41,488 bases of DNA from the IMG/VR virus record IMGVR_UViG_3300017917_000714, positions 1 through 41,488 of that record; one strand, written 5' to 3'. Below the pieces are notes generated by a model. That model ran no database searches, was not told the origin of the DNA, and saw only the letters and a program-made list of their open reading frames with translations. How positions within the stretch are numbered: position 1 is the stretch's first letter; the number at the start of each line of letters is the position of its first letter. This document shows, piece after piece, positions 1 to 41,488 of the stretch. Source of the DNA: a virus. The position numbers and the translations under genes are program-made.

Positions 1-29
1 AATAAAAAGAATTAAAAAATAAGTCGAAT

Positions 30-1337
30 ATGGAGTTTACTAAGAAAAGTTTATTATCTTTGCTTAACGAAGATTTAAAAGAAGCACCAATGCGTTTTGA
101 CACAGCAGACAGACCCGATCCGGAAGTACAAAGACAACTTTCGAGAGGAGAGACATCATTTAAAAATGTACCATTACCCTCAACAGGGGAAGAAAATACT
201 AATTTTCAAGAATTGTTAGCATCTGAAAGATACAAACAAGTAGTTGAAAAAGTTAAAGAATATACTGGCGTTCAAACACCTATGGTGGGACAACAAGGGG
301 TTATGCCACTTGCATCAATGATGATGAACGCACATAATCAAATTGTTGCAACCGAAAGAGAACATAGAGAACAACTTGAGAGATTAGCCGTGGAATTGGT
401 TATGAAAGAAATGGCAATTCCTGAAGGTAAGATACAATTTGAGGCTAAAATTGTTGGTTTGGGTGAAGTCGATTCCTCTGATTTTAAAAGAGAAATAGGT
501 CAACAACCAAATATTGAACCCGTTGATATCGAGGAGGACTTGATGGGTGATATGGAAAACTTAAATCTTGAAAGAGCAAAAAGAAGATTGATTAATAGTA
601 TGATTCAAGGTTCTTCAAAAAAAGGACACTATATGTATCATATGGTTGAGGATAGAATTAGAGAAATAACCGGTTCTGAAAATTTAATAAACCAATATGG
701 TATATTAATGTCAATTAATGACACCTTGTATTGGCAATTAAGTGATGAAACCATGAAAGCCATGATGGGTGGTGGAGGTGGTGGAGGATCTGTTGCCGGT
801 AAAGAAAAAGTTGACAGAAACACAACACCACCAACAGTATATGCTGAGGGTATTAACTTCCCCGTATTAGTCCATGAACTTATAAAAGGTGTTATGGAAC
901 TATTCGCAATACAAGGACAACCTGAAGACACGGAAATCCAATCTAGAGTTAGTGAACTTGAAGATACCATGGAAAAAGAAATTTGGGATTTAAGATTAGG
1001 TCCCGCAATATGGGATAGGATAAGAACACAATTCCCTGAGGAAATTATGGTCGATGAGAATAAACGTGAATTACAGAATTTCTTACTTACTAAAATTTTC
1101 AAATTACCAGCAAGACAATTCTTAGTTTTCATGAAAGAGGTTATCTCTGGTTCTGAACAAGGTAAACGTCTTATGGGTCAAATGTTAGAGAGTATTAATC
1201 AAATGTTCAACGATTTAGAATATGAACAAGCAATGAGCCAATTTGAGGACGATTTAGATGAGTTATCGGACAACACGGATGATGATGAATTGGATGATTT
1301 CTTAGGTTCATTGGGTATTTCAAGACCTGAAGATTAA
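30..1337 (+). CDS. Conserved-looking phage protein of unknown function, upstream of terminase
   Basis: 435 residues, not recognised. It occupies the position before the large terminase where T4 has the small terminase gene, but it is far longer than a typical small terminase and I see no helix-turn-helix that would support that call. The centre (about residues 105-215) looks helical and charged. A run of seven glycines (247-253) forms a probable flexible linker, and the C-terminus (about 400-430) is strongly acidic (DDDELDDFLG). No signal peptide or membrane segment. The ATG at 30 follows an A-rich stretch without Shine-Dalgarno, as elsewhere in the window. A terminator follows directly, so it ends its own transcription unit. 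A packaging or head-assembly role is a guess from position only. Confidence 0.75.
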   Translation: MEFTKKSLLSLLNEDLKEAPMRFDTADRPDPEVQRQLSRGETSFKNVPLPSTGEENTNFQELLASERYKQVVEKVKEYTGVQTPMVGQQGVMPLASMMMNAHNQIVATEREHREQLERLAVELVMKEMAIPEGKIQFEAKIVGLGEVDSSDFKREIGQQPNIEPVDIEEDLMGDMENLNLERAKRRLINSMIQGSSKKGHYMYHMVEDRIREITGSENLINQYGILMSINDTLYWQLSDETMKAMMGGGGGGGSVAGKEKVDRNTTPPTVYAEGINFPVLVHELIKGVMELFAIQGQPEDTEIQSRVSELEDTMEKEIWDLRLGPAIWDRIRTQFPEEIMVDENKRELQNFLLTKIFKLPARQFLVFMKEVISGSEQGKRLMGQMLESINQMFNDLEYEQAMSQFEDDLDELSDNTDDDELDDFLGSLGISRPED

Positions 1338-1343
1338 ATAAAG

Positions 1344-1368
1344 AAAGGGAGTTTAACTCCCTTTTTTT
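1344..1368 (+). terminator. Rho-independent terminator after the first gene
   Basis: Inverted repeat AAAGGGAGT / ACTCCCTTT with a very short loop, followed by a run of T. It lies just after the stop codon at 1337 and separates this gene from the terminase unit. Confidence 0.85.
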
Positions 1369-1379
1369 GTGCTCGGACA

Positions 1380-1389
1380 TATTTATATA
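1380..1389 (+). promoter_or_regulatory. Late-promoter-like motif before terL
   Basis: TATTTATATA ends one base before the ATG at 1391 and directly follows a terminator, so a promoter is needed here. The same ten bases with the same one-base spacing precede the portal gene. The orientation relative to the gene matches the other copies in the window. I infer recognition by the gp55-like factor encoded at 18834-19532. Confidence 0.6.
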
Positions 1390-1390
1390 T

Positions 1391-3163
1391 ATGTCAAATT
1401 CAAGAATAGAACAATTAAAAGAATATGTTCGAATACAGAAAGATGTTCCGTATTCCTTAAAAACATATTTAACAACATACGATAACACACAGAAAAAATT
1501 TGTTCCTCTAGAGTTGTTTCCTGACCAAGTACAACTAATAAATGATTACGAAAAATACAACGAAAACATTACAAGAAAATATCGTCAGGCAGGTGTATCA
1601 ACAGTAACCGCAGCATGGATTTCAAGGAGGTTACAATTAGCAAGTCCAGAAAACCCCGAAAGAGTACTGGTAATTGCAAACAAAAGAGATACCGCCATAG
1701 AAATGGCAAATAAAATTCGTCACTTTCTTGACCAATGGCCAGAGTGGATTAATGTTGGTTTCCACCCGGATAAAAACTCTGAAAGTAGATTTAGGTTAAA
1801 CAATGGTTGTGAGGTAAAGGCGGTTGCAACATCTGCAGATGCGTTACGTGGTTATACACCAACAATTCTTGTTTTTGACGAGGCCGCGTACATTGAGGCG
1901 GGTGAAGATTTTTGGGCAGCATCTATGGCATCTCTTTCTACTGGTGGTAAGATTATTCTTATTTCAACACCAAATGGATATGATCCAATTTACTATGGTG
2001 TATACGATCAGGCAATGAGAAAAATGAATGATTTTCACATTACCGATTTAAGGTGGTTTAAAGACCCAAGATACACTAAAGATTTACGTTGGGTTAAGTG
2101 TGGTGATATTGCACACTATATGTTGAACAGGGAACAATATAATGATGATGAGTGTGTTTTAACAGACTTTGATATTAATGATTATAACAAACTACTTGAG
2201 GATGGTTATAAACCATTTTCTTCTTGGTTTGAATCTATGTCAAAAAAATTCAAATACGACAGAAGAAAAATCGCACAGGAATTAGAGTGTGACTTCTTGG
2301 GTTCTGGTGATGGTGTAATACCTGGTGATATCCAACAAAATATTGCCAAGAACATGATAAAAGAACCAAATGAAAAATACATGCAGGGTACTTTTTGGCA
2401 GTGGAAAGAACCAGTGCAAGGACATAGATATATTATGGGTGTGGATGTTAGTAGAGGAGATAGTGAAGACTTCTCTTCAATTAATATAATTGATTTTGAT
2501 GAAAGAGAACAAGTTGCTGAATATATTGGTAAAATACCACCAGATGAATTGGCATCGGTAGCATATAAGTGGGGGGTTCTTTATGAAGCCTTTATTGTTA
2601 TTGATATTACGGGTGGTATGGGAATCGCAACCTCAAGAAAATTACAAGAAATGAATTATAAAAACTTGTTTATTGATGGTGTAAACACAAAAAATATTTG
2701 GGAATATAATTCAAAAGCAATGGATAAAATCCCTGGTATTAATTTTAACAATAAACGAAGTCAAATTATTGGTGCTTTTGAGGAACAACTTAGAAAGGGA
2801 TTTATTATTAGATCGGCAAGGTTGTTAAATGAATTAAACACCTTTGTTTATGTTAATGGTAGAGCAGATCATATGAAGGGTGCTCATGATGATGCAATTA
2901 TGAGTATGTCAATGGCGTTATTTGTTGGAGATATTTCTTTCAGTCAATTAGAAAGAAACCTAAATGCAAACAAAGCAATGTTAGAATCGTGGACCATATC
3001 AGAAAGAACATATGAACCAAATAAATCATTTTATTCTTATGGTACCGCATTTGACCAAATAGGTTCAATGTCTTCGGATAATAACCCAATGTTAACAAGA
3101 GACAATAACGCATCAAAAGAACACTATAAACAATATTCGTGGTTATTCGGTAAAAAAAGATAA
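1391..3163 (+). CDS. terL: Terminase large subunit (gp17-like)
   Basis: 590-residue DNA-packaging motor: an ATPase that translocates DNA into the prohead, with a nuclease that cuts the concatemer. ATPase domain: a deviant Walker A in RQAGVST (about 65-71), Walker B ILVFDEAAY (159-167) and the ISTPNG coupling motif (191-196). RNase H-like nuclease domain: GVDVSRGDSED with D352, VIDITGG with D405, and HDDAI with D500/D501, the expected acidic triad. The length fits T4-type gp17. I chose the ATG at 1391 (MSNSRIEQL) over an upstream one at 1367, because the longer version would start inside the terminator-promoter gap. A hairpin and a second promoter-like motif separate it from the portal gene. 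Confidence 0.97.
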   Translation: MSNSRIEQLKEYVRIQKDVPYSLKTYLTTYDNTQKKFVPLELFPDQVQLINDYEKYNENITRKYRQAGVSTVTAAWISRRLQLASPENPERVLVIANKRDTAIEMANKIRHFLDQWPEWINVGFHPDKNSESRFRLNNGCEVKAVATSADALRGYTPTILVFDEAAYIEAGEDFWAASMASLSTGGKIILISTPNGYDPIYYGVYDQAMRKMNDFHITDLRWFKDPRYTKDLRWVKCGDIAHYMLNREQYNDDECVLTDFDINDYNKLLEDGYKPFSSWFESMSKKFKYDRRKIAQELECDFLGSGDGVIPGDIQQNIAKNMIKEPNEKYMQGTFWQWKEPVQGHRYIMGVDVSRGDSEDFSSINIIDFDEREQVAEYIGKIPPDELASVAYKWGVLYEAFIVIDITGGMGIATSRKLQEMNYKNLFIDGVNTKNIWEYNSKAMDKIPGINFNNKRSQIIGAFEEQLRKGFIIRSARLLNELNTFVYVNGRADHMKGAHDDAIMSMSMALFVGDISFSQLERNLNANKAMLESWTISERTYEPNKSFYSYGTAFDQIGSMSSDNNPMLTRDNNASKEHYKQYSWLFGKKR

Positions 3164-3170
3164 TCTTTAT

Positions 3171-3192
3171 TATAAACATTAATATGTTTATA
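3171..3192 (+). other. Perfect 9-bp hairpin between terL and portal
   Basis: TATAAACAT and ATGTTTATA form a perfect 9-bp stem with a TAAT loop, eight bases after the terL stop. The stem is all A/T except one pair and is followed by TTCTTT rather than a long U tract. It could be a weak terminator, an RNA-processing site or a protein-binding palindrome. Confidence 0.5.
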
Positions 3193-3204
3193 TTCTTTAA
3201 AAAC

Positions 3205-3214
3205 TATTTATATA
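3205..3214 (+). promoter_or_regulatory. Late-promoter-like motif before portal gene
   Basis: TATTTATATA ends one base before the portal ATG at 3216, identical in sequence and spacing to the copy before terL. Confidence 0.55.
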
Positions 3215-3215
3215 C

Positions 3216-5021
3216 ATGGCAGTAGATAATTTAACAGTATTTCAGAGACTAACAAAAATTTTTGGTTTCCCCAATAAAACAAAACCGGAGGATGCACCAT
3301 ATTATAATTTTTCAAAAGATGAAATATTAAAAACAACATCAAAACAAGAGTTTGAAAAAGAACTCTTACAAAGACAACAATCACAATATGTTGCCGATAA
3401 ATGGGCTAAACTTGACCAGTCTTTATATAACCAATCGGTATATTATGAACCAAATAGGTTATCAGCATATTATGATTATGAATCAATGGAGTTTACTCCA
3501 GAGATTTCGGCAGCGTTAGATATCTATGCTGAGGAATCAACAACATTGTCTGAAAAGGGAGATATTTTAACAGTTTTTTCTGAATCAACAAGAATTAAAA
3601 GTATTCTTGAGGATTTATTCATAAACAAGTTGGATTTGAACACTAACTTACAAATGTGGACTCGTGGTATGTGTAAGTATGGTGATAACTTTGTTTATTT
3701 AAAAATTGATCCTGAAAAAGGTGTCATTGGTTGTCAACAATTACCAAACATTGAAATTGAGAGACATGAAGGTAAAGAGTCTAAAACACCAAATCAACAA
3801 AATGCAATGCAAATGCCACCAAGAGAATTAAGGTTCCAATGGAAAAACAAAGATTTGGAGTTTCAAGCTTGGGAGATGGCACATTTTAGATTATTGGGTG
3901 ACGACAGAAAGTTACCATATGGAACATCAATGCTTGATAAGATAAGAAGGATTTGGAAACAATTACTTCTTGCAGAAGATGCGATGTTAATTTATAGAAC
4001 AACGAGAGCACCTGAAAGACGTGTGTTTAAGGTATTTGTTGGTAACATGGACGATAAGGATATTGAGGCGTATGTACAACGTGTTGCAAATAAATTCAAA
4101 AGAGACCAAGTGGTCGATTCAAGGAATGGACAAGTGGATATGAGATACAACCAAATGGCTGTTGACCAAGATTATTTCATACCTGTACGTGACCCAGCAC
4201 AAACAAACCCAATTGAAACACTACCCGGAGCACAAAATTTAGGTGAAATTGCGGACATTGAGTATATTCAAAAGAAAATGTTAGCAGCACTACGTATTCC
4301 AAAAGCATTCTTAGGTTTTGAAGAAATTGTTGGTGATGGTAAAACATTAGCATTAATGGATATCCGTTTTGCAAGAACAATTAACAGAATTCAAAAATCA
4401 TTAATTCAAGAATTAAACAAGATAGCATTGATTCATCTTTATCTTCTTGGTATGGAAGATGAATTAAACAATTTTTCGCTTTCTTTAACAAACCCATCAG
4501 CACAATCTGATTTATTAAGAATTGAACAATGGAAAGAAAAGATTACTTTATATAAAGATGCAACTTCTGACCAGTCACAAATTGGTATCTTACCAGTTTC
4601 ACATACTTGGGCTAAGAAAAATATTCTTGGTATGAGTGATAGTGAGGTTGTTCTTGATTTACAACAACAACGTCTTGAAAGAGCAATTGGTTTTGAATTA
4701 ACTAATACCCAAAACGTAATAAAACGTTCAGGTGTATTTGATAATGTCGATGCTAAGTATGGTGTTCCAGAAAGTGAAAGAGTTGAGGGAGGTGCAACAC
4801 CTGAAGAAGGTGGTATGGGTGCCGATATGGGTGGAATGGAAACTGCTCCACCACCACCACCATCGGAAGGCGGTGAAGCACCTTTAAGTGAATCAAAAAA
4901 AGATAAAATATTAAATATGTTGGGTGAGGGTAAAGATATAAATGATTTATTTGACATGAATAAAGCCCAACAGAATATTTATGAAATAGAAAATAAAATA
5001 AAAGACATTTTAAATCAATAA
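3216..5021 (+). CDS. Portal vertex protein (gp20-like)
   Basis: 601 residues. It forms the dodecameric ring at the unique head vertex through which terminase pumps DNA and to which the tail joins. Family features of T4-like portals are clear: YDYESMEFTPEISAALDIYA near residues 85-105, WKQLLLAEDAMLIYR and TRAPERRVFKVFVGN in the middle, and IPKAFLGFEEIVGDGKT followed by the long helix with LMDIRFARTINRIQKSLIQ around 360-400. The C-terminal 90 residues are less conserved, with a Gly/Met-rich stretch and six consecutive prolines (TAPPPPPPSEGG), then an amphipathic tail. The next gene follows after five bases, suggesting cotranscription. Confidence 0.96.
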   Translation: MAVDNLTVFQRLTKIFGFPNKTKPEDAPYYNFSKDEILKTTSKQEFEKELLQRQQSQYVADKWAKLDQSLYNQSVYYEPNRLSAYYDYESMEFTPEISAALDIYAEESTTLSEKGDILTVFSESTRIKSILEDLFINKLDLNTNLQMWTRGMCKYGDNFVYLKIDPEKGVIGCQQLPNIEIERHEGKESKTPNQQNAMQMPPRELRFQWKNKDLEFQAWEMAHFRLLGDDRKLPYGTSMLDKIRRIWKQLLLAEDAMLIYRTTRAPERRVFKVFVGNMDDKDIEAYVQRVANKFKRDQVVDSRNGQVDMRYNQMAVDQDYFIPVRDPAQTNPIETLPGAQNLGEIADIEYIQKKMLAALRIPKAFLGFEEIVGDGKTLALMDIRFARTINRIQKSLIQELNKIALIHLYLLGMEDELNNFSLSLTNPSAQSDLLRIEQWKEKITLYKDATSDQSQIGILPVSHTWAKKNILGMSDSEVVLDLQQQRLERAIGFELTNTQNVIKRSGVFDNVDAKYGVPESERVEGGATPEEGGMGADMGGMETAPPPPPSEGGEAPLSESKKDKILNMLGEGKDINDLFDMNKAQQNIYEIENKIKDILNQ

Positions 5022-5026
5022 AAAAA

Positions 5027-5767
5027 ATGACAAACTTTGGAGAACTAAAATCAAAACTCTTAACTAAATTAACAGAGTCTTACACCAATAAAAAAAATAC
5101 CGAACTTAAAGATTTGGTGACAAAATTAAAATCAAATAAACAATTATCGGAAATGTATTTGTTTTATGAGGGTGTTGAAAATTTAAACATTAAAACTAAA
5201 GAGAAGGCTAAGCTTTATGTTGAATCTATTGAACCAATATTGGTTGAAAAAAGAGAGTCTTTGAAAAAAGATATGAAAGAATTCGGTAAGTTACTTAAAG
5301 ATGTGGTTGCCGAGAATAATGATTTATACAACGATTTAGATATTCTTTCGGAAGAAAACACTATCCATAATATTTCAAAAAAGATAGATGCAAGAGAAAA
5401 CCTAATCAATTATTTAGTTAGTGAAAAGAAAAAAGAAACCACAGAAACACCATCAGTTCAAATTGAAAACTATTCACTACTAAATGCAGTATTGGTTAAT
5501 AATTTTAATATCAAATATGGTGATTTTCTAAAAGGTAACGATAAAGAATTGTTTGAAAGTATTATGTCAATGAATAATGATGAATTAATCAATGAAACCA
5601 ATACAATTAAAAACGAATTAAACAATAAAATAAATTCTTTGTTGAGTGAGTCACAAGATGAAGCTATGACTAAGAAATTGAATAATGTAATGTCAGAAAT
5701 AAACAACAAGGAAATAACAAAATTCAACTACTATAAATTGGTTGAATTGAAAAAGGGTCTGATTTAA
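5027..5767 (+). CDS. Lysine/glutamate-rich helical protein, possible prohead core component
   Basis: 246 residues, not recognised by sequence. It is rich in Lys, Glu, Asn and Leu, with patterns typical of long helices or coiled coils (for example the segment around VESIEPILVEKRESLKKD) and no cysteine, signal peptide or membrane segment. In T4-like genomes the genes between portal and protease encode small prohead core proteins, so a core or scaffold role fits the position but not any motif I can see. It starts five bases after the portal stop. Its stop codon overlaps the stop codon of the opposite-strand bS21 gene, with no visible terminator between them. Confidence 0.8.
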   Translation: MTNFGELKSKLLTKLTESYTNKKNTELKDLVTKLKSNKQLSEMYLFYEGVENLNIKTKEKAKLYVESIEPILVEKRESLKKDMKEFGKLLKDVVAENNDLYNDLDILSEENTIHNISKKIDARENLINYLVSEKKKETTETPSVQIENYSLLNAVLVNNFNIKYGDFLKGNDKELFESIMSMNNDELINETNTIKNELNNKINSLLSESQDEAMTKKLNNVMSEINNKEITKFNYYKLVELKKGLI

Positions 5768-5955
5768 TCATTCTCCCTTTTTACTTTCTCTTTGTAGATT
5801 GCGTTTAATTTCTTACTTCTTTTGATAACCGAGGGTTTTTTAAATTCTCGGTTTTCTTTTAATGTCTCAACCTGTTTAGTTTTTTGCACTTTGTACTTGT
5901 ATTTTTTTAATGCCGAATCTAAACTTTTTTCTTTTTTTACGTCTATAATAATCAT
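5764..5955 (-). CDS. rpsU: Phage-encoded ribosomal protein bS21
   Basis: 63 residues with the bS21 pattern along the whole length: short hydrophobic start MIIIDVK, helix LDSALKKYKYKVQK, and the diagnostic KPSVIKRSKKLNAIY at 40-54. KPSVxKR followed by a lysine-rich helix and AxY is the version found in Bacteroidota rather than the REFYEKPTTERKR form of Proteobacteria. bS21 sits on the 30S subunit next to the anti-Shine-Dalgarno end of 16S rRNA. It is a lone minus-strand gene inside the plus-strand head module. The sequence before its ATG (AATAAACTTAAAAAATC) holds no Shine-Dalgarno. A role in steering host ribosomes toward phage mRNA is inference. Confidence 0.88.
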   Translation of the reverse strand: MIIIDVKKEKSLDSALKKYKYKVQKTKQVETLKENREFKKPSVIKRSKKLNAIYKEKVKREND

Positions 5956-6028
5956 AAATTTTGATTTTTTAAGTTTATTGTGTATATTTTAAATACACCA
6001 TAAAATATTAAAAATATGAATGTAATAA
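5956..6028. promoter_or_regulatory. Divergent intergenic region with inverted repeat
   Basis: This gap separates the bS21 gene (-) from the 6029 gene (+), so it should hold promoters in both directions. GTGTAT (5980-5985) and ATACAC (5993-5998) form an inverted repeat around an A/T heptamer, which may be an operator. On the minus strand TATTTAAA resembles the late motif imperfectly. I found no clear TTG-N19-TAnnTTTG promoter in either direction. Confidence 0.4.
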
Positions 6029-6454
6029 ATGAAAAAAGGAAAATTTATAACAATTGGGTCCTACAACAATGTTAAATTAGCCTACGGAACCGTAGACTCT
6101 AAAAACTTAAAAACAACTTATGTCCAATTAAACTCGTGGGTTCAACCATCATCCGAGGACGTGGACTTTGAAAAACTAATAAACAAAACAAGAAGAAAAA
6201 TAAAAGAACTTGTTAGAGATTTAAAATCCGATTATTTTAAATTGGAGTCAATCGTACATTTAGATATCAAAACCAATGGTATCAAAACAAATAAAAGGTC
6301 ATTCATGGATTTGGAAATAACTTTATTTGTTAATAAAGCTTTTGACGTTAGGTCAAAAGAAATAAAAGAAATCATAGAAAAATTATCAAAAAACGTTATA
6401 GACGAAGTTTTAATTGACGAAACTTTGTTTAATTTCTTCGAGAAGAAGGATTAA
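6029..6454 (+). CDS. Unknown protein before the prohead protease
   Basis: 141 residues, not recognised. The N-terminus (MKKGKFITIGSYNN) suggests a beta strand and is followed by alternating strand and helix patterns. Around residues 75-115 lies a hydrophobic beta segment (SFMDLEITLFVN), and the end is helical and acidic. No cysteines, signal peptide or membrane segment. It lies at the position where T4-like phages carry small head genes, 37 bases before the protease gene, but no assignment is justified. A late-type motif separates it from the protease gene. Confidence 0.7.
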   Translation: MKKGKFITIGSYNNVKLAYGTVDSKNLKTTYVQLNSWVQPSSEDVDFEKLINKTRRKIKELVRDLKSDYFKLESIVHLDIKTNGIKTNKRSFMDLEITLFVNKAFDVRSKEIKEIIEKLSKNVIDEVLIDETLFNFFEKKD

Positions 6455-6468
6455 TCCGTAAATCCAAG

Positions 6469-6476
6469 TATTTATT
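6469..6476 (+). promoter_or_regulatory. Late-promoter-like motif before the protease gene
   Basis: TATTTATT in the context AAGTATTTATTATTAAA, 15 bases before the ATG at 6492. It is a one-base variant of the TATTTATA core. Confidence 0.45.
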
Positions 6477-6491
6477 ATTAAAAAAGTAATA

Positions 6492-7175
6492 ATGAAAATA
6501 CTTGGACCAAATGAAACCGGTAAAGGGATTTTAATCGAATACGACGCCGGACACATTTCCCCAATAGACAATCAAAGAATTATTTCCGAGATGAAGGATA
6601 CAGACTTCTCTCAGGATATAATTCTTTATGCTGTTTTACAAAAATATGATACACCTAATAAGAATGGTCGTATCTATCCCGAAGTAATTTTAAAAAGGGA
6701 AAACGAAAAATACCAAACACTTATTAAAAAGGGTGGTGCTTTAAATGAATTAAATCACCCAACATCATCTTTAATAGATTTAGACAGAGTTTCTCATTCA
6801 ATTCTTGAAACATGGTGGGATGGTAAAATGTTAATGGGTAAAATCAAACTATTCACATCACCTGGTTGGAAAAAAATGGGTATTGTTAGTACTAAAGGAG
6901 ATCAAGCAGCAATGTTGATAATGAATGGTGCAACATTAGGTATTTCTTCAAGGGGTGTTGGTTCCCTAAAAAATATTAAAGGTCAAAACGTAGTTCAAGA
7001 AGATTTTGAATTAGTATGTTTTGATTTAGTTTCATCACCAAGCACTCCCGGTGCATATGTTTTCTCAGATCTAAAAGATAGAGAACAATATCAAGAATCA
7101 ATTGAAACCAAACCAGTTGATACTGATAAAATGAAAAATTTAATGTCAAAACTTGATAGTTTTTTATCCAAATAA
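6492..7175 (+). CDS. Prohead core protease (gp21-like)
   Basis: 227 residues, the size of T4 gp21, a serine protease that assembles inside the prohead and cleaves scaffold and capsid proteins during maturation. Visible signatures are NGRIYP (59-64), LNELNHP with the probable catalytic H89, and GATLGISSRGVG with the probable nucleophile in S152/S153. The DFELVCFDLVSSPSTPGAYV segment (171-190) is typical of the family's C-terminal core. It is followed by the scaffold and capsid genes, its expected substrates. The C-terminal 35 residues are variable and helical. Confidence 0.93.
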   Translation: MKILGPNETGKGILIEYDAGHISPIDNQRIISEMKDTDFSQDIILYAVLQKYDTPNKNGRIYPEVILKRENEKYQTLIKKGGALNELNHPTSSLIDLDRVSHSILETWWDGKMLMGKIKLFTSPGWKKMGIVSTKGDQAAMLIMNGATLGISSRGVGSLKNIKGQNVVQEDFELVCFDLVSSPSTPGAYVFSDLKDREQYQESIETKPVDTDKMKNLMSKLDSFLSK

Positions 7176-7229
7176 CAAATTTATTAATGTTTATAACACT
7201 CTAAACAATGCTTTTTTAAATAAACGCAA

Positions 7230-7243
7230 TATTTATTAATAAA
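7230..7243 (+). promoter_or_regulatory. Late-promoter-like motif and palindrome before the scaffold gene
   Basis: TATTTATT (7230-7237) lies within the 79-base gap before the ATG at 7255. It overlaps a perfect 12-base palindrome, TTTATTAATAAA (7232-7243). The rest of the gap is A/T-rich and shows no open reading frame. Confidence 0.45.
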
Positions 7244-7254
7244 CAATTTTCAAA

Positions 7255-8463
7255 ATGAGTGAAAAATCAATTTTAGAACAAGCATTACTTCAAGTACAAA
7301 CACTTGAAGAGGCAGTAAAAGCAAACGCAAAGGGTATACTTGCTTCAACAATGAAACAAGAACTAAACGACTTGCTAAAAGAATCAATGGAAGATGAGGA
7401 AGAGGTTGAAACTGAAGAAGGAATGACCCTACCTAATGAAGAGGAAGAAAAAGACATGCCAGAACAATCTGAAGAAGATGAATCTGGTGAAGAAGAAGAC
7501 CTCGATAATGAAGATGAACCATCAAAAGACATTGAAGGAATGGATTCTGAAATGGAAGACGAAATGGGTTCTGAAATGGAAGATGAAATGGATACCGATA
7601 TGGAAGACATGGATTCTGAAATGGAAGACGAAATGGGTTCTGAAATGGAAGATGAAGACGTTCTTGATATGACAGGTGCAAGTGATGAAGAAATTTTAAA
7701 AGTTTTCAAATCAATGAAACCTGAAGATGGTGTTATCGTTAAAAAAGATGGTGAAGATATTTCAATGTCAACAGGTGATGAGGAATTTATCATTAAGTTA
7801 GATGAAGAGGAAGAAGAAACACACATGGACGAAGAATCAGACATGAAAGAGGAAGAAGAAACTCACATGGACGAAGGTTCTGATATGGAAGATGATGAAA
7901 CTATCTACGAAATTGAACTTGATGATGAGGACATGAATGAAGAAGAGGAAGAAGAAGCACATGAAGGAGACATGGAAGAAGCCGCAAGAACAAAATGGAA
8001 TCCACACGGAGACAAAGGCGGAATGAACAGAGCAGGTATTAAGAGTAAAAAAATATTTAAAGCAGGTTCTTCAATAAATGAAGAAGTTGAAACTTTAAAG
8101 AAACAAAACAACGAATACAAAAAAGCTCTTGTTTTATTCAAAGAAAAATTGAACGAAGTGGCTGTATTCAATGCAAACTTAGCTTACGCAACTCAACTAT
8201 TCACCGAACACTCAACAACCAAACAAGAAAAATTAAACATCTTGAAAAGATTTGACTCAATCTCAACCTTGAAAGAATCTAAGAATTTATATAAAACAAT
8301 TAAAACAGAATTGGATACCCAAAAACCGGTTACCGAGTCTGTGGTTGAGAAAATCACATCGACACCTAAGTCATCATCTTCAGAAAAAGTATTATCTGAG
8401 TCAAAAGCTTACGAAAATCCACAATTCAGAAGAATGAAAGATTTAATGTCAAAAATAAAATAA
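7255..8463 (+). CDS. Prohead core scaffold protein (gp22-like)
   Basis: 402 residues. Scaffold proteins of T4-like phages form the inner core on which the capsid assembles and are then degraded by the gp21 protease. The N-terminal helix (1-40) is followed by about 200 strongly acidic residues with near-repeats of DSEMEDEMGSEMEDEM. The C-terminal third holds the conserved-looking segment NANLAYATQLFTEHSTTKQ with KLNILKRFDSI just after it (about residues 300-340), which resembles the gp22 C-terminal region. Its place between protease and capsid genes supports the call. The acidic block is much longer than in T4 gp22 and may add internal pressure-related or DNA-mimic properties, which is speculation. 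Confidence 0.85.
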   Translation: MSEKSILEQALLQVQTLEEAVKANAKGILASTMKQELNDLLKESMEDEEEVETEEGMTLPNEEEEKDMPEQSEEDESGEEEDLDNEDEPSKDIEGMDSEMEDEMGSEMEDEMDTDMEDMDSEMEDEMGSEMEDEDVLDMTGASDEEILKVFKSMKPEDGVIVKKDGEDISMSTGDEEFIIKLDEEEEETHMDEESDMKEEEETHMDEGSDMEDDETIYEIELDDEDMNEEEEEEAHEGDMEEAARTKWNPHGDKGGMNRAGIKSKKIFKAGSSINEEVETLKKQNNEYKKALVLFKEKLNEVAVFNANLAYATQLFTEHSTTKQEKLNILKRFDSISTLKESKNLYKTIKTELDTQKPVTESVVEKITSTPKSSSSEKVLSESKAYENPQFRRMKDLMSKIK

Positions 8464-8497
8464 ACAATAAACTTAAAAACAAAAAACAAATACTAAA

Positions 8498-10237
8498 ATG
8501 GGAGCATTATTAGAATCAGGTATGGTTGGTAACATAGGTCTTAAGCACCTTCGTGTTATCAAAGAAGATACCATTAAAAAATGGGATGAATTAGGATTCC
8601 TAGAAGGTCTTGGCGGACATCAAAAAGATAATATCGCGCAGTTATATGAAAACCAAGCGTCATATTTAATAAACGAAGCGGCTGTTGCAGATGCATCAGG
8701 TTCATTTGAAACTGTTGTATTCCCAATCATCAGACGTGTGTTCTCTAAATTATTAGCGAACGATATCGTTTCAGTACAAGCAATGAACTTACCTATCGGT
8801 AAATTGTTCTACTTCGTACCTAAAATTCAAGAAAGAACCGCAGGTAACGGTCATTACCAACCATATGGTTATCCAAGTAATTTAACCGACCCTAACACTG
8901 GTTACACAGGAACTAATCTTTATGATCGTTTCTACGAAAAGAGTGACGCTAACGACCAAGGTTTGTTCGATTACTCAAAAGGTTCATTCCAAACTGTAAG
9001 TGTTAGTCCAATTGAATTAGTAACATTCTCTAATGGTGCAGCATCAACTCAATCAGCAATTGCAACTGGTACCACAGTATCAAGTGTAATTTTGAAAGTT
9101 TCAGGTTTCACATCAACTTATGACGGAGCGGGTAAATTAGCAGGTCCTAATGGTCACGTTATGGATACTGAAGAATTTTTAGCTTCATTAACAGTAGGTG
9201 CTAACCAATTAAGTGGTCACACTTCAGGTTACGCAGCATTACCTTTCAACGTGGTAACACAGAAATATGGTAAAGGTATCGTTGAGTACGGAACAAAATC
9301 AGCTGGTAGAACAGGTAACTACAATAACATTTGTGATCAAGATGGTATCATTTACTTAGCGGTAGATCTTGAATCATATAGTGCAACTGCAGGTTACACA
9401 GGTTACACTGTGGCAGGTTCAACATTAGCATCAGGTGACTTCTCAGTAAGTTGGAGAGAGTACAACTCATTAGAATTTGAAGAAGAAATCGGTGAGGTTT
9501 CATTCGACTTAGAGTCTGTAACTGTATCTGTTACTGAAAGAAAATTAAGAGCTAGCTGGTCACCAGAATTAGCACAAGACGTAAGTGCATTCCATAACAT
9601 CGATGCTGAAGCTGAGTTAACAGCTTTGTTATCTGAGCAAATTGCAGCAGAGATTGACCGTGAAATTTTACGTGATTTACGTAAAGGTGCGGCTTGGAAA
9701 GCTAAGTGGGACTACAATGAGTGGAAATACGGAAACAACGGTTCTTCTTATGTAGGTTACACACAAAAAGATTGGAACCAAACTTTGGTTACCAAAATTA
9801 ACCAAATCTCAGCTCAAATCCACAAAACTACTTTAAGAGGTGGTGCTAACTGGATCGTTGTATCTTCTGAGGTATCAGCAGTATTTGATGACTTGGAATA
9901 TTTCCACGTATCAAACGCTAACCCTGAGCAAGACCAATACAACATGGGTATCGAGAAAATCGGTTCATTAGCAGGTCGTTACCAAGTGTTCCGTGATCCA
10001 TATTTACCAGCAGGTAAAATCATCATCGGTCACAAAGGTAAATCATTGTTGGACGCTGGTTACATATACGCACCATACGTTCCATTACAATTAACACCTA
10101 CAATGTACAACCCATTCAACTTCACACCAATCAAAGGTATCATGACAAGATACGCTAAGAAAATGGTTAACAACCGTTACTTCGGTGTGATTGATGTAAA
10201 TGGTTTAACTACATTCAGTTTAGACACATTACGTTAA
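8498..10237 (+). CDS. Major capsid protein (gp23-like)
   Basis: 579 residues, forming the hexamers of the head shell. Family hallmarks are FPIIRRVFSKLLANDIVSVQ (75-94), the following MNLPIGKLFYF, and the C-terminal FNFTPIKGIMTRYAKKMVNN, typical of gp23-like proteins. A likely maturation site is LINE|AAVA after E60, which fits the (I/L)-x-E cleavage rule of gp21-type proteases and the position used in T4 gp23. A Gly/Thr-rich insertion (about 185-315) probably forms a surface domain. The leader is A-rich with A at -3 and -6 and no Shine-Dalgarno, the context favoured by highly expressed Bacteroidota genes. A strong terminator follows. Confidence 0.97.
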   Translation: MGALLESGMVGNIGLKHLRVIKEDTIKKWDELGFLEGLGGHQKDNIAQLYENQASYLINEAAVADASGSFETVVFPIIRRVFSKLLANDIVSVQAMNLPIGKLFYFVPKIQERTAGNGHYQPYGYPSNLTDPNTGYTGTNLYDRFYEKSDANDQGLFDYSKGSFQTVSVSPIELVTFSNGAASTQSAIATGTTVSSVILKVSGFTSTYDGAGKLAGPNGHVMDTEEFLASLTVGANQLSGHTSGYAALPFNVVTQKYGKGIVEYGTKSAGRTGNYNNICDQDGIIYLAVDLESYSATAGYTGYTVAGSTLASGDFSVSWREYNSLEFEEEIGEVSFDLESVTVSVTERKLRASWSPELAQDVSAFHNIDAEAELTALLSEQIAAEIDREILRDLRKGAAWKAKWDYNEWKYGNNGSSYVGYTQKDWNQTLVTKINQISAQIHKTTLRGGANWIVVSSEVSAVFDDLEYFHVSNANPEQDQYNMGIEKIGSLAGRYQVFRDPYLPAGKIIIGHKGKSLLDAGYIYAPYVPLQLTPTMYNPFNFTPIKGIMTRYAKKMVNNRYFGVIDVNGLTTFSLDTLR

Positions 10238-10258
10238 TCGTAACTAACTAATAATCAA

Positions 10259-10288
10259 GGGGGATTCATACGAGTCCCCCTTTTTTTT
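10259..10288 (+). terminator. Strong rho-independent terminator after the capsid gene
   Basis: GGGGGA (10259-10264) pairs with TCCCCC (10275-10280) around a ten-base loop and is followed by eight T. It ends the head-gene unit. The last T residues overlap the -33 element of the next promoter. Confidence 0.92.
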
Positions 10289-10316
10289 GTGTAAAACGGA
10301 TAAAAGTTTATTTTTG
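10287..10316 (+). promoter_or_regulatory. Bacteroidota-type (housekeeping sigma) promoter
   Basis: TTG (10287-10289), exactly 19 bases, then TATTTTTG (10309-10316), a full match to the Bacteroidota consensus TTG-N19-TAnnTTTG. It stands alone between a terminator and the 10321 gene and has no late-type TATTTATA. The transcript should start within a few bases of the ATG at 10321, so the first gene is probably read from a leaderless or almost leaderless mRNA. Confidence 0.82.
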
Positions 10317-10320
10317 TATT

Positions 10321-10611
10321 ATGAGAAATTATAAATTAGAGAGGTTACAAAATGGTGAAACATTTGTAACCAGTGAGAAAGGAAACTCAATGACACCACT
10401 TATTAAGTCGGGTCAAGAACATAAATTAGAACCATGTGATTGGACAAAAACACAGCCTGGTGATATGGTTTATTGTAAAGTTAAGGGTAATTTTTACACA
10501 CATTTAGTCATATCAAAAAACGATGACCGGGGTTGTTTAATTGGTAACAACCACGGGGGAATAAATGGTTGGACAAAACAAGTGTATGGTAAAGTAATTG
10601 AGGTTTTATAA
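10321..10611 (+). CDS. Small S24/S26 peptidase-like protein
   Basis: 96 residues, the size of a single LexA/signal-peptidase-type catalytic fold. GNSMTPLIKSGQ (21-32) carries the nucleophile-type serine S23, GDMVYCKV (48-55) is the conserved strand, and IGNNHGGINGW (74-84) closes the fold. At the position of the usual catalytic lysine the sequence reads FYTHLVI, placing H61 there, as in ER-type signal peptidases that use a Ser-His dyad. There is no DNA-binding domain and no membrane anchor, so it is neither a LexA repressor nor a secreted-protein peptidase. Its substrate is unknown. First gene of a four-gene cassette. It begins about five bases after the promoter's -7 element. Confidence 0.8.
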   Translation: MRNYKLERLQNGETFVTSEKGNSMTPLIKSGQEHKLEPCDWTKTQPGDMVYCKVKGNFYTHLVISKNDDRGCLIGNNHGGINGWTKQVYGKVIEVL

Positions 10612-10612
10612 T

Positions 10613-10963
10613 ATGACTAAAGTATCAAAAAAAGAAATCAACGCAATTTTAAAAGAGGAAAATGTGATTGATTATGAAAAATTAAGACTTGACGTTCTTA
10701 GGGGTTTAGTTGATAGTCGAAACATTGAGTGTAAAAACACAAAAGATGAAATGATTAAATTCTTAAAATTAGATGATGAGGGTAAATATATCAGACCTAT
10801 TACATATGAAAAATATGAATCAGGTAAATATATTGTTGGTATCGACTTAAGAGATCAATTGAACATATTAAAAATGGGTAAATTGGTTGAAACTAATCAA
10901 GCTCAAAGACTAAACCTTTACAGTAATGATAGATTATACTATATTTCCCCTATAAAATTATGA
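10613..10963 (+). CDS. SAP-like domain protein
   Basis: 116 residues. Residues about 23-52 (EKLRLDVLRGLVDSRNIE, then the KDEMIKFL segment) follow the SAP pattern of two helices joined by a turn, a fold that binds nucleic acid in many phage and nuclear proteins. The C-terminal half (62-116) is mixed beta/alpha and unrecognised. I placed the start at 10613, one base after the preceding stop codon. An upstream ATG at 10598 would overlap the S24-like gene. It overlaps the methylase gene by ATGA, so translation is probably coupled. A role in directing the methylase or a repair enzyme to DNA is inference only. Confidence 0.7.
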   Translation: MTKVSKKEINAILKEENVIDYEKLRLDVLRGLVDSRNIECKNTKDEMIKFLKLDDEGKYIRPITYEKYESGKYIVGIDLRDQLNILKMGKLVETNQAQRLNLYSNDRLYYISPIKL

Positions 10964-11388
10964 AAAATAGAAATCTAGATCATAAAGATGATTGGGGAAC
11001 ACCAAACGATTTTTACGAAAAACTAAACAAAGAGTTTAATTTTGATTTTGACCCATGCCCATTTAAACACGACTTATCTTTATGGAATGGTTTAGAAATT
11101 GAGTGGGGTGAAAGAAATTTTATTAATCCACCATATAGTCGATTATTAAAAGAGTCTTTTGTTAATAAAGCGGTTGAGGAGTCTAAGAAGGGTAAACTTT
11201 GTGTTATGTTATTGCCTGTGAGTACAAGTACAAAATTGTTCCATAATGTTATTCTACCTAACCAAAAAGAAATAAGATTTATAAAGGGTAGAATAAAGTT
11301 TACAGGTGTCAACACTAAGGGCGAATTGGTTACAAATAAGGCAGGAATGCACGACTCAATGGTGGTGGTTTTTGATGGGAGAAAATAA
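10960..11388 (+). CDS. Phage DNA N6-adenine methyltransferase (Dam family)
   Basis: 142 residues, a compact single-domain enzyme that transfers a methyl group from S-adenosylmethionine to adenine N6 in DNA. Typical phage Dam-family signatures are visible: DDWGTPNDFY (10-19), FDFDPCP (28-34) and the catalytic NPPY (56-59), followed by LCVMLLPVSTST and the closing HDSMVVVF segment. The size matches small phage Dam proteins, and no separate target-recognition domain is present. The start codon overlaps the SAP-like gene stop (ATGA), and the deaminase gene starts two bases after its stop. It could protect phage DNA from host restriction, but its target site cannot be read from sequence. Confidence 0.88.
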   Translation: MKNRNLDHKDDWGTPNDFYEKLNKEFNFDFDPCPFKHDLSLWNGLEIEWGERNFINPPYSRLLKESFVNKAVEESKKGKLCVMLLPVSTSTKLFHNVILPNQKEIRFIKGRIKFTGVNTKGELVTNKAGMHDSMVVVFDGRK

Positions 11389-11389
11389 T

Positions 11390-11830
11390 ATGGAATGGAT
11401 TGAATATTTTTTAGGAATTGCCGAGCAAGTTAAATTAAAATCTAAGGACGAGTCAACACAAATCGGTGCGGTTATCGTTGGTCAAGATAATGAGATATTA
11501 TCAACTGGTTATAATTCATTTCCGAGAGGTTTAAGAGACGATAATGAAGAAAGACAAGTTAGACCCGAGAAATACTTTTGGTTTGAACATGCGGAAAGAA
11601 ACGCTATCTATAATGCTGCCAGGGTCGGTACCCCATTAAAAGATTCAACAATATATTTAACATCAGGATTACCATGCACAGATTGTGCTAGAGCAATTAT
11701 AAACACTGGTATAAAAAAGATATATTGTAAAAGAGTTTGTACCACGACAAACAAAGAAAAATGGGATGAATCCCAAAAGAAAAGTTTAGAGATGTTGGGT
11801 GAGTGTGGAATAGATATTATCTATTATTAA
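11390..11830 (+). CDS. Deoxycytidylate (dCMP) deaminase
   Basis: 146 residues. It converts dCMP to dUMP, feeding dTMP synthesis, and is common in T4-like phages. Zinc-binding active site: HAE (67-69, with E69 as proton carrier) and PCTDC (95-99, ligands C96 and C99). The N-terminal MEWIEYFLGIAEQVKLKSKD and TQIGAVIV are typical. I chose the ATG at 11390. A longer frame reaches back into the methylase gene and has no family similarity. It works in sequence with the dUTPase encoded at 23035-23640, which also makes dUMP. Its stop codon abuts the stop of the convergent gene at 11831. Confidence 0.93.
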   Translation: MEWIEYFLGIAEQVKLKSKDESTQIGAVIVGQDNEILSTGYNSFPRGLRDDNEERQVRPEKYFWFEHAERNAIYNAARVGTPLKDSTIYLTSGLPCTDCARAIINTGIKKIYCKRVCTTTNKEKWDESQKKSLEMLGECGIDIIYY

Positions 11831-12592
11831 TTACCAAGTTTTACAAGCCCAATATCTAGGTTTCCAACGTGGACCTGGATTTGAACAATTATGTCTAGCC
11901 CTAAATGATTTTCTTCTTTTAGGGTTATTTTTCTTAATAACCATTCTTTTTCCTTTTGCTGATTTTCCACCAAAACCAAAGTTTACTTTTACCACTTTTC
12001 CTTTATCGTTTTTAACGTAAACTTTAAATTTCTTAATATCACCTTGCATTATCTTACCAAGTTTTACTTTACGTCCTTGATATTCGGCTTCATTTAATAA
12101 ACCAGATGATTCAAATGAGGTGTTTTCTACCGAACCAAATTCATCATCGTAACTTAATACATGTATATTTTCATTTGATTCAAACAAATTTTTAAATTGT
12201 TCCTCGGTTATTCTAATTACTTGTCTTTTTTTCATTTCTTCATCAAATCTTGTCATTGTGGGTTTATTACCTTTTCCTGGTTTTGGGTTTTTTTTCTCTG
12301 CCCTTCTTTTTTGTGCGGTCATTGATTTCTTCTCATTTTTAGAGTAAGAAGATGCGGTTTTTGGGGTGTCTTTTGATATCTTTTTTTTCGGTCTACATTT
12401 TGGATATCCTTTTCTACCTTTTTCACCTGATGCGGATTTTCTACCACATGGTGGATGTTTACCATCTATTTTTCTTGAAACATCAACCCATTTTTCTTTA
12501 AACCATCTACCAAGATCTTCTTTAAGAACTTCACCATTAATGATTGATTCATTAACGTATTTTAGATCTTCTTCGTTTATTCTAATTTTCAT
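11831..12592 (-). CDS. Basic two-domain phage protein with Cys motifs, possible internal virion protein
   Basis: 253 residues, very rich in Lys and Arg. After a short acidic N-terminus comes FKEKWVDVSRKIDGKHPPCG (about 31-50) and KGYPKCRP, a motif with two cysteines that I recognise from uncharacterised proteins of large phages and giant viruses but cannot name securely. A Lys/Pro-rich linker leads to a second acidic helix (RITEEQFKNLFE) and a C-terminal domain ending in FRARHNCSNPGPRWKPRYWA, with two cysteines and clustered aromatic residues. The charge suggests nucleic-acid binding and possibly packaging in the head, which is inference. It ends against the dCMP deaminase gene. Confidence 0.75.
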   Translation of the reverse strand: MKIRINEEDLKYVNESIINGEVLKEDLGRWFKEKWVDVSRKIDGKHPPCGRKSASGEKGRKGYPKCRPKKKISKDTPKTASSYSKNEKKSMTAQKRRAEKKNPKPGKGNKPTMTRFDEEMKKRQVIRITEEQFKNLFESNENIHVLSYDDEFGSVENTSFESSGLLNEAEYQGRKVKLGKIMQGDIKKFKVYVKNDKGKVVKVNFGFGGKSAKGKRMVIKKNNPKRRKSFRARHNCSNPGPRWKPRYWACKTW

Positions 12593-12600
12593 GAGTAATA

Positions 12601-13341
12601 TTAATTAATGTAACAATTTAATTCATATTTATTTCCCATTCCGTAAACTTGTATCTGTAAATTTTTTCTTTGTGGTTTACCATCTTTAGTTAGATTTATT
12701 GAAAATCTGTTTGTTTTACCCTCAGATGGTTTTTTAGGACCTAAACCAATTTTTTCTGCAGTCTCTTCTTTATCATATTCATACCCTTTTTTCTCGGCAT
12801 AATTTAATGCCGAATTTATTGCTGAGGTGTATGAATCGTGATATATCTTATAGTCTTCTTTTTTTGATTCGTTAATGTTTTCGTTTGTTGATTTTTTACC
12901 CGAACAATAAGATCCTGAACATCGTTTTTTACCATCCAAACCTTTTATTTTACCTTTACAAACTTGTACTGCGTACCCATTAGCATATGCACTTGGGTAG
13001 ACTTTAAATTTTGATTTAGCTGCCGAAATACCTCTTGAACAAAGTTTATTTGATTTTTTCTTGGCTTCAGATAAGTTCATTTGTTCCATAAATCCCTCAA
13101 CAAAGTTAGATACCTCTTCAACATCATCTTTTGATGTTGTTATGTGGTCTCCAGCCCATGCGTGATCTCCAGTAACTACTTTATGAAAATATGGTGAGTC
13201 TTTATATGATAATATTTTATCAATATCTTTCTTCATCTGCTCTAGATTAGAAATTATCATATATGTACCATCATCTCTACCATCTACTTCTTCAACTAAA
13301 TTTTTTAGTTGTAATTTGATTATGTTTCTTAAATTGCTCAT
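12601..13341 (-). CDS. Basic phage protein with YPSAYANGYAVQVCKG motif
   Basis: 246 residues from the ATG at 13341 (MSNLRNIIKLQLKNLVEE). A longer frame to 13395 would run through the promoter-like motif and into the neighbouring gene. The centre carries CSRGISAAKSKFKVYPSAYA followed by NGYAVQVCKGK and two more cysteines (CSGSYC), a segment shared by many uncharacterised phage proteins. Function is unknown. The C-terminal 90 residues are a separate small alpha/beta domain. Together with the next gene it forms a pair of Lys-rich, Cys-containing proteins, so they may act together. TATTTATA lies just before its start, which suggests late expression and a virion role. Confidence 0.72.
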   Translation of the reverse strand: MSNLRNIIKLQLKNLVEEVDGRDDGTYMIISNLEQMKKDIDKILSYKDSPYFHKVVTGDHAWAGDHITTSKDDVEEVSNFVEGFMEQMNLSEAKKKSNKLCSRGISAAKSKFKVYPSAYANGYAVQVCKGKIKGLDGKKRCSGSYCSGKKSTNENINESKKEDYKIYHDSYTSAINSALNYAEKKGYEYDKEETAEKIGLGPKKPSEGKTNRFSINLTKDGKPQRKNLQIQVYGMGNKYELNCYIN

Positions 13342-13344
13342 ACC

Positions 13345-13352
13345 TATAAATA
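13345..13352 (-). promoter_or_regulatory. Late-promoter-like motif (minus strand)
   Basis: TATTTATA on the minus strand, three bases before the ATG at 13341 and inside the gap after the 13355-14728 gene. The spacing is the same as for the terL and portal copies. Confidence 0.5.
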
Positions 13353-13354
13353 TT

Positions 13355-14728
13355 TTACTTTTCTGATAATATCTCAAACTTAACGTATTCATCATAGAAT
13401 ATCTCTTCGTTATATGTTTTGGCTTTAAATTCCATATAATACTCTCTAGGTATCATATACGATGTATCCAAAAAGAAAGAGTTTTCATTTGTCACATCGG
13501 TTCTTGTCCAATCATAAACAATAACGTTTGTGTTTCCTTCTTTTATGAAAATACGATAATAAACCTCGTCAAATAATTGGGTTTTTGGTTGTGATATAGA
13601 TTTTAGATTTAAAACAATCTTCTTTTGTTCTCCTCTAATAATCTTTTCATTTTGTTTTATTCCTGAGAATTGCATTACATATTTTTGAGTTTCCGTAGGA
13701 TTTTCGCCAAAAGTATAACCCGCAGTAAATGGTTTTGGTACAAATTTTTGAACAATATCTGTTAACGAAACACCATCAATTGTGATGTTTTTCCATTTAT
13801 CATAAAAAAATCTTTTACCATCACATAATTGACCTGAAATACCAAAAGAAACTTTATAAACACCTTTGCGTATTTTAACTGTTGGTAAATTGGTTAAACC
13901 ACTAATAGATACATTTGCAGAGTTTAACACATCAACAACTGGTAAATTATCTAAGTCATAGTAATTGGTACCTTTTGTAACATATAAATAAAGGTTGTTA
14001 ATTCTTTCACCAATAAAGTTTTGTCTATCATCTTGAACTCTGTTGTCAAAAATTGTTTCAACAAAAGGTTCAAAAAATGTTTGAGTATATTTTGAGAAGA
14101 AAGAAACTGTTTGATCGTAATCTAATTCAATGTTTTGGTATACATCATCAAATGCAATTCCTAACCCATAATCAGTGTTTCCTGATAATATAATACCATT
14201 AACATAATTGGTTATGTCCACACTTAAATTTTCGTTTCCATTATCAAAATGTATGGTATCAATTATTGTTGCACCTGTGGTGTAAATACCCGGTGTTGTC
14301 CATCCAGACACTACTGTTCTATTATACCAGTTTGAGGGTCTATCATCAAAAGGTCTATCTTCATTCACATTTTCATAAGTGGTAAATTCGTAGTCAAAAC
14401 CAACACCCTCATCCCACTCTTCAGGGACCCTAAATACAATTAAATCAAATGATGTTGCTCGTTGTCTAGCATTGCCCCTAACTTCACCAATAAGTTTATT
14501 ATCACCAAATATGGTATTAGTCATCTTTAAGTGGTGTGTTGTTCCAGTTGTAATGACGAAATCACCATTATTAACTTTAGATATCAAGTCTGTAAAATCT
14601 ACCTTGAAGATAAATTTGGAAAAACTTGAGCCATAAAAAATCTCGGTTGCGGTGTTTTTGGCAGTGTTTACCAAAGAATTTTTAACAATTGTATTGTTTT
14701 TTTCAAAATATGAACGAAAGTATGACAT
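13355..14728 (-). CDS. Probable virion structural protein
   Basis: 457 residues with alternating beta-strand patterns throughout and almost no helices after the first 30 residues. It has a single cysteine and no signal peptide. Segments such as YNRTVVSGWTTPGIYTTGAT and TKGTNYYDLDNLPVVDVLNS suggest stacked beta-sandwich domains, common in tail, baseplate or fibre proteins. The final 150 residues resemble an Ig-like domain (GYTFGENPTETQKYVMQFSG). I do not recognise a family. It lies just downstream of the OB-fold baseplate-like gene and has its own late-type motif, so a baseplate or tail-associated role is reasonable but unproven. Confidence 0.75.
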   Translation of the reverse strand: MSYFRSYFEKNNTIVKNSLVNTAKNTATEIFYGSSFSKFIFKVDFTDLISKVNNGDFVITTGTTHHLKMTNTIFGDNKLIGEVRGNARQRATSFDLIVFRVPEEWDEGVGFDYEFTTYENVNEDRPFDDRPSNWYNRTVVSGWTTPGIYTTGATIIDTIHFDNGNENLSVDITNYVNGIILSGNTDYGLGIAFDDVYQNIELDYDQTVSFFSKYTQTFFEPFVETIFDNRVQDDRQNFIGERINNLYLYVTKGTNYYDLDNLPVVDVLNSANVSISGLTNLPTVKIRKGVYKVSFGISGQLCDGKRFFYDKWKNITIDGVSLTDIVQKFVPKPFTAGYTFGENPTETQKYVMQFSGIKQNEKIIRGEQKKIVLNLKSISQPKTQLFDEVYYRIFIKEGNTNVIVYDWTRTDVTNENSFFLDTSYMIPREYYMEFKAKTYNEEIFYDEYVKFEILSEK

Positions 14729-14739
14729 CTTTTTTATCT

Positions 14740-14747
14740 TATAAATA
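14740..14747 (-). promoter_or_regulatory. Late-promoter-like motif (minus strand)
   Basis: TATTTATA on the minus strand (context GATATTTATAAG), 11 bases before the ATG at 14728. It lies in the 24-base gap after the upstream gene's stop. Confidence 0.5.
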
Positions 14748-14752
14748 TCAAA

Positions 14753-16309
14753 TTAGTTGATTCTTACCGATTTGTTCAGTAATTCATTTTCTAATTTGTT
14801 AAAAAGATTCTGTAGATTTTCGTGCGCATCATAGTCTTTCATAACGTAGGGTTTGTTGATATTGTGAACATGGGTGGTTAACACATTGTACATTGCTCTG
14901 ATAAACTCAAGTAAAACCTCACCCCTAACAATAGAATATGTGTTAGGATCTATTTTGGTTAAATAATCATCCTGAGTATATTCGTAACTATCTAAAAGGT
15001 CGAAATCAATACGTTTATCTGTAAAATTAGTATCAGTCGATAACAAATAAAACTTATCCATCGTTAAACTACCGAATGTTTGTTCTCTTGATGTTGTGTC
15101 TGTTTTGATTGAATCAACAGTTTCTGAAACCTTTCTTGATGTTGGGTTAAGTCTTGTTTGACTAAATACCAATCCAGCACCTGCAGAACCCTGTGAAGTT
15201 GATTTTACACCATTTAAAATGGTTTGTTTAGTACTTTCTTGTGTTGTATTAGCATTTCTGTTTCTAAATTCAAATGTTGGTCTAAAAAAGAAAGGATATA
15301 TGTCTGAAGTAGATATATTAAACAACGACAAAACCTCAAATGGTATTACTTGATCAAAACCATTTTTTTGCATTTCACTTATTTTGGTTCTTATCGTTGT
15401 ATATGTGTCTTTTGTTTTTTCGGTTAACGATGAGGTTGAATAATCTTGTAAGTTTAATAAATTAATTGTAAATGTTGGTGACGTATTACCGGTATTCAAC
15501 AACTTAGCTTCAGAACCAATAATTTCAGTAAACTGATTAAAATTACCTGAACTATATTTTTGACCATATTGGTCCAATACTTGGTAAATAAAAAAACTAA
15601 CCAAGGTTGGACTTGTTAAATCATCAACAGAATATTCTATAATATATCTTAAATTTTTAGCATCAATAACTTCTTTTTCTATAACATCTTTTTTTACAAC
15701 TTTTTTACCGCCAAACTTTTTAAGTTGTAATTTAGCCACTTTTTTAGAAATTAAAGGTACGTTTTTGGATATTTGTACTTTTTCGTTTGGGGTTGCAATG
15801 TCCTTAGATAATAATTTACCACCCCTTAAAACAACACCACCCTCAGTAAGTATTATATCAGAACCATACTTACCATTAACAGAATAGTCTTTGTATTTTG
15901 AAATGGCATTTAGTGCGTTAGGTGGTAATGTACCATCTTCAGTTTTTATAATGTCTTCTTTTTCTTTAACCATCACACCATAACTGGTGTATGATATTTG
16001 TTGTGAAAACGTTTCAGAATCAAAATCAAACCTTGTTGTGAATGGACCCGCAATGTATTCTTGGTTTACGGTTGTTTTCTCACTATCGTATCTAATGATT
16101 TTAACGGCCTGTCTTATATCTGGAATAAAATTTATATTGTTAGGTAAAAATGGAAAAGCAATAAATGGATCGTCTTTACTCCATTTTTCATATTGTATCA
16201 CATTTTCTTTACCAGCAACATAGTCATCGTAATCAATAACACGTATTCTACCCATTGCTTTTGGGTCGTTGTTGTCAATACAAACAGCTAATTGAATTAT
16301 ATTACTCAT
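14753..16309 (-). CDS. Baseplate hub-like protein with N-terminal OB-type domain
   Basis: 518 residues. The N-terminus (about 1-105) reads CIDNNDPKAMGRIRVIDYDD and then DPFIAFPFLPNNINFIPDIR, the pattern of the OB-like domain of baseplate hub and spike proteins (compare the gp5 opening with NDPxxxGRVKVR). The middle is Ser/Thr/Lys-rich. The C-terminus has EVLLEFIRAMYNVLTTHVHN and a final helix, a combination often seen in spike or hub proteins that guide insertion at the tail tip. No lysozyme domain is present. The exact T4 equivalent cannot be fixed. It overlaps the upstream 66-residue gene by ATGA, so the two are probably translated together. Confidence 0.6.
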   Translation of the reverse strand: MSNIIQLAVCIDNNDPKAMGRIRVIDYDDYVAGKENVIQYEKWSKDDPFIAFPFLPNNINFIPDIRQAVKIIRYDSEKTTVNQEYIAGPFTTRFDFDSETFSQQISYTSYGVMVKEKEDIIKTEDGTLPPNALNAISKYKDYSVNGKYGSDIILTEGGVVLRGGKLLSKDIATPNEKVQISKNVPLISKKVAKLQLKKFGGKKVVKKDVIEKEVIDAKNLRYIIEYSVDDLTSPTLVSFFIYQVLDQYGQKYSSGNFNQFTEIIGSEAKLLNTGNTSPTFTINLLNLQDYSTSSLTEKTKDTYTTIRTKISEMQKNGFDQVIPFEVLSLFNISTSDIYPFFFRPTFEFRNRNANTTQESTKQTILNGVKSTSQGSAGAGLVFSQTRLNPTSRKVSETVDSIKTDTTSREQTFGSLTMDKFYLLSTDTNFTDKRIDFDLLDSYEYTQDDYLTKIDPNTYSIVRGEVLLEFIRAMYNVLTTHVHNINKPYVMKDYDAHENLQNLFNKLENELLNKSVRIN

Positions 16310-16506
16310 ATTTTTTTTCTATCTTCAATTTCTTCCATTATTTTATTATGGAACTCTTCAATTATGTCTATGTGTTTGGTTAGATCAATAATTAATGCTT
16401 TAGTTTTTTCAAATTCACTGAATAAAAATTCTTCAGCATCAAATAAGTCTTTATTTGATTTGTTTTTAACATCGTTCAATATCGATTCAAGTTTTTCCTT
16501 TTCCAT
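16306..16506 (-). CDS. Small coiled-coil protein
   Basis: 66 residues, almost entirely charged helix (MEKEKLESILNDVKNKSNKD and LTKHIDIIEEFHNKIMEEIE) and a likely coiled coil. It lies between two probable virion genes: one base separates it from the gene upstream, and ATGA overlaps the baseplate-like gene downstream. This tight coupling supports a real gene, perhaps an assembly chaperone or minor structural part. No family recognised. Confidence 0.7.
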   Translation of the reverse strand: MEKEKLESILNDVKNKSNKDLFDAEEFLFSEFEKTKALIIDLTKHIDIIEEFHNKIMEEIEDRKKI

Positions 16507-16507
16507 A

Positions 16508-18439
16508 TTAGAATTTTTTTCCTACACCAGATATAACTGCAGGTGGTATAACAGCACCACCCGCTAAAGGTGGACCTGGTAAAGTACCTGGATTTAAAAC
16601 AATTTTTACAAAAGAATTCTTATCCTCTTCTTCAGTATGACCATCAATTATTGATTTAACTAACAATCCTATATCATTATCTTCACCAAACAATGGACCT
16701 GTTGGAACACCAGAAGCTTCAAGTCTTTCCATGATGTTCATAAATGCCCTATCTTGACTATAACCCGGAAGCGCGCCTGCAGTTGCCAATAATATTGGTG
16801 GAACTGATATTGGTGCGTCTGATGATAGTGCAATATCTATCGTGTTTAAAATTGTTTGAAATAATTCAGAACAATTATCTATTTCATTCTCTAATATTTT
16901 CTTTAATAACGCAATAAGTGCCGTTATAATGAGTAAGTATCGTTTGTATTTATTTTTTAAAATCTTTTTAACCAATATAGCAACAAACGCCAATAAATCT
17001 GCCTTGATTAGTTTCCAAAACTCACGTAAAAACAACCAAAATAAATCTTTAACAATATTTAAAATTGCTTTATTAAGTCGTTTAAATAACTCTTCTATTG
17101 TTAATCCTGCTTGTTTAAAAATTTTATAAAGAAGAACAATAGGAAAAAATATTTTAGGAGAAATTACCGAAAGTATTATTGATTTTGGTATACCCAAAAT
17201 GAAATTAGTTAATAGGTTGTTTAAAAAGTCTTCAATTGAAAGTCCGTTATCTGCTTGTTCTGACGCATCCATGGCAACGCTTTCTAAAACAGAATCAATA
17301 GCCGAATCCACGTTATCGTTTTTAGTTATATAAATAAAATCTTCTATGTGTAAATCATCAACTTCAACCTCAAAATTGTAACAATCTTTAAACCTAAGAA
17401 CTCTTCTATATCTTAAATCTTCATCATCTAAATCAATACCTTCAACATCATCAAAATTAAAGTAAAATTCAGTGTCTTCGTCAGTTTCAGAAAATAAATC
17501 AACCGCAGTTTGGTTTTTTAGTTCGTCTTTTTTTGTTGGAGAACCGCATATTGTAAACAAATCCGCAATAAGTTTTAACATTTTATCCAATCCAGAAATA
17601 AATTTAACCGAATCTGAACAACTTGATCCTCCTTGTAGTGTTAACATTAAATTATTTTTTAAAATGTCGTCTATCTTTGAAAATTCAAGTGATGAATAAT
17701 AGTCTTGGATGAATGTTTGTGTATTTTTGTTCAGTGTTAATCCACTTATATTGTATCTTTGATTACCAGAATCCCAACCACTAGTAAATAGATTATTACC
17801 ATTGTTTGCGTTAAATGTGTAAGTTCCACCATTAAATAACCCATATAGTTCTCTATTAAATTTTACTTTGCCAAGATCTCTATTTTTTGGTTCATATGTT
17901 AGAAACCCACAATTACTATCTGGATCAATGGTTAACATTTTTAAAATGTCAAACTCTTCGGGTCTTATGGTTATTGAGTCAAAAAGAAATGTGGATTCAG
18001 TACCACATATACCTTCACCCATAAAAAGTATTTCAGATAATCTTTTAACAACAATTTCTTTTGCGGAGTCTGAGGTTTTTTCTGCAGATTTTTTTGCGTG
18101 TGATTTTAACCTTTTTTTTGTTGCTAACTTATCGGAGTTTACTGGTCCTGCAGTTTGTTTAATGTCGGTTTCTTTTCCACTTGTTTTTTTACTAGATGAT
18201 GTGAAACTTTCGGCAATTTCTAATAAATCTGAAAAAATATCATTTTTATTTTCTTTCTTTAAGTTTCTTTTTTTCTTTAAATCGTCAAGTTTTTTACCGA
18301 CAAATTTATCAACGGATGGGATGTTTTCTAAATACTTATCTGCAACATTATTCGTAAATGCTTTTGGATTATCATTTATCTTTTTTATTGCTTCAATTTT
18401 AGCTTTTAACTCTTTTTTTCTTTCAGTAGATTTACCCAT
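16508..18439 (-). CDS. Large virion-associated protein with hydrophobic helices
   Basis: 643 residues, family not recognised. Residues 1-140 are a Lys-rich helical segment (KKELKAKIEAIKKIND). A mixed alpha/beta part follows (about 140-400). Two hydrophobic blocks come next, about 410-445 (FILGIPKSIILSVISPKIFF) and about 465-520 (WLFLREFWKLIKADLLAFVA and RYLLIITALIALLKKIL), which could be membrane-interacting helices. The C-terminus is Gly/Pro-rich (NPGTLPGPPLAGGAVIPPAV). The hydrophobic helices inside a structural operon suggest a protein that contacts the host inner membrane during injection or a tail-interior protein. This is inference. Its start overlaps the upstream stop by one base. Confidence 0.75.
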   Translation of the reverse strand: MGKSTERKKELKAKIEAIKKINDNPKAFTNNVADKYLENIPSVDKFVGKKLDDLKKKRNLKKENKNDIFSDLLEIAESFTSSSKKTSGKETDIKQTAGPVNSDKLATKKRLKSHAKKSAEKTSDSAKEIVVKRLSEILFMGEGICGTESTFLFDSITIRPEEFDILKMLTIDPDSNCGFLTYEPKNRDLGKVKFNRELYGLFNGGTYTFNANNGNNLFTSGWDSGNQRYNISGLTLNKNTQTFIQDYYSSLEFSKIDDILKNNLMLTLQGGSSCSDSVKFISGLDKMLKLIADLFTICGSPTKKDELKNQTAVDLFSETDEDTEFYFNFDDVEGIDLDDEDLRYRRVLRFKDCYNFEVEVDDLHIEDFIYITKNDNVDSAIDSVLESVAMDASEQADNGLSIEDFLNNLLTNFILGIPKSIILSVISPKIFFPIVLLYKIFKQAGLTIEELFKRLNKAILNIVKDLFWLFLREFWKLIKADLLAFVAILVKKILKNKYKRYLLIITALIALLKKILENEIDNCSELFQTILNTIDIALSSDAPISVPPILLATAGALPGYSQDRAFMNIMERLEASGVPTGPLFGEDNDIGLLVKSIIDGHTEEEDKNSFVKIVLNPGTLPGPPLAGGAVIPPAVISGVGKKF

Positions 18440-18813
18440 TATCCTTTGTATGTCACACCAGCGTCTTCTTTATTGTCATCTTTCATTAATTGTTCCAAAA
18501 TGGCTTTATCTTCATCGGTTAATTGTAATTTACCACCGCTTGCGTTTGAACCACCAGTTGTTTGTTTCAATAAAGCACTTTGTAATTTAACTAATGATAT
18601 TTTCTTTTCGGTACAATCATTTAAAATTTTTTGTTGTTCCTTAATAACGGGACCGATGACACTCATATCTTCAGCATCCTTCATAAAGGTTAACATTTTC
18701 TTTGTAATCATTGATGCTGTGTTTTTTTGTTCCACAATATCGTTGTAGATTTCTTGCATCAATGCAAGTGCCGAATCGGTATCTAAGGATATTAAATTTT
18801 TTCTTTGTCCCAT
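18439..18813 (-). CDS. Small helical phage protein of unknown function
   Basis: 124 residues, mainly helical with a regular heptad-like pattern (DTDSALALMQEIYNDIVEQK, then ILNDCTEKKISLVKLQSALL). A Gly/Ser linker (TTGGSNASGGK) leads to a short C-terminal helix. No membrane segment or catalytic motif. It directly precedes the 643-residue virion protein with a one-base stop/start overlap and has its own late-type motif, so it is probably an assembly or structural partner. The ATG at 18813 leaves a 20-base gap to the sigma factor gene. Confidence 0.72.
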   Translation of the reverse strand: MGQRKNLISLDTDSALALMQEIYNDIVEQKNTASMITKKMLTFMKDAEDMSVIGPVIKEQQKILNDCTEKKISLVKLQSALLKQTTGGSNASGGKLQLTDEDKAILEQLMKDDNKEDAGVTYKG

Positions 18814-18816
18814 AAC

Positions 18817-18824
18817 AATAAATA
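18817..18824 (-). promoter_or_regulatory. Late-promoter-like motif (minus strand)
   Basis: TATTTATT on the minus strand (context TTGTATTTATTGTT), three bases before the ATG at 18813. It marks a possible boundary between the sigma-factor gene and the virion genes downstream of it. Confidence 0.45.
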
Positions 18825-18833
18825 CAAAAATTA

Positions 18834-19532
18834 TTAATTTATTAAATCAACAACAATACCATCATATATTTTTTTGTATTTTTTCATAGATATTCTTATC
18901 TCTTTAGTTGATAGTGATGTCATTTCACGTAATGAAAGAAGAATGAGATTTTTGTTGAATTTGTTACCTTCACCAATCTGAAATATTTTTTCAAAATTAT
19001 TAAAGATTTCAACTAAAGCGTATCCCAATTTTTGTTCGTTTTCGGTCAATTCTTCATTTTCCATAAAATCTTCAAGTTGGTTGACCAATTTTAGAATTAC
19101 ATCCCTGTAATCAACATGAACCTCATCAATTATATATGAATGTTCGATACTTTCTTCAAGATCTGATGAAATATCGTCATATGATACGTTTCTATTGGTT
19201 TCTTTTGTGTCTTTCTGAATAACACCCATCAAATAGTGTTTACAAATGGTACCAAAATACGAATACGCCTTATGATTTTTAGTATGATCGAATTTACTTA
19301 TCTTCGTCATTAGAAAAGACATGGTATCTGTGTGAATTTCATTAAATTCCAAGTCTTTCCTATATAGTTTATAACGGCGAATTATACTTTCAACCATTAT
19401 TGTGAGAGGTTCTTTTAAATATTCATTGAATATCTTGTTCTTTTCTTTTTCGGATTCTGATTCTAAGTATCGTATTACCGCTTGTTCTTGTTCCTCCCCA
19501 AAATACATTTTTTGGGTTCTTTTTCGAGGCAT
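18834..19532 (-). CDS. Late-transcription sigma factor (gp55-like)
   Basis: 232 residues. T4 gp55 is a minimal sigma factor that binds host RNA polymerase and recognises the short late promoter. This protein shows the region-2-like core at about 35-115: a helix around PLTIMVESIIRRYKLYRKDL, then the marker SKFDHTKNHKAYSYFGTICK followed by HYLMGVI (79-105), very like the gp55 pattern FDxTKYKNPHAYITQACFNA. No region 4 with a helix-turn-helix for a -35 element is evident, although the C-terminal 80 residues are longer than in T4. It starts two bases after the glycosyltransferase stop. It is the obvious reader of the TATTTATA motifs. Confidence 0.83.
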   Translation of the reverse strand: MPRKRTQKMYFGEEQEQAVIRYLESESEKEKNKIFNEYLKEPLTIMVESIIRRYKLYRKDLEFNEIHTDTMSFLMTKISKFDHTKNHKAYSYFGTICKHYLMGVIQKDTKETNRNVSYDDISSDLEESIEHSYIIDEVHVDYRDVILKLVNQLEDFMENEELTENEQKLGYALVEIFNNFEKIFQIGEGNKFNKNLILLSLREMTSLSTKEIRISMKKYKKIYDGIVVDLIN

Positions 19533-19534
19533 TC

Positions 19535-20314
19535 TTAATTTTCTACATATGTAATATCACGTTTATTCTTGAAGAAAAACTCTTTTTTTGCTGTATCTAA
19601 CCAAAACTTAACCTCATTTTCTGATAATTTTGTTTTTTCATCGTTTTTAAATGACCAAAACAACGAATCTTCTCTAAAATTAACATGTTTATAACCAACT
19701 CTAGGTATTGTCATAACATTAACGTTATTATGTGTTAATCTAAGCAAAAACTCATATCCAAACGTAAGTTTAATGTTCTCTTTGAACTTACCCAACTCTT
19801 TAATCTTTGATGTTTTGTATAAACCACCCGATATTTGAAAATTTTGGTATTCAAGTAATGCTTCGTTTGATAAAAACCCTTGTTTATCGGTAAAACCATA
19901 TGCCCATGTTGATTCGTTTGTAAAACTTAAGAATTTACCATCAACATTAATATCTTTAACCAAAGTTAAAAATGTCTCAACATCTGGATTTTCTTTCATG
20001 TAACTATCCATGGTAGTTAACCAATTTTGGGTATATTCGTCATCAACTTCTAATATTGAAAACCACTCAGTGTCACAATTTTCAATACCCAAGTTAACTT
20101 GAGAACAGAAGTCCATTGAACCCTCGTTTTTAATAATACTATATTCAAGTTTTCCTGTTTGAAGATTTAGTTGTGATGAAATTGATTCGTTTGTTACAAT
20201 TACCAATTTAACATCGTTGTAAAATTCTTCAACCGACTCAACGGCATTTTCAAACATCATTTTATATTCGTCATCCCATTTATGTATGGGTAAAATCACT
20301 GTTATATTTTTCAT
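19535..20314 (-). CDS. Glycosyltransferase, GT2-like (GT-A fold)
   Basis: 259 residues. The start ITVILPIHKWDDEY is the typical first strand of family 2 transferases. ILEVDDEY (88-94) supplies the DxD-type metal and nucleotide-sugar motif (D91/D92), and LKDINVDGKF and the later GGLYKTSKIKELGKF segment match the acceptor-side half. It should transfer a sugar from a nucleotide donor. The acceptor is not shown by sequence. The gene is coupled by ATGA to another glycosyltransferase gene upstream and lies next to the late sigma gene, so modification of a virion protein is as likely as modification of host surface or DNA. Confidence 0.83.
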   Translation of the reverse strand: MKNITVILPIHKWDDEYKMMFENAVESVEEFYNDVKLVIVTNESISSQLNLQTGKLEYSIIKNEGSMDFCSQVNLGIENCDTEWFSILEVDDEYTQNWLTTMDSYMKENPDVETFLTLVKDINVDGKFLSFTNESTWAYGFTDKQGFLSNEALLEYQNFQISGGLYKTSKIKELGKFKENIKLTFGYEFLLRLTHNNVNVMTIPRVGYKHVNFREDSLFWSFKNDEKTKLSENEVKFWLDTAKKEFFFKNKRDITYVEN

Positions 20315-21378
20315 TCTGTTATCTCCTCTTTTAATTTTTCTAACGCGTTTTGAATTGCTTCAACTCTTTTATTTTTAAATGAACCAAAAATACTAATAAT
20401 GTTGTTTTTGGTAATTTCTGTATCATATGGTAACAACGTTTCTTTCATTTTTTGTTTAACGTCATCATTTAATTCAGAACCGTCTAACCAAGCCATTACA
20501 AAAGTTCCAAGAATTTCAACGATTTTGTTTTCATCATATGTCCACATACCATTTTCACTTAACCAATCAGGTTCGTTTCTCGGTATTTTACCAATAACTG
20601 GTACACCACATTTTATTGATTCAAGTGGAAAAGTACCAAAGGTTGAGTCATCATCAACCCAAACAGAAACCATTGATGTTTTAAGAAAATCGGCAAATTC
20701 TGAATAACTTAAACCAACCATGTCTCTAAATGTTATCCATCTTAAAAATGGGTATTTAATATAAAACTCTGAAATTATTTTTTTGGTTTTAGACCTGTCT
20801 TTAGTCATAATTGAAATCACTGGTAGTTTTTGTTTTTCAGATGGTGTAAACTCTTCCCCAATAATAGGTGGAATTATGTGAACTAAACTTTCCGAATACA
20901 AATCATTGATGTATTTTTTAGAATTTTCGGTTGTTGTAATAACCCTATCAAATCCAAAGTCAGACCATCTACTACCAATTGGTAAAGTTTCAAAAATATA
21001 TTCTTTTTGTTGTACCAACATAACTTTAACACAACGGATATTTGCTAAACTTTCCAAAACATTAGAGTAATATTCAGGAACAACAACAATATCTTCGATT
21101 TTTATTTCGACTCTATCGTCCTTAATTGTAACAACATCCAGTGAATCATATTTCTCACCTAACCATTTTGAAACTCCAGTATATGTTTTATCCTCGACTA
21201 AAATTTTTGAATTGTAGCCCGATTCTTTTAATGTTAATGCCATATCATAGATATGTTTAACAGACGCACGTGGATTATTTCTCGTGTCGTACACTAAAAA
21301 ATAGATAACATTTTGATTGTCCTCTAAATTTTTTAGTGATGTTTCTAATTTTTCAATGTTTTCTTTATTATTCATCAT
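20311..21378 (-). CDS. Glycosyltransferase, GT-B fold (GT4-like)
   Basis: 355 residues. The first half has the Rossmann-like start YFLVYDTRNN and HIYDMALTLKESGYNSKILV. The second half carries the donor-binding segment WVDDDSTFGTFPLESIKCGV followed by PVIGKIPRN (about 240-270), where the F-P-L-E-S-I-K-C-G-V-P pattern corresponds to the E-x7-E region of retaining GT-B enzymes. I keep the first of two adjacent ATG codons; the second, three bases on, is equally possible. It overlaps the upstream gene by 11 bases and the GT2-like gene by ATGA. Donor and acceptor are unknown. Confidence 0.8.
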   Translation of the reverse strand: MMNNKENIEKLETSLKNLEDNQNVIYFLVYDTRNNPRASVKHIYDMALTLKESGYNSKILVEDKTYTGVSKWLGEKYDSLDVVTIKDDRVEIKIEDIVVVPEYYSNVLESLANIRCVKVMLVQQKEYIFETLPIGSRWSDFGFDRVITTTENSKKYINDLYSESLVHIIPPIIGEEFTPSEKQKLPVISIMTKDRSKTKKIISEFYIKYPFLRWITFRDMVGLSYSEFADFLKTSMVSVWVDDDSTFGTFPLESIKCGVPVIGKIPRNEPDWLSENGMWTYDENKIVEILGTFVMAWLDGSELNDDVKQKMKETLLPYDTEITKNNIISIFGSFKNKRVEAIQNALEKLKEEITE

Positions 21379-21652
21379 CTTCTTCTATTAGTACTCCGTA
21401 TTTTATTAATGTGTTAAATGCAATTTTAAATGATACACTCAAACTGTTTCCTGCAATTGGTCCCAATTCTTCATCGGTTTCATTAAATTCACCTAAAACA
21501 CGCTCAAGACAAAGTTTGATAACTTCATATTTGAAAAGGTTTATTTCTAACGATACACTATCATCTTCATTTTTGATAGTGCCGCCTGTTTGACATTTTT
21601 CAGTAATTGTTTCAATGTCGATGTAATAGTTTTTTCCGAATAACTCAACCAT
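21368..21652 (-). CDS. Small acidic phage protein of unknown function
   Basis: 94 residues, acidic, with a mixed beta then alpha pattern: MVELFGKNYYIDIETITEKC, then SVSLEINLFKYEVIKLCLER. No catalytic motif. The N-terminal 35 codons overlap the end of the HAD-like gene in another frame over 106 bases, and its last bases overlap the next gene. The composition of the overlap and the clean amphipathic helix downstream suggest a real gene rather than a chance frame. Function unknown. Confidence 0.68.
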   Translation of the reverse strand: MVELFGKNYYIDIETITEKCQTGGTIKNEDDSVSLEINLFKYEVIKLCLERVLGEFNETDEELGPIAGNSLSVSFKIAFNTLIKYGVLIEEDDE

Positions 21653-22227
21653 TCTTTTTGAATTTCATTTAATTTATTTATTTCTATTTTATTTGTAAAG
21701 TGATTATTGTAATATGTGTTAAATTTAATAACAGATTTATTTTTTGGACACATGGAAATGACTGTTTCATCATCAGTAATCCATAAGTCACAATTAGACC
21801 ATAGATTATTTATCTCATCATAATTTGAGAATTTTACATTGTCACAAAGAATGCCATTTTTTGAAAGGAAAAATAAAGAGGCTGGTTTTGATTTACCCTT
21901 TTCTGATAAACCAACAATTGTAAATGTTACGTCAGGATTATCAAATAACATGGTATTAAAATCAGTTGCAGCATGACTATAACTCAAACCAGCATGACCA
22001 AATATTTCTATTGGAAAATCAAAGTATAAAAACTTCTTGTATTCTTCTTCGGATTGAAAATTATAGGTGTTTAAGATACCTTTAATAGATGAAGGATTAT
22101 CTTTTAAACCATATTCAAAAGTTTCTTCACTTTCGGTTTCCGTGTTTAAAAAATAATCCTTATAATGATAATCAAATTTTTGAAGGGTGTTTCTTAATAC
22201 ACCATCAATACTTACATATACTTCCAT
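21547..22227 (-). CDS. Degenerate HAD-like protein
   Basis: 226 residues from the ATG at 22227 (MEVYVSIDGVLRNTLQKF). A longer frame uses GTG at 22251. VYVSIDGVLRN matches HAD motif I (DxDGVLR) except that the first aspartate, the phosphorylated nucleophile, is serine (S6, codon AGT). Around 135-170, NNLWSNCDLWITDDETVISM resembles the later strand of HAD phosphatases with an acidic pair. The family usually removes phosphate from nucleotides or sugars. Without the nucleophile this copy is probably inactive as a phosphatase or has a changed role. Its last 106 bases overlap the following gene in another frame. Confidence 0.6.
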   Translation of the reverse strand: MEVYVSIDGVLRNTLQKFDYHYKDYFLNTETESEETFEYGLKDNPSSIKGILNTYNFQSEEEYKKFLYFDFPIEIFGHAGLSYSHAATDFNTMLFDNPDVTFTIVGLSEKGKSKPASLFFLSKNGILCDNVKFSNYDEINNLWSNCDLWITDDETVISMCPKNKSVIKFNTYYNNHFTNKIEINKLNEIQKEWLSYSEKTITSTLKQLLKNVKQAALSKMKMIVYR

Positions 22228-22264
22228 AACAGAAATATAATAATAAAACACTTATGTGTAAATA

Positions 22265-22993
22265 CTAATCGTATCTTTTCAATATTTCAGTAATAAGTGG
22301 GTTTCTAACAATATCTTTATCGTTAAATTCAAATACACCAATATTTCTCATTTCACCCAATCTTATTTTTGCATCGTACAAACCTGTTTTGGTTTTATCT
22401 TTATATTTGTCCGATTGTTCCAAATCTCCCGAGATAAAAAACTTTGAGTTGAATCCTATCCTTGTTAATAATAATTTCATTTGAGATGGTGTTGCGTTTT
22501 GAGCCTCTTCAAAAACTAAAATTGTATTATCAACGTTCCATCCCCTCATATATGCCAATGCGGCAATTTCAATAAATCCTTCTTCTGCCAATTTTTCTCT
22601 CGCATCTTTTCCAATTATTTTATTTAATAGGTAATACGATGGATAGATATATGGGTCTAATTTTTCTTCAAGACCACCCGGTAACGATCCCAACTTTTCC
22701 TCCGCTTCAACTGCGGGTCTAACTATGATTATTTTTTCATATTTGTTTTCGTCACTCCAAAGTAAATCAATGGCTCTTTTCATTGCGATGTATGATTTAC
22801 CTACACCCGCAGGTCCAAAACATAATGTTATTTCATTGTCACCCAAAATATTCCAATACTCTTCTTGATTCTTTGTAAGGAATTTTTCTTTTGGTTGTTT
22901 TATTAGCTGTCTAATTCTTTCTTTTTTGTTTTGTTTTCTTTCCTCGAAAACATGTGAATTAGTTTTTCCTGATTTGGTTGTTGTTTTTTTCAA
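22265..22993 (-). CDS. phoH: PhoH-like ATPase with TTG start
   Basis: 242 residues, a RecA/helicase-type P-loop ATPase common in T4-like phages. Walker A GPAGVGKS (60-67), Walker B TILVFEEAQN (157-166), the FISGDLEQSD motif (about 192-201) and the closing FNDKDIVRNPLITEILKRY are all family hallmarks. A Lys-rich N-terminal tail (1-40) precedes the domain. The frame contains no ATG before the Walker A region and a stop lies eight codons upstream, so the start must be TTG at 22993. The biochemical role of phage PhoH is unsettled; RNA or nucleotide metabolism under host stress is the usual suggestion. It is transcribed after the dUTPase gene with a 41-base gap. Confidence 0.93.
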   Translation of the reverse strand: MKKTTTKSGKTNSHVFEERKQNKKERIRQLIKQPKEKFLTKNQEEYWNILGDNEITLCFGPAGVGKSYIAMKRAIDLLWSDENKYEKIIIVRPAVEAEEKLGSLPGGLEEKLDPYIYPSYYLLNKIIGKDAREKLAEEGFIEIAALAYMRGWNVDNTILVFEEAQNATPSQMKLLLTRIGFNSKFFISGDLEQSDKYKDKTKTGLYDAKIRLGEMRNIGVFEFNDKDIVRNPLITEILKRYD

Positions 22994-23034
22994 GTCTGTT
23001 TTGTTTAAATATAATTATTATGGTTCAGTTAAAA

Positions 23035-23640
23035 TTACGAACCGGTACTACCAAATCCACCTTCACCTCTTTCAGTTGAGGTAAGATCATCAACTTCAAC
23101 AAATTTAATACTTGGGTATGGTACGATGATAATTTGTGCAATCCTATCACCAACTTTATAGTCTGTTTGATCTATTCTAATATCATTGGGTCCGAAAACT
23201 TTTTTAAATGTTGCCTGTATTTCGCCCCTATAACCACTATCAATAACACCAACAGAATTAGTTAAACTCAAATCTGTTTTTCTTATTGAAGAACGTGGAA
23301 ACACTAATCCAACGTAACCTTTTGGGATTTCCATTGCAATACCCGTACCATAAGTCACATCAAAGCTTGTATTTTCAATTATTTTAGTTGCCACTAAATC
23401 CATACCAGCATCACCATCTTTCGCATACGATGGAATAACAGCATTAGGTGATAGTTTTTTAATCTTAACCTCCATTTGGTTAGTGTTGTAAATCACATTA
23501 TTTTCAACATCTTTTCCGAGTTTGTTTAACATTTCGTTAAGTTCGGTAATGTAATTAGTGTCTTTTGATTCACCAGTTGATAATATTTTTTCAAACTCTA
23601 AAAGTTTGTTTAAGTATTTTTCAATATCACTTTTTTCCAT
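23035..23640 (-). CDS. dut: dUTPase with helical N-terminal extension
   Basis: 201 residues. The enzyme hydrolyses dUTP to dUMP, keeping uracil out of DNA and feeding dTMP synthesis. All five motifs are present: DAGMDLVA (77-84), PRSSIR (115-120), GVIDSGYRGEI (131-141), GDRIAQIII (164-172) and RGEGGFGSTG (191-200). The dUTPase domain proper begins at about M56 (MEVKIKKLSPNAVIPSYAKD). Residues 1-55 are a charged helical extension not found in ordinary trimeric dUTPases. An internal start at M56 would give a normal-size enzyme, but the long version overlaps the upstream gene by only 14 bases, typical of this operon. Confidence 0.93.
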   Translation of the reverse strand: MEKSDIEKYLNKLLEFEKILSTGESKDTNYITELNEMLNKLGKDVENNVIYNTNQMEVKIKKLSPNAVIPSYAKDGDAGMDLVATKIIENTSFDVTYGTGIAMEIPKGYVGLVFPRSSIRKTDLSLTNSVGVIDSGYRGEIQATFKKVFGPNDIRIDQTDYKVGDRIAQIIIVPYPSIKFVEVDDLTSTERGEGGFGSTGS

Positions 23641-24193
23641 TTTTTTCTTCTAATATAGATAATTCAAAACCCATTTTTATTACGTGTGTTAAATTTTCTG
23701 AATAATACTTTGCTTGTTTATCATCAGAGTCTTTATCTGTATTTAAAATTGCTTGGTATTCTTCTTCTGTTAAAGAAACTCCGTATTTGGTTGCATAATA
23801 TACAGACCTTTCACCAACTTTTAATGATACCAATTCCTCATTAAACTCATACATTTTACCTTGGTTTTTAATTTGCCAATCATTTTTGTTTGGTTTAAAA
23901 AGAAATACCTTTCCTATTTGTGATATGAAAATACATTTAAGTATTGATACCGGATTTAATTTAACATTATCAGGTAACAAATCATTTATCTTAATGGAGT
24001 ACTTAGCAGCTTTTAAACAGTTATTAAGTAAACCACCGGGATAAGATCCGTACATATCCAACATAGTAGTTGCTGGTGATGTGTAAAAATCCTCACCCAA
24101 GAAATCTTCCAATTCTTGAGTGAGAATACTATATTTTTTATTAGTTTCTTTGAACTTTTTTTTATTCTGTTCAAGTTGTTCTATCGTTAACAT
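23627..24193 (-). CDS. HD-domain-like protein without metal ligands
   Basis: 188 residues. The helical plan follows HD-superfamily phosphohydrolases: YGSYPGGLLNNCLKAAKYSI (48-67) corresponds to the GGLLxHSLxVAxYA helix, ILKCIFISQIGKVFLF (84-99) to LxLLHDIGK, and VGERSVYYATKYGVSLTEEE to the next helix pair. The canonical histidines and HD pair are replaced: N57/N58 in the first helix and S91-Q92 where H-D should be. Metal-dependent hydrolysis is therefore unlikely, suggesting a structural, binding or inhibitory role. It overlaps the dUTPase start by 14 bases. The fold assignment is by pattern only. Confidence 0.55.
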   Translation of the reverse strand: MLTIEQLEQNKKKFKETNKKYSILTQELEDFLGEDFYTSPATTMLDMYGSYPGGLLNNCLKAAKYSIKINDLLPDNVKLNPVSILKCIFISQIGKVFLFKPNKNDWQIKNQGKMYEFNEELVSLKVGERSVYYATKYGVSLTEEEYQAILNTDKDSDDKQAKYYSENLTHVIKMGFELSILEEKNGKK

Positions 24194-24196
24194 AAA

Positions 24197-24430
24197 TTAT
24201 CCTTTAAAATATTCAGGTGTGTTTTTTTGATCGATGATACATTCAATTGGCATTTTAACAATTGCCAAGCTTTCGCTTGATCTCATGTCACCTTGACGAT
24301 ATTTTGAAACAACTAATGTCGCTTCCTCAACCGATTCGGCTTCAACGATGTATTTAACTTTTTGTAATCTTGGGTTTCCGTTGCGGTCAAGTTGCTCCAA
24401 CTCGTATCCGACTGTTACTAAATAATGCAT
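24197..24430 (-). CDS. Small protein resembling Bacteroidota DUF4494-type proteins
   Basis: 77 residues: beta strand MHYLVTVGYELEQ, a second strand QKVKYIVEAESVEEA followed by a helix, then ESLAIVKMPIECII. This strand-strand-helix-strand layout, with 'V-E-A-E-S-V-E-E-A' before the helix, is like the small DUF4494 proteins of Bacteroidota and their phages. The match is by layout only. No catalytic residues. It is three bases from the HD-like gene and 12 from the glycosyltransferase gene. Confidence 0.65.
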   Translation of the reverse strand: MHYLVTVGYELEQLDRNGNPRLQKVKYIVEAESVEEATLVVSKYRQGDMRSSESLAIVKMPIECIIDQKNTPEYFKG

Positions 24431-24442
24431 AAATTTTTGTTT

Positions 24443-25660
24443 TTAAATTATTGTTTTGAAAAATTGTGTTCTATCTTTTGATACGTTTACTAATGAATAT
24501 TTGTCTTTTACTGTTTCATATAATCTATTTCCTAAATCTTCAACCATATTAGGGTTCTCAACTAGTCTTTTCATGTGTTGAAACCATTGTTTGTGATTTT
24601 TCTTTGGTGATACTAATAAACAATTACCATTGTCATTAAATTTACCATCACTATACGCACTAACCAAATCTATTGTGTAAGGGTCAACATCACTAGCAAT
24701 TAAAGCTTTTTTATGGAAACCCGACTCGATAGCCTTTAGTTGTGATTTGTTTTTATTAAAATCACTTTCTAACAATGGTGCCAAAGATATGTCAAATAAA
24801 TTATAATTAAAACCATATTTAGAAATTGGTTGTGTCCAAACTCTATTATATTTTTTATTTGACGCATCAACCCTTAAATCGGTAAACGTCATTAAGTATT
24901 TTTTGTATTCCTCATCAATACTTTTATAATCATTTGTGAATATTTTTTCATATTGATACCATACTGTTTCTTTTGGTTCTATTTGTCTAGTTGTTTTTTC
25001 ACCTGTTTGTGGGTTGATAAGTGTTACAGTTCCTCTCAAATCAAAACCACAAAGAACAAATTGAGTGTTTTCATAGTCTTGGGTTATCATTGATATTGAA
25101 TCTTTCAATAATTCAATATCATGTAAATGTGTAGAACCACCTAACCATCCAAATCTAATTCTATCTGTTTTGGTTGGATTTGATTGAAATTGAGGTTCAT
25201 TGGGATCAATCGCATTTGGAAATACAATAACATTTTTAATACCAATTTTAGTTTTAATAGTATTTGCGAAAATATCTGTTGTACATGTAACATAATCCAC
25301 CATCTTCATTAACTCAACTTTTTTACGAGGTAATTCTGCGGATTTTATATGATGATACATTGGGTGTCTATGATCGACATTCCAATAATCATCAATATCC
25401 ATAACAACTTTTATTCCTTGTGATTTTAAGAAATTAATCCTATCGATATTTTCTTGGTGACCGTTTTGATGTATAAATGAATGAAAAACAACAATGTCGT
25501 AATTTTTGAAAAAGTCGTCATTCATTTCAACATTTAAAGCAATGTCGACATGGAACTCGTCTGAGTGGTTATCTCCTATATATTTAAAAGGATCTAGAAT
25601 ACGGTACTTACCCACACCATGAGTGTCCGGAGGTATTGCTAAAATTTTAATTTTTGACAT
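24443..25660 (-). CDS. Glycosyltransferase, GT-B fold
   Basis: 405 residues from the ATG at 25660; a TTG directly before it also lies in frame. The N-terminal half carries KILAIPPDTHGVGKYRILDP and KVVMDIDDYWNVDHRHPMYH, then TCTTDIFANTI and VIVFPNAIDP, a typical GT4-type linker. The C-terminal half has RFGWLGGSTHLHDIELL (about 168-184) and the donor-binding region around FDISLAPLLESDFNKNKSQL followed by KAIESG (about 300-325), where the acidic residue and K-A-I-E-S-G match GT-B enzymes acting on nucleotide sugars. Donor and acceptor cannot be read. It is the third glycosyltransferase of this block. Confidence 0.85.
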   Translation of the reverse strand: MSKIKILAIPPDTHGVGKYRILDPFKYIGDNHSDEFHVDIALNVEMNDDFFKNYDIVVFHSFIHQNGHQENIDRINFLKSQGIKVVMDIDDYWNVDHRHPMYHHIKSAELPRKKVELMKMVDYVTCTTDIFANTIKTKIGIKNVIVFPNAIDPNEPQFQSNPTKTDRIRFGWLGGSTHLHDIELLKDSISMITQDYENTQFVLCGFDLRGTVTLINPQTGEKTTRQIEPKETVWYQYEKIFTNDYKSIDEEYKKYLMTFTDLRVDASNKKYNRVWTQPISKYGFNYNLFDISLAPLLESDFNKNKSQLKAIESGFHKKALIASDVDPYTIDLVSAYSDGKFNDNGNCLLVSPKKNHKQWFQHMKRLVENPNMVEDLGNRLYETVKDKYSLVNVSKDRTQFFKTII

Positions 25661-25711
25661 CAATTTAACTTGTATGTCTAAATTATAGTAAAAAAAAATG
25701 AAAAATCAAAC

Positions 25712-26284
25712 TTATTTTGATTTATTTACACCTGTAATCTTACCTTTGAACACAGAATCACCAACTTTAAGAACTAAATTTTCATTAATTGATAGTGTTT
25801 GTTGGGCTGTTAAGATTTGATTTAACTTTGCATCTAAAATTTCGGTAACGGTTTTTCTAACGATATTTTCAATTATTGGTTTTAATTGATTAATATCCAC
25901 ATTTGAGGATGATTGTGTTGTTTTTGGTTTTGATTTGGTGGAAACACCCTCAGCTTCCATTAATTTTTTTGTTTTTTGAACAAAATTCAAATCTAACGAA
26001 TCTGTTAAACTTATTTGTGGTATTGGATTCTCAATCATAGCTTTTTTTATCGCTTCTGGTAATTTAGATTCCATAATTTTATTAACATTTACGTTTGGTT
26101 GTGTGTTTGTTGGTGTTTCTATTGCATTTGGAATAACGTCTTCCGGGTTAGACCTAATAATGTCTTCATTAACGTGACCTCTTTCAAAATCACCAGTTTC
26201 AACTTTATTCATCACTTTTTTGGCCATAACCAATTTTTGCATTAGTGAGTTTTCTGATATTACACCTCTTCCTGTATTTTCCAT
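25712..26284 (-). CDS. Unknown protein with Asn/Pro/Thr-rich linker and helical C-terminus
   Basis: 190 residues, not recognised. The N-terminal 30 residues are a helix (NSLMQKLVMAKKVMNKVETG). A long disordered-looking middle follows (about 45-135: NAIETPTNTQPNVNVNKIME), then a helix (QLKPIIENIVRKTVTEILDA) and a final small beta segment VLKVGDSVFKGKITGV. It begins the run of probable virion or assembly genes upstream of the glycosyltransferase. AAGGA lies nine bases before the region adjoining the start, a weak Shine-Dalgarno-like element that is unusual for this window. Confidence 0.7.
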   Translation of the reverse strand: MENTGRGVISENSLMQKLVMAKKVMNKVETGDFERGHVNEDIIRSNPEDVIPNAIETPTNTQPNVNVNKIMESKLPEAIKKAMIENPIPQISLTDSLDLNFVQKTKKLMEAEGVSTKSKPKTTQSSSNVDINQLKPIIENIVRKTVTEILDAKLNQILTAQQTLSINENLVLKVGDSVFKGKITGVNKSK

Positions 26285-26311
26285 AATATTTTTTCCTTAT
26301 AATAACTATTT

Positions 26312-27130
26312 TTAAAAGAAAATTAAAGTCTTAATTCTGTTTATAGATTCCTGTAATGGCTGTTCTGTACCAACCTCTACGTTATTTTGTTTTAATAAGT
26401 TATATAACTCATATTCAGCTTCTTTCTCTATTCTTCTTCTTGTGCCTTCACCTGGCGTCGTATTTGCACCAATTTCTTGTTGGTAGTTTTTCCAATCTTC
26501 AGTTTTCTTTTTATACAAATCATCAATAGATTTTTTAACCTCTTCTGGTGAAATTTGTTTTTTGTTATTGATAACCGATATTTTATTCTTTAAAACATCA
26601 TAAACCTCCAAATCACGTCTAATTTCTTTTTGTGGTGTTGGTTGTGGTTTTTCTTTTGGTTTTATTTCCGGTACCTTTTCTTTTGGTTTTTCAACTGGTT
26701 TTGGTAATTCTGTTTTAGGTTTAAGATCAGGGGTGTCTGTCCACTTAGTTTTAGCGTAAATGGTTGTTAAACTATTATCACCATTTTCGTTATAGTTGGG
26801 TCTCTTTGTGTTAAAAGTTTCCTCATTATATATTTGAACACCCGACATGTTTTTAACTTTAAAAAGTCTCCATCCATGTTTACCAAAACCTTTTTTGGAA
26901 ACCGATGGTGGTTGAACCCACCCCCTAACAACTAAATTACCTTTTTTTGTCAATCCCATGGCAACCAGCTCTGCCTTTATCCTTCTACCGGGCAAAACCT
27001 CACCTTTTGGTCCATTATAATAAAATGAAACAGGATTACGATTTTGTATCGCATCAATCAACATCTTATTTCTTGATGATGTTGGGGATTGTTCCAATAT
27101 TATTTGTAATATATTTTCTAAATTACCCAT
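26312..27130 (-). CDS. WYL-like domain protein with Pro/Lys-rich linker
   Basis: 272 residues. Residues about 24-106 follow the WYL pattern: LIDAIQNRNPVSFYYNGPKG, then GRRIKAELVAMGLTKKGN with VVRGWVQ where WYL proteins have the W-Y-L strand, and GWRLFKVKNMSGVQI as the R-x-F-x-V/L-x-R-I strand. WYL domains bind ligands or nucleic acid in bacterial regulators and defence proteins; here there is no attached helix-turn-helix. A Pro/Lys/Glu-rich linker (about 132-170) leads to a helical C-terminal domain with a final amphipathic helix. The stop codon of its upstream neighbour overlaps its ATG by one base. A role in the virion or in sensing is open. Confidence 0.62.
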   Translation of the reverse strand: MGNLENILQIILEQSPTSSRNKMLIDAIQNRNPVSFYYNGPKGEVLPGRRIKAELVAMGLTKKGNLVVRGWVQPPSVSKKGFGKHGWRLFKVKNMSGVQIYNEETFNTKRPNYNENGDNSLTTIYAKTKWTDTPDLKPKTELPKPVEKPKEKVPEIKPKEKPQPTPQKEIRRDLEVYDVLKNKISVINNKKQISPEEVKKSIDDLYKKKTEDWKNYQQEIGANTTPGEGTRRRIEKEAEYELYNLLKQNNVEVGTEQPLQESINRIKTLIFF

Positions 27131-27798
27131 TAAAAATCAGGATATTGTTTTGTTTCTCCGTATTTATTTTTTGCTTTTAAAACGATTCTCTCGTTAATAT
27201 CTGTTTTTGTCCCAACACTACCTCCAGGGTTTTCACCTCTACCTTTATCGTCTCCGTCAGATATTGCATTAGGATTAACTGAAGAGTACTCAAACCCATT
27301 GTTGTAAGTATTTTTTGCCAATAATGTGATTCTTTCGTTAATGTCTGTTTTTGTTCCGACAGCACCACCGGGATTCTGTCCTCTACCCTTTTCATCTCCG
27401 TCAGATAATGCGTTAGGATTAACTGAAGAATACTCAAACCCATTATTGTAAGTATTTTTTGCTAATAGTGTTTTTCTTTCATTAATGTCGGTTAGTGACC
27501 CAACCGAACCACTACTAGATTCTCCTTTACCCTTTTCGTCTCCGTCAGATATTGCATTTGGGTTAACAACACCATAACCAAAGTTATTGTTGTATATGTT
27601 TTTAGCTAATAACGATTTTCTTTCATTAATATCCGTTAATGAACCAATACTGTTATTTTGTTCTCCTTTACCTTTTTCATCCCCATCAGACAATGCGTTT
27701 GGGTTTGATGAGTTGTAAAGATCCCCGTAGTTATATTCATTTTTTGCCATTAATGTGTTTCTTTCACCATTGGCAATAATCTCTAATTGGGTTGGCAT
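27130..27798 (-). CDS. Protein built of tandem 47-48-residue repeats
   Basis: 222 residues. After ten leading residues, four complete units of 47-48 residues and one partial unit follow. Each has the form (N/G)ER-x-x-L-x-AKN-x-Y near the start, NPNA(I/L)SDGD(E/D)KG(R/K)G in the middle and (V/I)G-(S/T)-x-TDI at the end. Units 3 and 4 are nearly identical. No cysteines, membrane segments or catalytic motifs. Regular repeats with an SDGDEKGRGE loop may bind metal ions or pack as an elongated rod, and the position beside other probable virion genes suggests a structural protein. No family recognised. Confidence 0.78.
   Translation of the reverse strand: MPTQLEIIANGERNTLMAKNEYNYGDLYNSSNPNALSDGDEKGKGEQNNSIGSLTDINERKSLLAKNIYNNNFGYGVVNPNAISDGDEKGKGESSSGSVGSLTDINERKTLLAKNTYNNGFEYSSVNPNALSDGDEKGRGQNPGGAVGTKTDINERITLLAKNTYNNGFEYSSVNPNAISDGDDKGRGENPGGSVGTKTDINERIVLKAKNKYGETKQYPDF
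27196..27768 (-). repeat. Four tandem 141-144-bp coding repeats
   Basis: Four direct units (141, 144, 144, 144 bp) within the gene at 27130-27798, matching protein residues 11-201. The two units furthest from the start are the most similar, as expected for a recent duplication. Confidence 0.85.
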
Positions 27799-27799
27799 A

Positions 27800-28297
27800 T
27801 TATTTACTAATTAAATTTTTTATTTTTTCAATTTCTTCAAACAACTTTAACGATGTTATTGGTGAAATTGACGTTTTATGTGAATTACTTTTTACTAAAT
27901 TAGTTGGAATTTTAAAACTAAATTTTTTTGTGTGTTTTTTTAAATGTGAATTTTTTCTTTCACCTGTAATAGACGATATTTCGTCAGCCCTTTTCCTTGA
28001 ATCTTTTTTATTACTGATTAAGTCTCTTTCACCCTTTAAAAATTGTTGCGACCATCTTTCCATTAATTCACCACCATACAAATCATATTTTGTTCTTTCA
28101 TTGGTTTTATCCAAGTTTTGTATGTCATGGATTATTCTTTTTAATTGTCCGTAATTTACCGTTTTATCGTTTAAAAGTTTTTTAGCTCTTTGTATTCCTC
28201 GCACATTTTTTCCATTTAAACCAGTAATTGTATGGTTTATTTTATCTAAAATGTCTTGTGGAACATTAAAAACTTTACCTTTTAAATCTTTATTCAT
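27800..28297 (-). CDS. Basic helical protein of unknown function
   Basis: 165 residues, Lys-rich. Residues 1-75 are helical (VPQDILDKINHTITGLNGKN, then RIIHDIQNLDK), followed by YDLYGGELMERWSQQFLKGE, a segment with conserved-looking aromatic and Gly residues. The centre is very basic (RKNSHLKKHTKKFSFK) and the end is a short amphipathic helix. A nucleic-acid-binding or virion role is possible from charge alone. It overlaps its upstream neighbour by eight bases and ends one base before the repeat-protein gene's ATG. Confidence 0.72.
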   Translation of the reverse strand: MNKDLKGKVFNVPQDILDKINHTITGLNGKNVRGIQRAKKLLNDKTVNYGQLKRIIHDIQNLDKTNERTKYDLYGGELMERWSQQFLKGERDLISNKKDSRKRADEISSITGERKNSHLKKHTKKFSFKIPTNLVKSNSHKTSISPITSLKLFEEIEKIKNLISK

Positions 28298-29051
28298 TTC
28301 CTTTTTTCTTTAATAATTTAACAATTTGGTCCATTGGAATGTCGTTTTTTTCCATTGTTTGTTTTAATGCATCAACCTGTCTTTTAATAATTGGGTTTAA
28401 TTCTTTTTCAACATCTTCGGTTTGATCTTTTTTAACCAAATCACCAACAGATGATTTTTTACTCATAACCGTTTCAACATAGTCTTGTATATATTTTTTA
28501 GGATTTTCAATTAACCTTACTTTATCACCCGGTAATTTTGGGTCATAACCATATGTTTTTAATCTTTCTTCACTTTCAGGCTCGTCCATACCAAGTTCAT
28601 CTTGGAAATATTCTTCAGCATCTTCCATATCTTTGTCTTTTCCTAAGGTTTTTTCATAACCTAACGCTTTACTCATATCCGCTTCCGCCCAATATTTTAA
28701 AGTAGATGAATGATTACCAAGACCAATTACCCCATGAGTACCCATTTGACCCATAGATGTTGCAACCACTTGATCCGTGGTTTTTTTAGTTGCGCCTTTA
28801 TAATCTTTTGTTTGTGGTATTTTTTTTCTTCCAATATTACCATTGTCGTCCACAATTTCACTCACATCAGACTCAACCTTTTCTGGTATTTTTTTATAGT
28901 CGGTGTCCGAAGAAAACTCATCAGCCATTTTACTCCATTTTTTTCTTTCCTTCTTTGGTATCGACTTATCCCCCGCCTTTGCATAGAAAAATCTTTGTTG
29001 TGCTTTTGACTTAAAAGTCTCCTCAATAATATTTTTTATGAAATTATCCAT
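28290..29051 (-). CDS. First gene of the minus-strand late block; unknown function
   Basis: 253 residues. The N-terminus (MDNFIKNIIEETFKSKAQQR, then FFYAKA followed by KKERKKWSKMADEFS) resembles the SKAQQRFF...KW-x-KMAxEF pattern seen at the start of assorted uncharacterised phage proteins. The middle contains TSMGQMGTHGVIGLGNHSST and an acidic segment (DMEDAEEYFQDELGMDEPES), and the C-terminus is helical. No catalytic motif recognised. Its ATG at 29051 faces the divergent late promoter, so it should be the promoter-proximal gene of the long minus-strand run. Confidence 0.7.
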   Translation of the reverse strand: MDNFIKNIIEETFKSKAQQRFFYAKAGDKSIPKKERKKWSKMADEFSSDTDYKKIPEKVESDVSEIVDDNGNIGRKKIPQTKDYKGATKKTTDQVVATSMGQMGTHGVIGLGNHSSTLKYWAEADMSKALGYEKTLGKDKDMEDAEEYFQDELGMDEPESEERLKTYGYDPKLPGDKVRLIENPKKYIQDYVETVMSKKSSVGDLVKKDQTEDVEKELNPIIKRQVDALKQTMEKNDIPMDQIVKLLKKKGNE

Positions 29052-29061
29052 ACATTTAGTT

Positions 29062-29104
29062 TTTTATATAAATATCAAAAGAAACGAAAGATATTTATAT
29101 AAAA
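29062..29104. promoter_or_regulatory. Divergent late promoter: perfect 15-bp inverted repeat
   Basis: GATATTTATATAAAA occurs on the plus strand at 29090-29104 and as its exact reverse complement at 29062-29076, separated by 13 bases (AAAAGAAACGAAA). Each arm points outward to a gene start: the plus arm ends one base before the ATG at 29106, the minus arm 10 bases before the ATG at 29051. This is the best evidence for the orientation of the TATTTATA element. It should drive the fibre genes one way and the long structural block the other. Confidence 0.72.
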
Positions 29105-29105
29105 C

Positions 29106-31121
29106 ATGAATAGTCAAAACATATTAAAATTTTGGGGTAGTAAATTAGATTTAAAACTCGATTCATCAGAATATCACGATTACGAAGTTTACAAAACTGA
29201 TCTTGATTATGATGATGCGATTTTAGATTTGGACACCCCCATTGTATATCCAACGTTAAAAATAAATACAACGGGGCTAACAGATGCTAGTTGTGTTAGA
29301 AACACAATTTCATTAGTTGAATTTGATAACACAATAAATGATTCTGGATATACGTATTCAGCATTTACTTGGACATTACCTTATAGTGGGTTTACGAATC
29401 AATTATCAAATTCAGACATTATTTTACAAAATGATGTTTATCAGTACTTAGATGGGAACAATAATACACATTTATTAATAATTGACGCATTTAATGAATC
29501 CTTATCTAATCCGTATAATTTAGAACTTAGTGGTTTAACAAATTATACGGGATTTACAATTTATACCGGATTTACAGAAATGTCAGGTGTTACGGGGACA
29601 TCTTTTTCATGTGTTCAAGAACTATTCAACATAGCAACTGGTAACACTATTTGTTGTCCACAAGACCCAATTTCAAACGCAAAACCATGGGCTTATCAAA
29701 TAGACCATGGGGATGGTGATGATTTTTGTTTGGAAAAAATAAGAAGAAGAACAGAAAAAGGTTGGACCTTGGATTTTATTTTTAATAAGGAAAACTTACC
29801 ATGGTCCGAAGGTAATGTATTTTACTATTGGGGTGTTAGAGGCGAAAACGACATAAAAAAATATGCAGACAATAATTTATCTTTTTCTTTTACAAATGAT
29901 GGTAAAATACGCTGGCAATCGGTAAGATATTCAGGAGTTTGCTCAACAGATAGTGGATATACTGAATCATACTACACGTCATCAGGTGAAACGCCCACCC
30001 TATGTTCATCAGGAACATCACAAGATTTTAATATAACAATAACCTTTGATAGATACAAACATTATGAGTTTTGTGGTATAGAAAATGATGGTGGTTGGAA
30101 TGACCTGATAACAGGAAGAACATTAACAATTCCTGTTAGTGCTTGGTTAACAGGTGCAACACCAACTTATGAAGATGTTGAGGTATTAAACAAAGGTTGG
30201 GCGGAAGAAAGACAAAGAAGATTAGGTGTACTTACAATTTATTTGAATGGTAGACCTATTTATAAATTAAAAGACTGGGAAGAGGTTATACCATCAACAA
30301 GAGGTTATCAACCATTAATACAATCTTGGGGTTCTGGAACTGAATTTTCAGGTGGAATCCACAACTTAGGTACATCGTGTTTTAATTTCAAAAGAATAAA
30401 ATACTTTGAAGAACCATTAAATTTTGTTAGAGTTAGACATCACTATTTGGTTAACACTACACCATTCTTCAATATTGTTGAATGTAATGGTCCATGCCCT
30501 GATAATGTTATTGGTATGACAACACCATTCCCACCACCTACACCAACACCTACACCATTACCAGATTATTTTGCATATTTATTTATAGAACCAGCATCAG
30601 GTGTGACATCTTTGGCAACATACATGGTAAGTCAGGGTCACACATGGGGTGGCTTTAATTTGAGTTCTCCAAGTCTGTCCCAAGTAACATTTAATAATCA
30701 ATTAAATAGTTACATAAATTATAATGGTTGGACTTCTGGTTTATTACCTGCGGTTAGAACTCAAATAATACCACAAACTAGTGGTGGTTTAGATTCTTTT
30801 GGTAACGCAATTACCGCATTTAATTTCACTACACATGAAATACCCGCAAACACTATAAATGACACCGCTTGGTTTACTTGGATTATACCAGATGCTGGTA
30901 TAAATGGTCAAAAACAAACTGAGATTGGTTTCAATTACTCAAATAGTCCAAATAGTTTAACAAATGCCATGATGAACTCAACGATTTATAGCATGACACT
31001 AAATTATACGGGTACAAGAATACCATCAGGTACTTACAGGGTTTATACAACAAAACCAAGTACGATATTCAGAACAAACAATTTTAATAATATTTATTTT
31101 AAAGGTACACAAATAACATAA
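29106..31121 (+). CDS. Probable tail-fibre or adhesin protein with lectin-like domain
   Basis: 671 residues. Residues 1-200 are beta-rich and Thr/Asn-rich. About 215-440 ([15 protein letters not shown], then [20 protein letters not shown] and [20 protein letters not shown]) resembles a concanavalin/LamG-like beta-sandwich, a fold often used to bind sugars. A Pro-Thr linker ([11 protein letters not shown], about 474-486) leads to a separate C-terminal domain of about 185 residues. Several cysteines (SCVRN, CCPQDP, CNGPCP) are notable in a cytoplasmically made protein. First gene after the divergent late promoter. Its stop overlaps the next ATG by one base. Receptor binding is inference. Confidence 0.72.
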
Positions 31122-34100
31122 TGAGTTTTAATTATAAAAATCCAATATCACCTGTCACAGTATCAGGACCAACATCTGTCCCATTAAATTCAAATATTGG
31201 AACGGACTTTAATATATTATCAATTGGTGGTTATCAAGAAGTATATAGTTTAAACGACTTACTTTTTAATATACCTTCAGGAACAACGGGTGATGTTTTA
31301 TATAGTGGTAATACCATACCCGTACAATTATCAATTAGTCCCGTAGTTGGTTTACCTAACACATTAGTGTTAAATAGTGATGGAATATCTTCAGGAAGAA
31401 GAAGATTAGGTATGATGGTTTCTGTTGTAACCGAACAAAAAAATTATATTTTTCAAATTTCAGGTTACACACAATTATTTAATGATGCATTAAATGCAGG
31501 ATCAATAGTTGAAACAGAATTTGGTTTTGAAGTAAATAACACGACAACAGAAGGTCAGGTATTAATTGATGCTTGGACTGGTTCAACGATTGATGGGATT
31601 AGTGGTTACACAAGCGACAATTCAAATTGGAAAGTTTTTTCATCATCTTCATGGCAATTAACAGGTGGTACATATTTTTCAGGAACAACAACATTAGAAT
31701 TATATGATAATACTGGTGGTACAATTACTATTACAGGGTTTACGTCACCGACTGGTGAATCTGGATTGTCAGGTATAAGTGGATCATCGGGAATATCTGG
31801 ATTATCGGGCGTTTCTGGTATTGGTGGATTGTCAGGAACTTCTGGTACTTCGGGTTTATCAGGTATAAATGGTGAATCAGGTATAAGTGGTTTATCTGGA
31901 TTAAGTGGTACTAGTGGTGTATCAGGTTTTTCAGGTTTAAGTGGCTTATTAGGAACATCTGGTATTAGTGGTATAAGTGGTTTATCAGGAATAAGTGGAG
32001 TGAGTGGTTTATTAGGAACCTCGGGTATTTCAGGATTGTCGGGACGTTCAGGTATTTCAGGAATAAGCGGTACAGTAGGTTCGCAAGGTATTTCGGGCAC
32101 AAGTGGATTAGTTGGTCAAGATGGAATTGCAGGTGTTGATGGTGAATCAGGTATAAGTGGTCGTTCAGGTATTTCAGGAATAAGTGGTGCAGTAGGTTTG
32201 CAAGGTATCTCAGGTTTGCAAGGTATCTCAGGTTTGCAAGGTATCTCAGGTTTGTTAGGAACCAGTGGTTTGTCTGGATCAAGTGGTACTTCGGGATTAT
32301 CTGGTACAAGTGGTACTTCTGGTATATCGGGTCAATCGGGTGCTTCAGGTATGACTGGTAACTCGGGAATTTCAGGTTTGTCAGGAACATTTGGTATAAG
32401 TGGAATATCGGGACAATCAGGTACTTCTGGAGTCAGTGGTATATCTGGACTTTCAGGTGTTAGCGGTTTATTAGGAACTTCTGGTACTTCGGGTTTATCA
32501 GGTATAAATGGTGAATCAGGTATAAGTGGTTTATCTGGATTAAGTGGTACTAGTGGTGTATCAGGACAATCCGGTACATCGGGTATCTCTGGTTTATTAG
32601 GAACATCCGGTATTAGTGGTATAAGTGGAACTTTTGGTATTTCAGGTTTATCAGGAACGTCTGGTATTAGTGGATTATCTGGAACTTCAGGAATAAGTGG
32701 GTTGAGTGGGGTAAGTGGTATCTCAGGATTGATGGGTATTTCTGGATTATCAGGGACCAGTGGTCTTTCGGGTACAAGTGGAGTATCGGGTATTTCTGGA
32801 ACTGGTGGATTATCAGGTATTAGTGGTGTGTCTGGGCTTTCGGGATTATCGGGGACATCAGGGTTAAGTGGTACATCAGGTTTAAGTGGTTTATCAGGAA
32901 TAAGTGGCATTTCTGGTATCAGTGGTTTATCAGGTACTTCAGGTATAAGTGGGTTGTTGGGAGCTAGTGGATTATCAGGTATTAGTGGTTTATCAGGAAC
33001 ATCTGGTGTCAGTGGATTATCAGGTATTTCGGGAAAAAATGGTATTTCGGTTGGACAAACATATTATTTTAACGAGTCAATAACTCAAACACCTTTAACA
33101 TATAAACAACTTTCAACAACACCTACATCAAATCCCCAACAAACAGTAACCAAAACATTAGCTGGTAACTCAACTAATAATTTAATTTCGGAATACATAA
33201 CAGATGAGTTAGGATTTGCAGTAATCCCTGGTGGAGTGCAAAGATTTCATTTACATTTTCTTAAACCAGCATCAAATGACGGTATAGAATTTTATTGTCA
33301 AATAGATTTAGCAGATTTTAGTGGTACATCGTATAATACTTTAACTGCAAATACAAATACCGCACTAATTGGTTGGGTTGATGCTGTTACACCTGTAGAG
33401 GCACTTGTTGATTTGGTTTTACCGACAATAACTATAAACCCATCTGACAGAATGATTGTTAGAATCTACACTAATAATATTGATTCAACAACACATGTAT
33501 TAAATTATTACACCGAAGGGACCACATATTACTCTTTTATTGTTACATCGGTAGGTGTTATAGGTAATTCTGGTTTAAGTGGTATTTCAGGTTTATCAGG
33601 AATCAGTGGAACATCTGGAATAAGTGGTTTATCAGGAACATCTGGTGTCAGTGGATTATCAGGTATTAGTGGAACCTCAGGTATTTCTGGATTAAGTGGA
33701 GCTTCGGGAATAAGTGGTGTATCTGGACTTTCAGGGTTATCAGGACTTTCGGGATTATCTGGAACATCAGGGTTAAGTGGCACTTCAGGAATCTCAGGTT
33801 TATCAGGTACTTCAGGAATCTCAGGTTTATCAGGTACTTCAGGAATCTCAGGTACAAGTGGATTAAGTGGTGCAAGTGGTATATCAGGTCAAAATCTAAC
33901 GGTTAGTGGTACAACAAATTATATCCCTAAATTTACAAGTAATAATACTTTAGGTAATACCGTTGTTCCAATTTATGAGAACGGATCGGGGGTCAGTATT
34001 GGTTCAACAGGAGCAACACCATCATCAATATTAGACTTAGTTTCTACAGATAAAGGTTTCTTAGTTCCTCGCATGACCGAATCAGAAAGATTATCTATTG

Positions 34101-34192
34101 TTTCACCCGCAACAGGATTGTTAGTGTATCAAACAGATAATGATGAAGGTTATTATATACATAAATCATTTGGTTGGGTTCAAATAATATAA
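31121..34192 (+). CDS. Collagen-like (Gly-X-Ser) fibre protein with internal globular domain
   Basis: 1023 residues. The N-terminal 210 residues are globular and end with the module [18 protein letters not shown] Gly-X-Ser tract runs about 211-643 (X mostly Leu, Ile, Thr or Val), then a non-repeat domain of about 170 residues (643-813: [20 protein letters not shown] and [15 protein letters not shown]), a second tract (814-924), and a C-terminal domain with [20 protein letters not shown] and [14 protein letters not shown], a tip module frequent in proteins of Bacteroidota and their phages. Glycine at every third position suggests a collagen-like trimeric stalk, although proline is absent from the tracts. 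Probably a long tail or head fibre. Confidence 0.85.
31754..33050 (+). repeat. Gly-X-Ser coding repeat tract (first fibre gene)
   Basis: About 430 codons with Gly at every third position and Ser in most third positions. The units are 9-bp multiples such as GGTTTATCAGGAATAAGT. A short run of near-identical units encodes [18 protein letters not shown] at about 32190-32260. A few charged residues occur (GRSG, GQDG, GVDGESG). Confidence 0.9.
33562..33893 (+). repeat. Second Gly-X-Ser tract of the first fibre gene
   Basis: About 110 codons with the same period, following the globular insert and preceding the C-terminal tip module. Confidence 0.88.
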
Positions 34193-34193
34193 T

Positions 34194-34820
34194 ATGTCAT
34201 TATTTGTTAAAAATACAACAATTATAAATTCTAGACTAATTGTTGGTTCGACATCTTTTGTTGTTCCGACTCAAACACCAACGCCATCAATAACCCCAAC
34301 GTTAACTCAAACACCAACACCATCAATAACCCCAACGTTAACTCAAACACCAACACCATCAATAACCCCAACAATAACACCATCCGCAGGTACTGGTGTT
34401 ACTTTTTCACGAACATTTACAGGTAGTACTGCACCTGGTGCTACAATAGAAAACGCTTGGACTACTTTCAGAAGTCAATTAACAGGAACATACACAACAA
34501 TGACAATGTCAAATTCTTTAGGTACTTCGTTAACAGTTAGTGATGCAAATGTTCAAAGTATTGCAAATGCATTAAGAACGGGAACAACAGGAACGAATTT
34601 CTCAGTTATAATTGGTAGTAGAACATGGAGAGTACTTCATGGTTGTGTTCAGGGTACTGCTGACACGAATTCTATTTATTTAACAAGTAGTGGTGGATGT
34701 GATTGTGGGGGTACTGGTACTTATACAATAAGACCTATGATAAAGAATTTAAATTGGGGTGGATTGAACACGTCTTCTTGTGGTCAACCCACACAAACAA
34801 TAACTTTAACATTTTCATAA
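34194..34820 (+). CDS. Small fibre-associated protein with Thr-Pro-rich stalk
   Basis: 208 residues. A short N-terminus (MSLFVKNTTIINSRLIVGST) is followed by three copies of TQTPTPSITPTL-type repeats (about 26-64), an extended linker or spacer. The C-terminal domain (about 68-208) is beta-rich with four cysteines, including CDCGG at about 171-175 and C155 (VLHGCVQG). The linker plus domain arrangement repeats that of the C-terminal part of the gene at 29106, so both may carry exchangeable tip domains. Starts one base after the preceding stop. Binding target unknown. Confidence 0.75.
   Translation: MSLFVKNTTIINSRLIVGSTSFVVPTQTPTPSITPTLTQTPTPSITPTLTQTPTPSITPTITPSAGTGVTFSRTFTGSTAPGATIENAWTTFRSQLTGTYTTMTMSNSLGTSLTVSDANVQSIANALRTGTTGTNFSVIIGSRTWRVLHGCVQGTADTNSIYLTSSGGCDCGGTGTYTIRPMIKNLNWGGLNTSSCGQPTQTITLTFS
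34269..34376 (+). repeat. Three tandem 36-bp repeats encoding Thr-Pro units
   Basis: Three direct copies of a 36-bp unit beginning ACTCAAACACCAAC and ending CCCCAACGTTA (34269-34304, 34305-34340, 34341-34376). They differ only by a few bases, unlike the scrambled Gly-X-Ser tracts. Confidence 0.92.
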
Positions 34821-34822
34821 TT

Positions 34823-34957
34823 ATGTATTATATTATTAATTTAACAACAAATCCACCAACCGAAATACCTAATTTGGTTTTTGAAATTGAAAATGATGCT
34901 TCTAATTGGGTCAATCAAAATGGTGATGCTACGGAATACACAATAATAAAAAAGTAA
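34823..34957 (+). CDS. Very small protein in fibre gene cluster
   Basis: 44 residues (MYYIINLTTNPPTEIPNLVF..., ending TEYTIIKK). The ATG at 34823 is two bases after the preceding stop; a longer frame from 34703 lies inside the previous gene. The sequence forms two likely strands joined by an acidic, Asn-rich helix. Position and spacing support a real gene, but no family is recognised. About 90 bases of A/T-rich non-coding sequence follow. Confidence 0.5.
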   Translation: MYYIINLTTNPPTEIPNLVFEIENDASNWVNQNGDATEYTIIKK

Positions 34958-35015
34958 TTTTATTTTTATTGTTACTAAAGTTATTATTTTAGAAATAAAA
35001 ACACGGACCAAGTCA

Positions 35016-35025
35016 TATTTATATA
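35016..35025 (+). promoter_or_regulatory. Late-promoter-like motif before the second collagen-like gene
   Basis: CATATTTATATAAAA matches the divergent-promoter arm in 14 of 15 bases. It lies 22 bases before the ATG at 35048, in the only gap of the fibre cluster, and starts a second fibre transcription unit. Confidence 0.62.
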
Positions 35026-35047
35026 AAATAGTAAACAATTTTATGTA

Positions 35048-37414
35048 ATGGCAATAACAAACGGTACAAACTATAATAATAACAAAGGTTTTATTGTATC
35101 AACAGATGAAAAAAACAGATTAATTGTTTCAACTGGCGGTACTACAACAATAACAGGTGACACAAGCGGGTCTACTGTGTTTGAAGTTGTTGGTACAAAT
35201 GGTCAATTACTTCAAGTTATTGATGATAATAATGGACTATTATTTGCGGTTAACAATAGTTCTGGAGACACTATGTTCTCAATTTACGATTCCAATAGTT
35301 CAAATACAGTAGTAATTCAAAACAACCAATTAATAGTTTCAGGTAATACCAATCCGGTAAAATTTATTGGTATACAAACAGGAGGAACTAGTAATTTATA
35401 CTTAACTATCGATAATGATGGTATTATAAGATCTTCACCAGAAGGACCAGAGGGAACCTCTGGTTTATCGGGAACTTCTGGTTTATCAGGATTAAGTGGA
35501 ACATCTGGCATATCTGGTATAAGTGGAATATCAGGACAATCTGGTACTTCAGGAATAAGTGGATTATCAGGATTGTCTGGTTTATCAGGTACCTCAGGAC
35601 TTTCGGGTACTAGTGGTACTTCAGGCATTAGTGGATTAAGTGGAACATCTGGTTTATCGGGAACTTCTGGTACATCAGGATTAAGTGGAACTTCGGGAAT
35701 TAGTGGTCAATCTGGAATCTCTGGTTTATCAGGAACATCTGGTGTTTCTGGAACAAGTGGAGTTTCAGGTATTAGCGGTATCTCAGGATTAAGTGGTCAA
35801 TCTGGTATAAGTGGATTGAGTGGAATATCGGGACAATCTGGAATCTCTGGCTTATCAGGAACATCTGGTGTTTCTGGAACAAGCGGTACGTCTGGTGTAA
35901 GCGGATTAAGTGGGACATCAGGATTGTCTGGCACAAGTGGAATCAGCGGTCTTTCAGGTATAATCGGAACATCTGGTATTTCAGGATTATCTGGACAATC
36001 CGGTACAAGTGGAATTTCTGGTTCATCAGGACAATCGGGTATCTCAGGATTGAGTGGGGATTCAGGAACGTCTGGTATAAGTGGTCAATATGGTATTTCT
36101 GGAACATCTGGATTAAATGGTGTTTCTGGATTATCTGGGTTAAGTGGTATTTTAGGAACATCTGGTATCTCAGGACTTTCAGGGTTAAGTGGAACCTCAG
36201 GAATTTCTGGTACTTCAGGTATTAGTGGTATGCTCGGTATAAGTGGAACCTCAGGAATTAGTGGTGAGTCAGGTTTAAGTGGTATATATAGTGAAATTAC
36301 TGGTGGTACATACTTTAGTGGGTCGTCTACATTGGAATTGTATGACAATAATGGTAACACTGTGTCTGTTTCTGGGTTTTCATCAAATGTTCAAGTTTCA
36401 GGTAATACTGGTTTAGGAACAAATAATAATATACTTTTTACAACATACAACACTCTTTTGGATTCATCTTTATCAATGGCAAGTACTGTTGGTGGTTTAA
36501 CTGCCGGTACAACAGTATCACAAATTAGCGGTAAAACATTTGTATCATTATTTGATGACTTGTTATTCCCAACACAAAACCCAACATATACAATACCAAC
36601 AATTACGTTGTCGGGTGTTGCAAATTCAACAGTTGAGGTTGGTTCAACATTATCACTATCATTATCATCCATAGGTGTTAAAAATGATGCTGGTAATTTC
36701 ACACAAATAAGATTGTTTAGAAATGGTTCAGTAATTTCAACGTACACTGGTTTAACATCATCATCACAAGCAAATGTTTCAAACCAATTTGGGTACACAA
36801 ACCCAAATAGTCCAAACTCAGGATTTACAATAAACCCAACACCATATTCTGAAAGTTATGTGATTACGTCACCTACAGGTGTTACTCAAACAACATCAAC
36901 AACATATTATGCTGATAGTAACTATGGTGCTGGTTTACCAAAAAACAATAACAAGGGTGTTCTTGATGTTAGATCTGCACAAGTGAGAAGTGTAAACGCA
37001 CCACAAGCTTCTGGTACATCTTTCCAATCATCAACTTTTACGTATACAGGTATATATCCATATTATTATGGTTTATCCTCAAGTGAACCAACATTAGAAA
37101 CTGTGAAGGCTGCCATATCGGGTGGTACGGCATCAAAAGTTTTAGCAAGTGCGTCAGGTAATTTAACTATAACATATAATGCAAGTACACAATTTTTATG
37201 GTTTGCACACTTTGGTAATTACACAATAAAATCTCAATGGTATGTTGCGGCAGATAATAAAGGTTCAATGTCATCAACAAGTTTGTTTGATTCTGGAACA
37301 TTGGCACAAGTTTCAAGTGCAACGGGTTTGTGGAATAACGTTAATTTCTATATTTATTTAGGTAACTACGCAACAACATTAACATCAATAACAGTAGGTA
37401 ACAGTTTATTTTAA
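35048..37414 (+). CDS. Collagen-like (Gly-X-Ser) fibre protein with C-terminal beta domains
   Basis: 788 residues. The N-terminal domain (1-132) includes a strand-rich segment ([20 protein letters not shown]) common at the start of fibre-like proteins. A Gly-X-Ser tract (about 133-414) follows. Then comes [20 protein letters not shown], the same module that in the first collagen-like protein lies before the repeats. The C-terminal 370 residues are beta-rich with Ig-like and adhesin-like segments ([40 protein letters not shown]). They probably form a tip that contacts the host or another fibre. Late-type motif upstream; the next fibre gene begins three bases after the stop. Confidence 0.82.
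35444..36289 (+). repeat. Gly-X-Ser coding repeat tract (second fibre gene)
   Basis: About 280 codons of strict Gly-every-third-residue repeats, with Ser in the third position and Leu, Ile, Thr, Val or Gln in the second. Confidence 0.9.
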
Positions 37415-37417
37415 GAC

Positions 37418-40400
37418 ATGGCAATTACAATTAATGATAATCAAAATCCATTAGCACCAAAAATATTAGATAATAGGTATGGTCCCTATACTTCAACGAC
37501 TGAAGCAAATTTAAGTATTAATATAGCATTCAGGGTTGTGGGTTTAACCGTTGGTGTATTATCAGGTACAACATCAATTTCAGGTGGTAGATATACCGGT
37601 GCAACCGATGGTATTATTGAGTATTGGTATTATACAGGTATTACCGATTCCGATTTGGTTGTAAAAAGTCAAATAGGTAATTCTGGTTTAAATGGAACAT
37701 CGGGTACTAGTGGTTTAAGTGGTATTTCGGGAATAAGTGGTCAATCAGGTATATCTGGTTTATCAGGAACATCTGGAACTTCAGGAATTAGTGGTTTATC
37801 GGGAATTAGTGGTTTATCAGGGACTTCAGGTACAAGCGGTACGTCAGGCGTATCTGGTTTATCGGGAACATCTGGTTTATCTGGAACTTCAGGAATTAGT
37901 GGTTTATCGGGAACATCAGGAATTAGTGGAACTTCAGGTTTGTCTGGAACTTCAGGAATTAGTGGATTGTCTGGTATCTCGGGTTCAAGCGGAACATCAG
38001 GAATTAGTGGGACATCAGGAATTAGTGGTATATCAGGTATCTCAGGAACCAGCGGGTTATTGGGTATTAGTGGATTATCAGGATTATTGGGTACTAGTGG
38101 AATCAGTGGATTAAGTGGTCAATCTGGTTTATCGGGACAATCTGGAACTTCTGGTTTATCGGGAACATCTGGTTTATCGGGACAATCTGGAACTTCTGGT
38201 ATCTCAGGACTCCAAGGAATTTCGGGTTTATCAGGAATCAGTGGATCGTCAGGTATAAGTGGTTTATCAGGAACATCAGGTACTAGTGGTGTATCAGGTA
38301 TAAGTGGTACTTCTGGAGTCTCAGGTATTAGTGGATTATCAGGAACCTCTGGAACGAGCGGTATAAGTGGTGTCAGTGGCACGTCTGGTACAAGTGGAAT
38401 TAGTGGACAATCTGGATTATCAGGTAATAGTGGTACTTCTGGTATTTCAGGATTAAGTGGATTGAGTGGTAACTCGGGAACATCAGGAATTATCGGAATT
38501 TCTGGAACAAGTGGTCAATCAGGTTTATCTGGTTCAAGTGGAACATCTGGAACTAGTGGATTGATCGGTACTTCAGGAACGTCTGGTATTTCAGGATTAA
38601 GTGGTAACTCAGGTATTTCTGGTTTATCTGGAACTAGTGGTGTGAGTGGACAATCTGGATTATCAGGTTTATCGGGTCAAAGTGGTACATCTGGTATAAG
38701 TGGATTATCTGGTACTTCGGGAACTTCAGGTATTAGTGGTTTATCGGGTTTAAGTGGAACATCAGGTATAAGTGGTTTGAGTGGTAACTCAGGCACATCG
38801 GGTTTATTGGGAACTAGTGGAATTAGTGGATCATCTGGTTTATCAGGATTATCTGGAACTTCAGGTTTGAGTGGGCAATCGGGTATAAGTGGAATTAGTG
38901 GAACTTCAGGCGTCTCTGGTCTTTCAGGTACTAGTGGAATATCGGGACAATCTGGTATCTCGGGTACCAGTGGAATAAGCGGATTAAGTGGTGTTTCAGG
39001 ATTATCAGGTACAAGTGGTACTTCGGGAATTAGTGGTTCAAGTGGAACTTCTGGTTTATCAGGAATTTCAGGTATCTCTGGACTTTCAGGTACATCAGGA
39101 ATAAGTGGAACATCTGGTATATCAGGTACAAGTGGATTATCTGGAACTAGTGGATTGAGTGGTATCTCAGGATTAAGTGGTAACTCGGGTATTTCTGGTT
39201 TATCTGGAACTAGTGGATTGAGTGGTAACTCGGGAACTAGTGGTATAAGTGGGTTATCAGGACAATCTGGTATTTCAGGTATTAGTGGAACTTCAGGTTT
39301 ATCAGGACAAAGTGGTACTTCAGGTATTTCAGGATTGTCCGGAACCTCTGGAACTTCAGGTTTATCGGGAACTAGTGGAATAAGTGGTAACTCGGGTATA
39401 AGTGGATTATCGGGGACTTCTGGTATAAGCGGTCAATCTGGAACATCAGGAATATCTGGTATAAGTGGTTTGTCTGGAACAAGTGGTACTTCTGGTATTA
39501 GTGGAATCAGTGGACAATCCGGCATTTCAGGATTATCAGGAACTTCAGGTATTAGTGGTTTGAGTGGACAATCTGGAATTTCTGGTATTAGTGGCATATC
39601 AGGTACTAGTGGTGTATCGGGAACTTCTGGTATAAGTGGATTATCTGGGACTTCAGGAATTAGTGGTCAATCGGGTACATCAGGTTTATCAGGTTCAAGT
39701 GGAACCTCGGGTATCAGTGGAACATCGGGAATTAGTGGATTAAGTGGTTTTTCTGGTTTATCGGGGACTTCAGGTTTATCAGGAACATCTGGTATCAGTG
39801 GTCTGAGTGGTACGTCTGGAACTTCAGGTATCTCTGGTATTTCAGGTACTAGTGGTATAAGTGGTTTGAGTGGTATTTCAGGAACATCAGGTATAAGTGG
39901 AATTAGTGGAATCTCAGGTTCAAGTGGTACATCAGGAATTAGTGGAATATCGGGACAATCTGGAACTTCTGGTACGTCAGGTATTAGTGGTTTGAGTGGT
40001 CAATCTGGAACTTCAGGAATATCGGGAATAAGTGGACTTTCAGGAATATCTGGAGTCTCAGGAACTTCTGGTATATCAGGTAATTCAGGAACTTCGGGAA
40101 TTAGTGGTAACTCGGGTACGTCAGGAATTTCAGGTTTGTCAGGTACTTCAGGATTATCAGGTACAAGTGGATTGTCTGGAAACTCGGGTTTAAGTGGTAC
40201 ATCAGGAATCTCAGGATTAAGTGGTACGTCAGGTATAAGTGGAACTTCTGGTATCTCTGGTCTTTCGGGAACAAGTGGATTAAGTGGAACATCAGGTATC
40301 TCTGGATTTTCAGGTACAAGCGGAACATCTGGTATATCGGGATTATCAGGAACTAGTGGTATCTCTGGTTTATCAGGTCAAAGTGGTATTTCAGGTTTAT

Positions 40401-41488
40401 CTGGCCAATCTGGTACATCAGGAATATCTGGTATAAGTGGTTTGTCTGGTACTTCAGGATTGTCAGGAACATCTGGTATTTCAGGTACTAGTGGTTTGAG
40501 TGGTAACTCGGGAATATCAGGTTTATCGGGTACAAGTGGAACATCGGGTATATCAGGTTTATCTGGTAACTCGGGAACTAGTGGTATCAGTGGATTATCA
40601 GGACAATCTGGTACTTCAGGTACTAGTGGAATTTCGGGTTTATCTGGTACATCAGGAATAAGTGGTACATCAGGAACTAGTGGTGTATCGGGATTGTCTG
40701 GTACATCAGGAACTAGTGGTGTATCGGGATTGTCTGGAACATCAGGAATATCTGGTACTTCAGGTATAAGTGGATTATCGGGTACTTCTGGTCTTTCAGG
40801 TCAAAGTGGAACCTCTGGTATCTCAGGATTATCAGGTTCAAGCGGAACTTCGGGAATAAGTGGGTTATCTGGTACTTCAGGTTTATCAGGTTTATCAGGT
40901 TCAAGTGGAACTTCAGGAATATCAGGTACATCGGGATTAAGTGGTAATTCAGGTATTTCTGGTTTATCTGGTCAAAGTGGAACATCTGGTATTAGTGGAT
41001 TATCAGGAACTAGTGGAATTAGTGGGACTTCTGGTATCTCAGGATTATCAGGTTCAAGCGGAACTTCGGGAATTAGTGGAACCAGTGGTTTATCGGGTAC
41101 CAGTGGAATAAGCGGATTAAGTGGTCAAAGTGGAACATCTGGTATTAGTGGATTATCGGGTACCAGTGGAATAAGTGGTTTATCAGGAACTTCGGGATTG
41201 TCTGGAACTAGTGGAACATCAGGTATAAGTGGTTTATCAGGTCAAAGTGGTACGTCTGGTATCTCGGGTTCAAGTGGAACATCGGGTATTAGCGGTACAT
41301 CTGGTCTTTCAGGTTTATCTGGTACATCGGGTATCTCTGGTTTATCGGGTACTTCTGGTCTTTCAGGTTTATCGGGTACTTCTGGTCTTTCAGGATTATC
41401 TGGCACATCTGGTATCAGTGGATTAAGTGGATTATCGGGAACAAGTGGTACATCAGGAATTTCTGGAATCAGTGGATTATCTGGCACT
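37418..41488 (+). CDS. Giant collagen-like (Gly-X-Ser) fibre protein, partial at window end
   Basis: The frame from the ATG at 37418 ([20 protein letters not shown]) stays open for all 1357 codons to the end of the window. The first 88 residues are a globular N-terminal domain ([20 protein letters not shown]). All remaining codons, about 1269, are Gly-X-Ser repeats with X mainly Leu, Ile, Thr, Val, Gln or Asn; I noticed no charged residue and no proline in the stretches I translated. The C-terminal domain lies outside the window. It starts three bases after the preceding fibre gene and shares its N-terminal style, so it should be a third fibre subunit, by far the longest. Confidence 0.88.
37682..41488 (+). 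repeat. Very long Gly-X-Ser coding repeat tract
   Basis: About 3.8 kb of 9-bp-period repeats that continue past the window end. Glycine is GGT, GGA, GGC or GGG, and serine alternates between AGT/AGC and TCN codons, so adjacent units rarely have identical DNA. Confidence 0.92.

Follow-up and report, generated by a model that had tools for sequence, protein, structure and literature searches.

An inverted repeat at positions 29062–29104 of the window (the whole 41,488-nucleotide stretch of viral DNA analysed here, an IMG/VR virus record) is probably a back-to-back late promoter pair, belonging to a T4-superfamily phage that probably infects Bacteroidota and read by a gp55-like sigma factor. T4 late promoters have a TATAAATA box and work with gp55, together with gp33 and gp45. 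The box found here on the coding strand of the window and its relatives, TATTTATA, differs from that of T4 only in two swapped central bases, hence it is the exact reverse complement of the T4 box, and its orientation is the main finding of this study.

The phage is a member of the T4 superfamily related to Flavobacterium phage immuto. Matches to phage families were obtained for its terminase, portal, head protease and major head protein; we take these families to be those of T4 gp17, gp20, gp21 and gp23 respectively. The closest head proteins among named phages include those of immuto, Rhodothermus phage RM378 and Microcystis phage Mel-JY01. The window has a GC content of 33% and Shine-Dalgarno sequences are generally absent from it; this absence, the kinship with immuto and a host-type promoter (Table 1) make a Bacteroidota host likely. 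Minus-strand genes occupy 11831–29051, a block of 17.2 kb, and the fibre genes on the plus strand take up the remaining 12.4 kb of the contig, 29106–41488, in agreement with the block sizes of roughly 17 and 12 kb claimed in an earlier, sequence-only reading. The product of the first minus-strand gene had no match in Pfam or PHROGs. Three fibre genes with very long collagen-like repeats lie within 31121–41488 on the plus strand, and the contig stops inside the last of these, probably at an assembly break. No known structured RNA was detected by an Rfam search of the window.

Table 1 Features of the window that bear on the inverted repeat, in order of position
Feature	Position	Strand	Details
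Predicted single late box	1380–1387	+	3 nt before ATG 1391, terminase gene
Predicted single late box	3205–3212	+	3 nt before ATG 3216, portal gene
Predicted late box variant TATTTATT	6469–6475	+	Before head protease gene 6492; matrix score 16.6
Predicted late box variant TATTTATT	7230–7236	+	Before gene 7255; clade matrix
Bacteroidota-type promoter candidate TTTG-N19-TATTTTTG	10286–10316	+	12 nt from box to ATG, gene 10321
Predicted late box inside minus block	13345–13352	-	3 nt before ATG 13341
Predicted late box inside minus block	14740–14747	-	Before gene 13355–14728; matrix score 17.9
gp55-like late sigma factor candidate	18834–19532	-	232 aa; in the block that the left arm would read
First gene of minus block	28290–29051	-	253 aa; relatives keep N-terminus MDNFI/MNNFIKxxIEE
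Left arm GATATTTATATAAAA	29062–29076	-	Exact; box TATTTATA at 29074–29067; matrix score 18.7
Spacer AAAAGAAACGAAA	29077–29089		13 bp, pattern AAA-N7-AAA
Right arm GATATTTATATAAAA	29090–29104	+	Exact; box TATTTATA at 29092–29099; matrix score 14.8
First gene of fibre block	29106–31121	+	671 aa; N-terminus conserved in relatives
Predicted late box inside fibre block	35016–35023	+	Before gene 35048; clade matrix

The sequence-only reading had described two exact, outward-facing copies of GATATTTATATAAAA, 13 bp apart between divergent genes, and its coordinates were exact. The start codons of the two divergent genes flank the repeat (ATG 29051 on the minus strand, ATG 29106 on the plus strand) and the gap from box to box is 17 bp. 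The window has no other perfect inverted repeat whose arms reach 13 bp with a loop of 3–40, and none of 60 dinucleotide-preserving shuffles gave one with 15-bp arms. A third copy of GATATTTATATAAAA, with one mismatch, lies at 35014–35028 on the plus strand; counted as a single 15-mer with up to two mismatches the sequence occurs three times against a shuffle mean of 1.1, a number reached in 10 of 100 shuffles. The count of single 15-mers is thus unremarkable, and it is the inverted repeat that is far beyond chance. The left arm is the top-scoring site of the whole window with the clade promoter matrix. Perfect symmetry over 15 bp is peculiar to this contig, relatives retaining a 10-bp core (TATAAATATC-N13-GATATTTATA). 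A search of 28800–29400 for an intrinsic terminator (G+C-rich stem followed by a T run) found none, and a terminator reading was rejected, with no such structure at the site and the element lying between divergent starts.

Motif enrichment was carried out on 1038 distinct upstream regions from approximately 90 related contigs and the window. The top-enriched 8-mers were overlapping versions of NTATTTATA. The coding strand carried TATTTATA, itself one of the top 8-mers, in 215 upstream regions, compared with 39 for its reverse complement, the coding-strand box of T4. The sites began between 11 and 40 nt upstream of the ATG, their distribution cut off sharply at 11. The boxes sit mostly before head and packaging genes, and the counts of TATTTATA against the reverse were nearly all one-sided across unrelated gene families, namely the portal (34:0), terminase (23:0), protease (39:1) and scaffold-position (36:0) genes, while many of the reverse matches came from divergent junctions and are the box of the partner gene. 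A base profile of 199 sites showed only A/T richness upstream, with no conserved -35 element, and an A-rich stretch downstream at positions 8–18. As a control, T4 was passed through the same pipeline and TATAAATA prevailed (11 vs 5). In the cultured phage immuto, TATTTATA was found before structural genes (15 vs 3 in 80–160 kb), including those for sheath, tube, tape measure, terminase and portal. No report of this box was found in the literature searched, which covered few subscription journals.

These single copies also bear on the direction in which the arms are read. The sequence-only reading held that the symmetry itself fixes the direction, but an inverted repeat can be read inward just as well, as TATAAATA. 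At the T4 4|53 junction, boxes in the order seen in the window (TATAAATA then TATTTATA) lie between divergent late genes, yet are read inward by the T4 consensus, hence the inverted repeat alone is ambiguous. Under a T4-type inward reading, the arms would be facing TATAAATA promoters with starts inside the spacer and transcripts crossing the opposite box; T4 supplies both the box (PMC2988020) and the precedent, and the resulting leaders, at approximately 25–35 nt, would resemble those of T4. Against this, the single boxes that precede portal, terminase, protease and scaffold genes in the clade are TATTTATA and almost never TATAAATA, and the same pipeline does yield TATAAATA for T4. We therefore reject the inward reading on single-copy orientation and consider it improbable. 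On sequence grounds, the outward direction is settled by the clade's single copies, and we regard the arms as most probably a pair of late promoters that face outward.

Mel-JY01 possesses TATTTATA (6 vs 0) as well as a relative of the putative sigma factor described below, hence the box may extend beyond phages that infect Bacteroidota, unless the host on record is mistaken. RM378 has neither TATTTATA nor TATAAATA, its top coding-strand motifs being TTATTTAA and TATTTAAA; these are close to TATTTATA and are possibly a thermophile variant. A second promoter-like motif of immuto, TATATTTAGGTATCAATAATTAAAAC, lies mainly at 60–80 kb, concentrated before small genes, and is probably an early or middle promoter. 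Of the plus-strand copies of this second motif counted as TTTAGGTA, 18 of 26 lie within 60–80 kb, a concentration consistent with another temporal class in this phage.

The paired arrangement is conserved. All 10 relatives identified through protein similarity alone, of which several are near-identical, keep TATAAATATC-N13-GATATTTAT. A pattern scan of viral contigs for TATAAATATC-N(2–32)-GATATTTATA returned at least 119 stretches, with a spacer of exactly 13 bp in 64 of 119 among the matches listed. When restricted to the 78 listed pairs with an open frame beginning within 60 nt on both sides, the spacer was 13 bp in 59, again among the matches listed. All 59 of these listed pairs form one linked group with the same divergent gene pair or its relatives, and among the matches listed the spacer of this gene pair is always 13 bp in dozens of relatives. 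As nearly all 13-bp pairs lie at one homologous junction, part of this constancy is due to shared descent. Within the spacer AAA-N7-AAA is kept and the seven bases in between are variable, as is the distance separating each box of the pair from its ATG. Boxes in the opposite, facing arrangement were rarer, detected in only 26 stretches by a complete scan, with spacers from 6 to 32 bp, none of them 13 bp. A possible second, smaller spacer preference, of 20 bp, was observed in several other divergent gene pairs among the matches listed; helical phasing was considered for these two recurring lengths and rejected, as their difference of 7 bp does not correspond to a helical turn. The AAA-N7-AAA pattern amounts to two short A-tracts on one strand, one helical turn apart, and the tracts are not symmetric as the arms are.

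Symmetric arms at a fixed spacing could also mark a palindromic operator for a dimeric regulator, or a cruciform, in place of promoters, and a single strand of the element does fold far better than shuffles (z -4.8). However, single arms precede many genes, the symmetry in relatives stops at the 10-bp core and the spacer pattern is asymmetric, hence we give this explanation little weight. We judge it similarly doubtful that the box is an mRNA element which aids translation start. The position of the box near start codons, with its sharp edge at -11, would fit such a role, as would the reliance of Bacteroidota, which lack Shine-Dalgarno sequences, on upstream sequence features (PMC6847099). The distance from box to box is nevertheless fixed across opposite strands while that from box to ATG varies, and the boxes of immuto lie preferentially in the half of its genome that holds the structural genes, with a different motif marking 60–80 kb. 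Chance repetition in AT-rich DNA, where at 33% GC short matches are common, has a negligible probability, being rejected by the shuffles, none of which yields such an inverted repeat, and contradicted by its conservation in dozens of contigs.

A candidate for the sigma factor that would read the back-to-back promoters is encoded within the minus-strand block. The gene was missed by library searches at default thresholds, and its single-sequence matches are weak (Pfam Sigma70_r2, E = 0.03; PHROGs late sigma, E = 0.025). When a profile built from 36 members of the family was compared with all PDB sequences, T4 gp55 ranked first (E = 0.0043, residues 17–140). An AlphaFold2 model of the candidate was of moderate quality (pLDDT 70.7), and the best Foldseek matches of this model in the PDB were sigma factors, none of them at E ≤ 0.001. 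Relative to T4 gp55, the clade-wide family has an extra C-terminal part. Members of the family were found in each of the seven large relatives searched, as well as in immuto (gp118). Among named phages, relatives of the protein occur in immuto, Mel-JY01 and LR756508, and in the last of these (24% identity) the box was not found in the 50 kb examined. The rule that every phage with a relative of the sigma factor has the box thus holds for immuto and Mel-JY01 and fails for LR756508 within those 50 kb. The annotated sigma factor of RM378 belongs to another PHROGs family. A search of nine records for the T4 clamp family (gp45) gave no match, but its controls gave none either. Taken with the enrichment of the box on the coding strand in the clade and in immuto, the gp55-like gene strengthens the original proposal of back-to-back late promoters, although we infer, rather than observe, the lateness, the start sites and the dependence on this sigma factor.

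In the mechanism we propose, the 8-bp box TATTTATA of each arm would occupy the -10 position, with no evident -35 element, and would be read by the host RNA polymerase carrying the phage gp55-like sigma factor. Transcription would begin a few bases outside each box and head outward, to the left into the 17-kb minus-strand block and to the right into the fibre block. The right start is predicted at approximately 29103–29105, leaving a leader of 1–3 nt before the AUG and hence a nearly leaderless mRNA, and the left start at approximately 29061–29063, with a leader of roughly 10–12 nt. One polymerase would cover both boxes. The predicted starts are only about 40–44 bp apart, under a single polymerase footprint, hence only one of the two promoters should be occupied at any moment. 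Elsewhere, a box at -11 leaves 3 nt to the AUG (terminase, portal and others), so that transcription would start at the AUG or nearly so. The predicted distance from box to start is slightly shorter than that of T4 and nearer that of Flavobacterium johnsoniae, where the box is reported at -12 to -5 (PMC6847099).

The pair is not, however, the sole late promoter of either block. It had been claimed that this one element controls both blocks together, which is overstated, as further boxes are predicted inside each of them, at 13352 and 14747 on the minus strand and at 31091 (by the clade matrix) and 35016 on the plus strand. The search for host-type promoters (TTTG, 17–23 bp, TANNTTTG) gave no match at the arms, which have no TTTG at -33, and one well-placed match elsewhere, at 10286–10316. 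A scan of 11–29 kb with the sigma-70 consensus produced 87 matches compared with 97 in shuffles.

The sigma gene lies 8.9–10.0 kb downstream of the arm facing it in all nine contigs checked that hold both (9.5 kb in the window), and a search of the minus strand from the left arm to this gene revealed no G+C-rich terminator-like site. That the left arm feeds back onto the sigma gene is no more than possible, because an AT-rich hairpin followed by a -10-like sequence, a candidate host-type promoter within the minus-strand block, intervenes at 25664–25720. The wider region (25664–25740, minus strand) consists of an AT-rich hairpin, a T run and TATAATTTAG before a glycosyltransferase gene, and is possibly a terminator followed by a middle promoter inside the block. 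A bolder proposal, speculative and on balance unlikely, is that a branch of T4-superfamily phages turned its late box into the reverse complement alongside a diverged gp55, with starts at or beside the AUG and several structural mRNAs leaderless, and that a single divergent promoter of fixed geometry and mutually exclusive use, its left arm reading into the sigma gene some 9–10 kb downstream, forms a self-reinforcing late switch.

Compared with known systems, the arms resemble bacterial bidirectional promoters in having predicted divergent starts closer than a polymerase footprint, with exclusive occupancy expected. Such promoters share a -10 element, however, and their starts are typically 10, 18 or 23 bp apart (PMC12825309), whereas here there are two separate boxes and predicted starts approximately 40–44 bp apart. 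The primary-sigma promoter of Bacteroidota (TTTG / TANNTTTG; PMC6847099) similarly has an AT-rich box near the start, and TATTTATA matches TANNTTTG at four of its six fixed positions, but the arms have no -33 TTTG partner.

The arms also resemble the late promoters of T4, in which the box spans -13 to -6 without a conserved -35 element (PMC2988020). As in T4, the clade has an 8-bp AT box with an A-rich segment downstream and no evident -35, placed before late structural genes of T4-superfamily phages that encode a gp55-like sigma factor. The differences are in the orientation of the box and in its placement, as clade boxes can be 3 nt from the ATG, compared with -22 to -36 in the T4 stretch tested. 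The T4 junctions 4|53 and 26|51 likewise have two opposite late boxes between divergent late genes, but these are 7 bp apart or overlapping (26|51) and, by the T4 consensus, face each other, whereas those of the window are 17 bp apart and point away. T4 late transcription is a textbook system whose promoter and sigma factor have been studied mainly in T4 and close relatives. Many environmental phages, forming a large clade, appear to employ the reverse complement of the T4 box together with a far-diverged but recognisable gp55. The two systems offer a natural comparison for asking how an octamer as close to symmetric as TAT-WW-ATA can orient a minimal sigma factor. The late genes of many uncultured phages become predictable from the box, and a conserved divergent promoter is available in which to test whether close back-to-back promoters balance two gene blocks.
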